The notes under the pieces were generated by a model, which was not told the origin of the DNA, made no database searches, and was given only the letters and a program-made list of their open reading frames with translations. A stretch of 38,572 nt of DNA, taken from a virus. Location of the stretch: the IMG/VR virus record IMGVR_UViG_3300024280_000008, positions 1-38,572 of that record. One strand, written 5' to 3'. The translations under genes were made by a program, and so were the position numbers. Of this stretch, positions 1 through 38,572 are shown piece after piece (the first letter of the stretch is position 1; every line of letters begins with the position of its first letter).

Positions 1-1671
1 GCATTACAAAGCGCAGGGGCATACCTAACAACTGCCCGAGCAAGTAACGATGCTATCGGACTCAACTCTGCTTTCACAGCAGGGCCACTTGCGATGACTA
101 TTAACTCATCTGGTCTTTCTCTAAACGCAGCAAGCGCGGCAGGAACTACATCAGGCTTTGGTGGAAACCTTATCTCTGGTTCGATGACCCATAACACAGC
201 AGGACTCAACCTTTCGCTCAACCACCCTGCATGGCTTACAACTGCGATGCAATCAAACGCTGCGACCATCTCAAACATCCGCGTATCAGCAGGAACAACC
301 AGCAACTTACTCTCTGCGCTCACTTTCAGTAACTCTAACGGTGTATCTTTTGGAATCAACGGCAGCACAATGACTGCCTCACACAACGGACTAACTACAG
401 CGCGTGCTTCAAACGATGGTATTGGAACTAACACAGCACAATCTAACGTCACTTGGACTGTAAACAGCGCTGGTCTTTCACTAGACGCGCGTGGGTACGC
501 AGGAACAGGCACAACATTTAACGGTGCAAACATCTCGGGTTCAATGACCGTTAATAGTGTTGGCGTTCAACTATCACTTTCAGCAGGTGCGGGTGGTGGA
601 GTAACGCCTGTAGCGTCTGCTTCTAACGGTTCATTCTCATTTACTACTCTTGCTTTTAGTAACGCTAACAACGTCACTTTTGGTACAAGCGCTGGTTCTA
701 TCATTACGGCTTCGGTAGCTGCGCCAGGAGCCGCGGCAGAAAACAACTGGGTAAACCTACTCGGTGCAAACACAGCAGGAAATACCACAGCTTCTGGTTC
801 TACCATCGGCTACTCAGGTATCAACCTCACACTTTCAGGAACTAACGGCTCAGTGGTAAACATCTCAGCTCCTCCAGTTTCTTCAATCATTGGTGCGTCG
901 GGTATTTCTGTATCAACGAACGGCTCAACCATCTCAGTTGGTAAAGTTCTACAGTCTACCTACGCGCCTTACATGGCGTACTCAACAAACTCTCAGACAC
1001 TCGCTGCGCTTGGTGCAACATCTGCTTCTGCTCGCTTCTTCCCTATCTTCATTTCAGACAACATTGCTTTCAACGCGCTACGAGTAATGCACAACCTCTC
1101 ATACGCAACATCATCTGTATCAGGACAGCAAACTATTACTTACGGTTACGGACTATTCTCAAACAACGCAGGAACACTATCGTCTATTTCATCAAGCTCA
1201 TTCTCACTTGCGGTAACAAACAGCTCTATCTCAAATACTGTAAGTTATCCAGTGTCTACAGGAACAGCAGGGTACACATACACAACTCTAGGAGCGTCAT
1301 CAACTGCTACTATCCAATCATTCTGGGGAACAGCAGCAGGAGGTCGCCCACTAGACCTACAGTTTGGTAACTCAATGACTCTATCGTCGGGTATGTACTG
1401 GCTAGGTGTAATTCTTAGACACTCATCGTCATCAGCAAACATCGGTGTATCTATCGCTATCGGTGGAAATGCTAACGCGCTTCATAACTCTCTTGCGCCG
1501 TGGGGTGTTGCCTCATCTGCAGAAACTACTAACAGTCGCTACCGCGTTCCGTACCACGGACTCGGTGCGTACACAGTGTCGGTATCATCACTTCCAAATG
1601 GTGTACCATTAACTCAAATAGCGCATACGCAAACCGTCATGCCGTTATTGAGTTTCTTATCAACAACATAA
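1..1671 (+). CDS. Tail fibre, C-terminal part (continues from 37343 across the contig join)
   Basis: The frame is open from base 1 with no start, because the gene begins at 37343 and runs through the 189-bp overlap. Joined (37343-38572 then 190-1671) it encodes about 903 aa. The early part repeats beta-rich modules of the type FSNSNGVSFG...ITASHNGLTTA, common in metagenomic phage fibres. From about base 880 the modules stop and a non-repetitive Ser/Thr/Gly-rich domain of about 260 aa follows, the likely receptor-binding tip. Extracellular virion protein; no enzymatic motif seen. The ATG at 94 is internal, not a start. Confidence 0.85.
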   Translation, partial: ALQSAGAYLTTARASNDAIGLNSAFTAGPLAMTINSSGLSLNAASAAGTTSGFGGNLISGSMTHNTAGLNLSLNHPAWLTTAMQSNAATISNIRVSAGTTSNLLSALTFSNSNGVSFGINGSTMTASHNGLTTARASNDGIGTNTAQSNVTWTVNSAGLSLDARGYAGTGTTFNGANISGSMTVNSVGVQLSLSAGAGGGVTPVASASNGSFSFTTLAFSNANNVTFGTSAGSIITASVAAPGAAAENNWVNLLGANTAGNTTASGSTIGYSGINLTLSGTNGSVVNISAPPVSSIIGASGISVSTNGSTISVGKVLQSTYAPYMAYSTNSQTLAALGATSASARFFPIFISDNIAFNALRVMHNLSYATSSVSGQQTITYGYGLFSNNAGTLSSISSSSFSLAVTNSSISNTVSYPVSTGTAGYTYTTLGASSTATIQSFWGTAAGGRPLDLQFGNSMTLSSGMYWLGVILRHSSSSANIGVSIAIGGNANALHNSLAPWGVASSAETTNSRYRVPYHGLGAYTVSVSSLPNGVPLTQIAHTQTVMPLLSFLSTT

Positions 1672-1681
1672 TCAAAATAAT

Positions 1682-1894
1682 ATGCCAGTAATCAACAAAG
1701 TAAATTATCGGAACATTCGAGAGGGAGACACTATCAACGTAGACGGTGGTCCACGTAAAGTTCTTGCAGTAGTAGGTGAAATTGTATTTATGTCTTACCC
1801 AGGACAAGACGAATTTGACCTTGCTAACAAACCAGAATATTACACCAAGGAACAAGTTGGTAATCTCATTGTAGTAGAACAACAGGTAGTGTAA
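1682..1894 (+). CDS. Small hypothetical protein, 70 aa
   Basis: Starts 10 bp after the fibre stop and ends 2 bp before the next gene, so it is co-transcribed with virion genes. The sequence is beta-rich (GDTINVDGGPRKVLAVVGEIV) and looks like a small SH3/KOW-like barrel, but I do not recognise the family. No SD; an A-rich leader precedes the ATG. Possibly a small virion or fibre-associated protein; function unknown. Confidence 0.7.
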   Translation: MPVINKVNYRNIREGDTINVDGGPRKVLAVVGEIVFMSYPGQDEFDLANKPEYYTKEQVGNLIVVEQQVV

Positions 1895-1896
1895 CT

Positions 1897-2997
1897 ATGC
1901 ACCAAGTAGATAAACCAACCCTAGAGTACGCTCGCAAACTGTACCCAAATATTGTGGGTTGGTTTCCTCTACTTCATTCAAAAAATGGAAAGCCTTACTT
2001 TAACACCACTCGTTTTGCTCTTTCTACAGGAGAGCATGTGAGTGTGTTTGCGGTAAAGCCTGTTTATTACGAAGCTCTTGGTGGCTTTTGGCGACCTCTT
2101 TCAGAAATCTGTGAACATCACGGCAATAGAAAGATTATTCTGAATAATAAGTGGCGAAAAGCTACTCCACGATTTATAGACTGGTTGTCTAAAAGACAAA
2201 AGTTACTTGGTTCGGAACTGTTACTGCCAACTCCATTCGGTGACTTTACTTCTAACTACCATGATTTAGTTAGACCGTCTTTGAGTGTTGGTTTAACTGT
2301 AACAATTGCATACCCACAATCAGGCGACCCTGGGCCAGAAGATACAACTGTAGATGGCCGCGCTCGGTACAACTCAACAGCTCAAGTGTGGTCTGGCATA
2401 ATTGCAGGTAACGGCACTGATGCTAGTGATAACACATCGTCTGATGTGGCATGGATTATTTCAGGCGGTCTTAACACGGGCGCATCTTCTAACTTTGACA
2501 TTTTATGGCGCTCGTTTATTCTTTTTAATACTGAGCCAATTCCTAACGACGACACAATAACTGAAGCGTCTATTGGGATTTATATTGCGAGCACTCCAGT
2601 AAATGAATTTTCCGTTGCTCCTACAATGACCATCATGGGCGCTACTACCGCGTCGAATACTGCTATCGCTGCATCTGATTTTCAGGGTACTTTTTCTAAT
2701 CAAACCTCGTTTGCCACAGCTCAATCGTTTGGAGAATTTACGTCAGGACAATACAAGATATTTAACCTCAATTCGTCTGGTATTTCAAATATAAGTAAAA
2801 CTGGAGTATCTAAGTTCGGTCTTAGGTGCGCAGAAGACATTACTGGCGGAACAACACCTCAACAGGCGGTTGGTGCGCGTGAATTTAACGTATCTGGCGC
2901 AGCTTCTGAAACTGCCGACACAGACCGTGACCCAAAGTTGGTCGTAGTCCATAACGGCGCACCCACAAGTTGTGTAGCTTGGCCTGTCCGAGCCTAA
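1897..2997 (+). CDS. Virion-associated protein with C-terminal beta-sandwich (DNRLRE-like)
   Basis: 366 aa. Residues 1 to about 115 are a mixed, basic N-terminal domain. The rest reads like a DNRLRE/carbohydrate-binding beta-sandwich: 'WRSFILFNTEPIPNDDTITEASI' is the characteristic 'single-strand of positives then TITSA' pattern, and 'DTDRDPKLVVVHN' is the usual final strand. It directly follows the fibre and a 70-aa protein, so a tail or surface glycan-binding role is likely. Known of the family: such domains bind or decorate surfaces; the ligand here is unknown. Confidence 0.65.
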   Translation: MHQVDKPTLEYARKLYPNIVGWFPLLHSKNGKPYFNTTRFALSTGEHVSVFAVKPVYYEALGGFWRPLSEICEHHGNRKIILNNKWRKATPRFIDWLSKRQKLLGSELLLPTPFGDFTSNYHDLVRPSLSVGLTVTIAYPQSGDPGPEDTTVDGRARYNSTAQVWSGIIAGNGTDASDNTSSDVAWIISGGLNTGASSNFDILWRSFILFNTEPIPNDDTITEASIGIYIASTPVNEFSVAPTMTIMGATTASNTAIAASDFQGTFSNQTSFATAQSFGEFTSGQYKIFNLNSSGISNISKTGVSKFGLRCAEDITGGTTPQQAVGAREFNVSGAASETADTDRDPKLVVVHNGAPTSCVAWPVRA

Positions 2998-3049
2998 CCA
3001 CTTATTCACAGACACTCCACGACTATTAAAACAGGTGTTTTTGTTGTGC

Positions 3050-3055
3050 TATTAT
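3050..3055 (+). promoter_or_regulatory. Extended -10 promoter for the sugar cassette
   Basis: TGCTATTAT lies 32 bp upstream of the 3087 start, in an 89-bp gap; no good -35 is visible. It would drive the glycosyltransferase-dehydratase-methyltransferase genes. Confidence 0.5.
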
Positions 3056-3086
3056 GTGTTAAACATTAACAGTAAAAGACACACAA

Positions 3087-3800
3087 ATGGGCGAGTTAAT
3101 AATTCAAGATTTTGGTGGGAAGCATAATCTGAATCTCACTGAGACAAATAAAAGATTACAAAAAGAGGGTGCGTGGAAGAAGCAACGGACAGTTTGTATA
3201 TTACCTGCGGATAAAACAATGAGTACTAAGGTTGCTTTGACTCACTGGAACTTAGCTCTAGCACCCAATAACGGTTTCGTTAGAATCCTAGCACTTGGTG
3301 CAGAAGTTGGTCACGCTTACTCAGAAGCTATCCAAGCGGTTTTAAATCATCCAGAACTTTCACAGTGGGAATACATACTCACTATCGAGAGTGACAACAT
3401 GCCACCGCCAGACGGCTATTTAAAGCTACTACAAGACATGGATGAACACCCAGAATTTCACTGTATCGGTGGACTCTATTTCTGTAAAGGTGAGGGCGGT
3501 TGTGCTCACATCTGGGGTGACCCTAATGACCCTGTACTGAATTTCCGACCTCAAGTTCCTATTCCTAATACTATTCAAGAATGTAATGGTTCTTCGATGG
3601 GCTTCCACCTTTGGAGAATGAGTATGTTCAAAGATGAACGTCTACGCAAGCCGTGGTTTAAGACCATTGCGGGCGCAGAGGGGGTCGGAACACAAGACCT
3701 TTATTTCTGGGGCGATGCTAAGAAATACGGCTATCGCACAGCAGTAGACACGAGTATTAAAGTAGGTCACTTCGATTTAGCCAATGATTACCCATGGTAA
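3087..3800 (+). CDS. Glycosyltransferase, GT-A (GT2-like)
   Basis: 237 aa. The N-terminal half shows an alpha/beta nucleotide-sugar fold (TVCILPADKTMS) and an acidic ESDN motif at residues 101-104 in the position of the metal-binding DxD, followed by PPPDGYLKLL. The C-terminal part has a conserved 'GTQDLYFWGDAKKYGY...VGHFDL', the acceptor/base region seen in GT2-like phage enzymes. It should transfer a sugar from a nucleotide donor in the cytoplasm; the acceptor is unknown. First gene of a sugar cassette and overlaps the next ORF by 7 bp. Confidence 0.75.
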   Translation: MGELIIQDFGGKHNLNLTETNKRLQKEGAWKKQRTVCILPADKTMSTKVALTHWNLALAPNNGFVRILALGAEVGHAYSEAIQAVLNHPELSQWEYILTIESDNMPPPDGYLKLLQDMDEHPEFHCIGGLYFCKGEGGCAHIWGDPNDPVLNFRPQVPIPNTIQECNGSSMGFHLWRMSMFKDERLRKPWFKTIAGAEGVGTQDLYFWGDAKKYGYRTAVDTSIKVGHFDLANDYPW

Positions 3801-4003
3801 ATCCTGACGTATCAAGTATTGAGCATAATTGCCTTTGGACTAATTGCAGTAAAAAAACAATAAGCATTTTTTGCCAAGAACACTATTTGTTCAAAGAATG
3901 TCGATACGGTTTGTACGACCTCAAAACCAACAATAAAGGTTTTCGGAAATGGGCAATTAAAAGAATATATAAATATATTAAATATAAATTATTTCACTTA
4001 TGA
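3794..4003 (+). CDS. Small Cys-rich hypothetical protein, 69 aa
   Basis: Overlaps the glycosyltransferase end by 7 bp and the dehydratase start by an ATGA junction, so coupling supports it as real. The N-terminal half has several Cys/His residues (CLWTNC, C-x2-H, KEC) that could bind a metal; the C-terminus is strongly basic and aromatic. Much more AT-rich than its neighbours, perhaps a recent insertion. Function unknown. Confidence 0.55.
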   Translation: MVNPDVSSIEHNCLWTNCSKKTISIFCQEHYLFKECRYGLYDLKTNNKGFRKWAIKRIYKYIKYKLFHL

Positions 4004-4998
4004 AGAAACTACTTTTAACAGGCGCAGCTGGATTCATTGGGAGCCACTTTCTTGAGCATGTGCTTATCAACACTGACTGGGAAGTAACCTGTGTATCATC
4101 ATGGTCACATAAGGGAACACCAGAACGTATACAACGTGCCATGCGCGGTCAAGAACATCGTGTAACTGTTATCACTCACGACCTATCAGAACTCTTTACT
4201 GAAACAACCAAAAAGAAACTCGGCAAGTTTGATTACATTGTAAACTTCGCGGCTGACTCTCATGTTGAGCGCTCTATTGACGACCCTGTTCCATTTGTAA
4301 AGAACAACGTGGGTGTAGCACTCACTATGCTGGAGTTTGCTAGAGAATACCCCCCTGATGTATTTGTACAGATTTCTACCGACGAAGTTTATGGCGCGGC
4401 ACCCGTTGGAACTAACCACAAAGAATGGTCGCCGATACTTCCAAGCAATCCGTATTCAGCATCTAAAGCCTGTCAGGAAGCTATCGCTATCTCATACTGG
4501 CGCACTTACGGCGTACCCGTCGTCATCACAAATACGATGAATAACTTTGGTGAAACTCAGGATGGTGAAAAGTACATTGCCATGCTTATCAGGCAAATTA
4601 ACAACGGCGAGACAGTAACCGTACATGGTAATGAAGACTATATTGGCTCGCGCTTCTACCTACACGCGCGCAACCACGCAGACGCAGTTCTTCACATTCT
4701 AAAGAGCGCGCCAACTAAGTACGTCGATAACAACGAGATTGTTATGCCAGACCGCTACAACGTAGTCGGTGATGAGGAATTAAACAACTTAGAGATTGCA
4801 GAAATGGTTGCGGAGATTCTAGGCAAGGAACTTAAATACGAACTTAAAGATTTCCACCACACCCGAAGCGGGCATGACCGTCGCTACGCTCTTGATGGGA
4901 CAAAGCTAAAAGAGTCAGGCTGGGTAGCTCCTGTGCCATTAAGAGAATCGCTAAAGAAGTATGTGGGGTGGACATTAAATAATAATATTTGGCTATAA
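4000..4998 (+). CDS. rmlB: dTDP-glucose 4,6-dehydratase-type epimerase/dehydratase
   Basis: 332 aa, the usual length for RmlB and related extended short-chain dehydrogenases. Rossmann NAD motif TGAAGFIG at residues 7-14; 'ADSHVERSIDDP' after strand 4; STDEVYG at 126-132 with the Thr-Asp-Glu catalytic set of RmlB; YSASK at 152-156 for Tyr-x3-Lys; and a C-terminal 'GHDRRYALD...GW' as in RmlB. Known reaction: dTDP-glucose to dTDP-4-keto-6-deoxyglucose. RmlA, RmlC and RmlD are absent, so it would feed on a host precursor. The substrate nucleotide is inferred from family. Confidence 0.85.
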   Translation: MKKLLLTGAAGFIGSHFLEHVLINTDWEVTCVSSWSHKGTPERIQRAMRGQEHRVTVITHDLSELFTETTKKKLGKFDYIVNFAADSHVERSIDDPVPFVKNNVGVALTMLEFAREYPPDVFVQISTDEVYGAAPVGTNHKEWSPILPSNPYSASKACQEAIAISYWRTYGVPVVITNTMNNFGETQDGEKYIAMLIRQINNGETVTVHGNEDYIGSRFYLHARNHADAVLHILKSAPTKYVDNNEIVMPDRYNVVGDEELNNLEIAEMVAEILGKELKYELKDFHHTRSGHDRRYALDGTKLKESGWVAPVPLRESLKKYVGWTLNNNIWL

Positions 4999-5001
4999 TT
5001 T

Positions 5002-5586
5002 ATGGCAAAGAAAACAACAAAGAAAGCAGTAGTTAAGGAAGTAGAACCATTACGAATTGACCTCGGCTGTGGGCCTAACAAGCGTGAGGGCTTTAAGGGT
5101 GTTGATATGTTCCCGATGGACAACGTAGACATCGTATGTAATCTCGCAAAAGACAAGTGGCCGTTTAAGGACAACTCAGTAGACGAAGCCCATGCTTCAC
5201 ACTTCCTCGAACACCTCACTAACCTTGGTGACAAGTGGGAACGCACACACTTCTTTAATGAGCTATACCGTGTACTAAAAGTAGGCGCACAAGCAACTCT
5301 TATCTTCCCTCACTGGTGTTCTAATCGCTACTATGGCGACCCTACACACAAGGAACCGTTTAGCGAGATGGGCTTTTGCTACTTAGACAAGGACTGGAGA
5401 CTAGCACAAGCACCTCACACTGACTCTAAATGGCTTAAAAACGGCTACTCTTGCAACTTTAATTGGTCATACGGCTACTCACTACGACAAGACCTTGTAG
5501 CAAGGAATCAAGAGTTTCAAATGAACGCCTTGAATACTCAAAAAGAAGCCGCACAAGACATCATCGCTACCATCACCAAGAAATAA
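5002..5586 (+). CDS. SAM-dependent methyltransferase, class I
   Basis: 194 aa. Motif I is D-LGCG at 20-24, with 'GVDMFP' as the acidic SAM-ribose loop and 'FLEHLTN...ELYRVLKVGAQATLIFP' as the later core strands, the layout of methyltransferase type 11/COG4627-like proteins. It begins 3 bp after the dehydratase stop, so the substrate is probably the sugar or glycan made by the two genes upstream (inference). The cassette ends at the terminator that follows. Confidence 0.8.
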   Translation: MAKKTTKKAVVKEVEPLRIDLGCGPNKREGFKGVDMFPMDNVDIVCNLAKDKWPFKDNSVDEAHASHFLEHLTNLGDKWERTHFFNELYRVLKVGAQATLIFPHWCSNRYYGDPTHKEPFSEMGFCYLDKDWRLAQAPHTDSKWLKNGYSCNFNWSYGYSLRQDLVARNQEFQMNALNTQKEAAQDIIATITKK

Positions 5587-5592
5587 AGAGAC

Positions 5593-5616
5593 AACCGCCC
5601 CAAAAGGGCGGTTTTT
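5593..5616 (+). terminator. Intrinsic terminator after the sugar cassette
   Basis: An 8-bp stem (5593-5600 with 5606-5613, AACCGCCC/GGGCGGTT) and five T residues, 6 bp after the methyltransferase stop. Confidence 0.9.
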
Positions 5617-5623
5617 CATATGG

Positions 5624-5629
5624 TAAAAT
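5624..5629 (+). promoter_or_regulatory. Promoter of the + strand lysis cassette
   Basis: TGGTAAAAT directly after the terminator; predicted start of transcription about 13 nt before the ATG at 5649. Same GGTAAAATA core as the promoters at 16637 and 36362. Confidence 0.6.
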
Positions 5630-5648
5630 AGTGTATTACAAAACACTT

Positions 5649-5909
5649 ATGTCCGAAGAGAACTACACCCTCAAAGAGATGCTTACGGAAATGCGTATAG
5701 ACATGCGCGAACACAATGACCGCGCTATCCGCATGGAGGAAACATTACTTGCTACTCTAGAACAAGCAAAGAAAACAAATGGTAGAGTTACTCTTTTAGA
5801 AATAAACGACGAGAAGCAAGACAGGAAACTAAATCGTTTTCAAACTATCGCAGCAACCGTCGGTTCTATAGTAGGTATGGCGTGGGCTGGTATAACTTTT
5901 ATATTTTAA
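5649..5909 (+). CDS. XhlA-like membrane-anchored coiled-coil lysis protein
   Basis: 86 aa. I chose the ATG at 5649 because the frame further upstream crosses a terminator and a promoter. Residues 1-60 are charged and heptad-like (EMLTEMRIDMREHNDRAIRM); residues 66-86 form one C-terminal transmembrane helix (IAATVGSIVGMAWAGITFIF). This is the plan of the haemolysin XhlA family, which works with holins and lysins. Its stop overlaps the next start (TAATG). Confidence 0.65.
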   Translation: MSEENYTLKEMLTEMRIDMREHNDRAIRMEETLLATLEQAKKTNGRVTLLEINDEKQDRKLNRFQTIAATVGSIVGMAWAGITFIF

Positions 5910-6631
5910 TGAGAACTGTAATTTACAAAGACAAGAAGATTCCAGAAGCGGAGTATCGCTCACTCCTCGCTGACTATACTAAGTATCTAGAGGATAACGC
6001 AGGACTTAAACCTATTTTCTGGACTGTTGAATGGAACTTTACCGACTATCCCACTGAAATAGACACTGACGGAGATGATGTCATGCGACCTACTTTTATG
6101 AAAGAACTATCAGAAATGGTAGAGCTTCATTACGGTAAATACGGAACAGATAACATTGTTACTTTGATTCACGAGGACAACTGGAAGTCTGGTCGAACTG
6201 CTACCCGAAAAGGAATTTGGGGAACTAATTATAGCTACTCTTACGGCCCTTATCATTTTCAATACTGCCGTTGGGACAAGAAGAATCCAGCTAACACATT
6301 CGGAACACTAAACCACGAGCAAGACCACAGCTATGACTCTTTAATTAAGGTGGAACTTGGAGTAAATATAAATCCACTTCTTGGTGTATCCCACTACGAT
6401 AAGGAAGTAACTCACGGCGGTACGGCACCCTATAAATACATCAAGTACCAAGAGAATAAAGAGAAGTTAAAGGTTATCGCACCATATCTCCAAACAGCCT
6501 ACGCAAAACGCGCAGAAAGGCACGTAGAGGCTATAAACGGCCTACAAACGACCATTATCAGCCTACTGGAGAAAGTGGTTTATTACTTAAAAGCAAAAAA
6601 GAATAAAAAAGTTGGTAATCCAACAACATAA
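5909..6631 (+). CDS. Putative zinc metallopeptidase (HExxH) in the lysis cassette
   Basis: 240 aa, starting in a TAATG overlap with the XhlA-like gene. A textbook HEQDH motif (His136, Glu137, His140) sits in 'GTLNHEQDHSYDSL', with further His at 162 and 169 (SHYDKEVTHGG) as candidate third ligands. Around it are aromatic, secreted-looking segments (TNYSYSYGPYHFQY). No signal peptide or transmembrane helix. Position between an XhlA-like and a holin-like gene suggests a role in lysis or wall degradation. I do not recognise a named family; the metallopeptidase call rests on the motif and context. Confidence 0.55.
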   Translation: MRTVIYKDKKIPEAEYRSLLADYTKYLEDNAGLKPIFWTVEWNFTDYPTEIDTDGDDVMRPTFMKELSEMVELHYGKYGTDNIVTLIHEDNWKSGRTATRKGIWGTNYSYSYGPYHFQYCRWDKKNPANTFGTLNHEQDHSYDSLIKVELGVNINPLLGVSHYDKEVTHGGTAPYKYIKYQENKEKLKVIAPYLQTAYAKRAERHVEAINGLQTTIISLLEKVVYYLKAKKNKKVGNPTT

Positions 6632-6633
6632 AT

Positions 6634-6822
6634 ATGATTATCTCAAAAAACGCAGTCGCAATCTTAGTACTATTTCTATCATTTATCGGTCTAGAGGTTA
6701 CAGAAGACGGTCTATGGGAAGTGGTCTCAGCAATCACAACCATCGTTTCATTTGCTGTGATGATTTGGAATCAAGTTAAAAGAACAGATGTGTATAACTT
6801 CATCTTCAAGAAAAAGGACTAG
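6634..6822 (+). CDS. Holin-like small membrane protein
   Basis: 62 aa, 2 bp after the HExxH gene. Two predicted transmembrane helices (about residues 5-21 and 27-46) with a short acidic turn (EVTEDG) and a basic C-terminus (FKKKD), typical of class II phage holins such as the r1t type. It would open the inner membrane at lysis; context agrees. Confidence 0.7.
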   Translation: MIISKNAVAILVLFLSFIGLEVTEDGLWEVVSAITTIVSFAVMIWNQVKRTDVYNFIFKKKD

Positions 6823-6824
6823 TG

Positions 6825-6830
6825 TATACT
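6825..6830 (+). promoter_or_regulatory. Promoter for a short RNA (TGTATACT)
   Basis: Extended -10 just after the holin stop. The predicted start falls at 6836-6838, the first base of a perfect hairpin. Confidence 0.4.
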
Positions 6831-6835
6831 GTAGT

Positions 6836-6910
6836 TACTAGCTCCAAGCTAGTACGTTCCCCTTGAATAAAGAACACTTTTGACACATGCACCCCGAAAG
6901 GGGTGTTTTG
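6836..6910 (+). ncRNA. Candidate small RNA, about 75 nt
   Basis: It begins at a perfect 8-bp hairpin (6836-6843 with 6847-6854, loop CCA) placed where the upstream TGTATACT would start transcription, and ends at the terminator at 6890-6909. No ORF of note inside. The inverted repeat could instead be an operator. Confidence 0.4.
6890..6909 (+). terminator. Intrinsic terminator with GAAA tetraloop
   Basis: CACCCC/GGGGTG stem (6890-6895, 6900-6905), GAAA loop, then TTTT. Ends lysis-cassette transcription. Confidence 0.85.
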
Positions 6911-6917
6911 TGTATGC

Positions 6918-6923
6918 TAAAAT
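6918..6923 (+). promoter_or_regulatory. Leaderless promoter for the 41-aa acidic gene
   Basis: TGCTAAAAT with 7 nt between the -10 and the ATG at 6931, so transcription should start at or next to the ATG. Confidence 0.6.
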
Positions 6924-6930
6924 TAGTGTA

Positions 6931-7056
6931 ATGGCTAGACCACTAACAGACGACATAGCAGACGACTGGTTCTCTGAGGACAGGGGAAAGCATGTTGATA
7001 GTGAAGAAGATGATGAGTGTGACTGGGACAGTATGGACGACAAAGATGACCAATAG
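6931..7056 (+). CDS. Acidic 41-aa miniprotein
   Basis: Own terminator-insulated leaderless promoter and a bidirectional terminator right after the stop support it as a unit. About 16 of 41 residues are Asp/Glu (DSEEDDECDWDSMDDKDDQ), so it could be a DNA mimic or an inhibitor of a host DNA- or RNA-binding protein (inference). No known family recognised. Confidence 0.6.
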   Translation: MARPLTDDIADDWFSEDRGKHVDSEEDDECDWDSMDDKDDQ

Positions 7057-7084
7057 AAAAGACCGCTACTATGCGGTCAATTCT
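7057..7084. terminator. Bidirectional terminator between convergent operons
   Basis: GACCGC/GCGGTC stem (7061-7066, 7073-7078) with A4 on the left (T4 for the minus strand) and a T-rich right flank. It separates the + genes from the minus operon ending at 7085. Confidence 0.8.
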
Positions 7085-7363
7085 TTATCTTAAAGCTAGC
7101 ATATTGTGAGTGTAGCAAACCCAATCATTCCAACCGTTTCGCTCGTACAGAATACGCGCGTATTTAGTTGCGTCTACTGGATTAAATTTATCTAATCCAA
7201 GACGTGCTAGCTCTTTGTCATGAACAGAATTTATCTGCCATAAACCTCCATCTGTACTACCATTTTTGTTGTTACCGTTGTACGCGCCAACGTGTAAGCC
7301 CGACTCACAAGTTGCAATGGCAACGGCTGTGTGTGGGTCTTCGTGAAAGGTCTCTCGTATCAA
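7085..7363 (-). CDS. Lysozyme/transglycosylase-like domain protein (TTG start or TGA readthrough)
   Basis: 92 aa from a TTG codon. It contains 'ATCESGLHVGAYNGNN' with the catalytic Glu of the lysozyme-like/SLT fold, 'STDGGLWQIN' and a C-terminal 'GWNDWVCYTHN', the plan of small phage lytic transglycosylases. There is no ATG or GTG start. The frame is continuous with the gene at 7388-7690 apart from one TGA (7388-7390), with nine sense codons between that TGA and the TTG. It therefore either starts at TTG with only weak AAGG upstream, and lacks any export signal, or is the C-terminal half of a membrane-anchored enzyme. Acts on peptidoglycan. Confidence 0.75.
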   Translation of the reverse strand: MIRETFHEDPHTAVAIATCESGLHVGAYNGNNKNGSTDGGLWQINSVHDKELARLGLDKFNPVDATKYARILYERNGWNDWVCYTHNMLALR

Positions 7364-7387
7364 TCGCTTTAGCCGACCTTGTTCTCT

Positions 7388-7690
7388 TCAATAATCTGGG
7401 TTCTTAATAGTCGCCTCAATTTCAGCGATATATTCCTCTTTAACACTATCAGCTACTTTCGTCATTTCCGCGTCGTATAGGGCATTATATGCCTCTACAG
7501 CGCGTGCTTCGATGTCTGCCTTAGCTTTCTCTTGTGCTTCGGCAATTCTTTTATCTAATGACTGTATTTCTACAATCTTTTCTACCTCTACGACTCGTTC
7601 TGGTACGATTACTTGCGTACTAGGAACGAAATAAAGTACACCTCCAATTATTACTCCCAACATCGCTATCCCTGCGATGATTAGTTTCAT
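7388..7690 (-). CDS. Membrane-anchored coiled-coil protein (spanin-like, or anchor half of the lysozyme)
   Basis: 100 aa. The ATG at 7690 was chosen because the sequence starts MKLIIAGIAMLGVIIGG, an N-terminal transmembrane/signal-anchor helix; the upstream extension crosses a hairpin. Residues 35-98 are charged and helical (VEVEKIVEIQ...AKADIEARAVEA), the layout of Rz-like inner spanins and of anchored stalks. It ends in TGA, and the lysozyme domain continues in the same frame. Expected location: inner membrane with the coiled coil outside. Confidence 0.7.
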   Translation of the reverse strand: MKLIIAGIAMLGVIIGGVLYFVPSTQVIVPERVVEVEKIVEIQSLDKRIAEAQEKAKADIEARAVEAYNALYDAEMTKVADSVKEEYIAEIEATIKNPDY

Positions 7691-7755
7691 GGTGTTTGTT
7701 TTTATATGTTTAAGTCTGAGTTTCCTAACTATCAAACGAATCTGATAGGGGTTAT

Positions 7756-7779
7756 AAAAGAGCATCTACGACGATGCCC
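7756..7779 (-). terminator. Terminator-like hairpin in the leader of the lysozyme operon
   Basis: On the minus strand a 7-bp stem with one G-U (7779-7773 with 7766-7760) and TTTT follow only 13 nt after the -10 at 7792-7797 and come before the ATG at 7690. It could be an attenuator or the end of a very short RNA. Confidence 0.5.
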
Positions 7780-7791
7780 TCTTACCTTATA

Positions 7792-7797
7792 ATTATA
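7792..7797 (-). promoter_or_regulatory. Promoter of the minus-strand lysis operon
   Basis: TTGGTATAAT on the minus strand. Two abutting DnaA-box-like 9-mers (7824-7841) lie 26 bp upstream of it. Confidence 0.65.
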
Positions 7798-7823
7798 CCA
7801 AGTTGTGAGCGTGTCTGGCCGAG

Positions 7824-7841
7824 TTATACACAGTATCCACA
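7824..7841 (+). promoter_or_regulatory. Tandem DnaA-box-like sites
   Basis: TTATACACA (7824-7832, fits TTATNCACA) directly followed by GTATCCACA (one mismatch). They lie 26 bp upstream of the minus-strand -10 at 7792-7797. Confidence 0.55.
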
Positions 7842-7847
7842 AGACCG

Positions 7848-8132
7848 TCAAACTCTCATCATTCCTCGAATCTTCTCCATTTCTTCTGGGTAACGTGTTG
7901 CCATGTATAGCATCGCCTCAGTGTCCTGTAAGCGCTCTTTAACGTCTGCTAGCTCCTGGAATAGCGCCATATCTGGGTCGCTCACTTCTTTCTTTTTCTG
8001 TAAGTCTTTATACTTTTTTAGTAGTGACTGCGCGTATATATCCTTTCCAATCAATGCTTGTTTAAGCAGTCTGATTTCCTCGTCATAAGACAAGACCATG
8101 TTTCGGTATGCTTCGTGAAATTTACTCTCCAT
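7848..8132 (-). CDS. Coiled-coil hypothetical protein, 94 aa
   Basis: The ATG at 8132 was chosen because a TATACAAT box ends 7 nt upstream (leaderless); the longer frame overlaps another gene. Highly charged and helical (ESKFHEAYRNMVLSYDEEIRLLKQ, KKYKDLQKKKEV). No family recognised. It sits between lysis-type genes, so a role there or as a small regulator is possible. Confidence 0.65.
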   Translation of the reverse strand: MESKFHEAYRNMVLSYDEEIRLLKQALIGKDIYAQSLLKKYKDLQKKKEVSDPDMALFQELADVKERLQDTEAMLYMATRYPEEMEKIRGMMRV

Positions 8133-8139
8133 GTGGCTA

Positions 8140-8145
8140 ATTGTA
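8140..8145 (-). promoter_or_regulatory. Leaderless promoter for the 94-aa gene
   Basis: TGGTATACAAT on the minus strand, 7 nt before the ATG at 8132. A TTATCCACA site (8176-8184) lies 30 bp upstream. Confidence 0.55.
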
Positions 8146-8175
8146 TACCACAGTACGGCTTTAAATAGCAACGGT

Positions 8176-8184
8176 TGTGGATAA
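8176..8184 (-). promoter_or_regulatory. DnaA-box-like site TTATCCACA
   Basis: Perfect TTATCCACA on the minus strand in the gap after the 53-aa gene, 30 bp upstream of the -10 for the 94-aa gene. Confidence 0.5.
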
Positions 8185-8185
8185 A

Positions 8186-8347
8186 TCAGTCCCAGAGGCG
8201 CTTGTGTATGAAAAAAGTAGCAACTCCAGCGAACAAGGAAGTGAGTAGTAATTCTGGGAGTGAGTGAGCGTTCATCGGAAGTGTAAGAGCCACGATAACA
8301 ATTAAAGTTCCTGTAAGTTTTATGAGTATCTGTAGGAGCTTTTGCAT
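8186..8347 (-). CDS. Small two-helix membrane protein, 53 aa (holin-like)
   Basis: ATG at 8347 lies 6 nt after a perfect TATAAT, so the mRNA is leaderless. It reads MQKLLQILIKLTGTLIVIV and has two hydrophobic helices (about 3-24 and 31-46) ending in HKRLWD. Size, two helices and basic tail resemble small holins, and it lies upstream of the lysozyme operon; a second holin or antiholin is a fair guess. Confidence 0.65.
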   Translation of the reverse strand: MQKLLQILIKLTGTLIVIVALTLPMNAHSLPELLLTSLFAGVATFFIHKRLWD

Positions 8348-8353
8348 AGCTCA

Positions 8354-8359
8354 ATTATA
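8354..8359 (-). promoter_or_regulatory. Leaderless promoter for the 53-aa membrane protein
   Basis: TTATAAT on the minus strand, 6 nt before the ATG, immediately after a terminator. Confidence 0.65.
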
Positions 8360-8392
8360 ACAAATAGAAAGAGCGCCTAGTGTGACGCTCTT
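8360..8392 (-). terminator. Terminator after the 84-aa zinc protein
   Basis: AAGAGCG/CGCTCTT stem (8386-8392 with 8369-8375) followed on the minus strand by TTTCTATTTG. Confidence 0.7.
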
Positions 8393-8424
8393 AACTGTTA
8401 TCGTACAGTCAGACGAGATGATGG

Positions 8425-8435
8425 TCACCTCCTTT
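8425..8435 (-). promoter_or_regulatory. Orphan strong Shine-Dalgarno / anti-SD complement
   Basis: AAAGGAGGTGA on the minus strand, an 11-nt complement of the 16S rRNA 3' end, begins at the last base of the 84-aa gene's TGA. No ATG, GTG or TTG follows at a usable distance. Confidence 0.45.
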
Positions 8436-8689
8436 CAGTCAGGGCGACAGTCCCTGCAAAAGCAGTATGCTGGATGATTGTCATTCAACATCGGCTTGAT
8501 TGGCTCCGCTTTCGGCAGCGGTTGTTTCTGTGACGCCTGAAACAAATCCATCTGTGCACGTTGTTGTGTCTCCCTTATGTGTTCGCGGTAATGCCCGCGA
8601 TTGCAGAAGTGTAGTCCGTGAATCTTGAACAGCATTAGCGATTCAAGTCTCAACGCCTTGCAGTAGGCGCAACGCTTTGTCTCCATCAT
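8435..8689 (-). CDS. Zinc-binding miniprotein, 84 aa
   Basis: Start at 8689 (ATGATG) set by a strong GAGGAGGT 7 nt upstream, rare in this genome; the frame before it crosses a terminator and an RNA. Two metal-type clusters: CAYC at 7-10 with C29/H33 (FCNRGH), and CFCRDC at 76-81. Probably a nucleic-acid or protein-binding zinc protein. Function unknown; the SD and GC-richer codons suggest a different origin from its neighbours. Confidence 0.7.
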   Translation of the reverse strand: MMETKRCAYCKALRLESLMLFKIHGLHFCNRGHYREHIRETQQRAQMDLFQASQKQPLPKAEPIKPMLNDNHPAYCFCRDCRPD

Positions 8690-8714
8690 GTGAAGAACCT
8701 CCTCTCTAGCTTTA

Positions 8715-8720
8715 ATTGTA
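8715..8720 (-). promoter_or_regulatory. Promoter of the zinc miniprotein
   Basis: TGATACAAT on the minus strand between the upstream terminator and the SD; leader of about 20 nt. Confidence 0.55.
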
Positions 8721-8730
8721 TCACTTAATA

Positions 8731-8830
8731 GAAAACCCACCTCGTAAGGTGGGGATAGTGGTGGTTCGACATGTGCATGTCTCTGGTTGCCCTGTAAGCA
8801 ATTGGTGGCGAAGGACATCCATGTCGAACC
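8731..8830 (-). ncRNA. Candidate structured small RNA, about 100 nt
   Basis: A minus-strand TGATATAAT (8837-8842) would start transcription at 8830, exactly the first base of an 11-bp perfect stem (8830-8820 with 8773-8763). About five more pairs follow inside it, and a small apical stem (TTGC/GCAA). After the closing strand comes ACCACC, then a perfect terminator (8736-8753). Promoter, fold and terminator line up to the base. It is not a canonical tRNA: no T loop or D loop. It overlaps no convincing CDS. Confidence 0.6.
8736..8753 (-). terminator. Terminator of the 100-nt RNA
   Basis: CCCACC/GGTGGG stem with a 6-nt loop and TTTT on the minus strand. Confidence 0.8.
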
Positions 8831-8836
8831 GTATTC

Positions 8837-8842
8837 ATTATA
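8837..8842 (-). promoter_or_regulatory. Promoter of the 100-nt RNA
   Basis: Perfect TATAAT preceded by TGA, immediately after another terminator; spacing of 6 nt to the start of the stem. Confidence 0.65.
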
Positions 8843-8850
8843 TCACGTAC

Positions 8851-8873
8851 AAAAAATCCCCCGAAGGAGATTT
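8851..8873 (-). terminator. Terminator after the 65-aa gene
   Basis: 8-bp stem (8873-8866 with 8861-8854, one G-U), TTCG tetraloop on the minus strand, then TTTTTT. Confidence 0.8.
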
Positions 8874-8925
8874 CATGTAAACCCGAATGTACAACCGTAG
8901 TTGCTTATTTAATATAGCACATGCC

Positions 8926-9123
8926 CTAACCCTGACAAGACGGGCAGGGGATAAGTTTATCTCGTACATCAATCACTCTAGGTAGGAATTTATAGCCAAA
9001 TTCCTGTAGTTTATATAATTCTAAAGCTCCCTTAGGAGTTACAACACAACAGTTCTTTCGCCCTTGAGGGTTTATGAAATAGATGGTCTCTCCAATGAGA
9101 GATTGAAAGAAGTTCTGTGACAT
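8926..9123 (-). CDS. Hypothetical protein, 65 aa, C-terminal CPSC
   Basis: Own promoter (TGGTAAAAT at 9150-9155) and own terminator. Reads 'IGETIYFINPQGRKNCCVVTPKGALELYKLQEFGYKF' and ends in CPSCQG, a possible half of a zinc site with the CC at 24-25. No family recognised. Confidence 0.65.
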   Translation of the reverse strand: MSQNFFQSLIGETIYFINPQGRKNCCVVTPKGALELYKLQEFGYKFLPRVIDVRDKLIPCPSCQG

Positions 9124-9149
9124 GGCTACAAATTAAGAGTAAGACTAGT

Positions 9150-9155
9150 ATTTTA
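9150..9155 (-). promoter_or_regulatory. Promoter of the 65-aa gene
   Basis: GGTAAAATAC on the minus strand, leader of about 20 nt. Confidence 0.5.
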
Positions 9156-9175
9156 CCATGCACGTTTTTTCGTAA

Positions 9176-9201
9176 AAAATGTAAGGCTCAAAGCGAGCCT
9201 T
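9176..9201 (-). terminator. Terminator of the metallophosphoesterase operon
   Basis: AAGGCTC/GAGCCTT stem (7 bp) followed on the minus strand by ACATTTTTT. Confidence 0.8.
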
Positions 9202-9226
9202 AACTGTGATTGTTACACCACAGATT

Positions 9227-9403
9227 TTAGTAGAGTTTGGAGAGGATGTGAATTATCTCGGCGTACTCACGAACGCAGCGCTTGTGAAACTCCATCGAGC
9301 CGTCTTTGGCTTTCTGGTGAGTGTATCCGAGATGAGAACGTAGCGAATCATAAGCAAGTTCGATTGCGCGTTCTATTTCTTCAGCACGTTGTTTCCTGTT
9401 CAT
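9227..9403 (-). CDS. Hypothetical protein, 58 aa
   Basis: Starts 7 bp after the phosphoesterase stop with AGGTG before its ATG. Helical and basic: MNRKQRAEEIERAIEL...SLRSHLGY, ending IIHILSKLY. Ends just before a terminator. No family recognised; co-transcription suggests it accompanies the phosphoesterase. Confidence 0.65.
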   Translation of the reverse strand: MNRKQRAEEIERAIELAYDSLRSHLGYTHQKAKDGSMEFHKRCVREYAEIIHILSKLY

Positions 9404-9410
9404 GAGTCAC

Positions 9411-10667
9411 CTAGAAGTTGTGAGTGAAGCGAGCGATTTGTCCTTGGTCTAGGTCGTGGACAAATGCTTCAACAGCAGGAATGTTGATGTAGTTTTGTTG
9501 GGCGTGCCAAGCGTCAGCCTCCGATGGAGAGCGTACCGTTTCGACATGCACTAGATTGCCATTGTTCTTGCCCTTAGCAATCATCACCACACCATTGTAG
9601 TCTTTTTCCTTTGGCCCTTTACGGCCATTGCCCTGTTCGTACACCATTTTGTGGTGCTTATCACCTTGGTAACAATAGGTGAAGCGTGTTTGACCGAGGG
9701 CCGAACGAGCTTCCTGCATAACGCTACCAATAACTGCGTCTACTTTGCTGTCACCATGTTGGAACATGATGAGGTTGTCGCCGTAGACAAAGTACTTACG
9801 TGGAGTATTAGCCAGGACTTCTTTTTTGAAGTGGACTCGCTTGTTATTCCACAGGCGGTTCGCAATCATCTGCGATACAGACCAACCCGAGAGTCGGTCA
9901 TGGTTCGAGCTGACATGCGTAAGCCAGACGTCATGATTCTTCGTGAGAGCTTCGATATACTTGACGTACATCTCGACCGCCAGAAGCATCATGGATTCGA
10001 CACTGCTGGTAGCGTCTTGGGGCGTGCCGTTGGTGGTCGTGTACTTGTTGCTGTCCACATGAATGATGTCGTTCCCAAGAGGGAGTAGAACATCAGTGAT
10101 TCCAAGTGGCTTGGCATACTCGTAAAGGCGAGCTTGACCTTCCATAACGCGACGGACTGCTTCATCCGAGCTATATGTGCGGTCAGTGCGAACTTTCTCA
10201 CACAGTTTACCAATGTGAACATCGAAGTTGGCAGGAACCAACAGACGATGGTGCTTGTAGCTCACCCTTTGTACAGGTGGGCTTTCAGCGCGTAGGCGAG
10301 CCATGAAGTTCTCAATGGCTTGTTGGTCGTTGACGATGGCTTCGGTGTTAACGAAGTAGCTAGAGTAATCTTTGGTTTTGTGCCAGAAAGCACGCCAAAG
10401 GTCGAATGGAAGATTGTTCTGCTCACAGTGGAGACGGAACGCAGCTTCCTGCTGGTCGCTAGGCTTAGACATTTCACTATCTCCTTTCAATGAGCTGTCT
10501 GCATCTATTTTACCACGATGAGCGTTGTCTCTATTTGGGTGCTCCAGACCCATTTTCTTTGCTCGCTTTATTACGTTTGTTTTGTTCCGCCCGACAATCC
10601 TACAAATCTCTCTTATTGATAAGCCTCTATTGTAACCATCACGTATCTGTTGGTTAATGTTTTCCAT
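9411..10667 (-). CDS. HTH-metallophosphoesterase fusion
   Basis: 418 aa from a leaderless ATG (10667, 7 nt after TATAAT). Residues 12-42 form a resolvase/transposase-like helix-turn-helix (LSIREICRIVGRNKTNVIKRAKK). From 145 on there is a calcineurin-like phosphoesterase: D149-x-H151, GND 198-200, SNHD 254-257, HGD 304-306 and GDKHH 335-339 give the five metal-binding motifs. Phage members act on nucleic-acid phosphoesters; the substrate here is unknown. A strong internal SD (AAAGGAGAT) precedes Met66 at 10472, so a second product without the HTH is likely. Confidence 0.85.
   Translation of the reverse strand: MENINQQIRDGYNRGLSIREICRIVGRNKTNVIKRAKKMGLEHPNRDNAHRGKIDADSSLKGDSEMSKPSDQQEAAFRLHCEQNNLPFDLWRAFWHKTKDYSSYFVNTEAIVNDQQAIENFMARLRAESPPVQRVSYKHHRLLVPANFDVHIGKLCEKVRTDRTYSSDEAVRRVMEGQARLYEYAKPLGITDVLLPLGNDIIHVDSNKYTTTNGTPQDATSSVESMMLLAVEMYVKYIEALTKNHDVWLTHVSSNHDRLSGWSVSQMIANRLWNNKRVHFKKEVLANTPRKYFVYGDNLIMFQHGDSKVDAVIGSVMQEARSALGQTRFTYCYQGDKHHKMVYEQGNGRKGPKEKDYNGVVMIAKGKNNGNLVHVETVRSPSEADAWHAQQNYINIPAVEAFVHDLDQGQIARFTHNF
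10472..10489 (-). promoter_or_regulatory. Internal ribosome binding site before Met66 of the phosphoesterase
   Basis: AAAGGAGAT 8 nt before ATG on the minus strand, one of very few true SDs in the genome; predicts a shorter isoform of 353 aa. Confidence 0.6.
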
Positions 10668-10674
10668 TACTCGT

Positions 10675-10680
10675 ATTATA
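10675..10680 (-). promoter_or_regulatory. Leaderless promoter of the phosphoesterase
   Basis: GGTATAAT on the minus strand, 7 nt from the ATG. A TTATCCACA (10707-10715) lies 26 bp upstream. Confidence 0.65.
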
Positions 10681-10706
10681 CCCTTGACAAATACGACGAA
10701 AAACAG

Positions 10707-10715
10707 TTATCCACA
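10707..10715 (+). promoter_or_regulatory. DnaA-box-like site TTATCCACA
   Basis: Perfect match, 26 bp upstream of the phosphoesterase -10, in the same orientation and distance as the site at 7824. Confidence 0.5.
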
Positions 10716-10723
10716 AGTATTAC

Positions 10724-10775
10724 AAAAAATCCCCTTGTGAGGGATTTCGTGTCTGCGAAGCGCGGCCTGCCTGTC
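10724..10775 (-). ncRNA. Candidate short RNA, about 50 nt
   Basis: A minus-strand TGCTACAAT (10782-10787) predicts a start near 10775, and a strong terminator (AAATCCC/GGGATTT, then TTTTTT) ends it at about 10724. No ORF. The rest of the gap up to 10882 shows no convincing gene. Confidence 0.35.
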
Positions 10776-10882
10776 TTGGTTATTGTAGCATATCGTGGGC
10801 TATTAAAGGGGGACAGTCGTTTGGGTTTAGCGCCATGCACGGCTGACTGCTTGCATACACCCCTTTAGTAACCAGCGATACC

Positions 10883-10972
10883 CTATATTACCATCTTCTT
10901 CACAATCTCAAAACATCTTTCACACAGTCTATAGATAGTAGGGCGACGGTAACATTTGTTGCAGATGGGCAT
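10883..10972 (-). CDS. 29-aa zinc-finger miniprotein
   Basis: Starts 1 bp after the upstream gene. MPICNKCYRRPTIYRLCERC has C4-x2-C7 and C17-x2-C20, a complete treble-type zinc site in 29 residues. Last gene of the early operon. Function unknown. Confidence 0.5.
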   Translation of the reverse strand: MPICNKCYRRPTIYRLCERCFEIVKKMVI

Positions 10973-10973
10973 G

Positions 10974-11180
10974 TTAGTAAGCTCGGTCAATAGGAAACCA
11001 ATAGCTAAAACGAATGATTATACCTTTGTATTGACTCTTGCCTAACGATTCTCCATCTTTCGGCATTGTGTGAATTTTGATAATTCCAAAATCGAATAAA
11101 TGCCAGCCCATTTCACTCATGCGGAAATAGCTTTTCTCAAAAGGTCTGAACCAAATTTGCCACTTTAATGTCTTTTTCAT
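10974..11180 (-). CDS. Hypothetical protein, 68 aa
   Basis: ATG at 11180 overlaps the stop of the gene before it (ATGA). Aromatic-rich: KWQIWFRPFEKSYFRMSEMGWHLFDFGIIKIH...FSYWFPID, a small beta-rich fold. No family recognised. Confidence 0.65.
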   Translation of the reverse strand: MKKTLKWQIWFRPFEKSYFRMSEMGWHLFDFGIIKIHTMPKDGESLGKSQYKGIIIRFSYWFPIDRAY

Positions 11181-11284
11181 AACAAACAAAACTCAACTAA
11201 TAAATTCAAGGGTGTGCAGGGGGTTGTTAGCATGTTCTGTAGGGTGCATAGTACTTCTGCTGTGACTGTGAGTGTGGTGGTCAT
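11177..11284 (-). CDS. 35-aa miniprotein
   Basis: Joined to both neighbours by ATGA overlaps (start 11284, stop 11177-11179), which is good evidence for translation. MTTTLTVTAEVLCTLQNM...LNLLVEFCLL is Thr/Leu-rich and weakly hydrophobic. Function unknown. Confidence 0.5.
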   Translation of the reverse strand: MTTTLTVTAEVLCTLQNMLTTPCTPLNLLVEFCLL

Positions 11285-11472
11285 GATTTTATGTGAAATA
11301 TCGCTTCTGTCGTTCCAGTTGAAGTGCTGTAGGATTCTAATTTTTCGATGTTTTTCATGGCGTATTTAAGTTCTCTTAACGCCGCTTTCTTTCCTGCTTG
11401 AAATCCCTCTCGATAAGCCGCTTGAAACTCAGCTTTTTCGTTAGGATTAAATGTGTTTAGACTTGGACTCAT
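11281..11472 (-). CDS. Hypothetical protein, 63 aa
   Basis: Has both an ATGA overlap with the upstream ORF and a GGTATTAT box 6 nt before its ATG, so it may also be made from a leaderless mRNA. Helical: FNPNEKAEFQAAYREGFQAG then KKAALRELKYAMKNIEKLE. No family recognised. Confidence 0.65.
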   Translation of the reverse strand: MSPSLNTFNPNEKAEFQAAYREGFQAGKKAALRELKYAMKNIEKLESYSTSTGTTEAIFHIKS

Positions 11473-11564
11473 ATTTTTATAATACCATCTTGTAATACTA
11501 CACCTCTCCCTTTAATAACTTTCTTTTTATAAGCTACACATCGTTTGCAGGTACAGTGTTTCAT
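11469..11564 (-). CDS. 31-aa basic miniprotein with CTCKRC
   Basis: Begins 1 bp after the 89-aa gene and ends in an ATGA overlap. MKHCTCKRCVAYKKKVIKGR is basic with three Cys; possible nucleic-acid or metal binding. Confidence 0.5.
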   Translation of the reverse strand: MKHCTCKRCVAYKKKVIKGRGVVLQDGIIKI

Positions 11565-11565
11565 A

Positions 11566-11835
11566 TTACTCTGATAAATCTACACTGTACTTTTGGGCGA
11601 TGACTTCAACCTTAACGTAGTCAATAACGTGACACTCCCAGTCATCAAAGTATGCGGTTGCCAGTATCTCCCTCACCATCTCCCCCTTCTCCTTTTCATA
11701 CTGGTCGGCTTGGGACTTTAGGGTGGTGCGGATAAAGTGTTCTACTTCAACATAAGTTTCAACTGGTATTGAGCCGTCTTTTACAAAGAACTTTGTCTCA
11801 AACTGTTTTACAACGTCTTCTATATCTTTACTCAT
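11566..11835 (-). CDS. Hypothetical protein, 89 aa
   Basis: ATGA overlap with the 128-aa gene. Acidic and helical: MSKDIEDVVKQFETKF, EVEHFIRTTLKSQADQYEKE. The ending '...KVEVIAQKYSVDLSE' is unremarkable. Early-operon protein of unknown function. Confidence 0.7.
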   Translation of the reverse strand: MSKDIEDVVKQFETKFFVKDGSIPVETYVEVEHFIRTTLKSQADQYEKEKGEMVREILATAYFDDWECHVIDYVKVEVIAQKYSVDLSE

Positions 11836-12218
11836 ACAGTTTCTTTAACCTCCAGTAATCTTTGAACTTCTGTGAGGGCGATTCTGCGTTCGTTTAATCT
11901 AATGCCGTAAACTTCGGCTGTTTCTTCGTCTGGTGAAATCACCGTACTGTTCTTCATCTTCTCAACCTCCTCACTTACTTGTTTGAGAGTGTTGGCGATG
12001 AGGGTGTTTATATCTTCGTCAGCAAGAGTAAACGGTTCTTCCACATGACCCTCGGATGCGTGATATAGAGCAAGTGCCTCTCGTATGTGATTACTGGTTC
12101 TATGCTGACATCTTTGTAGTAGTGTTTCCTCTACAGTATCTTTAGGCATCTCGTTGTGTGACATGTGGTTAGTGACTGTAGTACCAAATCTGTCACTTCG
12201 GCTTTCGTTATCTATCAT
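11832..12218 (-). CDS. Hypothetical protein, 128 aa
   Basis: Start overlaps the stop of the 34-aa gene. A charged, helical protein (SNHIREALALYHASEG, INTLIANTLKQVSEEVEKM, RIALTEVQRLLEVKE). No catalytic motif seen; family not recognised. Confidence 0.7.
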   Translation of the reverse strand: MIDNESRSDRFGTTVTNHMSHNEMPKDTVEETLLQRCQHRTSNHIREALALYHASEGHVEEPFTLADEDINTLIANTLKQVSEEVEKMKNSTVISPDEETAEVYGIRLNERRIALTEVQRLLEVKETV

Positions 12219-12319
12219 ACAATCAAAGCAATTACTGTGCTGATAATAATTCCGAGAATAAACCCTGCTCTGAATCCTGAATTTCTACTTTTCTCTACGT
12301 CATTTCCTGTGTAGCTCAT
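12215..12319 (-). CDS. 34-aa single-pass membrane miniprotein
   Basis: MSYTGNDVEKSRNSGFRAG followed by one transmembrane helix (FILGIIISTVIALIV). ATGA overlap with the next gene supports translation. Confidence 0.55.
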   Translation of the reverse strand: MSYTGNDVEKSRNSGFRAGFILGIIISTVIALIV

Positions 12320-12329
12320 ACATCAAAGA

Positions 12330-12464
12330 TTAAGTAATAAGTTCAATAACAATCATTGCTAGTAATATACCAACACCTCCCCACATCAATACGGGTATTG
12401 CACCCATTAGAAGCCCTGTACCAAACATAAGGATTTTTATTTGTTGGTTAGTTAGTTTCGGCAT
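12330..12464 (-). CDS. 44-aa two-helix membrane miniprotein
   Basis: MPKLTNQQIKILMFGTGLLM followed by hydrophobic, Gly-rich helices (GAIPVLMWGGVGILLAMIVIELIT). Stop 11 bp before the next gene. Unknown function; early membrane protein, perhaps acting on superinfection. Confidence 0.55.
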   Translation of the reverse strand: MPKLTNQQIKILMFGTGLLMGAIPVLMWGGVGILLAMIVIELIT

Positions 12465-12487
12465 AAGTTATGGATTAAGTAATAAGT

Positions 12488-12712
12488 CTAGTAAGTTTTA
12501 GTTGAACCCTCTCCACTACTACCCACTCTTGCGTCTGTTTCTGAATAGCCCGCGTTTTTTACTCTCTCGTAAAGAGTTTTGTCAGTTTCAAGGTTTCTTT
12601 CAACTGGACTCATTATTTCTGACAGTTCATTCACTCGGTCTATAATTCGATTGATTGTTGCCTGTGTCGTGTAGTCGTGGGTTGGCTCTGATAATTTTTC
12701 TAGTTTCTTCAT
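12488..12712 (-). CDS. Hypothetical protein, 74 aa
   Basis: ATGA overlap with the 77-aa gene. Helical middle (INRIIDRVNELSEIM) and a Gly/Ser-rich tail (ARVGSSGEGSTKTY). No family recognised. Confidence 0.65.
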   Translation of the reverse strand: MKKLEKLSEPTHDYTTQATINRIIDRVNELSEIMSPVERNLETDKTLYERVKNAGYSETDARVGSSGEGSTKTY

Positions 12713-12942
12713 ACATCTTTTTCTTTAACCTCTACTTCGACTAACTTCACTACAAAACCTTTGTATTTATTAGCACAACTCAAAGCTTCTTCTAGAGTTG
12801 TAAACGGCATCATTACAGTTTCAGTGTCGCTGTATTGTGCAGATTCATAACCCATTGGCATTTTGTAAGTAAACTCTACATCGGGTCTGCTGTCTTGTAA
12901 GTTTTTGTTGCTTTTACTGTTATATAGAACTAAATATTTCAT
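12709..12942 (-). CDS. Hypothetical protein, 77 aa
   Basis: Overlaps both neighbours by 4 bp. It reads MKYLVLYNSKSNKN, then 'MMPFTTLEEALSCANKYKGFVVKLVEVEV', a small alpha/beta ferredoxin-like pattern seen in phage accessory proteins. Function unknown. Confidence 0.7.
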   Translation of the reverse strand: MKYLVLYNSKSNKNLQDSRPDVEFTYKMPMGYESAQYSDTETVMMPFTTLEEALSCANKYKGFVVKLVEVEVKEKDV

Positions 12943-13115
12943 ACCATCTCAATTACTTGAATAAACGCATCTACTACCATCGTATTCCAGTAAAGGAATG
13001 TAACGAGCGCAACTACTCCTGCACCCATCGCTACATACGACCAGAAGTCACTTTGTTCTCCCTTTATCTCTCTAGCAGTACGTTCTGGGTACTGGCGGTA
13101 TTTTGTGAGTTTCAT
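12939..13115 (-). CDS. 58-aa membrane protein
   Basis: ATGA overlaps on both sides. Basic N-terminus (MKLTKYRQYPERTAREIKG), then one transmembrane helix (FWSYVAMGAGVVALVTFLYW). Function unknown. Confidence 0.6.
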   Translation of the reverse strand: MKLTKYRQYPERTAREIKGEQSDFWSYVAMGAGVVALVTFLYWNTMVVDAFIQVIEMV

Positions 13116-13327
13116 GAATTTGTTTTACTAACTTCTTTGTATAAAACACCGTTTACGAACACTTGCGATGGTTTTTCTTGTGTTGTTATGTGAAGTGACG
13201 GCTCCTCTAATCTTTCCACACTTACTTCTTGCCAAGAGCTTATGATTCCTAATAGCTTTCTTAGTTCGTAGGTTACTTTATGTTTTGCTGATAATTGAAC
13301 GATTGGTTTTGATTGTGTAGTTGCCAT
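13112..13327 (-). CDS. Hypothetical protein, 71 aa
   Basis: MATTQSKPIVQLSAKHKVTY, then a helix (ELRKLLGIISSWQEV) and a beta ending (SQVFVNGVLYKEV). ATGA overlap downstream. No family recognised. Confidence 0.65.
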   Translation of the reverse strand: MATTQSKPIVQLSAKHKVTYELRKLLGIISSWQEVSVERLEEPSLHITTQEKPSQVFVNGVLYKEVSKTNS

Positions 13328-13349
13328 TCTAATATTACTTTTTTACAGG

Positions 13350-13436
13350 TCACTGATTAAACTGCTTTAATGCTCGGTTGCCTAGTCCATGGAAATAAAC
13401 TTTCTTCTTGCCCTTAGTCCATTTGATGTGTTTCAT
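13350..13436 (-). CDS. 28-aa basic miniprotein
   Basis: First ORF after the promoter at 13464-13469. MKHIKWTKGKKKVYFHGLGN is very basic; may be a real peptide or a leader ORF. Confidence 0.4.
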   Translation of the reverse strand: MKHIKWTKGKKKVYFHGLGNRALKQFNQ

Positions 13437-13463
13437 ACTTGTTACTTACTTGCTAACATATAC

Positions 13464-13469
13464 ATAATA
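13464..13469 (-). promoter_or_regulatory. Promoter of the distal early operon
   Basis: TGCTATTAT on the minus strand with a TTATCCACA site 27 bp upstream (13497-13505). Confidence 0.6.
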
Positions 13470-13496
13470 GCAAGTATCTAGGATATAGCAAACAGG

Positions 13497-13505
13497 TTAT
13501 CCACA
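13497..13505 (+). promoter_or_regulatory. DnaA-box-like site TTATCCACA
   Basis: Perfect match directly after the stop of the winged-helix gene and 27 bp upstream of the next -10. Confidence 0.5.
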
Positions 13506-13507
13506 GC

Positions 13508-13705
13508 CTATTTAGGCTTATAAATCCCCCTCCTTTGCTTGTCTATAGCTCCTTTCTCTATTAATGCAATCAAGTGAAATGCACAGGCTTGTCTAGTGAA
13601 TCCAAAGTGTTCAATGACATCTTTTATTGACGCATACACTTTATGTTCTTTGACGTAGGCTTTGAGGAATAGGTAGACTTCTTTTTGTCTCGGCGTTAGT
13701 TTCAT
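13508..13705 (-). CDS. LexA-type winged-helix DNA-binding protein
   Basis: 65 aa and only the DNA-binding domain: LTPRQKEVYLFLKAYVKEH, 'SIKDVIEHFGFTRQACAFHLIALIEKGAI' as the recognition helix and wing, as in the LexA N-terminal domain. The peptidase domain is absent, so it cannot self-cleave. Likely a small transcriptional regulator of the early genes or a LexA competitor (inference). Confidence 0.75.
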   Translation of the reverse strand: MKLTPRQKEVYLFLKAYVKEHKVYASIKDVIEHFGFTRQACAFHLIALIEKGAIDKQRRGIYKPK

Positions 13706-13706
13706 A

Positions 13707-13940
13707 TTACTTTGTTTTCTTAGTCCATCTGTACTTTTTTCCTAAATCTCCAGTATGGTGTGATGTTTCGACTAGCATAAAGCACTGGGTATAGTTACCA
13801 TCCCCATCAAGAAAGTACATTTCTATTTCGTCTTGTTTGTATTCTGGGTTATATCTCACGTCTACAACTATTTGAATAACCTTATCTATTTCTTGTTTTA
13901 GGGCGGTTTCTATGTTCCCACCAGTAACTGTTTCTTTCAT
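13707..13940 (-). CDS. Hypothetical protein, 77 aa
   Basis: ATGA overlap upstream and a 1-bp gap downstream. 'VIQIVVDVRYNPEYKQDEIEMYFLDGDGNYTQCFML' is beta-rich; the C-terminus is basic (KKYRWTKKTK). No family recognised. Confidence 0.65.
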   Translation of the reverse strand: MKETVTGGNIETALKQEIDKVIQIVVDVRYNPEYKQDEIEMYFLDGDGNYTQCFMLVETSHHTGDLGKKYRWTKKTK

Positions 13941-14323
13941 ATCGTAGGCTCTTCAAAATTATTTGGGTAGTCTATGTTGCTTGATAATTTCATCGCATCT
14001 AGTAGTAACTTACCTTTCTCCTCATCGTTCGGGAATGGTGGTAGTTCCATTTCAAAGTTTTCTGCAAAGAAGCGGACAAAATGGTCGTATAGTTTGTCTA
14101 TCTCCCCTGCTTTCTTAAGTTCCGTAGTGCTCTTAGTTCCATATAGCGCACGTTGTAGCGTCTTCCACATAGCTTTAATGAACTCTGGTGTCATGTCCAT
14201 TCGCATTACTTTTGACATAACTAACTTAGCGTCAACGCTGTTTTTGTTGCACTCGTCAGCGACCTGCTGAAACCATAAATGCATTGCTTTGTTTTGTGTG
14301 TCTGTGCGGAATTGCTTTTCCAT
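13937..14323 (-). CDS. Conserved phage protein beside recombination genes
   Basis: 128 aa. 'TQNKAMHLWFQQVADECN...TPEFIKAMWKTLQRALYGTKSTTELKKAGEIDKLYDHFVR' matches a pattern I know from many tailed phages near SSB and annealing genes. It is sometimes likened to NinB but its activity is not established. It follows the HNH nuclease by 1 bp. Probable role in recombination or DNA handling by context only. Confidence 0.7.
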   Translation of the reverse strand: MEKQFRTDTQNKAMHLWFQQVADECNKNSVDAKLVMSKVMRMDMTPEFIKAMWKTLQRALYGTKSTTELKKAGEIDKLYDHFVRFFAENFEMELPPFPNDEEKGKLLLDAMKLSSNIDYPNNFEEPTI

Positions 14324-14324
14324 G

Positions 14325-14762
14325 TTATTTTAAGTAGGTCTGCTTCCCCTCAGTTTCAAGATGGTGTTTTCTACAAAGCCACTGGACTCTTAACGGACTT
14401 CTGTAGTCAGTGTGGTGCGCCTCAACCCTTGCATCACCACAAACTTCGCAGGGGTTCTTCTGGAGTTTGCCGTCTCTAATTGAGTTGCTTATTTTTGCCC
14501 TAGCTTTATGTTTCCCTGGATTTCTAGTTCTTGAATTTTTTTGGTATTCAATTTTCTTAATCTTTCTTTCAGGTTTCTGCGCTCTAGCTTTTTCGTAGGC
14601 AATAATTTTTTCTTTAGATGCAGGGTCATAATACCTACGCCTTACGTCTTTCTGGGTACAAGATTTGCATTTATTCATTCTTCCGCCCCTTAGTTTATCG
14701 TGGACGTAGAATGATTCTAATTCCTTTTCTTTTTTGCACTTAAAACATTTTTTTGTTTCCAT
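14325..14762 (-). CDS. HNH endonuclease with N-terminal zinc ribbon
   Basis: 145 aa, with a leaderless ATG 6 nt after TTAAAAT. Zinc ribbon C6-x2-C9 with C32-x2-C35, a long basic middle, and an HNH-type end: C105-x2-C108, HH at 116-117, C130-x2-H133 (ARVEAHHTDYRSPLRVQWLC). Known members nick or cut DNA. It lies in the recombination operon but could also be a homing-type enzyme. Confidence 0.8.
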   Translation of the reverse strand: METKKCFKCKKEKELESFYVHDKLRGGRMNKCKSCTQKDVRRRYYDPASKEKIIAYEKARAQKPERKIKKIEYQKNSRTRNPGKHKARAKISNSIRDGKLQKNPCEVCGDARVEAHHTDYRSPLRVQWLCRKHHLETEGKQTYLK

Positions 14763-14768
14763 GTACCC

Positions 14769-14774
14769 ATTTTA
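14769..14774 (-). promoter_or_regulatory. Leaderless promoter of the HNH gene
   Basis: GTTAAAAT on the minus strand, 6 nt from the ATG at 14762. Confidence 0.55.
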
Positions 14775-14820
14775 ACACATTAAACTATACTAAGTATAAT
14801 TAAGGTTCTTATCAAGATTT

Positions 14821-15093
14821 TTAGAATGGGATTTCTACGTCGTCATCTGGTGGAGTAGCGGTATCTTCTTTCTTTGGTGGTGTCCAGTCGTTCAACTGGA
14901 AGTAAAGACTGCCTTTTTGAGACTTCTTCATGTCGATATTTACCCAACCATCAGGCTTAGCGTGCTTCTGTAAGAAAGCGATAAGTTCTGGTGCTTTGAT
15001 ACTGATATGTCCTTTAATAAATTCTGGTGCGCCCTCTTTTGGCTTCTTGAAAATCATTCCGTCTACAAATACTGCTTCTTTCTTTTGTTCCAT
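14821..15093 (-). CDS. ssb: Single-stranded DNA-binding protein
   Basis: 90 aa. Short beta-rich body (VFVDGMIFKKPKEGAPEFIKGHISIKA, WVNIDMKKSQKGSLYFQLNDW) followed by a Pro/acidic tail ending DDDVEIPF, which mimics the bacterial SSB C-terminal tip (DDDIPF) that recruits host repair and replication proteins. Next to ERF. Known role: coats ssDNA and presents it to the annealing protein. Confidence 0.75.
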   Translation of the reverse strand: MEQKKEAVFVDGMIFKKPKEGAPEFIKGHISIKAPELIAFLQKHAKPDGWVNIDMKKSQKGSLYFQLNDWTPPKKEDTATPPDDDVEIPF

Positions 15094-15106
15094 AAATTTA
15101 TGTTAG

Positions 15107-15514
15107 TTAGTTAAAATCAATCTCGTCTTCGTCTGGTAACGGCACGTTCTTCGCTACGGTCTTTGCACTTGCTAAATTACCGTCATCATCGTTGTCCTCT
15201 AAAGCTAGCATTGATATTAAAGCATAGCGTCGAGCGTAGGTAATCGCACCTCCGAGCTTTTGCATGTCGGTAGGGTTGATATATGGGACATATGAAACAA
15301 CTGAAGAGTCGTCTTCTGTGTCTTGTAGGATTGTCTCTAGGTAATCAACACATGGTCTTTGGATTACAACAATACCCAAATTGTTAAGTTCTGGTTTTAC
15401 CTTATCCAACACTTCATTAAGACTAGCGTAGTCATTCTTAAAGTGTGGGTTTCTTTTATCTTTCTTAATACTGATACCGAGCTTTTGGAACTCTAGTAGT
15501 TTTTTATAAATCAT
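15107..15514 (-). CDS. erf: ERF-family single-strand annealing protein
   Basis: 135 aa. The ERF core is clear: NPHFKNDYASLNEVLDKVKP near residue 22, 'GIVVIQRP', then 'GGAITYARRYALISMLALEDNDDDGN' at about 88-113. Short for the family (often about 200 aa). Anneals complementary ssDNA, probably for genome circularisation and recombination-dependent replication. Overlaps the 66-aa gene by 11 bp and precedes SSB. Confidence 0.9.
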   Translation of the reverse strand: MIYKKLLEFQKLGISIKKDKRNPHFKNDYASLNEVLDKVKPELNNLGIVVIQRPCVDYLETILQDTEDDSSVVSYVPYINPTDMQKLGGAITYARRYALISMLALEDNDDDGNLASAKTVAKNVPLPDEDEIDFN

Positions 15515-15704
15515 GTATTTCTAAGTTATGTCCTCGTCTTGTAATTCTATCTTGGCACTTCTTTAATTCTCTTAATGCGTTTTGTTGCCACTTGTCTAAA
15601 TGTTCTAGTATCTCAGGATTAAGATTACCAGTCATGTAAAGATGTTCGTAGTGTTTCATGTACACATCTTTGTCGAGTGGTGTTTCAGATGGGGAGGGCC
15701 ACAC
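15504..15704 (-). CDS. Hypothetical protein, 66 aa (GTG start)
   Basis: GTG at 15704, 1 bp after the previous stop, is the natural coupled start; Met16 (15659) is the alternative. Helical: MKHYEHLYMTGNLNPEILEHL, KWQQNALRELKKCQDRITRRG. Overlaps ERF by 11 bp. Unknown function. Confidence 0.6.
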   Translation of the reverse strand: MWPSPSETPLDKDVYMKHYEHLYMTGNLNPEILEHLDKWQQNALRELKKCQDRITRRGHNLEIHDL

Positions 15705-15705
15705 G

Positions 15706-15891
15706 TTAGATACCGAGAGAGGCGGTTAGTTCTTCTATTTCTGTTAATTTCTGTAGCAACTCACTTGCTATCTGTGCTTCTTCGTCTGTACGTGTTTCAC
15801 CATTACCGTCAATAAACTTCTTGTCGCTTCCGTTCCAACGCCCGTAGATTTGTTCCGCCTCCTTGTGCAGATACCCAAGTGTATAAATCAT
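15706..15891 (-). CDS. Hypothetical protein, 61 aa
   Basis: MIYTLGYLHKEAEQIYGRWN, then an acidic helical end (EEAQIASELLQKLTEIEEL). Follows the 35-aa gene by 1 bp. No family recognised. Confidence 0.65.
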   Translation of the reverse strand: MIYTLGYLHKEAEQIYGRWNGSDKKFIDGNGETRTDEEAQIASELLQKLTEIEELTASLGI

Positions 15892-15892
15892 A

Positions 15893-16000
15893 CTAATAAA
15901 CTAAATCTTCTTCTGATAAACCATTAAGTGCTAAATCAAATTCTTCTTGTTCGGTTTCTGCGTTAATGGTATTGATGTCCTCTGGTGTTGATGCGTACAT
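15893..16000 (-). CDS. 35-aa acidic miniprotein
   Basis: MYASTPEDINTINAETEQEE...LNGLSEEDLVY, fitted between two genes with gaps of 7 and 1 bp. Strongly acidic; function unknown. Confidence 0.5.
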   Translation of the reverse strand: MYASTPEDINTINAETEQEEFDLALNGLSEEDLVY

Positions 16001-16007
16001 AGTTAAA

Positions 16008-16454
16008 TTAAATTTCTTTTACCTTACCGTTTTTGTAGAAGATTCTAGCGTCTGGGTTAGTGGTGCCATACTCATCAGCTAAGTACTTCATGTAACTTTC
16101 TACCTTTGTAAAGATAACGTCGTATTTGTCTGGGTCTGGTTCATGTGTGTTCATAAATCTCCACGTAGTTTTTCCAAAGTCAGATTTGTATTTCTTCGCA
16201 ATCTTTTCAGCTTCTTCTTTTCCAAAAGTTCCGTACCTATAAGGTAAAACTATTTCGTGTGGTCTATTCCACCTATCTCCACAACAACCACAATCTTGAC
16301 CTGAACTACAACCGTCAAAGTAAACTCCTAAACTTTGTGCCTTTTCCATCGCTTCTTCTTCGTTGTTTGCTTCGATAACTACACGATGTGCTAGATGCTC
16401 GTCAGTAACCCAACTACCACCTGAATTATTTTGTGTAAATTCGTAGAAGTTCAT
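16008..16454 (-). CDS. Conserved phage protein with Cys cluster
   Basis: 148 aa. 'MNFYEFTQNNSGGSW...VVIEANNEEEAMEKAQSLGVYFDG' and the 'DCGCCGDRWNRPHE' cluster (four Cys around residue 49-57) are a pattern I recognise from many tailed phages, always of unknown function. The CxCC centre suggests metal binding. Second gene of the early operon. Confidence 0.75.
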   Translation of the reverse strand: MNFYEFTQNNSGGSWVTDEHLAHRVVIEANNEEEAMEKAQSLGVYFDGCSSGQDCGCCGDRWNRPHEIVLPYRYGTFGKEEAEKIAKKYKSDFGKTTWRFMNTHEPDPDKYDVIFTKVESYMKYLADEYGTTNPDARIFYKNGKVKEI

Positions 16455-16456
16455 AC

Positions 16457-16561
16457 CTAATCTCTAGGATTATCATACTGCTCATAAACTCTAGCTTCTT
16501 CTCGGTCTTGTCTTAATTGTTCTTCACGCTCGGTGCGTGCTTGGTCTTGTGTTGATTCCAT
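16457..16561 (-). CDS. 34-aa charged miniprotein
   Basis: First ORF of the early operon. MESTQDQARTEREEQLRQDR is a single charged helix. Stop 2 bp before the next start. Function unknown. Confidence 0.5.
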   Translation of the reverse strand: MESTQDQARTEREEQLRQDREEARVYEQYDNPRD

Positions 16562-16589
16562 ACTTAATTACTATCCTGTAATACTTGTC

Positions 16590-16595
16590 ATAGTA
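16590..16595 (-). promoter_or_regulatory. Main early promoter, leftward
   Basis: TGCTACTAT on the minus strand, 29 bp from a TTATCCACA site shared with the rightward promoter. Confidence 0.55.
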
Positions 16596-16624
16596 GCAAA
16601 GTCTGGGAGAATGTAAAGGTGTAG

Positions 16625-16642
16625 TTATCCACATGGTAAAAT
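16625..16642 (+). promoter_or_regulatory. Rightward early promoter with DnaA-box-like site
   Basis: TTATCCACA (16625-16633) is followed after 3 bp by TAAAAT (16637-16642), and ATG comes 6 nt later, so the mRNA is leaderless. The promoter at 36352-36367 shares this layout (TTATCAACATGGTAAAATA). Confidence 0.65.
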
Positions 16643-16648
16643 AAACAG

Positions 16649-16825
16649 ATGTACCGCTACTTCATACATGAAGAACCATGTCCCTGCGAGAAATGCCCAG
16701 ACATCACATACTTTGTCTTTGATAACGCTTTTGATGTTCCCTTACCCATCGGACAGTTTGATAGTAAAGAGAAAGCAATGGAATATTTAGACTTGCGGGT
16801 AAGTATAGATAAGGTGGGGGTGTAA
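16649..16825 (+). CDS. 58-aa protein with CPCEKC
   Basis: Leaderless ATG. MYRYFIHEEPCPCEKCPDI has a three-Cys cluster; the rest (DSKEKAMEYLDLRV) is an ordinary small alpha/beta fold. First rightward early gene. Unknown function. Confidence 0.6.
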   Translation: MYRYFIHEEPCPCEKCPDITYFVFDNAFDVPLPIGQFDSKEKAMEYLDLRVSIDKVGV

Positions 16826-16867
16826 TGATATCCACATACCAACGGCTTATACAAAATTTCTTCTTGA

Positions 16868-16873
16868 TACAAT
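16868..16873 (+). promoter_or_regulatory. Promoter for the 98-aa gene
   Basis: TTGATACAAT 6 nt before the ATG at 16880; GAGGA in between could also act as a weak SD. Confidence 0.5.
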
Positions 16874-16879
16874 AGAGGA

Positions 16880-17176
16880 ATGGAAGACGAACCGTCAGTA
16901 CAAATAAAAAAACCCAGCTTTGATTTTTCTCGTTTCAGTAAACCGACTACGAAAGCTACAAGCGAACGTGCTGAACTTATTGAACGATTCGTCACAAAAT
17001 TAAACAACTCTAGAATTGCTGGAAACTACAAACCACTACCGCCAGCATTTTACGCAACCAAAATGAAACTGATTCCTACAGATGAACTACACGCTTTCTA
17101 TAAAGAGTTAGATAATTCTAAAAACTTTTGTGCGTTGTGGTGGTATAAGTGTTGTCCAAAAAAGAAAAGTGGATAA
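16880..17176 (+). CDS. Hypothetical basic protein, 98 aa
   Basis: Pro/Ser/Lys-rich N-terminus (VQIKKPSFDFSRFSKPTTKA), then a helical domain 'ELIERFVTKLNNSRIAGNYKPLPPAFYATKM' and 'ELHAFYKELDNSKNFCALWWYKC'. Could be a DNA-binding or replication accessory protein, but I recognise no family. Confidence 0.7.
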   Translation: MEDEPSVQIKKPSFDFSRFSKPTTKATSERAELIERFVTKLNNSRIAGNYKPLPPAFYATKMKLIPTDELHAFYKELDNSKNFCALWWYKCCPKKKSG

Positions 17177-17205
17177 GCCGTTTGCACTTGCTTTTAATTA
17201 CATGG

Positions 17206-17211
17206 TATAAT
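17206..17211 (+). promoter_or_regulatory. Promoter of the interleaved-helix RNA
   Basis: TGGTATAAT, a consensus extended -10. Predicted start 17217-17219, the first base of helix 1. Confidence 0.7.
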
Positions 17212-17217
17212 AATTGA

Positions 17218-17346
17218 GTGCGTAATCAATCATTACAGTTGAATATTTTCACAGCAAGCCAAGTCATTGGGATTACGCACATTTTTCCGTTGGCTTGCGC
17301 TGATAGTATTCAAAACAAAACACTCGCTTAACTGTGGGTGTTTTCT
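17218..17346 (+). ncRNA. Structured RNA with two interleaved helices (switch or pseudoknot)
   Basis: Helix 1: 17218-17227 with 17271-17280, 10 perfect pairs, followed by ATTTTT. Helix 2: 17239-17262 with 17290-17313, about 18 pairs in three blocks (TTGAATA/TATTCAA, CAG/CTG, CAAGCCAA/TTGGCTTG). The strands alternate 1-2-1'-2', so they form a pseudoknot or exclude each other. Helix 1 plus T5 looks like a terminator that helix 2 would undo. A second terminator (17317-17344) follows. The RNA starts at helix 1 by promoter position. No ORF inside. Confidence 0.65.
17317..17346 (+). terminator. Terminator of the interleaved-helix RNA
   Basis: AAAACACTC/GGGTGTTTT stem (17317-17325, 17336-17344, one G-U), 10-nt loop, T-rich end. 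Confidence 0.7.
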
Positions 17347-17384
17347 TGTAGAAAGGGTAGAGTGCTACAGTACAAGTAAAACTC

Positions 17385-17510
17385 AGATGTAGCCGATAAG
17401 GGGGTTCTGTTCTCAATCGGGAAATGAATCACTTAAATAGACGAAGAACCCACAACGCGGTTCTCGCTCATATTAAAAGAAAGGTTTTCTCTTTTCTTAA
17501 CTACTGCTAA
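17385..17510 (+). promoter_or_regulatory. Leader with competing hairpins and a possible 28-aa leader ORF
   Basis: This is the rest of the 369-bp stretch (17177-17545) without a standard gene. GGGTTCT (17402-17408) and GGTTCT (17459-17464) both complement AGAACCC (17445-17451), and CCGAT/ATCGG (17393-17397, 17416-17420) encloses the first. An ORF at 17424-17510 (MNHLNRRRTHNAVLAHIKRK...) covers the alternatives, with three Arg codons in a row. This could be translation-coupled control of the gene at 17546, or plain 5' UTR. Confidence 0.35.
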
Positions 17511-17545
17511 CAACAGGATAGGGGATAACTGAAACTCATCAAAAA

Positions 17546-17812
17546 ATGCATCAACAATATTTAACAGAAAGTGACAAGAGAAGACTCAATAGAGAAGCTA
17601 TTGCTAAGTCAATAAAGAAAGACACTAAACATCTTCTACCTAGACGTAAAACAAGAAGAGGAAAACGAAAGAAGAAAATTAAAGACGCTAACTGGCAAAG
17701 AGAATTTGACGAAGCGATGAAGAAACAGAAAGAATTAAAGAAACTAATGGCGCAACAAAAACAACAGCGCGGTCAAATGTTTAGAGACTTTGAACGACTA
17801 ATTGGTGAGTAA
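17546..17812 (+). CDS. Highly basic hypothetical protein, 88 aa
   Basis: About a third of residues are Lys/Arg (HLLPRRKTRRGKRKKKIKD), with a C-terminal helix rich in Lys, Gln and Glu (FDEAMKKQKELKKLMAQQKQ). Probably binds nucleic acid. Preceded by a long structured leader. No family recognised. Confidence 0.65.
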   Translation: MHQQYLTESDKRRLNREAIAKSIKKDTKHLLPRRKTRRGKRKKKIKDANWQREFDEAMKKQKELKKLMAQQKQQRGQMFRDFERLIGE

Positions 17813-17862
17813 TCCACAAGCTACCCCTACCATAAACATACACAAGGAGTAAGATAGAGGAT

Positions 17863-18192
17863 ATGAGTTACGTAACAAACATAATTTTAAATCTAGGGAC
17901 TCTGGAAGAACATGAAGAAAGGATGAGGGAGGTAAACGCTTTCTTTGAAAAAGAAGGAAAAAGGGGGTTGGTATTGATGGACGAGGGAGATGCCCCCCGA
18001 TACTGGCAAGGTGGTAGTAAAGCGATGGAATGCTGGATTGCTATGGGAGGTTTTAACTACCTTGCATTAAATGATTTTCAAGAACATCTTAAATCACTCA
18101 AGTGGAGTTTTCCAGAAGATATGCAACTTATTTACAAAGAACAAGATGACGACACGTGGAGTATTTGGCAATTAGATTTAAGCAACAAGTAA
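17863..18192 (+). CDS. Conserved hypothetical protein, 109 aa
   Basis: 'MSYVTNIILNLGTLEEHEERMREVNAFF...GDAPRYWQGGSKAMECWIAMGGFNYLALNDFQEHL...WSFPEDMQLIYKEQDDDTWSIW' is a pattern seen in phage early regions, function not known. AAGGAG lies too far upstream (about 18 nt) to be the start's SD. Followed by NinG after 1 bp. Confidence 0.7.
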   Translation: MSYVTNIILNLGTLEEHEERMREVNAFFEKEGKRGLVLMDEGDAPRYWQGGSKAMECWIAMGGFNYLALNDFQEHLKSLKWSFPEDMQLIYKEQDDDTWSIWQLDLSNK

Positions 18193-18193
18193 G

Positions 18194-18736
18194 ATGAAGA
18201 GGTCAGGCTTCAAACAGAAATCTTTTAAAGAAGTAAAAGAAAAGCTACTTAAAAAGCAAGCCGTTAAGCGTGAGTACAATAAACTAGGAAAGTTAAAGTC
18301 TAGAACCCCCCTCAAGAGCCACACAAGCCCCAAGGTTAAGAGTAAACGTAAGACAAAGGAAAAGACACAGGCCAGTCTTAAAAAAGACCTAGATGCCATC
18401 TTTTCAATTTACATACGAACTATCTTTCCTAAAGTTTGTTACACCTGTAATAAGCCGTCAGACAGACTCCAGTGTGGTCACTTCATCTCCAGACAATACC
18501 TAGTTACAAGGTGGAGTGTTGACAACTGTCGACCTCAGTGTTGGGGTTGCAACGGCTACGGAAAAGGACAAACCTTAATCTTTGAGGAAAACTTAAAACG
18601 AGAATATGGGAACGATTTTGTTGAAGCAATGAAAGCGAGCAGACATCAGACGATGAAAGTAGATAGAGTTTGGTACCGCGAACAAATAGAAATGTATAAG
18701 AAGAAGTTATCAACAGCCCAACCATTACACTCTTAA
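18194..18736 (+). CDS. ninG: NinG/Rap-like recombination protein
   Basis: 180 aa. Basic N-terminus (residues 1-65), then the NinG signature: C82-x2-C85, C94-G-H96, 'FISRQYLVTRWSVDNCRPQCWGCN' with C112, C116 and C119, and 'FEENLKREYG'. Lambda NinG (Rap) is a DNA structure-specific endonuclease that stimulates recombination; the zinc-binding HNH-like core is intact here. It fits the ERF/SSB system on the other strand. Confidence 0.85.
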   Translation: MKRSGFKQKSFKEVKEKLLKKQAVKREYNKLGKLKSRTPLKSHTSPKVKSKRKTKEKTQASLKKDLDAIFSIYIRTIFPKVCYTCNKPSDRLQCGHFISRQYLVTRWSVDNCRPQCWGCNGYGKGQTLIFEENLKREYGNDFVEAMKASRHQTMKVDRVWYREQIEMYKKKLSTAQPLHS

Positions 18737-18747
18737 CAAATCCAAAC

Positions 18748-18753
18748 TATACT
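18748..18753 (+). promoter_or_regulatory. Leaderless promoter for the 54-aa gene
   Basis: TATACT with 7 nt to the ATG at 18761. Confidence 0.45.
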
Positions 18754-18760
18754 TACAGTA

Positions 18761-18925
18761 ATGAAAGATTTATTAGAGCGTTTGGACATACTCATGATGA
18801 TACTAAACAACATGCATGAGAATGAACAGATTAAGTCAAAACATTATCGGGAGTTGGTAGACCAAGTAGAAAGATTACGGGAGATGGTAAGTAATTTATA
18901 TGGAAATGAAACAAATATTAGCTAG
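18761..18925 (+). CDS. 54-aa coiled-coil miniprotein
   Basis: MKDLLERLDILMMILNNMHE...ELVDQVERLREMVSNL is a heptad-like helix. Overlaps the next gene by 26 bp. Unknown function. Confidence 0.5.
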   Translation: MKDLLERLDILMMILNNMHENEQIKSKHYRELVDQVERLREMVSNLYGNETNIS

Positions 18926-19325
18926 TCTGGCCTTAGTCATCGTGCCGTTGTATTTAGTGGCATGGATAGCCGTAAGTTATCTAGCTCCTTACGAGGACTA
19001 TGTTTACGAATCTAAACAAATCGTAGCTATTAACGACACAGCGGAAATACACGGTAGCTCGTTTTTATTTTCTGGTCGCATAGATGAAAAGCCAGCTTAC
19101 TGGTACTACGAAAAAGACGGAGGTTACATGCGTCTAAAATCTATAAGTGCAGACCAAGCTATTATTAGGTACACAACTGGAGAACCAAGAATAGACAGTT
19201 ATAGGAAAAGATTTACATCAAATTGGCTTAAATATGTCTTTATAGCTACTAGTTCCTACGCAAAAGTAATTAAAATACCACAAGGAAGTATCGTTGAGGA
19301 TTACACGCTAGATTTAGAAAAGTAA
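18900..19325 (+). CDS. Membrane-anchored phage protein, 141 aa
   Basis: N-terminal transmembrane helix (residues 5-29, LASLALVIVPLYLVAW), then 'IHGSSFLFSGRIDEKPAYWYYEKDGGYMRLKSISADQAIIRY', a motif known from a family of phage and bacterial membrane proteins of unknown role (some proposed in superinfection exclusion), and 'IPQGSIVEDYTLDL' at the end. Starts at 18900, although Met3 is possible. Confidence 0.7.
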   Translation: MEMKQILASLALVIVPLYLVAWIAVSYLAPYEDYVYESKQIVAINDTAEIHGSSFLFSGRIDEKPAYWYYEKDGGYMRLKSISADQAIIRYTTGEPRIDSYRKRFTSNWLKYVFIATSSYAKVIKIPQGSIVEDYTLDLEK

Positions 19326-19326
19326 T

Positions 19327-19674
19327 ATGAGCAACAAACACCAAGAGCGTAAAGACACACCAGTATTTAGCGGCGCATGTATGTACTTCCCTAACGCTAT
19401 CAAATACGTCTCACAAGTATCACTAGCAGGAAACCAACAACACCACCCCGACAAACACTTACACTGGGATAAAAGTAAATCAAAAGACGAACCAGATGCT
19501 TTACTCAGACATCTAATAGACGCTGGTATAGACGGCAAGAACTTAGATGATGATGGTATGCTACATTTGGGGAAAACAGCATGGAGAGCGTTAGCATATC
19601 TAGAAAGAGTGCTAACAGATTCCTACGAACCGCGTAAACAACCAGACTTCTATGGAGAAAACACAAGAACTTAA
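19327..19674 (+). CDS. dATP/dGTP diphosphohydrolase-like (MazZ/DUF5664 type)
   Basis: 115 aa. 'YFPNAIKYVSQVSLAGNQQHHPDKHLHWDKSKSKDEPDALLRHLIDAG...LHLGKTAWRALAYLERVL' carries the hallmarks I know for the DUF5664/MazZ-like group: N/H before an LhWD-SKS-D segment, RHL, and AWRAL. Family members hydrolyse dATP/dGTP, and in Z-genome phages help remove adenine nucleotides. No PurZ homologue is present here, so a general dNTP pool role is more likely. Confidence 0.6.
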   Translation: MSNKHQERKDTPVFSGACMYFPNAIKYVSQVSLAGNQQHHPDKHLHWDKSKSKDEPDALLRHLIDAGIDGKNLDDDGMLHLGKTAWRALAYLERVLTDSYEPRKQPDFYGENTRT

Positions 19675-19711
19675 TCGTGCCAAAATGTCACAATTAAAGT
19701 AAACAAATGTC

Positions 19712-19873
19712 ATGAAAGTAGTACATTGTAATGATTGCGGTCAAGACATTACTGAAAAGATACAAGTGTATGTCTCAGAAAAAAGATACGAAAGAAACAA
19801 GGTTTACTGCGAAGAATGTAACTATAGATTAGGTGGACAAGAGTTGCCTAAACGTAAAGAAAGCATGGTATAA
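19712..19873 (+). CDS. 53-aa zinc-ribbon protein
   Basis: MKVVHCNDCGQDITEKIQVY then VYCEECNYRL: C6-x2-C9 and C33-x2-C36 form a zinc ribbon. Its TAA lies within the TATAAT promoter of the packaging operon. Unknown function. Confidence 0.65.
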   Translation: MKVVHCNDCGQDITEKIQVYVSEKRYERNKVYCEECNYRLGGQELPKRKESMV

Positions 19874-19874
19874 T
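19869..19874 (+). promoter_or_regulatory. Late promoter of the packaging operon
   Basis: TGGTATAAT overlapping the previous stop; predicted start near 19881, followed by a structured leader. Confidence 0.7.
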
Positions 19875-19880
19875 AGCAAC

Positions 19881-20023
19881 AAGCCAGACGCGACTCTGGC
19901 CTACGCCCTGTCACATCTCAATTGAACAGAGAAAGGTGCTCCTCTAGTGTTTCCATACTTACTAATATTCCACCCCCATTTTTCACACTAGGTCTGGTGC
20001 AAATCCAAAACAGGGCAAAATTT
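19881..20023 (+). promoter_or_regulatory. Structured 5' leader of the packaging operon
   Basis: About 143 nt without a gene between the promoter and the TerS ATG. GCCAGA/TCTGGC (19883-19888, 19895-19900) begins it. Then GCCCTGT (19905-19911) pairs with ACAGGGC (20010-20016), enclosing CTAGTGT/ACACTAG (19944-19950, 19985-19991). All perfect pairs, nested. Candidate cis-regulatory RNA, or DNA recognised for packaging. Confidence 0.5.
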
Positions 20024-20437
20024 ATGGCAAATCAATACACGCCAGACCCAAGACAACAGTTGTTCTTAGCTTACTACCTCGACCCTAAGAGTGCGACATT
20101 TTCTAATGCGTATCAATCTGCAATTAAAGCAGGATATGAAGAAGAATACGCTAAAGTCATTTTACATAAAGACCTTGACTGGCTGTCAGAAAGTGTCAAA
20201 GACTCTTTACTCTTACAGAAAGCCGAAAAAAGACTCAATGAACTGCTCGATTTAGAGCCTGTAGACAAAGAGGGGAAGATAGACAACTCACTCATTGCCA
20301 ACCAGATGAAAGCAGTTAACTTGGTGGCTAAGGGAATCGGTAAGGCTAAATATTCAGAACGAGTAGAACAAACAGGAAAAGACGGTGGCGCAATACAAGT
20401 ACAAGAGATTACTGGTATGAAGATAATTAAAGATTAA
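20024..20437 (+). CDS. terS: Terminase small subunit
   Basis: 137 aa from ATG 20024; the longer frame was rejected because it runs through the structured leader. 'MANQYTPDPRQQLFLAYYLDPKSATFSNAYQSAIKAGYEEEYAKVI' is the usual TerS N-terminal HTH with '(F)SNAYQSA-AGY', followed by a helical oligomerisation region and 'IANQMKAVNLVAKGIGKAKYS'. Recognises phage DNA and feeds TerL. Confidence 0.85.
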   Translation: MANQYTPDPRQQLFLAYYLDPKSATFSNAYQSAIKAGYEEEYAKVILHKDLDWLSESVKDSLLLQKAEKRLNELLDLEPVDKEGKIDNSLIANQMKAVNLVAKGIGKAKYSERVEQTGKDGGAIQVQEITGMKIIKD

Positions 20438-20439
20438 CT

Positions 20440-20580
20440 ATGTTTGAACAATTCAAAACGCAAGTTAAAGAGCTATCAAGGGCTGACGCATATATCCTTT
20501 TAATGAACTGGTTTCAGCAAGGCAAGACTAACGGTGAAGAAGTTTCTAAATACCTCAACCACATAAAAGAAACTTTGTAA
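20440..20580 (+). CDS. 46-aa hypothetical protein between terminase genes
   Basis: ATG 2 bp after TerS, stop 4 bp before TerL. MFEQFKTQVKELSRADAYIL... NGEEVSKYLNHIKETL, helical. Function unknown, probably packaging-related by position. Confidence 0.6.
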   Translation: MFEQFKTQVKELSRADAYILLMNWFQQGKTNGEEVSKYLNHIKETL

Positions 20581-20584
20581 TAGT

Positions 20585-22030
20585 ATGGAACTAGAGTTCA
20601 AAACAAAGAACCAGCGCCAGCTAGAAGCGGTAGAAGCGTGGATTGACTCTACTACTGATGAGATTCTTTACGGTGGTGGTAAGGGTGGTGGTAAGTCTTA
20701 CCTCGGTGCTTCTCTCATCTTTGGTGATGCGTTGATATACCCCGAAACACATTACTTTATTGCACGCGCTGAGCTAACAGACTTGCGAAAGTTTACAATC
20801 CCTACTATTCATGAAGTGTTTAAGAACTGGGGATTAAAAATAGATGACTATATGTCATTTAACGGACAAGATAACTGCTACACGTTAAAGAACGGCTCAA
20901 AGGTTTATTTGTTGGCGTGTAAGGAAATACCAAGTGACCCACTATACGAACGCTTTGGTTCTATGCAGATGACCCGTGGTTGGATTGAAGAAGGAGGAGA
21001 AATAGCAGAAGCAGCTAAAAGTAACCTTTGGCTTTCTATTGGTCGTTGGAAGAACGCCGAGTATGGCCTAAAAAAGAAACTACTAATCACAGCAAACCCC
21101 AAGAAAGGCTGGATGAAGCGAGACTTTATTGATTTATGGAAAATAGACTTGTTACCCAAAGGGAGAAAGTTTATTCAAGCCCTTGTTACCGATAACCCGT
21201 ATCTACCAGAAGATTACGTTGAGACACTAAGAAACGAAAAGGACACAGTTCGCCGTCAACGTCTATTTGAGGGTAATTGGGATTACGACGAAGACCAAGA
21301 CAGTCTAATTACCTTTGATGCTCTTACTGATGCTTTCAGTAATCCAGTAGTTAAAGATGGTGAGAAATACCTAATCATTGACGTTGCGAGACTTGGGCAG
21401 GACTCTACTGTATTCGCTTTCTGGGATAGTTTGGAATTGTACAAAATAGAACAGTTCCACAAACAAGATACGCAGACAACAATTCAAAAAGCGAAAGATA
21501 TGGCTAGAGCTGAGAATATCCCTTATTCTCATATCATCATCGACGAAGATGGTATTGGTGGTGCTGTAGTTGACGGTATGTTTGGAGTAAAGGGATTTAT
21601 AGCTAACAGTACGCCACTTCCAACGGCCTCAGAAGTACGTGCAAGAGATAGGAAAATAGAGAGTTTCCTAATACCTAAACGAAACTTTGCTAACTTAAAG
21701 ACTCAGTGTGCTTTTAAGTTGGCGGAACTAATAAACGAACACAAAATTGTATTTAATGTTCCTAAATATCGGGACATTATCATCGAAGAACTAACAGCTC
21801 TATTGCGCCAGAAAGATATAGACAGCGAGGGTAAGTTACGAATACGACCCAAAGAGGATGCAAAGCTAGAGCTAGCACGCTCACCCGACATTGGAGATAC
21901 GATTATTTACCGCGCATGGTTTGAATTACAGAAAGACTTTGTTGATGACTCGCCAGAAAGACAACAAGCACGTTCAAACATCAGCAATCAATTCAAGATA
22001 ACTCTAGGAGAGCTTAACAGCGCGAAATGA
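20585..22030 (+). CDS. terL: Terminase large subunit
   Basis: 481 aa, normal length. Walker A is GGGKGGGKS at 30-38, with two Lys; Walker B-type 'GWIEEGGEI' at about 132-140; the C-terminal RNase H-like nuclease shows 'LIIDVARLGQDSTVFAFW' and 'IIDEDGIGGAVVDG', the acidic metal-binding strands. ATP-driven translocase and headful/cos cutter at the portal. Ends in an ATGA overlap with the SET gene. Confidence 0.95.
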   Translation: MELEFKTKNQRQLEAVEAWIDSTTDEILYGGGKGGGKSYLGASLIFGDALIYPETHYFIARAELTDLRKFTIPTIHEVFKNWGLKIDDYMSFNGQDNCYTLKNGSKVYLLACKEIPSDPLYERFGSMQMTRGWIEEGGEIAEAAKSNLWLSIGRWKNAEYGLKKKLLITANPKKGWMKRDFIDLWKIDLLPKGRKFIQALVTDNPYLPEDYVETLRNEKDTVRRQRLFEGNWDYDEDQDSLITFDALTDAFSNPVVKDGEKYLIIDVARLGQDSTVFAFWDSLELYKIEQFHKQDTQTTIQKAKDMARAENIPYSHIIIDEDGIGGAVVDGMFGVKGFIANSTPLPTASEVRARDRKIESFLIPKRNFANLKTQCAFKLAELINEHKIVFNVPKYRDIIIEELTALLRQKDIDSEGKLRIRPKEDAKLELARSPDIGDTIIYRAWFELQKDFVDDSPERQQARSNISNQFKITLGELNSAK

Positions 22031-22431
22031 ACCACTTACTGCAAACTGTCTTTTGTACGCTTAAACCATCATCTATTCACGGTGTCGGTGTTTTTGCCAT
22101 TAGAGACATACCGAAAGGAACGCAGGTAATATTTGAATACGAGCGCGTAGAAACTGTTGAGCTGACTGAGCAAGAATTTGAAAGTCTACCAATAGAAATA
22201 CAAGAGGAGATACTACCGAGGACTATATTTATCAAAGACGAACCGCTTATCTTTCTTGACCCTAATAGCGCTGCAGATTTCCGTTCGTTTATGAATCACA
22301 GCGATAATCCAAATACTAATGGGAAAGTGGCGTTAAGAGATATTGCTAAAGGAGAGGAGTTAACAGAAAACTATAAAGACATGGGCGAGTGGCATCGCTT
22401 GACCAGTGAGTTCATGTTTGGCGTGATATAA
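22027..22431 (+). CDS. SET-domain protein methyltransferase
   Basis: 134 aa. 'SSIHGVGVFAIRDIPKGTQVI' (16-35) is the SET entry motif; 'FMNHSDNPNTNGKVALRDIAKGEELTENY' (88-116) holds the NHS/D SAM-binding segment, the GEEL-t-NY strand and the catalytic Tyr116. All core SET elements are present in a minimal domain. Known reaction: Lys methylation with SAM. Located between TerL and portal with an ATGA overlap, so the target may be a virion or packaging protein, or a host protein (inference). Confidence 0.85.
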   Translation: MNHLLQTVFCTLKPSSIHGVGVFAIRDIPKGTQVIFEYERVETVELTEQEFESLPIEIQEEILPRTIFIKDEPLIFLDPNSAADFRSFMNHSDNPNTNGKVALRDIAKGEELTENYKDMGEWHRLTSEFMFGVI

Positions 22432-22432
22432 T
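22427..22432 (+). promoter_or_regulatory. Promoter upstream of portal
   Basis: GTGATATAAT at the end of the SET gene; leader of about 45 nt to the portal ATG. Confidence 0.5.
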
Positions 22433-22484
22433 AATCACAAATACATAACCTTATCAACTGTAAAAGGTGGAAAACTTTTAACAC

Positions 22485-24296
22485 ATGGAGACAGCTTTAG
22501 ACATCATTCGCAAGCAAGAACAAGACTACATCAATTCTGATACTACAATCAGTGAGCATGTTACGTTTTCACCAAAAGAAAACATTGATAAGATTGAAGC
22601 GTACTTAAACAGTAAGCATACTTCTGGAAGCACTGACTCACTTGGTCGTGAAAAACCTTTCTTTAACATCGTAACTGCCGCGTCTAACGTCTGGTATCGC
22701 GCTACTGATATTGACCGCGCTAACATTCGTATTAAGGCAACCAAGAGTTCTGCTCACACTACAGCCCTCCTTGCAGATGTAAAGTCTAAAGAGTGGATGC
22801 GTAAGAGTAACTTTGGCGTCTGGCTCAATGACTGGGGTAGAACGCTAGCACGTTACGGTTCAGCAGTTTCTAAGTTCGTAGAGAAAGACGGCGAACTAAT
22901 CGCAACTGTAGTACCGTGGAATCGTTTAATTGTTGACGCTATTGAGTTTTACGGCAACCCTGTAATTGAAAAGCACTACTACACACCAGCACAACTACGA
23001 AAGAACCCACTCTTTGACCAAGAGCAAGTAGAGTCTCTTATCGAACACGCTCAAAAGTCACGCGAGACAATGGGTAAGGACAGACAAGATAACAAGTCTG
23101 ACTACATAGAAGTCTACGAACTACACGGCGAGTTTGAAAAAGAAATGCTCACAGGAAAGGAATCAGACTCAGACATCTACGTGCAACAGGTTCACATTTG
23201 TTCATTTGCAGTAGATAGCGAGGGTGAATACCTAGACTACACACTCTACAGTGGACAAGAAAAGAACCCATACCACATTACTCACCTCATCAAAGAAGAT
23301 GGGCGTGTGATGGCTATTGGAGCCGTAGAACACCTGTTTGAAGCACAGTGGATGGTGAACCATAACGAGAAAGCTATTAAAGACCAGCTAGAACTAGCGT
23401 CTAAACTTGTATTTCAAACTAGTGACCCAGCATATCAAGGCAAGAACACAGGCGACCTAGATACTGGCTCCATTCTCTACCACGAACCAAATCAACCACT
23501 CACCTTACTGGCTAACGGTAGTCACGACCTAAACGCCCTACAGAACTCTAAGACAGACTGGCGTGGTCAAGCCACCGAAGCATCAAGCACTCCAGACGCA
23601 ATACGTGGCGTAACTCCACCATCAGGGACAGCACTTGGAACCGTACAGATAACTACAGCGCAAGGTCTCTCACTCTTTGAATTAATGACTGAGAACAAAG
23701 GACTAGCACTAGAAGAAATCTGGAGAACGTTCGTCATACCGAACATTAAGAAGCAACTCAATACTAAAGACGAGATTGTAGCTGTCCTAGACGACATGGG
23801 TGTAAAGCAGATAGACCAACTCTACATTCCAAACGAAGCTAAGAGACGACTGGCAGAAATGTACAAGAAAGAACTAAAGACTTTCTTAGAGTCTCCGATT
23901 GACGAAGCACCAGCGCAAATAACACCACCAGACCAAATAGGCGCAGAAACTCAGATTACAGAAGAAATGAAGACACTAGGTAACAAGCGTTACTTCAAGC
24001 CAGACGAACTAGACGAAAAGACATGGAAAGATGTATTCAGTGACTTTGAATGGGAGGTAGAAGTCGAGGTAACTAACGAACAATCAGACAAGCAAGCAAA
24101 TCTCGCCACACTTAACACAGTACTATCAACTCTAGCCAGCATGGGAGATATGGAAAACGCTAAGCTCGTTCTCTCTAAGATTCTAGAAGAAACAGGTACA
24201 TTCTCACCATTAGAACTAATCTCAGTTTCAACTCCTCCAGCTCCCGAACCAGCTCAACCATCTCCTATGCAAGCAACACCTCAGCTACAAACCTAA
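22485..24296 (+). CDS. Portal protein
   Basis: 603 aa, following TerL. 'KPFFNIVTAASNVWYRATDIDRANIRIKA' and 'FGVWLNDWGRTLARYGSAVSKFV...VVPWNRLIVD' are the N-terminal wing/stem pattern of large P22/SPP1-like portals. The C-terminal 70 residues are helical, then Pro-rich (PAPEPAQPSP). Forms the dodecameric DNA channel and docks TerL. No obvious fusion. Confidence 0.85.
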   Translation: METALDIIRKQEQDYINSDTTISEHVTFSPKENIDKIEAYLNSKHTSGSTDSLGREKPFFNIVTAASNVWYRATDIDRANIRIKATKSSAHTTALLADVKSKEWMRKSNFGVWLNDWGRTLARYGSAVSKFVEKDGELIATVVPWNRLIVDAIEFYGNPVIEKHYYTPAQLRKNPLFDQEQVESLIEHAQKSRETMGKDRQDNKSDYIEVYELHGEFEKEMLTGKESDSDIYVQQVHICSFAVDSEGEYLDYTLYSGQEKNPYHITHLIKEDGRVMAIGAVEHLFEAQWMVNHNEKAIKDQLELASKLVFQTSDPAYQGKNTGDLDTGSILYHEPNQPLTLLANGSHDLNALQNSKTDWRGQATEASSTPDAIRGVTPPSGTALGTVQITTAQGLSLFELMTENKGLALEEIWRTFVIPNIKKQLNTKDEIVAVLDDMGVKQIDQLYIPNEAKRRLAEMYKKELKTFLESPIDEAPAQITPPDQIGAETQITEEMKTLGNKRYFKPDELDEKTWKDVFSDFEWEVEVEVTNEQSDKQANLATLNTVLSTLASMGDMENAKLVLSKILEETGTFSPLELISVSTPPAPEPAQPSPMQATPQLQT

Positions 24297-24317
24297 AAGC
24301 GGTGGGGTGGAACAATT

Positions 24318-24578
24318 ATGAACATATTACAAATAATTAAAAACAAATTTATGGCAAAGATTGAACATAAACCAATCCCAACAGATGATAAGTCAGCGGC
24401 ACTCGCAGCTATCGCAGCGTACAAGGCTCAAAACCCAGCCAAGTACGAAGCTAAGAAAGAAGCCCTATTCGCACGTTACGGACTTAACGTGGCAGAAGAC
24501 AGTGTAGACGTTGAACCAGACGCAAACGACATCGAGTTAGAAGAAATCAAGAAGAAGATTACAAAAGCTAAGAAATAA
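24318..24578 (+). CDS. Small Ala/Lys-rich protein, 86 aa
   Basis: Two starts: ATG 24318 (MNILQIIKNKF) or ATG 24351 (MAKIEHKPIP); the second follows AAAAACAAATTT, the leader type found before 26484, and may be the true one (75 aa). Helical: KSAALAAIAAYKAQNPAKYE and 'IELEEIKKKITKAKK'. Between portal and scaffold; unknown virion or assembly role. Confidence 0.65.
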   Translation: MNILQIIKNKFMAKIEHKPIPTDDKSAALAAIAAYKAQNPAKYEAKKEALFARYGLNVAEDSVDVEPDANDIELEEIKKKITKAKK

Positions 24579-24584
24579 AATATT

Positions 24585-24917
24585 ATGGTGGACAAGAAAT
24601 TCAGACGCTTAGACGACAGCGAAATAGCGTGGATTAAGGCTACGTTTAAGGATAACGAACAAGGTCTTATCACACTCCGAAAGATTCTCTTGCAAACAGG
24701 TGAATCAGAAACTCCAGTTGGTTTCTATCGTGACTCATGGTCTGGACTCGACCTTAAAGGACTAGACGACGCGGGCAGAGTTCTCGCTGTAGCTACTCAC
24801 CAATCTATGCTTAATCATGTAGAGGGTGGACTCCGTTCTCTACAGATAATTGCAGAACAAACAGAAAAGGAAATTGAGGAAGCGATTGAAGCCGCAAGAA
24901 AGAATAGTTCTAAGTAA
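24585..24917 (+). CDS. Hypothetical head-operon protein, 110 aa
   Basis: 'FRRLDDSEIAWIKATFKDNEQGLITLRKILL...LDLKGLDDAGRVLAVATHQSMLNHVEGGLRSLQ', all helical; conserved position between portal and scaffold. No family recognised. Confidence 0.65.
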   Translation: MVDKKFRRLDDSEIAWIKATFKDNEQGLITLRKILLQTGESETPVGFYRDSWSGLDLKGLDDAGRVLAVATHQSMLNHVEGGLRSLQIIAEQTEKEIEEAIEAARKNSSK

Positions 24918-24924
24918 GGCGTGG

Positions 24925-24930
24925 TATAAT
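24925..24930 (+). promoter_or_regulatory. Promoter of the scaffold/coat genes
   Basis: GTGGTATAAT, 28 bp before the ATG at 24959. Confidence 0.6.
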
Positions 24931-24958
24931 AATATTAATAGAGTAACCATCTCATCAA

Positions 24959-25492
24959 ATGGAAAATGAAGAATTAGAGGTCATCGACTCAACAACCGAT
25001 GAAACAGAGACCATCGACTCACAAAACGATGAAGAAGTAGTAGAGGTAGAGGAGAAAGAAGAATACACAGAACGTGAAAAGCAACTCTACGCTCGCTTAA
25101 AGAAAGCAGAAGCAGAACTAAAGGAAAAGAAAGATGTAAAGGTGGAAAAGACAGTAGCGACAAAGTCTGACACTAAGTTGTCTATCTTTGACCAGAAAGC
25201 TATCTTTAACGCTAACATTGACACACAAGAAGACTTAGACGAGATTCTAGACTATGCAAGCCGAAAGAACATTTCTGTTGCAGAAGCTCTCAAATCTACC
25301 GTCATAAAAGCTACTCTTGCAGAGAACGCAGAAATACGAAACTCAGCCCTTGCTGTAAATACAGGAACAGGCCGACGTTCAGGCGGAACAGTATCAAACG
25401 AAAGACTCCTAGCAGATGCCCAAAACGGCAAGATGCCAGAATCAGCCGAAGATATTGCAAAGCTCGCTCGTATACGACTCGGTAAGAAGTAG
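24959..25492 (+). CDS. Scaffold-like protein
   Basis: 177 aa directly before the coat gene. Very acidic N-terminus (ENEELEVIDSTTDETETIDS) with a coiled-coil stretch (EREKQLYARLKKAEAELKEKK), and a basic C-terminus (IAKLARIRLGKK): the usual make-up of phage scaffolds that bind coat through a basic tail. Assigned from composition and position. Confidence 0.7.
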   Translation: MENEELEVIDSTTDETETIDSQNDEEVVEVEEKEEYTEREKQLYARLKKAEAELKEKKDVKVEKTVATKSDTKLSIFDQKAIFNANIDTQEDLDEILDYASRKNISVAEALKSTVIKATLAENAEIRNSALAVNTGTGRRSGGTVSNERLLADAQNGKMPESAEDIAKLARIRLGKK

Positions 25493-25501
25493 CCACTGGT
25501 G

Positions 25502-25526
25502 GGGTTAAAATAAATTAAATTAACCC
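25502..25526 (+). promoter_or_regulatory. Palindromic promoter/operator of the coat gene
   Basis: GGGTTAA/TTAACCC inverted repeat (25502-25508, 25520-25526) contains a TTAAAAT -10. ATG follows 5 bp after the repeat. A regulator or a hairpin at the RNA 5' end could act here. Confidence 0.4.
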
Positions 25527-25530
25527 TAAT

Positions 25531-26385
25531 ATGGCTAACACCATCGCATCACGCGTATATCGTGATAAATATCGCTCAGCAACTCTAGATACACTTCTAC
25601 GAGGCGCAATGGTTTCAGAAGCAATTACTTCTGTAGACCGCTCAAACAACCTACGAATCCAATCACCTTACAGTTCAACACCAACAGTTGTAGTACAAGC
25701 TCTTGCAGGTACTTACTCACCAGCAGACTTCACAACCACTGATGACACCCTGACTGTAACTGACGAGTTCATCGTAGCAGAACACATCATGGACTTCCAA
25801 GAGTCTTTGACACAGTTCGACCTCTTCGCCGCACGTACAGAGCAAATGGCTTTCAACGTAGCTAAGAAGATTGACGAATTTGTACTCAACAACCTCTGTG
25901 AAGACGGAACAGGAACATACACCACACCAGCAGGTGGTTTCACTACAGCAGCTAACGTAAATGAAATCTTCGCTAACATCAACGCTAAGGTTGACGGTTT
26001 CGCAGACTCATACAACGGTAAGTTCGTTGTTCTCGAAAACACTGACATGGTAGGACTTTATCAAGCAGGTGCGGCTAACGGCTTCACTTTCGCTGATAAC
26101 GTACTCAACAACGGTAAGGTAGGACAGTGGATGGGCGTAGACATTTATGTTGTACGAACAGGCACTTTCACCGACGCAACTGTTGGAACAATCACATGGA
26201 CTAACTCAGGCCACCGTGTAGCAGGAGTCAAGAATATGGCTACTGTTGCGCTTCCAGGCGGAGTCAAGACAGAAGAAAAGATGGTTTCAGGAAAGACAGG
26301 TATGGAAGTAGTTACTTATGGTTACGTAGGATTCAAACTATGGGCGCCTAAAGTTACTCTTATCATCGACATTACTCTAGCCTAA
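25531..26385 (+). CDS. Major capsid protein, HK97 fold
   Basis: 284 aa. 'MANTIASRVYRDKYRSATLDTLLRGAMVSEAI...FTTTDDTLTVTDEFIVAEHIMDFQESLTQFDLFAARTEQMAFNVAKKIDEFVLNNL' gives the N-arm, E-loop, P-domain and long spine helix; A-domain strands follow; 'GVKNMATVALPGGVKTEEKMV' is near the end. Forms the icosahedral head. Position after scaffold and the terminator after it support high expression. Confidence 0.9.
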   Translation: MANTIASRVYRDKYRSATLDTLLRGAMVSEAITSVDRSNNLRIQSPYSSTPTVVVQALAGTYSPADFTTTDDTLTVTDEFIVAEHIMDFQESLTQFDLFAARTEQMAFNVAKKIDEFVLNNLCEDGTGTYTTPAGGFTTAANVNEIFANINAKVDGFADSYNGKFVVLENTDMVGLYQAGAANGFTFADNVLNNGKVGQWMGVDIYVVRTGTFTDATVGTITWTNSGHRVAGVKNMATVALPGGVKTEEKMVSGKTGMEVVTYGYVGFKLWAPKVTLIIDITLA

Positions 26386-26392
26386 CTTTATT

Positions 26393-26417
26393 AACCTCTC
26401 ACTTGGTGGGAGGTTTT
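26393..26417 (+). terminator. Terminator after the coat gene
   Basis: 10-bp stem (26393-26402, 26406-26415, one G-U), TTG loop, TTTT. Possibly a partial stop that keeps coat mRNA high. Confidence 0.75.
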
Positions 26418-26483
26418 AGGGTTGAATGTTCCCACCAGCGTTCAGCCTTAAACCCTCTCACTAATGAGTAACAAAAACAAATT

Positions 26484-26894
26484 ATGGCAGTAGCAAATGG
26501 ATTCAACCCACACTTTGGTGGACTAACGCTCGGAGCAGTAACACTCACTCCAGCAGCAACCGCTAGTGTTTTGAATAGTATTCCACCATCAGTTCGTGTA
26601 GTACGACTTGGCGCTAACGTAAACGATGTAAACGACTTCACTGTCCTTCCATCTCTCGCGTCAGTACCAGTAGGACATCAAATCACTATCATTGCAGGCG
26701 CAGCTAACTCAGAGTTACGCACACCAGCGTCTTCAGCAGAAGAAATCAACAGTGAAGACTGTGACGGCACTAAGGAAGCTCTCCTTACAGCAACAAACAT
26801 CTACACTGTGACCAAAATCGACAACACTATTGGATGGATGCTTGAGGGTCGTACCGCTATCGGTGCTTTCCAAACAGCAATCGTTCCAGATTAA
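26484..26894 (+). CDS. Putative head decoration/virion protein, 136 aa
   Basis: Beta-rich: 'LGAVTLTPAATASVLNSIPPSVRVVRLGANVNDVNDFTVLPSLASVPVGHQITIIAG'. It follows the coat gene and has an unusual 100-bp leader. A decoration or cement protein is plausible; no family recognised. Confidence 0.6.
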   Translation: MAVANGFNPHFGGLTLGAVTLTPAATASVLNSIPPSVRVVRLGANVNDVNDFTVLPSLASVPVGHQITIIAGAANSELRTPASSAEEINSEDCDGTKEALLTATNIYTVTKIDNTIGWMLEGRTAIGAFQTAIVPD

Positions 26895-26950
26895 TGATTA
26901 TCTCACTCACTCACTTATGGGTGGGTGGACATAGCAATTAAAAAATAAAT

Positions 26951-27217
26951 ATGGATAACTGCAAATACACAAACTTATCAGCTTCTGCGGCGATTAAATC
27001 AGCAGCAGGTACACTCTACGGAATAGTAGTAAACTCTCACACATCAGGAACATTGAAGTTGTGGGACAACACAGCAGGTTCTGGAACAGTAATCTTTAAC
27101 ACCATTACTTTCGCAGCAGGGCCTAACTTTATCCCATTCGCACAGGGTATCTCATTCAACACAGGACTCTTTGCAACAATCGGAGGAACAGCAGATATAA
27201 CAATTCTTTGGAAATAG
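26951..27217 (+). CDS. Small beta-sandwich virion protein, 88 aa
   Basis: 'AAGTLYGIVVNSHTSGTLKLWDNTAGSGTVIFNTITFAAGPNFIPFAQGISFNTGLFATIGGTADITILW' is the common phage decoration fold (strands, 'G-v-f-tGLf-ti-gtadiTvly'). Virion surface role likely. Confidence 0.65.
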   Translation: MDNCKYTNLSASAAIKSAAGTLYGIVVNSHTSGTLKLWDNTAGSGTVIFNTITFAAGPNFIPFAQGISFNTGLFATIGGTADITILWK

Positions 27218-27220
27218 CCC

Positions 27221-27967
27221 ATGTCACTCGCATTTAACGACACAAGCACATATCGCGGACTCGTTCAAATGTACGAGCGTGAAATTAGTGCGCAACGTGC
27301 TACTGTTTCTGGTAACACTAACTTACTTAAAGAGTTCACAGCCGATGCAAACTTAGCAATAGACGATTACCTCACTCTAGCTATTCAAGCGTCTGGTTCT
27401 TGGAAAATTGACGACACAAACCACACCGACTACCCTGAAATCACCACTAACATCGTCGCAAACCAACGAGAATACTCTCTCCTAACTGACGAAAACGGTA
27501 ACGCTATCCTCGACATCTATAAAGTGTACGCAAAAGACAGCGCAAGTTCTGCTTTTCGACTTCTAACCCCTTACGATTCTGATGCAGAAACAGAATCTAG
27601 CACATTTTCCGACGGAATGAGTGCTACAGGCTCTCCGACTAAGTACGATAAGCTCGCTAATATCATTCGTCTTGATAAACTGCCGTCAGCAAACGTCACA
27701 AACGGCCTAAAAGTCTCTATAAACCGAGAAGCATCTTACTTTACTTACACAGATACGACTAAAAAAGCTGGTTTTGCTGGACTTCACCACAAATTCTTCT
27801 ACCTACGCCCTGCTTTAGACTACGCAAGACGCAATAGTCTCAACTCATACCCACGAATCGAAGCAGAAGTAATGAAACTAGAGCAAGATATTAGAGAATA
27901 CTACGGCTTCCGCGCAAAAGATGAACGACCAAATAAATTAACAGCATTTAAGCAAGATAACAGATAA
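27221..27967 (+). CDS. Head-to-tail adaptor, P22 gp4-like
   Basis: 248 aa. 'YRGLVQMYEREISAQRATVSGNTNLLKEFTADANLAIDDYLTLAIQASGSWKIDDTNHTDYPEITTNIVANQREYSL' is the adaptor start; 'GFAGLHHKFFYLRPALDYARRNSL...LEQDIREYYGFR' the helical end. Closes the portal and forms the upper tail. Confidence 0.75.
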   Translation: MSLAFNDTSTYRGLVQMYEREISAQRATVSGNTNLLKEFTADANLAIDDYLTLAIQASGSWKIDDTNHTDYPEITTNIVANQREYSLLTDENGNAILDIYKVYAKDSASSAFRLLTPYDSDAETESSTFSDGMSATGSPTKYDKLANIIRLDKLPSANVTNGLKVSINREASYFTYTDTTKKAGFAGLHHKFFYLRPALDYARRNSLNSYPRIEAEVMKLEQDIREYYGFRAKDERPNKLTAFKQDNR

Positions 27968-27970
27968 CCT

Positions 27971-28396
27971 ATGGCCAACGTAAAGTACAATACATTCGGC
28001 AGAGCAATCGCCAAGAACGACATGGACACTGTCACCATCAAGGCAATGTTCATGGACCCATCTTATACACCAGACGCAGACAATCATGTGTATGTTTCAG
28101 ATATTTCAGCCTCACGCGCATCAGGTTCAACAGACCTAACTGTAGCGAGTTTCACCATCACAGCAGATAACACTGACAACCGTACAGAATTTGACTGTGC
28201 AGACTTAACAACTGGAACAATCACTCTCTCAGCAGGTACAGATTGCGTGGTGTTCTACATCTCAACAGGAGTAGACGCGACATCAGAACTTCTAACGTGT
28301 AACGACCTATTAGTGGGCGGTGTACAAACTACTGTCTACCCAATCGCAGGAACACTCACAGCAACCATCAGTACAAACGGAATCTTTAGCATCTAG
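27971..28396 (+). CDS. Structural protein, 141 aa
   Basis: Starts 3 bp after the adaptor. 'FGRAIAKNDMDTVTIKAMFMDPSYTPDADNHVYVSDISASRASGST...FYISTGVDATSELL', beta-rich with repeated Thr/Ser. Virion protein of unknown place. Confidence 0.65.
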   Translation: MANVKYNTFGRAIAKNDMDTVTIKAMFMDPSYTPDADNHVYVSDISASRASGSTDLTVASFTITADNTDNRTEFDCADLTTGTITLSAGTDCVVFYISTGVDATSELLTCNDLLVGGVQTTVYPIAGTLTATISTNGIFSI

Positions 28397-28398
28397 AC

Positions 28399-29307
28399 AT
28401 GGCATTAGTCGTAGAAAGCACATCAACGGTATCAGCAAGCAACGCGGATAACGTTACTATTACAAAACCAACAGGCGTAGCAGTTGGTGACTTGCTTTTT
28501 ATTGTAGCGAGTGGTTGGCAAACAAATCTTCCAACTTGTTCAGGATTTACAAACGCCGCAACTTACTCAGTTTCAGTTGGTGGAACTATCGTAGCGGTGG
28601 GTATGCTATACCGTATTGCAGACGCAAGTGACGTCTCAGCCAGTAACTACACGGTTGCTATTGCAGGTTCCGCGACCTCATCAGGTATTGCCTCAATGTT
28701 CCGTATCTCAGGTTGGACTTCTGGAAACCCTGTTTTAGTTTCAGCTACAGGTAACGGTTCTGCCGACGGCATCACTTCATCAGGTGCAACTGGACTTACC
28801 CTCGTTCGACCACAACCGCAACTTCTTGTTTTAGCTAACGTCTTTCAAAGTACATCAGGTGCGCTTTCTAGTGCTACATTCTCTGGTTATTCAATCACTT
28901 CTGCTAATTCAAATCCAACATGGACTGAACTACAGGATACACAAATAGCTGTTCTTGCTGGAGCGGCAAACGTGGCGATGTCGGTAGCATACGCAAGCTC
29001 AAGCGACACATCTACAATCACTGACTACACTACTACTGTTAGTTCTGATACAAATGGAGATGCTGACGCAGTTATATCTCTACTTGCTGTTATTTGTGAA
29101 CCATCAAACGAAACAGCCGATGTATCTCACCTAGATTCAGCGCCTACAATATTCGGCCCTACTGTTTCACAAGTAAATGTAAGCCTAGATATGTCTCACA
29201 ACGCTGTAACTCCAACTGTAAGTGGTATAGACGCATACGCAAACGCGCCTACAGTCTGGGAAAACGAAACTAAACCATCGACAACGTGGGTAAACGAAGA
29301 CAAATAG
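28399..29307 (+). CDS. Beta-rich tail protein, 302 aa
   Basis: 'VSASNADNVTITKPTGVAVGDLLFIVASGW...GFTNAATYSV...VGMLYRIADASDVSASNYTVAI' matches the jelly-roll tail or fibre domain found next to phage fibres. The C-terminus repeats W-x-NE (PTVWENETKPSTTWVNEDK), a short anchor motif. Possible head- or tail-fibre. Confidence 0.65.
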   Translation: MALVVESTSTVSASNADNVTITKPTGVAVGDLLFIVASGWQTNLPTCSGFTNAATYSVSVGGTIVAVGMLYRIADASDVSASNYTVAIAGSATSSGIASMFRISGWTSGNPVLVSATGNGSADGITSSGATGLTLVRPQPQLLVLANVFQSTSGALSSATFSGYSITSANSNPTWTELQDTQIAVLAGAANVAMSVAYASSSDTSTITDYTTTVSSDTNGDADAVISLLAVICEPSNETADVSHLDSAPTIFGPTVSQVNVSLDMSHNAVTPTVSGIDAYANAPTVWENETKPSTTWVNEDK

Positions 29308-29308
29308 T

Positions 29309-29569
29309 ATGAGTCCAGAACAGAAACAAATTAAAGAACTAGAAGCTAGAATCTCAATGCTTGAAACACAAATTAAGCAGTTTATGGGTGTATCAGAATT
29401 AGACCCACAAATTTTTAGAACGATTACGTCTCTTCTGTCTACTAGTTCAGGTAAGACTGCCGCGAGCGCCACACGCGCAGTTAATGAAGCAGGCTCTGCA
29501 ACGTATGACGTAATGTATGCACCAACAGGCTTTATAAATATTGGAGGTTTTGATGTACCGTATATTTAA
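29309..29569 (+). CDS. Coiled-coil tail accessory protein, 86 aa
   Basis: Heptads at 3-27 (PEQKQIKELEARISMLETQI), then a Ser/Ala-rich region ending 'GFINIGGFDVPYI'. Its TAA is next to the following ATG. Probably a small tail trimer. Confidence 0.6.
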   Translation: MSPEQKQIKELEARISMLETQIKQFMGVSELDPQIFRTITSLLSTSSGKTAASATRAVNEAGSATYDVMYAPTGFINIGGFDVPYI

Positions 29570-29570
29570 T

Positions 29571-31541
29571 ATGAGAATACCATCAGATAGAAACTGGACA
29601 CAGACTAATGAATCTGACTCGCTCGGAGTGTTGAATGAAACTAAAAACATTACCATAGAAGCTGGTAATAAAATTATTAGTACACGTAAACCATACGCGC
29701 ACTTACACACAGACGGACAAGCTAATCTTGGATATATTTTAGCTATTAACTACTACGATAGTGACTATATTGCAGTCACAACAAACGAAGCATTTAGATT
29801 CTCACTTTCTACAAACTCTGCTACGGAAATAGCGTCTGCTCCAAACTTTGCGCAAAACTCAGACGCGGTTATCTGCTACAACCGCCTCTATACTTCTATT
29901 AATACAAACCTTTCGTATTACGACGGCTCTAGTTGGACAAACTCTATTGAAACCCTAATTACTGACGTACCCCACCCACTAGAAGTATTTGATTCATTAA
30001 CGACATATAAGCTCGCTGTTGGAAACGGAAGTGTTGTGCTTCTTATTGACTTAAATGGTAACGATTCCGGCACTTTCCTTACCATACCTGCACAGTTTCA
30101 AGTAACTACAATGCGTTACAGAAACGGCTATCTTTACGTTGGGACAAGAAATATCTACGGCGGAGAAGCACGTATCTTTGTCTGGAATGGTTCAGGCTCT
30201 AACGCCCAATATGAAATCCCCACAGGCGCTTCATGGGTGTTTTCAATGACCCCTTATCTAAGTACTGTTGCTTGTATGTTAGACACAGGTCAACTTATTT
30301 TAATAAACGGCTCAACCCCACAAGAATTAGCCGCGCTTCCTGTGTACTACACCCCAAACGTAACATGGCAAGGTAGTGGTGGACTACAGGTTAACGGCAA
30401 AGTCTTTAATCGCGGAATGGCTACAGTTGGAGATAATATCTATATCAACATAGATGGTGATTGTGATTTAGGAATCAACCATCAAATGAAGTCTGGATTA
30501 TGGGTATACAGCCCTAATAACGGGCTATGGCATACAGCACAATCATCTAATGACCGACTAATACGAGACACTGGCTTTTCTGTAACTAACTCTATCTTTA
30601 CTACATCAGCGACTCATTACTTAAAGACTGGAGACGCCGTTCAATTTACTACAGTCTCAGGACTTTCAGGAGATGTTGACGAGGGTGTCCCTTACTACGT
30701 CAAGGTTGAAAGCACAACCACATTTAAGTTAGCACTGTCTCGAAAGGCGTTGCAAGCTGAGGAATATATAACAGTTAGCGGAACAATGTCGGGTGACGTT
30801 CTGCTTTATGTACAAAATAGAGATGTTGGTGTTCAAGTGAACACAAGCGCAGGAGCTATTGGTCTCATCACTTCAAAAGAAGCACCACCAGAAATATTTG
30901 CAGGTGACGTTATGTTTGGTTCACGTGTAACAGACTTAGAGGGCGATAACAAATACACTATCCAGTTATTCTCTAATTCGTACTCAGTAAGTTCAGCCAC
31001 CACACAGAAAATCTACACCGATAACATTAAACAAAACTGGAAGAAACTATACGGCTTTCTTTCTGGCTGTTTGTTAGATAATGAGGAAATAGTCGTTAAA
31101 TACAAGAACTCCGACGAACTAGGCTACCCAACTAAAGTATTTGAGGGTGTTTGGTTGAGCGAAAATCAAATCAATACTGCTTCTGATACTCGAGATGAGT
31201 TTGATTGGAGTGACATTGAAATCGGTGACGAAATCACATTAGTTAATAGATACGGAAGAGGATACAGCGCACACGTTACCGCTAAAGAAACGGCCGCGCT
31301 CACTACTACTCTAACCATTGACGAAAGTATCGGAACAGCTAATGAATCCGTTTACTTATACGCAGATAATTTTAAGAAACTAGGTGTGGTAAATAATCAG
31401 CGACAAGATAAGAACTTCTTTGAAGTTGCTTTAATGAATATTGCTTCGCCTTGGGTACAGCTAAAGTTAGAGATGCGAGGATTCCAGATAGAAATAGACA
31501 TGCTTGATTTAGCTAACGCCGTCAATCAGTCAAGTGATTAA
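29571..31541 (+). CDS. Tail beta-propeller protein, P22 gp10-like
   Basis: 656 aa. ATG 29571 was chosen because it follows the previous TAA by 1 nt; the upstream frame overlaps that gene. Repeated WD-like blades: 'YYDSDYIAVTTNEAFRFSL', 'YNRLYTSINTNLSYYDGSSWTN', 'YRNGYLYVGTRNIYGGEARIFVW'. The C-terminal part is a distinct beta domain. By order it is the tail hub or packaged-DNA stabilising protein of a podovirus. Confidence 0.7.
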   Translation: MRIPSDRNWTQTNESDSLGVLNETKNITIEAGNKIISTRKPYAHLHTDGQANLGYILAINYYDSDYIAVTTNEAFRFSLSTNSATEIASAPNFAQNSDAVICYNRLYTSINTNLSYYDGSSWTNSIETLITDVPHPLEVFDSLTTYKLAVGNGSVVLLIDLNGNDSGTFLTIPAQFQVTTMRYRNGYLYVGTRNIYGGEARIFVWNGSGSNAQYEIPTGASWVFSMTPYLSTVACMLDTGQLILINGSTPQELAALPVYYTPNVTWQGSGGLQVNGKVFNRGMATVGDNIYINIDGDCDLGINHQMKSGLWVYSPNNGLWHTAQSSNDRLIRDTGFSVTNSIFTTSATHYLKTGDAVQFTTVSGLSGDVDEGVPYYVKVESTTTFKLALSRKALQAEEYITVSGTMSGDVLLYVQNRDVGVQVNTSAGAIGLITSKEAPPEIFAGDVMFGSRVTDLEGDNKYTIQLFSNSYSVSSATTQKIYTDNIKQNWKKLYGFLSGCLLDNEEIVVKYKNSDELGYPTKVFEGVWLSENQINTASDTRDEFDWSDIEIGDEITLVNRYGRGYSAHVTAKETAALTTTLTIDESIGTANESVYLYADNFKKLGVVNNQRQDKNFFEVALMNIASPWVQLKLEMRGFQIEIDMLDLANAVNQSSD

Positions 31542-31545
31542 GTGT

Positions 31546-31551
31546 TATAAT
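31546..31551 (+). promoter_or_regulatory. Promoter of the ejection protein genes
   Basis: GTGTTATAAT, 19 bp before the ATG at 31570. Confidence 0.5.
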
Positions 31552-31569
31552 TAAAGGAAATATTTTACT

Positions 31570-33120
31570 ATGCCTCCGATTACCAAAAAAGGACAAGCCG
31601 CTAAAAACAGGATTGCCGAAGTCCGACAGAATGTAGACAATGGCCTTTCGGCAAAACAAGCCAGAGCTGTTGTTCGTAAATTAGAAAACCCAAGTTTTGA
31701 GTCTAAAAATCTTCCTCCTGAGAGGACTCCTAATTATGTTGGATTTAGCGGCAATTCAAAAGGTACTCCAGTTATAACACCATCTTCACTAGAACCAGCT
31801 ACTGCTCCTGTAGTTTCGCCAACTCCGCTACCAACTGAACAAACCAAGCTACAAGCTGACCTGACAGCACAAACAGAAGACGTACTTGCTCAAAAAGTAG
31901 CACAGGAAAAGATGACAGCAGAAGCGGGTAAAACAACCGCTTTACAGTCATACCTTGACCAATTGAAAACAAACAAAGGTCTAACGCAACTTACATCAGA
32001 AGCCTACGCACAAGAGGGTGGTGTAAATGATATTACTCCTGAACTAAACGCTATAAATGACCAAATTCGTCGTGAACAACGCTCACTTGATTTAGCTAAA
32101 AGAAACATTACTGAAAGAGGTGGTGGACTAGAAATGGGAGCTAGTGCGGAAATCGGAAATCTCGAACGTGTATCTCTACAAAAACAAGCCGACCTTTCTA
32201 TTATCCAAATGGCAGTACAAGGTCGCTATGATTCAGCAAAAGAAATAGCAGACCGCGCAGTATCAGCTCAATTTGAAGCACAGACTATCGCTAACGATAT
32301 TGCTAAGTTTGACTACGAAGAAAATAGAGACCTTTTCACGACAGCAGAACAGAGAGAATATGATTTACTATTTGCCAACAGAACAGCAGAAATAGAACAA
32401 GCAAAAGCAGATAAGTCAGCCATTCAAGCGTTCGCTCTATCTGCACTCCAAGCAGGAGCAAGTACAGCAGAAGTACAACGTGCGATGAGTGCTAAGACAA
32501 TGGATGAAGCTATTGCTCTTGTTGGTTCTTATCTACGACCTAAAGCGAGCGTGGTTGGCGCTCCAGATGTAGTTGATATAAACGGTGTGGACTCAGTCTG
32601 GAATCCAGAAACGGGTCAGTTTGAGGCAGTCAACGTAGGTGGTTCTGCCCTATCAGGCGACCAGAAGCAACAGCTTGACCAAACGTTGGCTATCGCCAGA
32701 GAACTTAAGAATCCTAACGCTATCGGAAAAGGTAGTGCCGTAGGAGCAAGCGCGGCTAAGTTTGTACCGTTTGGTATGTCACTAGGTCTACAAGGAAGCA
32801 GAACAGCATTTGAAAATAAAGTAAATACACTTAAGGCTAATCTTACACTAGAAAACCTTGGACTACTTAAAGGCCCAATGTCTGACAAAGACCTTGCTTT
32901 CTTGCAGGCTGTCGGTTCTTCACTCACAACAAACATGAGTGAAGCTGAGTTCGATAAAGAACTTGATAAGGTTATCTCACGACTCAGCACCGCCGCTGGT
33001 TACAGTCAACAAGGCTTCCAAGTAAACCGAAGCGCCATCAACAACGGCTCGCTCGGTCTGTTAACACAATCTAACATACAAGTAGCACCAGACGGAACAC
33101 AGGTAGAAATAATCGACTAA
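31570..33120 (+). CDS. Internal virion (ejection) protein 1
   Basis: 516 aa, Ala/Gln/Lys-rich: Pro-rich stretch near 75-95, then long helices (KTTALQSYLDQLKTNK, 'FDYEENRDLFTTAEQREYDLLF'), and a C-terminal part with 'ALSGDQKQQLDQTLAIAREL'. No signal peptide. Composition and location after the tail hub match podovirus ejection proteins that enter the cell ahead of the DNA. Confidence 0.6.
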   Translation: MPPITKKGQAAKNRIAEVRQNVDNGLSAKQARAVVRKLENPSFESKNLPPERTPNYVGFSGNSKGTPVITPSSLEPATAPVVSPTPLPTEQTKLQADLTAQTEDVLAQKVAQEKMTAEAGKTTALQSYLDQLKTNKGLTQLTSEAYAQEGGVNDITPELNAINDQIRREQRSLDLAKRNITERGGGLEMGASAEIGNLERVSLQKQADLSIIQMAVQGRYDSAKEIADRAVSAQFEAQTIANDIAKFDYEENRDLFTTAEQREYDLLFANRTAEIEQAKADKSAIQAFALSALQAGASTAEVQRAMSAKTMDEAIALVGSYLRPKASVVGAPDVVDINGVDSVWNPETGQFEAVNVGGSALSGDQKQQLDQTLAIARELKNPNAIGKGSAVGASAAKFVPFGMSLGLQGSRTAFENKVNTLKANLTLENLGLLKGPMSDKDLAFLQAVGSSLTTNMSEAEFDKELDKVISRLSTAAGYSQQGFQVNRSAINNGSLGLLTQSNIQVAPDGTQVEIID

Positions 33121-33123
33121 ATT

Positions 33124-35742
33124 ATGCCACCAGTCAGAATGACACGCGCAGAGTATGAAGCAAAATACGGTGTTAAACCTGTTATTTCAACATCTACACT
33201 TGATACAACCCCAGCGCCTACACGCATGACTCGTAAGGAATATGAGCTGACTTATGGAGTAAAACCAACTGGAATTACGGAACCAACAAAAGCAGGAGTA
33301 GTTCCTAGAGTACTAACTGACATTCCATCAGACATCGCTGAAACTGCAAAAGGATTCGTAGGAGCGGCACGACAGGGAGCGCAAAACATTACCGAAGCAT
33401 TTACCAAAGAGGGTATTACAGTGCCACAAAGAATAGTTGGAGCTACTGTAGCCGCGCCATCTGCCGTAGTAAACATGGGTGCGGAAGCAGTTATTGGAGC
33501 TGGTAAGCTTTTAACTACAGACGAATTTGAAAAAACCATAACAGCCAAAATAGGAGAGGGCGTACAAGGTCTAGCAGAAACAGGACTCGGTAAATTTTTA
33601 GCTGACTCTTACAACAATCTACCTGAAAGCGAAAAGTACACACTTTCTAAAATTATTGCTCCAATCGCTAACGTAGTTACTTCCGCTCCTATAACTAAGG
33701 GTGCTAGCGTAGCCGCTGAGAGTGTTGTTAAGACAGTGCCAGAAATTACAAACACTCTTAAAACAACTACTGAGGCGTTTCGTTCAGGACTAGATAAGCG
33801 TGCATTAGATAAGGTTGTTACTGAACTCGGAAAAGTAGAAGATAAATACAAACCAATCAGAAAAGCTAACCTTTACGACAAGGATATTGTTGGTTCGAGA
33901 ACTCGCATTGCTCAATCGGGCGTATTAGAGAACGCAGTAGATTCGTCAGGTACACTAAGGACTCAAGACGCAGTAGCTGCATACAAGACAATGCCAATTA
34001 CTAAAGATGGACTATCGCTTAAAGATGTAGAAGATGTTGTGCGTAAGAACCTAGAGAACGAAAACAAGACAATTAACTTAAATGAATTACGCCGTGAGCT
34101 AGAAATTGCTCTTACAAATACTAAAGGACTAGAGGGCGCTGACTTAACTGCCGCGTTAAGAGGTGTTGAAAAGGAACTAAAAGGACTAGCAGTTCGTGCA
34201 GACGAACTTGGTAATGTTCCGTTGGTTAAAATTCAAGACGCTAAAATCAGCACGACTTCTAACATTGACTTCAATACACCACCACAAACAAAAACATACC
34301 GAAAAGCTATCGCACGAGTCTATAAAGAAATAATCGAATCTAAGTCAGACTTAGATGTTAAATCTGTAAACCAAGAACTATCAAAGTATTACAGGGATAT
34401 AGAACGCCTAGAGCGACTAGATGGAAGCAAGGTGGAGGGTGGAAGACTTGGGAAATACACAGCCGCACTTACTGGCACAGCTATTGGTATGGGAGCTGGT
34501 TCTGTTGGTGGAGGTTTGGGTTCTGCTGTTGGGGGAATTGTTGGTGGTGAAATTGGTGCTTTGTTAAAAGGTCGCGCAATGTCGCAAACATTCAGGGGTG
34601 GAGGTCAGGGTGTTCCAGAAAACGCCATATTACAACAAGCACAAGCGCGCGCAAACGCAGGAAAGAAAATAAACCTAAAAGTTGCAGATAAAAAAGTCGG
34701 CGCACCTAAGAACGTACCAAAGACTAAAGAGATTCAAAAAATAGAGGGACAAATCAACCGAAACGTAGAAATGCAAAAGAAAGCCATTAAAGCTGGTGAT
34801 TTTGAGTTGGTCGCTAAACTAAAAGAAATCTACGTTGCACTTATCGAAAAACTAAAAGAACAAGTACGCTTTGTACGCGAAAATATCAAAAGCGAAAGCG
34901 GTAAACTAGACCTATTTGGTAGGGGTGATGGTCAAAGTATTCCTCGGAACTTGAGCCAAAGAAATACTACGACACCTGCTAAAACAAATTCCATATCTAA
35001 AACAGTACCAGAAGTAAATCAGAGCGTCAAGGCTGACGTTGAGGATAGTATGGTGACAGAAAACCTAATGCGTCTTGAGGCCACTGATGTTAAAAAAGCA
35101 GAAGACATCGGTCTATTCCTTAGTTTACAACGTAGAGCAGAAAAAGGCCCTCTAAGTGAGGAAGATTTGTTAGATGCACAACGCATCGTAGAAGAGGCAG
35201 ATGGTAAGTTACCAGAAGCTGATATGTCTACTACAAAACTAGCAGACGACACACTCAACAAATCTCTACTAGAAGAAGCTAAGAAGTATAAGAGTGCTGA
35301 AGCAAAGTTGTTAAAGACAGGTTTTGAAAATGAGCCTTATATCAGCGTAAATAAATATGATTCACTAGAAACAGCAAAAAATAAAATGGCTGAACAGTTA
35401 CGCCGAGATTTCCCTGATGGAATTGAGTTATACCATATGACTACAAGTGGTGTAGACCAGAAAATAATAGCATCTGGCTTCAAGGGTGGTAAAGACGTTT
35501 ACTTTTCTGCTGTCCGTCCAGTTGCAGATAGAGTGGACGAGTTTGGTAATGAATTACCAGGTTTAGTAAAAGTTACAATCTCTCCCAAAGATTATAAAAA
35601 GATATTTCCAGACGAATTATCGTTTGAAGGTGAAAATTCACAAGAAACAATTGCAAACTTTTTACGAAATGGTGCAGAGGAAGCCGACATAACAATTCCT
35701 AAATCGTTAGCTAATCAACTTGTACAAGAACAATATAAATAA
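33124..35742 (+). CDS. Internal virion (ejection) protein 2 with C-terminal ART-like domain
   Basis: 872 aa. N-terminus has two copies of RMTR-EYE--YGVKP (5-19 and 34-48). A Gly-rich hydrophobic segment 'TGTAIGMGAGSVGGGLGSAV' near residue 455 could cross a membrane. Coiled-coil regions follow. The last 115 residues, 'IELYHMTTSGVDQKIIASGF', 'DVYFSAVRPVADRV' and 'LVKVTISPKDY', resemble ADP-ribosyltransferase-like/polyvalent-protein domains (H-T opening, yFs...A). Likely injected; effector role is inference. Confidence 0.65.
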   Translation: MPPVRMTRAEYEAKYGVKPVISTSTLDTTPAPTRMTRKEYELTYGVKPTGITEPTKAGVVPRVLTDIPSDIAETAKGFVGAARQGAQNITEAFTKEGITVPQRIVGATVAAPSAVVNMGAEAVIGAGKLLTTDEFEKTITAKIGEGVQGLAETGLGKFLADSYNNLPESEKYTLSKIIAPIANVVTSAPITKGASVAAESVVKTVPEITNTLKTTTEAFRSGLDKRALDKVVTELGKVEDKYKPIRKANLYDKDIVGSRTRIAQSGVLENAVDSSGTLRTQDAVAAYKTMPITKDGLSLKDVEDVVRKNLENENKTINLNELRRELEIALTNTKGLEGADLTAALRGVEKELKGLAVRADELGNVPLVKIQDAKISTTSNIDFNTPPQTKTYRKAIARVYKEIIESKSDLDVKSVNQELSKYYRDIERLERLDGSKVEGGRLGKYTAALTGTAIGMGAGSVGGGLGSAVGGIVGGEIGALLKGRAMSQTFRGGGQGVPENAILQQAQARANAGKKINLKVADKKVGAPKNVPKTKEIQKIEGQINRNVEMQKKAIKAGDFELVAKLKEIYVALIEKLKEQVRFVRENIKSESGKLDLFGRGDGQSIPRNLSQRNTTTPAKTNSISKTVPEVNQSVKADVEDSMVTENLMRLEATDVKKAEDIGLFLSLQRRAEKGPLSEEDLLDAQRIVEEADGKLPEADMSTTKLADDTLNKSLLEEAKKYKSAEAKLLKTGFENEPYISVNKYDSLETAKNKMAEQLRRDFPDGIELYHMTTSGVDQKIIASGFKGGKDVYFSAVRPVADRVDEFGNELPGLVKVTISPKDYKKIFPDELSFEGENSQETIANFLRNGAEEADITIPKSLANQLVQEQYK

Positions 35743-35747
35743 CACAT

Positions 35748-35869
35748 ATTCGGCAACACGGGGTAAGTCTACCAATTTCTCCACCTAAGCTTTACGCCTT
35801 GGGTTGGACTTGAACCAACACGGATTTGTTTCTTGCCCTCTTATTAAGTCCGCCCCTATGCTGTCGAAT
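35748..35869 (-). ncRNA. Permuted tRNA-like RNA, 122 nt
   Basis: Order on the minus strand. Outer helix strand 35869-35853. Arm CGGACTT/AAATCCG (35852-35846, 35827-35821). Perfect T arm GTTGG-TTCAAGT-CCAAC (35819-35803). 7-nt 'acceptor 3' strand' (35802-35796). 5-nt linker. 'Acceptor 5' strand' (35790-35784), pairing 6 of 7 with it. TG, then Leu-type D arm with AAATTGGTAGA loop (35781-35765). Outer strand 35763-35748 pairs with the first strand (CCCC/GGGG, TGTTG/CAGCA, CGAAT/ATTCG). So the T half precedes the D half, and the outer helix replaces the anticodon arm. No anticodon loop is formed. Confidence 0.6.
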
Positions 35870-35878
35870 TTATACTAT
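35869..35878 (-). promoter_or_regulatory. Promoter for the tRNA-like RNA
   Basis: TAGTATAAAT on the minus strand; a start within a few nt of the outer helix is predicted. It overlaps the 3' end of the zinc-finger gene. Confidence 0.45.
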
Positions 35879-36228
35879 TTACCAAATGTATCCTTCATAA
35901 ACATATCGTACAATACGATAGCAGAAAAGTTATCTAGTACGCCCATAGACTTACAATATCTTTTGGCTTCTAACCATAAATCCTCCTTGTCACTATTAGA
36001 TAAATAGTCGTTAAAAGCTTCTGGTAGTTCATCATCTAGCATCTCTGGATTATCCGCCGTAAACACATCATTTAGGTGAGCTTTAAATCCACCTACTGAG
36101 ATGTTATTAGATAATACTTTTTGCAGGTACTCGGCTTCACGCTCTCCAAAAGAATGGGCTTCACATGAAACTAAGCCATCTTCGCTACTAAACACAGTTC
36201 CACACACATTACAATTTCTTTTTTCCAT
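35875..36228 (-). CDS. Zinc-finger hypothetical protein, 117 aa
   Basis: ATG 36228 chosen over an upstream GTG. N-terminus MEKRNCNVCGTVFSSEDGLV then SCEAH (C6-x2-C9, C24, H27) is a C2H2/C2CH-like finger. The rest is helical and acidic (ADNPEMLDDELPEAFNDYL). The only minus gene within the virion region, with its own promoter. Possibly a late regulator; no family recognised. Confidence 0.65.
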   Translation of the reverse strand: MEKRNCNVCGTVFSSEDGLVSCEAHSFGEREAEYLQKVLSNNISVGGFKAHLNDVFTADNPEMLDDELPEAFNDYLSNSDKEDLWLEAKRYCKSMGVLDNFSAIVLYDMFMKDTFGK

Positions 36229-36253
36229 ATCACCAACATACCACACACAATGC

Positions 36254-36260
36254 TATAATA
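36254..36260. promoter_or_regulatory. Overlapping divergent -10 boxes
   Basis: TGCTATAAT on + (36254-36259) and TATTAT on - (36255-36260) share bases within a near-palindrome CTATAATAGTATAG, so only one direction can be used at a time. Confidence 0.5.
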
Positions 36261-36286
36261 GTATAGTTATCCCCAATTCCTCAACA

Positions 36287-36349
36287 TGAAGTACATACCC
36301 CTATCACAACGCAACAAGCAGTCAAACTCACACCATAAAAGTCAATAGC
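36287..36349 (+). CDS. Possible 20-aa leader peptide
   Basis: ATG about 27 bp after the TGCTATAAT box; MKYIPLSQRNKQSNSHHKSQ then stop just before the next promoter. Too short to be sure; may be a leader. Confidence 0.25.
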
Positions 36350-36351
36350 TT

Positions 36352-36367
36352 ATCAACATGGTAAAAT
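36352..36367 (+). promoter_or_regulatory. Fibre operon promoter
   Basis: TTATCAACA, 2-3 bp, then GGTAAAATAG: same arrangement as the early promoter at 16625-16642, with one change in the 9-mer. Leader of about 5 nt to the ATG at 36379. Confidence 0.6.
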
Positions 36368-36378
36368 AGTACCAACAC

Positions 36379-37341
36379 ATGACTCCCGAAGAAAAAAAAC
36401 TAGAAAAACTCAACGCTCTCTTTGAGATGATAAACGAAGATTATGCAACACCAAACGACCTCATACAACTAAGTGAGACTATTCTAGGTATTCTTCAAAC
36501 AGAACGTGAAAAGCTAGCTGGCAATATTTCAGACAAAGGTAACGAGTTACTCCAAGAACTAGATAAAAGAATCGTATCAGTTCAAAACACCATCAACCGT
36601 CTTACTTACGAGACTGAACAATCAGTCGCTAAGATAGATAACAAGGTCACAAAGACACTCCAGAACGTCACAGAATCAATTGAGAGAGACATAAAACGGC
36701 TAGAGCGTAAGATACCAACTAAGACAGACATTAGTGGCCTTGAGCGCGATATTGCTGAAATCAAAGACAGCTTTAATTCTTTTCCAACTGAACTAACTGT
36801 AAATAACGAGGCTATTCGAGACGGTCTTGAACTATTAGTTGGTGATGAAAGACTAGACAAGTCTGCTATTAAAGGACTCGACGGGTGGGATGAAATTATC
36901 GCACTTGCTCGCAATCCACAAAACCACATAATCGCTGGCGCGAAACTATTGCGTTACCTAAATGACGTAAACATCGACGGAATTACAGACGGACAAACTC
37001 TTGTATGGGATACGACTACAGGTAAATTTATTCCAGGAAGTGCTGGCTCAGGAAGTGGACACGTAATAGAAGATGAGGGTACACCACTAACTACACGTAC
37101 AAAACTAAACTTTGTTGGTGCTGGTGTAACAGTAACAGACGACGCAGGAGATGACGCTACTGTCGTAACTATTCCAAGTGCCACAGGAACACTTCAAACC
37201 GTAACAGACGCAGGTAGTACAACAACAAACGATGTTGAAATTACCGACACGACAAAGGGTGTAATTCTTAAATCAGCAGACGGTACACGCTGGAGAATTG
37301 GTATTACAAACGGTGGAGCATTAACAGCAGTATCATTATAA
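36379..37341 (+). CDS. Tail fibre shaft/adaptor protein, 320 aa
   Basis: Coiled coil from about 1 to 140 (LEKLNALFEMINEDY, 'VQNTINRLTYETEQSVAKID', 'IERDIKRLERKIPTKTDISG'). Then 'LNDVNIDGITDGQTLVWDTTTGKFIPG' and 'GHVIEDEGTPLTTRTKLNFVGAGVTVTDDAGDDATVVTI', modules typical of phage fibre adaptors. Ends with a beta domain (GVILKSADGTRWRIGITNGG). Likely joins the fibre to the tail hub. Next gene begins after 1 bp. Confidence 0.75.
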   Translation: MTPEEKKLEKLNALFEMINEDYATPNDLIQLSETILGILQTEREKLAGNISDKGNELLQELDKRIVSVQNTINRLTYETEQSVAKIDNKVTKTLQNVTESIERDIKRLERKIPTKTDISGLERDIAEIKDSFNSFPTELTVNNEAIRDGLELLVGDERLDKSAIKGLDGWDEIIALARNPQNHIIAGAKLLRYLNDVNIDGITDGQTLVWDTTTGKFIPGSAGSGSGHVIEDEGTPLTTRTKLNFVGAGVTVTDDAGDDATVVTIPSATGTLQTVTDAGSTTTNDVEITDTTKGVILKSADGTRWRIGITNGGALTAVSL

Positions 37342-37342
37342 T

Positions 37343-38572
37343 ATGGCCTCGGTAACACATTTAACTAATCAAAGTCAGTTCGTTCAAGCAAACGCTGCCT
37401 TTAATGGTACTAACATCACTGGAACCATTGCTTCTAATGGTATTTCTCTTTCCGTAGCTGCGCCTGGTGCTGGAGGAGGTATCGCTGCTGCCGCAGGTTC
37501 TCAAACACAAACAAACGGTACGCTAGTTTTTTCAAACTCCAACGGCATTACCTTTGGAATGAGTAACAGCTCCGTTATTACTGCGAGTCATAACGGACTT
37601 ACAACCGCGATGGCCTCAAACCGTGGTTCTGATTTCGTACAAGCTACAGCAGTATTTAATGGTACAAACGCTTCTGGAACAATCGCTTCAAACGCTATTT
37701 CAGTATCAGTCGCTGCACCTCTAACTGCCGCAACTGATGTGTATGATGTTGGTTCTGCTGGCTCAACAGGTACAGCAGTCCGCTACGCTCGTGAAGACCA
37801 CGTACACGCTGGAGTAGTTCGTATTCATGCAGGTTCTAACGTCGGTAACACAGCAGGAAACACAGTCGGTAAACACGGTGACTGGGTAGTTGCTGGTTCA
37901 AACAACGTAACCATCTCAGGTTCAACAGGTGGCGCAGGTGTTCACACTGTCTGGGTAAGTGGGCCAACTCTCACTCAATACCTCACGACAGCAATGGCTT
38001 CTAACGCCTCAACACAGTTCGTACAGGCGAACGCTGTTTTCAATGGAACAAACGCAAGCGGTACAATCGCGTCTAATGCAATTTCAATCAGTGTCGCAGC
38101 TCCAGCCGCAGGTGTGGGAATCGTCGCAGGAACACGAACAGCTACCACAGCTAACAACCTTGTCTTCTCTCAAGCCAACGGCATTACTTTCGGACTAGAA
38201 GCTCCAGGTGGTTCTGTAATGACTGCCTCACACAACGGACTTACAACCGCCGCGCAAAGCAACCAAGTAGTAAACAGCCTCAACGGTTCAACTGGCGTAA
38301 TGAGCGTGACAGTCGCTTCAAGCCTCAGCATGTCAACTAACGGCTCGACTATCTCTTTTGGGCTTGCTTCAAACATCACAACGGCATTACAAAGCGCAGG
38401 GGCATACCTAACAACTGCCCGAGCAAGTAACGATGCTATCGGACTTAACTCTGCTTTCACAGCAGGGCCACTTGCGATGACTATTAACTCATCTGGTCTT
38501 TCTCTAAACGCAGCAAGCGCGGCAGGAACTACATCAGGCTTTGGTGGAAACCTTATCTCTGGTTCGATGACC
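37343..38572 (+). CDS. Tail fibre, N-terminal part (continues at base 190)
   Basis: Open to the window end; in-frame with 190-1671 after the overlap. MASVTHLTNQSQFVQANAAF, then alternating modules 'FNGTNASGTIASN-ISVSVAAP' and 'LVFSNSNGITFG...ITASHNGLTTA'. Beta-rich, Ala/Ser/Thr/Asn-rich, no Cys seen. Trimeric fibre shaft by family resemblance. Its repeats could vary in number between phages. Confidence 0.85.
   Translation, partial: MASVTHLTNQSQFVQANAAFNGTNITGTIASNGISLSVAAPGAGGGIAAAAGSQTQTNGTLVFSNSNGITFGMSNSSVITASHNGLTTAMASNRGSDFVQATAVFNGTNASGTIASNAISVSVAAPLTAATDVYDVGSAGSTGTAVRYAREDHVHAGVVRIHAGSNVGNTAGNTVGKHGDWVVAGSNNVTISGSTGGAGVHTVWVSGPTLTQYLTTAMASNASTQFVQANAVFNGTNASGTIASNAISISVAAPAAGVGIVAGTRTATTANNLVFSQANGITFGLEAPGGSVMTASHNGLTTAAQSNQVVNSLNGSTGVMSVTVASSLSMSTNGSTISFGLASNITTALQSAGAYLTTARASNDAIGLNSAFTAGPLAMTINSSGLSLNAASAAGTTSGFGGNLISGSMT
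37379..38105 (+). repeat. Fibre module repeats
   Basis: Three copies of the FVQA...FNGTN...GTIASN.IS.SVAAP module begin near 37379, 37634 and 38018 and are alike in DNA as well as protein. Confidence 0.7.
38384..38572 (+). repeat. Terminal overlap with bases 1-189
   Basis: 189 bp identical to the window start except T at 38446 versus C at 63 (synonymous Leu codon). Indicates a circular assembly, a short terminal repeat, or a fibre-internal repeat. Confidence 0.9.

Follow-up and report, generated by a model that had tools for sequence, protein, structure and literature searches.

A conserved in-frame UGA between a membrane anchor and a lysozyme domain suggests programmed stop codon readthrough in phages

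A membrane-anchored coiled-coil protein and a lysozyme domain share one continuous reading frame in the phage DNA analysed here, interrupted only by a single UGA, and comparison with homologues shows that this stop codon is real and conserved and makes it probable that it is a site of programmed readthrough. The window (the whole stretch of DNA that was analysed, a virus record of 38,572 bases) also encodes a terminase, a connector-like protein and a head protein. An earlier note had described a 100-residue anchored coiled coil that ends in TGA with its frame running on into a lysozyme, and this arrangement is confirmed on the minus strand (Table 1). Under standard table-11 ORF calling the membrane helix and the enzyme lie in separate ORFs, and they form one polypeptide only if the UGA is read through.

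In a low-confidence model, the anchor consists of an N-terminal membrane helix (approximately residues 3-20) and a long, charged coiled-coil helix (approximately residues 33-95), and its ORF was kept by the hydrophobicity filter used in the blind scan described below. The lysin gene converges with a neighbour encoding an HExxH motif, both in the window and in the related records IMGVR_UViG_3300006920_000103 (G17) and IMGVR_UViG_3300033553_000148 (G002); the motif reads HEQDH in the window, HELMH in G17 and HEVMH in G002. By this motif only, the neighbour may be zincin-peptidase-like, and it gave no Pfam match.

Table 1. Coordinates of the anchor-lysozyme gene and of features around it in the window.
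Feature	Position	Strand	Basis
Anchor ORF, 100 aa, expected major product	7391..7690	minus	ATG at 7690; translation
In-frame UGA, proposed programmed readthrough site	7388..7390	minus	equivalent position in 5/5 distinct homologues
Conserved junction nucleotides TAY TGA AG	7386..7393	minus	5/5 homologues; 0/207 other TGA-ended ORFs in 32 records
Lysozyme domain, c-type-like fold, SLT_3, 100 codons	7088..7387	minus	Pfam; model pLDDT 89; c-type lysozymes at Z ~11
First helix of the lysozyme fold, codons 2-13 after the UGA	7349..7384	minus	model and fold alignment
TTG, sole candidate start for a separate lysozyme, inside the first helix	7361..7363	minus	homologue comparison
Putative catalytic Glu codon, residue 129 of the readthrough product	7304..7306	minus	invariant E28 in nine-lysozyme alignment
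TAA ending the lysozyme frame	7085..7087	minus	translation
Presumed leader	7691..7797	minus	TATAAT box at 7797-7792, then hairpin and T-run at ~7782-7757; direct sequence reading
Convergent neighbour with HExxH, 240 aa	5909..6631	plus	syntenic marker in G17 and G002

A search for close relatives with the window protein alone returned no homologues. Among 16 terminase-relative loci, one record (IMGVR_UViG_3300020043_006244, G12) contained a homologue, and relatives of the head protein (80 of 122 kept) led to G17; each of the two carries a single TGA at the equivalent position. In the head-protein set 5 of 50 records matched, the four other than G17 being single-ORF lysozymes, and 37 further records contained no homologue. 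When viral_contigs was searched with a stop-blind pattern, only G12 and G17 were found, and in an alignment search of the same collection only G12 was among the matches listed. The alignment search of genome_contigs gave no match, and the six stretches that a relaxed stop-blind pattern drew from it were discarded by eye, none being a lysozyme. A looser pattern, which required the TGA and left its neighbours free, returned seven stretches: G12, G17, L187 and the near-identical L191 (records G89 and G91), L190 (record G90), and L188 and L189, which are not lysins. Finally, a profile built from five rows matched 6 of 50 records, all six with a single TGA; G91 is the only one of them that was not already a row of the profile. 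Neither P0004 in phages nor P0005 in plasmids gave a match. We also note, with regard to the terminases, that one carries a frameshift (L010:2207-3648) and that in another (L017:2-2113) the 357 matching residues are spread over 2.1 kb, which would fit an insertion.

The homologue comparison that had been proposed as a check was thus run on the window, G12, G17, G89 (with G91 near-identical) and G90, and the TGA stands at the equivalent place in all five distinct sequences, which form approximately two clusters and two of which were found with the TGA-requiring pattern. The spacing from TGA to the putative catalytic Glu is exactly 28 codons in 5/5, at pairwise identities of 16-43% for the anchors and 37-76% for the lysozymes. 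The head protein of G89 is only 28% identical to that of the window, and the search gave no head protein for G90. No homologue with a sense codon at the junction was found in stop-blind searches that were narrow or covered chosen records. In the head-protein clade, single-ORF lysozymes with a membrane helix or signal-like N-terminus (helices judged by eye) occur in G061, G060, G030, G052, G028 and G041; since several phages carry such single-ORF proteins, lysozyme anchoring seems to be ordinary in the clade. As judged from these sequences, the stop is a peculiarity of the long-coil type among the clade's anchored lysozymes.

The part of the frame behind the TGA matches Pfam SLT_3 (PF18896; E 1.9e-9, 38.3 bits against a cut-off of 27) and also SLT. 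The whole-protein model is poor (pLDDT 51.6), and the fold was therefore assessed only from a model of the lysozyme domain based on nine sequences (pLDDT 89), in which residues 2-13 after the UGA form a helix. The best ten rows of a structural comparison are c-type lysozyme fold matches (Z ~11, rmsd 2.6-2.9, 94-97 residues aligned), among them 1zvh_L (Z 11.1, rmsd 2.8, 95 aligned), and the c-type lysozyme alignments begin at model residue 1 or 2, model residue 2 corresponding to their residue 4. The predicted structure is thus a c-type-like lysozyme fold, and its putative catalytic Glu is invariant in the nine-lysozyme alignment. Protein-level constraint extends right up to the stop: in codons 1-8 after the TGA, differences summed over ten pairs fall 27/20/62 at codon positions 1/2/3, and the BLOSUM score per pair is 16.8 in frame versus -5.0 and 6.0 in the other frames. 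The in-frame score was reached by 1 of 5000 column permutations, and by 0 of 5000 when the AGN codon was left out. Local recoding, one of two explanations offered by the earlier note, is well supported by these results, since metagenome assemblies made independently of one another keep the TGA, and the codons that follow it show protein-level evolution.

The nucleotides around the stop are also conserved. The context TAY TGA AGN is present in 5/5 distinct homologues, with the A that follows the UGA (+4A) giving a leaky context in every case. The residue after the stop is Arg in four and Ser in one, always encoded by AGN, which are rarer codons: AGR makes up 135/380 Arg codons in the window, 70/413 in G12, 118/368 in G17 and 82/280 in G90, and AGY makes up 140/478 Ser codons in G89. 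AG would occur in all five with a probability of ~0.002 if independence is assumed, although the sequences are not independent. Y-TGA-AG occurs at six lysin junctions (five distinct) and at 0 of 207 other TGA-ended ORFs in the 32 records. No conserved stimulatory RNA structure was found at the junction. When the first 48 nt were compared with synonymous draws, only G17 stood out (0/500 draws as stable); the fraction as stable was 0.60 for the window, 0.20 for G12, 0.14 for G89 and 0.13 for G90. The RNAalifold energy was -6.5 kcal/mol, its covariation term +1.2, and a conserved stimulatory stem-loop was rejected as unproven, one of five sequences having beaten its synonymous draws.

The presumed leader, read directly, contains no SD-like site upstream of the ATG at 7690. 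The TATAAT box, hairpin and T-run at 7757-7797 of the minus strand may be an attenuator or else the terminator of the preceding gene. SD-like sites are few throughout these genomes (window 3/34, G12 1/38, G17 3/30, G002 0/33, G89 0/31, G90 1/24), although AAAGGAG sites are present before some genes. Conversely, TATAAT lies within 20 nt of the ATG in 2/43 ORFs of the window, 4/44 of G12, 4/38 of G17, 6/43 of G002, 3/40 of G89 and 1/34 of G90, where 0.003-0.007 is expected. The excess of TATAAT near ATG together with the few SD-like sites suggests leaderless transcripts in the window and its relatives.

The reading that competes most directly with readthrough is that two proteins are made: ribosomes would terminate at the UGA, a soluble lysozyme would arise by reinitiation at TTG or GTG or by independent initiation, and the anchor would be a separate holin- or spanin-like lysis protein. 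We regard this as unlikely. It draws on a TTG at the ninth codon in the window, G17 and G90, a purine-rich stretch after the UGA, the AAAGGAG sites, GTG starts, which seem to occur in the clade, and the i-spanin-like layout of the anchor; in G12, its best case, AGGAGT followed by GTG forms a fair reinitiation site behind the TGA. As the earlier note had stated, the lysozyme has no ATG or GTG in the window, where the TTG at 7363-7361 is the only start candidate between the TGA and the Glu; the codons in between are indeed sense codons, but they number eight rather than the nine it had counted. The start is not conserved, however: the leucine codon is CTT in G12 and CTG in G89, no ATG, GTG or TTG is common to the homologues, and G89 has none before codon 24. 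Codons 1-8, which precede the TTG position, evolve as protein, and according to the model the TTG lies in the first helix, most of which a start there would cut away. Initiation of a soluble enzyme at the TTG, as the earlier note had envisaged, is weakened because the codon is absent from two of the five homologues and because of the damage to that helix. The rarity of SD-like sites also counts against two proteins, and reinitiation provides no reason for the kept frame and the exact spacing in 5/5. On the basis of the sequences and the domain model, we favour in-frame readthrough over reinitiation.

A general reading of UGA as an amino acid by the host or phage, whether under code 4 or 25 or by means of a suppressor tRNA, would make the gene one ORF but is improbable. 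Phages are described in which stop-codon recoding affects genes for lysis and structure (PMC10879173), but TGA terminates 213 of the 1215 non-overlapping ATG ORFs found in the 32 records, including ends whose homologues have TAA. The terminase of the window ends in TGA (at 22030) and those of G002 and G12 in TAA, in keeping with the earlier note's statement that TGA serves as a real stop elsewhere; G17 30607-31140 (TGA) and window 18194-18736 (TAA) match over almost their whole length, and G12 12226-12504 and 21031-21456 (TGA) match TAA-ended window genes. No tRNA genes were found in the window or in the examined parts of G12, G002, G17, G89, G90 and G91, so that neither hallmark of genome-wide stop recoding, reassignment in many genes or a suppressor tRNA gene, is seen. 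Another form of local recoding, a ribosome hop over the UGA or selenocysteine insertion, has a very low probability in our estimation: sequence alone does not name the inserted residue, but there is no Rfam match at E<=1 within 6800-8000 and no shared hairpin. The chance of a sequencing error or a recent nonsense mutation is close to negligible. The window by itself could not have excluded an error, but the same TGA recurs in assemblies from different metagenomes whose lysozymes are only 37-76% identical, which refutes this explanation and with it the mutation that had been offered as the alternative to recoding.

A variation on the same arrangement may be present in G002. Beside its HExxH gene, at the syntenic place (L023:12067-12728), a membrane/coiled-coil ORF of 101 aa in G002 ends TCT TTT TAA, and directly behind it, in the -1 frame, lies a different SLT lysozyme (4.4e-6) with no ATG, GTG or TTG before its ESQ motif. 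A search of phages with the G002 lysin gave no match. Homologues with two genes in different frames had been named as an observation that would speak against readthrough, and G002, the only example, agrees with that in part; its lysozyme is start-less as well, and the other five are all in frame. Because of the missing start, we favour a possible frameshift in G002 over two separate genes. It is perhaps a second recoding solution, a -1 frameshift, but the case is a single one and the T run may hide an assembly indel. When 29 records were scanned blind for a membrane ORF with a long start-less frame directly after it, ten rows came out, four of which are lysins (window, G12, G17 and G002); the other six (G17 6871, G47, two in G53, G65 and G58) were judged by eye to be spurious or ordinary. 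Three further extensions were taken as ordinary: those past TAG at G17 352-1611 and G61 18311-18916, where the following exonuclease-like and head-protein frames, respectively, have a GTG, and an in-frame one at G46 10570-10788, where a later ATG is present. We tentatively raise the possibility, which we hold to be somewhat less than even, that the anchor-lysozyme junction is a recurrent recoding site, the two lysozyme clusters relying on readthrough of UGA and G002 on a shift to the -1 frame (U UUU UAA); selection would then act on how much anchored enzyme is made relative to anchor, as a translational dose or timer of lysis, and would have been answered by two decoding tricks.

In the proposed mechanism, most ribosomes would stop at the UGA, and their product would be a periplasmic coiled-coil protein held by its membrane anchor. 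In some ribosomes a near-cognate tRNA, with tRNA-Trp the likeliest, would decode the UGA, aided by the following A, and translation would continue into the lysozyme domain to give an anchor-lysozyme fusion. The anchor would carry the fusion across the membrane, where it could be built into coiled-coil oligomers in a small and constant proportion and so might dose or time the cutting of peptidoglycan at lysis. The residue inserted is probably Trp. Near-cognate decoding by tRNA-Trp is favoured because UGA followed by A is described as particularly prone to misreading by this tRNA in E. coli (PMC5289835) and because Qbeta A1 is made by Trp readthrough.

If this is true, tailed dsDNA phages set the ratio of anchor to anchored lysozyme by a single conserved leaky stop while leaving the code unchanged, and recoding is linked directly to the control of lysis. 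Gene callers would break such lysins up, listing a protein without known function and a fragment that lacks a start, and the device would therefore be missed elsewhere. The junction also offers a compact natural UGA context for studies of bacterial readthrough.

SAR and membrane-anchored endolysins use an N-terminal membrane helix to export a lysozyme; unlike these, the lysins described here have a conserved stop between anchor and enzyme, and the anchor has a long coiled coil. The i-spanins such as Rz are short proteins with an N-terminal membrane helix and a periplasmic coiled coil, but here the frame of the anchor continues into a lysozyme. Among the matches listed for the open-access literature on endolysin or lysozyme readthrough, membrane-anchored endolysins, and endolysin or holin frameshifting, we recognised nothing as this anchor-UGA-lysozyme device, and in the accessible portion of the review PMC5009743 lysozyme and endolysin are nowhere mentioned. 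Stop-codon recoding phages (Borges et al., 2022, cited in PMC10879173) likewise have a stop inside a lysis-type gene, which is proposed to regulate lytic functions. In those phages the whole code is changed and suppressor tRNAs are involved, whereas here there is a single conserved site, UGA is otherwise a stop and no tRNA genes were found.

The closest parallel is the coat/A1 gene of Qbeta, in which the UGA follows a Tyr codon and precedes an A. As there, a phage gene contains an in-frame UGA, with a major short product and a proposed minor, C-terminally extended one; the features of A1-type readthrough found here are a conserved stop between coding parts, constraint without a conserved start, normal use of the stop elsewhere and +4A. 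The Qbeta minor coat protein A1 is described as arising by UGA readthrough with Trp at approximately 1 in 15 (PMC8067240). Whereas that case concerns a capsid protein of an RNA phage, the product proposed here is a membrane-anchored lysozyme of dsDNA tailed phages with terminase, connector and head genes.

Follow-up and report, generated by a model that had tools for sequence, protein, structure and literature searches.

Among the described systems closest to the element reported here are class II activator sites, e.g., that of CRP at -41.5, and the stoperators of cluster A mycobacteriophages, which are sites for a phage repressor rather than elements of host promoters. DnaA boxes are short DNA words that serve bacteria in initiating the replication of their chromosome through the protein DnaA. 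Moreover, both E. coli and Caulobacter use DnaA as a transcription factor (PMC8203912; PMC11317965). Low DnaA levels activate nrdAB by stabilizing the polymerase complex (PMC8203912), and at ori-lambda of phage lambda host DnaA raises transcription, possibly by contacting the beta subunit of the polymerase (Szalewska-Palasz et al. 1998, as related in PMC8203912). The E. coli chromosome contains only 32 perfect boxes, 13 of which are bound (PMC8203912; PMC11317965), and E. coli DnaA prefers paired boxes placed 2–3 bp apart (PMC11317965).

The promoters analyzed in this work, like those regulated by DnaA in E. coli and Caulobacter, carry DnaA boxes in their promoter regions. However, the regulon of those bacteria is compact and built on paired boxes, whereas here single boxes lie at one fixed distance from many promoters throughout a bacterial class. 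As at ori-lambda, host DnaA is predicted to act on phage transcription, although lambda encodes an initiator itself and DnaA exerts its effect at the lambda origin region, while here several early promoters share the host's own element. With stoperators, these boxes have in common that they are short asymmetric sites repeated in phage intergenic regions, but in this case the sites also occur in host genomes, at a fixed distance from promoters. The explanation that we consider rather probable is that single DnaA boxes serve for upstream activation in a class of promoters that is native to the Paceibacteria (Patescibacteria) and used by both host and phage.

The window, i.e., the whole stretch of DNA analyzed, is the complete IMG/VR record IMGVR_UViG_3300024280_000008 (38,572 bases), which contains tailed-phage genes for a large terminase, a portal-like protein, and a major head protein. 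Its leftward early genes encode an exonuclease, an Erf annealing protein, an endonuclease-VII-like protein, and a LexA-type winged-helix (wHTH) protein. The latter (13508-13705) consists of 65 aa, lacks the peptidase half, and has a DnaA box just past the end of its gene; in the related phage G2, a similar gene end is found with the box word flipped. Genes for a glycosyltransferase-like protein, a nucleotide-sugar epimerase/dehydratase, and a methyltransferase follow one another at 3087-5586 as a small sugar-modification cassette. Terminator-like hairpins are in excess between positions 6500 and 17500 (21 vs. 8.3 in shuffles), several of them at 8369-9202, and this excess resembles genuine intrinsic terminators separating small early genes. 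No match to named phages was returned when the right half of the window was searched with megablast, and scans of the window for Rfam families and tRNAs gave nothing either.

The initial annotation placed a DnaA-box-like word 26, 26, 27, 29, and 30 bp upstream of the minus-10 boxes at 7792, 10675, 13464, 16590, and 8140, respectively, and all five distances proved exact. The TTATACACA box at 7824..7832 (plus strand) reads TGTGTATAA toward the leftward minus-10 TATAAT at 7792-7797, 26 bp away, which precedes an ORF at 7388-7765; a further box-like word, GTATCCACA, abuts this box at 7833-7841. The TTATCCACA box at 8176..8184 lies on the minus strand; its arrangement is the forward one, with 30 bp to the leftward minus-10 TACAAT (8140..8145), and the ATG of the leftward ORF is found 7 nt further on at 8132. 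The three other TTATCCACA boxes are on the plus strand. The first (10707..10715) reads TGTGGATAA toward the leftward minus-10 TATAAT at 10675..10680, 26 bp distant, with the start of the exonuclease gene (9411-10667) 7 nt beyond. The second (13497..13505), which also lies just past the end of the wHTH gene, is 5 bp upstream of the minus-35 TTGCTA (13491-13486) and 27 bp from the leftward minus-10 TATTAT (13464..13469), with a small ORF (13350-13436) downstream. The third (16625..16633) is located where the leftward early genes and the rightward genes diverge; the leftward minus-10 at 16590..16595, with TTTACA (16617-16612) as its minus-35, is 29 bp away. Position and distance had been given correctly for this minus-10, but its hexamer is TACTAT, a 4/6 match. 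As had also been noted, the same box is 3 bp from a rightward minus-10 (TAAAAT, plus strand, 16637..16642), which is followed by an ATG at 16649. This layout recurs on the plus strand with the variant box TTATCAACA, followed by TGG-TAAAAT (minus-10 at 36362-36367) and the gene 36379-37341; the variant occupies 36350..36358 and not 36352 as annotated. While every box originally listed is right, a tentative copy was missed, namely TTATACACA on the minus strand at 6789..6797 (TGTGTATAA on the plus strand), 27 bp before TATACT (6825-6830) and inside the end of the ORF 6634-6822. The two orientations had likewise not been separated: along transcription, the boxes at 7824, 10707, 13497, and 16625 read TGTGGATAA or TGTGTATAA (26–29 bp), and only that at 8176, among the five, reads TTATCCACA (30 bp).

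Enrichment and fixed spacing of the boxes are established both in the window and in related phages. The window holds four copies of TTATCCACA vs. 0.3 in shuffled sequence, and five correctly spaced TTATCCACA or TTATACACA boxes with a minus-10, compared to a mean of 0.02 in 1000 dinucleotide-preserving shuffles, none of which reaches five. This spacing test was prompted by the window's own spacings, and the relatives and hosts are independent of the window. Terminase and exonuclease searches yielded 23 further records, giving a set of 24 phage records; the early region has little in common between the window and the three relatives compared in detail. This set contains 35 copies of TTATCCACA, a 4-fold over-representation with respect to 300 permuted words, which average 8.0 copies and never attain 35. 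A minus-10 is found at 29–32 bp for 12 of the 35 copies vs. 1.7% for permuted words, with possible extra peaks at 3 and 40 bp (forward) and 26–28 bp (reverse). Moreover, the word avoids genes, as only seven copies are inside long ORFs vs. 26 expected. Intergenic placement was judged from ORFs that start with ATG and span at least 100 aa, calls of at least 40 aa with three start codons being too greedy. A generic sigma-70 scan did not separate promoters from shuffles (24 vs. 23.7). In the relative G15, TTGTCCACA-TGG-TATAAT reproduces the layout of the rightward promoters at 16625 and 36350, and the box 3 bp from the minus-10 at these three places possibly marks a second function of the site, which may oppose the first.

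In both hosts and phages, these promoters combine the minus-10 TATAAT with a degenerate TT(G) minus-35 that starts ~22–23 bp before it and, thus, the box ends some 3–9 bp before the minus-35. Taking the minus-10 start as -12, an assumed position, the box abuts the minus-35 and its center falls at ~-43 to -47, near the -42 of class II activators, likewise just upstream of a weak minus-35. However, the CRP site is palindromic, whereas the candidate site is a 9-bp asymmetric word used in either orientation. Sequence features expected of DnaA-regulated promoters are also found, i.e., a consensus box TTATNCACA in the promoter region, fixed spacing, and few copies in genes. No enriched partner offset was detected for a second box 2–3 bp away, as in the double boxes of E. 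coli. In addition, the ATGs at 8132, 10667, and 16649 come 6–7 nt after the minus-10, so that these early mRNAs are probably leaderless.

A terminase profile gave close matches in two Paceibacteria assemblies (L055 = G040, Candidatus Paceibacterota, and G809; E ~1e-132), while the nearest cellular relatives of the terminase are mostly found in Bacteroidota prophages, with up to ~45% identity. The pattern TTATCCACA-N29-32-TATAAT occurs in 157 of 285 genomes of the class of G040, compared to 3 for the reversed-pattern control, which establishes the class-wide presence of the element in Paceibacteria; about 45% of the sampled class lack a perfect match. In a phylum-wide sample around G040, 44 of 286 genomes are positive (control 7). 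Genomes of Bacillota type (phylum inferred) are near background (9/100, control 5), as are the much larger genomes of Bacteroidia (13/99, control 5). The phage host is probably a Paceibacterium, although the link is indirect: the predominance of Bacteroidota prophages among the near terminases speaks against it, while the Bacteroidia do not exhibit the element above background.

When the gap was opened to 15–45 bp in 73 Paceibacteria genomes, the forward arrangement peaked at 30 bp (24 copies; 69 at 28–33 bp among the 150 matches listed) and the reverse one at 28 bp (21 copies; 85 at 26–31 bp among the matches listed). The p values against a flat distribution, 1e-13 and 6e-24, respectively, are rough, since copies were taken as independent and the peak ranges were picked after seeing the data. 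It is this sharp spacing, and not the reversed-pattern control, that corrects for the effect of intergenic location. Furthermore, host contigs totaling 695 kb have TTATCCACA as one of the three most frequent 9-mers located 24–41 bp upstream of TATAAT, and 6 of its 25 copies are inside long ORFs vs. 22 expected. An equal density within genes or a loss of spacing in relatives would have spoken against the annotated motif; the scarcity in genes of phages and hosts and the spacing kept in relatives and host genomes do not refute it. A transcription-factor site, as initially proposed from the regular spacing, is strongly supported by a spacing that is fixed, recurs in relatives, and extends through the class in Paceibacteria.

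The host genes behind this element recur across genomes, including greA (three times), type IV pilin (four), mechanosensitive channel (three), and HlyD-type adaptor (two), together with mraZ and dnaN, the latter and its promoter being identified from sequence. Rfam matches at the host loci L469 and L485 were considered as products of box promoters and rejected because they lie upstream of, and divergent from, that promoter. In the Paceibacterium G288, a box precedes a LexA-like (S24-type) gene (contig C1, 371713), and through this gene a link of DnaA to DNA-damage control is possible.

Regarding the protein that reads the box, host DnaA is the best candidate, as judged from the sequence evidence. 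The TTATCCACA word is the exact DnaA box consensus, DnaA domain IV is encoded in 70 of 73 Paceibacteria genomes, and the box-reading residues PRQ and (R/K)DH(T/S)TV are kept in the Paceibacteria DnaAs inspected. Clusters of TTATNCACA adjoin dnaA in two hosts (L556 and L557), G288 has boxes in the interval from dnaA to dnaN, and several other host dnaA genes have single TTATCCACA copies nearby. Two Paceibacteria, G062 and G104, encode extra DnaA C-terminal domains besides a full-length DnaA. Host DnaA had been suggested from the outset alongside a phage mimic and the 13508 wHTH protein; since the same architecture is present in host genomes, neither of the latter is likely to be the primary factor. 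The positional evidence would be equally good for any factor and, in addition, the AG/AC preference before the box and the lack of box pairs are unlike E. coli. It is, thus, conceivable, though unlikely, that another Paceibacteria-specific transcription factor, or RNA polymerase itself through an UP-like element, recognizes a site equal to the DnaA box. Nevertheless, such a factor would have to share the exact DnaA consensus, AG is equally frequent before non-promoter copies, and the DnaA-tolerated variants TTATACACA and TTATTCACA cluster beside dnaA in the same hosts, while the use of either orientation is unlike an UP element.

A different effect of the bound protein would be repression, in which DnaA or a LexA-like repressor of the phage keeps early genes off until a signal arrives. 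At 16625 and 36350, a protein on the box would obstruct the polymerase, given the distance of 3 bp to the rightward minus-10; the phage carries the LexA-type wHTH gene ending at 13508, and many E. coli DnaA targets are repressed (PMC11317965). We regard repression as improbable, as the main class of boxes lies upstream of the minus-35 and not over it, the minus-35s are degenerate as at activated promoters, and the host-wide spread speaks against a phage repressor. Finally, it is very improbable that the boxes constitute a phage replication origin or titrate DnaA, their nearness to promoters being a by-product of intergenic location. In favor of this reading, no replication initiator was recognized among the window proteins scanned, four box-like sites form a mild cluster within 7824-8184, and near 17 kb the cumulative GC skew passes through a local minimum. 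However, in phages and hosts alike the spacing to the minus-10 is fixed to within a few bases, a regularity that no by-product could produce; the boxes are dispersed across 9 kb; the skew changes where the genes change strand; and the origin role raised in the initial annotation gains no support beyond the boxes being present.

Returning to activation by host DnaA, a box just upstream of the degenerate minus-35, in either orientation, would bring the protein that occupies it, most probably host DnaA, next to the part of RNA polymerase that binds the minus-35. We infer that DnaA at this position would recruit the polymerase to weak promoters or stabilize it there, in the manner reported for nrdAB and ori-lambda (PMC8203912). 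In Paceibacteria, the element is present at pilin, greA, mechanosensitive-channel, dnaN, and other promoters and, in the phage family, at early promoters, so that the phage would respond to host DnaA. The phage may, thereby, read the level or nucleotide state of host DnaA when early genes turn on, and a coupling of early expression to host replication, as first suggested for this phage, would be a plausible consequence.

Both the role of DnaA as a transcription factor and the use of DnaA by phages are already known. Literature searches, with subscription papers and preprints outside their scope, found no relevant paper on DnaA boxes or promoter motifs in Patescibacteria. Since no description was found in the searched literature, the class-wide promoter type with a single box at a fixed position, common to Paceibacteria and their phages, appears to be undescribed.

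Paceibacteria are ultra-small and believed to possess few transcription factors and, to our knowledge, promoter rules in Patescibacteria are almost unknown, since few of these organisms can be grown. The class-wide, exactly spaced box offers a testable candidate for a global regulator in Patescibacteria, helps to predict their promoters and regulons from sequence, and constitutes a signature for tying orphan phages to Paceibacteria hosts. We put forward tentatively, as something close to an even possibility but short of it, that DnaA is a broad fixed-position activator across Paceibacteria that would tie pili, GreA, and other functions to the replication cycle, and that phages hard-wire their early transcription into it, infection being gated by the replication state of the host. 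The element also offers a specific means by which the early expression of the phage may depend on host replication state.

Follow-up and report, generated by a model that had tools for sequence, protein, structure and literature searches.

A permuted tRNA-Leu-like element in a small phage, and permuted tRNA genes with clamp helices in other phages

Permuted tRNA genes are known from red and green algae and from archaea, with spacers of 1-74 bp (PMC3978253, PMC3218864), and the known examples use bulge-helix-bulge motifs (PMC3978253). Permuted tmRNAs give two-piece RNAs (PMC11915505), and the same paper cites a CDS-less tmRNA of phage DS6A, a phage tRNA-like RNA without tag function. Searches of the open-access literature turned up no phage with a permuted tRNA gene. 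Here, we analyzed a locus in a 38.6-kb virus contig (IMG/VR record IMGVR_UViG_3300024280_000008, 38,572 nucleotides, called the window throughout) for which the original prediction, made from the letters alone, had proposed a tRNA-like RNA with its halves in permuted order and of a kind not known in phages. The latter statement agrees with the open-access literature, but the element is not unique, as other phages carry permuted tRNAs.

The element spans positions 35748-35869 on the minus strand; the original prediction had not stated the strand, and the tRNA-like structure is present on this strand only. Read from 35869 to 35748, the minus strand runs ATTCG-A-CAGCA-TA-GGGG-C-(GGACTT..18 nt..AAATCC-GT)-(GTTGG-TTCAAGT-CCAAC)-CCAAGGC-GUAAA-GCTTAGG-TG-(GAG-AAATTGGTAGA-CTT)-A-CCCC-GTGTTGC-CGAAT, so that the variable arm and the T arm come first, the acceptor follows with its 3' strand ahead of spacer and 5' strand, and the D arm stands last. 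The T arm (35803-35819), seen in the sequence and by the covariance model, was predicted to be perfect and has all five stem pairs (GTTGG/CCAAC) around the TTCAAGT loop. It lies upstream of the Leu-type D arm (GAG-AAATTGGTAGA-CTT, 35765-35781, from the same two sources), which provides G10 A11 G12 / C23 U24 U25 together with A14, G18 and G19. The T-arm half thus precedes the D-arm half on one strand and the acceptor strands face each other: CCAAGGC (3' strand, 35796-35802) and GCTTAGG (5' strand, 35784-35790, from the covariance model and a descriptor) form the hairpin that had been proposed, with 6 of 7 pairs, one of them G-U, across the 5-nt GUAAA (35791-35795), which comprises G73 and the spacer UAAA and encodes no CCA. 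The class-II-like variable arm (GGACTT-18 nt-AAATCC plus GT, 35820-35851; sequence and fold) stands in the right order, as had been claimed, and its hairpin ends in GT directly 5' of the T stem, as in real tRNA-Leu. Going by its letters, this hairpin could alternatively be the anticodon arm of a Leu UAA tRNA with an interruption of about 16 nt, which would leave no variable region. The tertiary signals in the sequence are intact (U8-A14, A15-U48, G18/G19 with U55/C56, U54-A58).

The place of the anticodon stem is occupied by an outer helix, ATTCG-CAGCAT-GGGG / CCCC-GTGTTG-CGAAT, for which the minus-strand fold gives about 15 pairs (14 had been predicted), interrupted by one 1x1 mismatch and one single-nucleotide bulge. 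In this fold its outermost strands, ATTCG (35865-35869) and CGAAT (35748-35752), pair with each other, and beyond an A.A mismatch the clamp extends by 7 further pairs, three of them G-U, between 35871-35877 and 35740-35746 (fold of 35740-35880). Directly inside the clamp lies ACAGCA (35859-35864), at the same position as in a phage class introduced below. GGGG (35853-35856) and CCCC (35760-35763) correspond in sequence and fold to the 3' strand (positions 40-43) and the 5' strand (positions 27-30) of an anticodon stem, but they run straight into the clamp and position 31.39 would be G.A, in line with the earlier remark that no usable anticodon is present. The discriminator is G73, as in 13 of 13 Ser tRNAs, whereas 24 of 25 Leu tRNAs examined have A73; lacking an anticodon loop and carrying G73 in place of A73, the element is unlikely to decode leucine codons. 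Neither ARAGORN nor the Rfam tRNA model recognizes it as an ordinary tRNA-Leu: ARAGORN reports no tRNA in the window, and Rfam matches nothing in the window, nor on 35650-35950 when E values up to 10 are allowed, on which ground a permuted tmRNA was rejected. The alanine identity pair G3.U70 is absent from the acceptor GCUUAGG/CCAAGGC, which has U3.G70.

The element sits between two convergent genes from the ORF list that are only 132 bp apart. A 123-aa ORF with a CxxC motif (35875-36246, minus strand) ends just before it, and an 872-aa ORF that closes the run of structural genes (33124-35742, plus strand), part of which can be aligned to the relative G002, ends at its other edge. A promoter-like box had been placed just upstream of the element; none is found directly there, nor any promoter of the element's own, and the nearest such site (36284-36255) lies before the 123-aa gene, with which the element probably shares a transcript. 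No relatives of the 123-aa ORF were found in IMG/VR, and Pfam gave no match on the whole 872-aa ORF, the C-terminal end of which (GIELYHMTTSGVDQKIIASGFKGGKDVYFSAVRP) resembles a small separate enzyme-type domain. We give a probability of roughly 55% to the reading that the 123-aa transcript ends in a permuted tRNA-Leu-like RNA, encoded by the element, which serves as a non-decoding mimic; its transcription, processing and function we infer as follows. The minus strand would encode a circularly permuted tRNA-Leu-like RNA, probably co-transcribed with the preceding 123-aa gene, and the transcript would fold into a core of T arm, acceptor, D arm and long variable arm, its ends clamped by the outer helix in place of an anticodon arm. 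Excision of the GUAAA spacer by host RNase P and a 3' tRNA nuclease would then leave two RNA pieces held by the clamp and carrying a tRNA-like acceptor end, as in a two-piece tmRNA, and this RNA may act by occupying tRNA-handling proteins.

To score the layout, 20 ordinary phage tRNA-Leu sequences were opened at the anticodon loop and their halves joined in swapped order, and a covariance model (R1) was derived from them with the window element excluded. The check with a permuted-tRNA covariance model that had been suggested recovered the element at 48.8 bits (E 1.4e-10), the sole match in 38.6 kb. Pairs of adjacent ordinary tRNAs of which the second is Leu reach as much as 63 bits with R1 as well, so that the score, taken by itself, is compatible with relics of two tRNAs; it proves tRNA halves in swapped order, not a permuted gene. 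The strongest rival to the mimic reading, which we nevertheless consider less likely, is a relic: a class II tRNA and a tRNA-Leu beside it, possibly a tandem duplicate, would have been stripped of their outer halves, the remaining 3' half and 5' half would look permuted by accident, and the inverted repeat at the flanks would have, or once have had, a role for the convergent genes. What discriminates between a permuted gene and a tandem pair is the acceptor match, the outer helix and the lack of space for complete tRNAs. Acceptor pairing of at least 6/7 arises by chance in 5% of unrelated tRNA pairs and in 15% of Leu-Leu pairs, the latter figure favoring such a relic. Pairing as good as that of the outer helix occurs at 5e-5 of random window positions and in 1.2% of composition-preserving shuffles, and pairing as good as in the part of the clamp beyond GGGG/CCCC at 0.3% and in 2.7%, respectively. 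No ordinary tRNA lies on either side, and complete tRNAs in tandem would not fit into the gap of 132 bp. A relic would thus need acceptor pairing, a match at the anticodon stem and the outer clamp to coincide, of which the last alone has a chance of 0.3-2.7%; the missing halves would have left no trace, the flanks being the ends of two ORFs, and the core signals are undecayed. Clamped permuted tRNAs moreover exist in many phages. On the side of a relic stand, besides the scores of ordinary adjacent pairs, the lack of a homologue and of a selection signal and the ordinary free-energy fold of the minus strand (z -1.0; plus strand z -2.6), in which the cloverleaf lies 6 kcal/mol above the optimum. 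The acceptor with only 6 of 7 pairs and the mismatches in the clamp likewise count against a permuted tRNA.

The relatives of the window phage bear on the same question. Close relatives keeping the element were sought through the terminase, the tail-side proteins and the 872-aa and 123-aa proteins, and none were found. At the corresponding region, no tRNA-like sequence is present in the two longest relatives, G002 (38.1 kb) and G012 (37.8 kb), or in L179, whose tail protein is 60% identical, and BLAST of the element against phages and plasmids returned nothing relevant. The element is hence without a homologue, which counts against the permuted reading because the window copy can show neither covariation nor a sign of selection; the covariation that had been named as a check was found between orthologues of analogous elements in jumbo phages. 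The proposal of a permuted tRNA-like RNA is therefore backed by the layout in the covariance model and by permuted tRNAs in many tRNA-rich phages, and lacks the backing of homologues in relatives. Terminase relatives are present in IMG/VR, others at 33-44% in contigs labeled mostly Bacteroidota, and Shine-Dalgarno-like sites precede few genes of the window phage; together these suggest that the host is probably a bacterium without strong Shine-Dalgarno use. The contig begins and ends with a near-identical direct repeat of about 190 nt (1-189 and 38384-38572, one mismatch seen), which falls within a repetitive tail-fibre gene, and the genome is probably circular or terminally repeated. An attachment-site remnant was rejected, as no integrase was found among the window genes scanned.

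A pattern scan of IMG/VR for a T-loop followed by a Leu D-loop yielded mostly ordinary tandem tRNAs, and among the matches listed there were loci without an ordinary tRNA that had a 7/7 acceptor, a short spacer and long perfect outer helices. Two descriptors were applied, the first demanding a T arm with 5/5 pairs, an acceptor with at least 6/7, U8, R9 and a D stem outside ARAGORN tRNAs, the second a clamp followed by CAGC[AC], a T arm and an acceptor. Together they gave at least about 27 permuted tRNA elements in at least 14 other IMG/VR phage records, the records among the matches listed being L016, L101, L112, L121, L124, L142, L147, L150, L218, L246, L251, L253, L277 and L283. The listed elements include several isotypes and both class I and class II tRNAs. 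Letting the 5' half of the L246, L251 and L218 elements stop behind C27 G28 and their 3' half begin with G29 restores a perfect 5-bp anticodon stem, and the anticodons would then read UGA, UGU and UGU, respectively; as read from the letters, the break lies in the anticodon loop in L101 and others and after the anticodon arm in L253. Three further candidates were rejected: L110 is an ordinary Ser and Leu pair, L022 a tRNA 3' exon behind an apparent group I intron, and L023 a Leu tRNA with a long insert. In the last (L023:3150-3330), which ARAGORN did not find, the tRNA-Leu halves stand in normal order (GTAGTCAGG ... CCTGACTAC) around an insert of more than 100 nt, possibly an unusual intron or a tmRNA-like RNA. 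A group I permuted intron-exon arrangement was rejected as well, as Rfam at gathering thresholds finds only tRNA in seven candidate loci and the window flanks are ORF ends.

Most of the listed elements share a cassette built around a clamp P1 of 7-10 bp, the sequence of which differs from element to element: ACAGCAA comes immediately after the 5' strand of P1, an A-rich stretch immediately precedes P1', and (U)GUU often follows. In an alignment of 12 cassette members (A3), 9 of 9 P1 pairs have changed on both sides, which was reached by 0 of 500 shuffles, the covariation of P1 and acceptor being partly built in since the descriptor required part of it. A model built from these 12 members (R2) finds further ones, and at E up to 1e-5 it finds none in the window phage and none in five tRNA-rich control phages. 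Other clamp-side motifs, common to different isotypes within one genome, were seen in L112, L142 and L124, and several motif classes therefore seem to exist. Permuted tRNAs with other motifs lie at L112 (951, 3984, 10386), L142 (4002, 4230), L124 (55, 467) and L016 (7169, 9033, 9202), examples of such motifs being GAATGCYG..GACTACAT with CCTGT and CGAT..GGGTTATCG.

One BLAST match led to Erwinia phage Kaldavass (366 kb), in which two elements recognized by R2 fall between the annotated features of the GenBank record. Orthologues are present in XbC2, GAP32, BF and CBB, likewise without tRNA annotation; in the sections of the CBB paper that give 33 tRNAs and two RNA ligases, no permuted tRNA is mentioned. 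Across the orthologues the clamp of the Leu element changes from AAGAATTCA/TGAATTCTT to AAGAATCTA/TAGATTCTT and TGGAATTCA/TGAATTCCA, and its anticodon stem from GCTAT/ATAGC to GCTGT/ACAGC. Over the whole permuted cloverleaf and clamp, 94.8% of cells are paired compared to 34-42% with slid partners, 7 pairs have changed on both sides and the covariation score is reached by 0 of 500 shuffles. This test is not circular, because the orthologues were found by sequence similarity (BLAST). In the same phages, P1-CAGCAA...P1' cassettes also surround very short inserts (L319:2195-2256, L319:351-408, L340:1707-1768 and L342:2197-2261; Kaldavass, XbC2, BF) that look like lone anticodon arms, Asn GUU (TCAACTGTTAATTGA) and Lys UUU-like (TCAAACTTTTACTTTGA), and could possibly be anticodon stem-loop decoys or circular mini-RNAs. 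At L319:2116-2170 and L342:567-620 the cassette encloses a small hairpin, TTCT-CGGATAT-AGAA and TCAT-TGGATAT-ATGA, whose stem differs between the two phages and still pairs.

The RNA ligase family PF09414 was found in 6 of 7 records above 40 kb with permuted tRNAs, and in Kaldavass, compared to 3 of 8 controls; the genes lie in L101, L112, L121, L142, L147, L253 and PQ464595.1, with up to three per genome. RtcB is absent from all records tested. The window element might be imagined as a true member of the P1-ACAGCAA class, in which the clamp would excise the segment enclosed by the P1 strands, a ligase would seal this RNA into a circular precursor and the precursor would mature into a working tRNA, the anticodon loop of the window copy having been lost or corresponding to the UAA-like hairpin at the variable arm. 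Its ACAGCA, which stands immediately behind ATTCG of the clamp just as it does in class members, and the resemblance of the hairpin CGGACTTAA..AAATCCG to a Leu UAA anticodon arm speak for this, but a P1 of at least 5 bp with CAGCA is expected by chance in 1.5-4%, and R2 gives the element only 23.1 bits, aligning the core and neither clamp nor motif (other members 47-100 bits). Class members have a perfect clamp of at least 7 bp with an A-rich stretch before P1', whereas the clamp of the window element consists of 5 bp, a mismatch and 7 bp with three G-U, GUGUUGC stands before P1' and the RAGR start is missing. As the window phage also has neither PF09414 nor RtcB, we regard membership in this narrow class as improbable. 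That the locus is just a structured 3' end common to the two convergent genes (a bidirectional terminator or stabilizer) with an accidental tRNA resemblance is very improbable, as the tRNA core at E 1e-10 and the lack of any T-run or terminator-like site at the element outweigh its place between convergent stops, the inverted repeat reaching both stop codons and the plus-strand fold at z -2.6.

The phage class of permuted tRNAs is a larger result than the window element. Permuted tRNA genes with covarying clamps and a motif of their own mean that tRNA genes are missed by standard annotation, as in the GenBank records of the cultured jumbo phages, and they imply an undescribed RNA joining or two-piece mechanism. 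We tentatively propose that phages make tRNAs or tRNA-like RNAs from permuted genes in their own way, in that clamp and short motif might join the ends, a phage RNA ligase or a ribozyme-like step might close or trim the product, and RNase P and RNase Z might open the acceptor; the window element could then be a stripped-down, ligase-free version giving an anticodon-less two-piece mimic. Such genes are also relevant to the question of how phage tRNAs stay functional in the face of host anticodon nucleases, and the cultured hosts of the jumbo phages make the question accessible to direct testing.

Compared to the algal and archaeal permuted tRNA genes, the window element has the same 3' half upstream of the 5' half, facing acceptor strands and termini that meet at the anticodon side. 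Unlike them, it has no anticodon loop after joining and no bulge-helix-bulge, and its host is probably bacterial; the splicing endonuclease that recognizes bulge-helix-bulge motifs, and through which the algal and archaeal genes become functional, is not known from bacteria. The outer helix contains one 1x1 mismatch and one 1-nt bulge, and no 3-nt bulges around a 4-bp helix (definition in PMC3978253). With permuted tmRNA the element shares a permuted tRNA-like domain, a long helix in place of the anticodon arm and the expected processing into two paired pieces, but it differs by its Leu-type D arm with a full D stem, its long variable arm and the lack of a tag region. The CDS-less tmRNA of DS6A is likewise phage-encoded and without tag function and offers a precedent for a mimic, although it is a tmRNA relative and not a permuted tRNA-Leu. 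Unlike the P1-ACAGCAA tRNAs and their phages, the window element has a shorter and imperfect clamp, no A-rich stretch and no anticodon loop, and the window phage is small and carries no RNA ligase. Like the clamp-helix permuted tRNAs of phages, it combines permuted halves, a perfect T arm, facing acceptors, an outer clamp and ACAGCA after the clamp, and in the wide sense of permuted halves, facing acceptor strands and a clamp it belongs to this widespread set.
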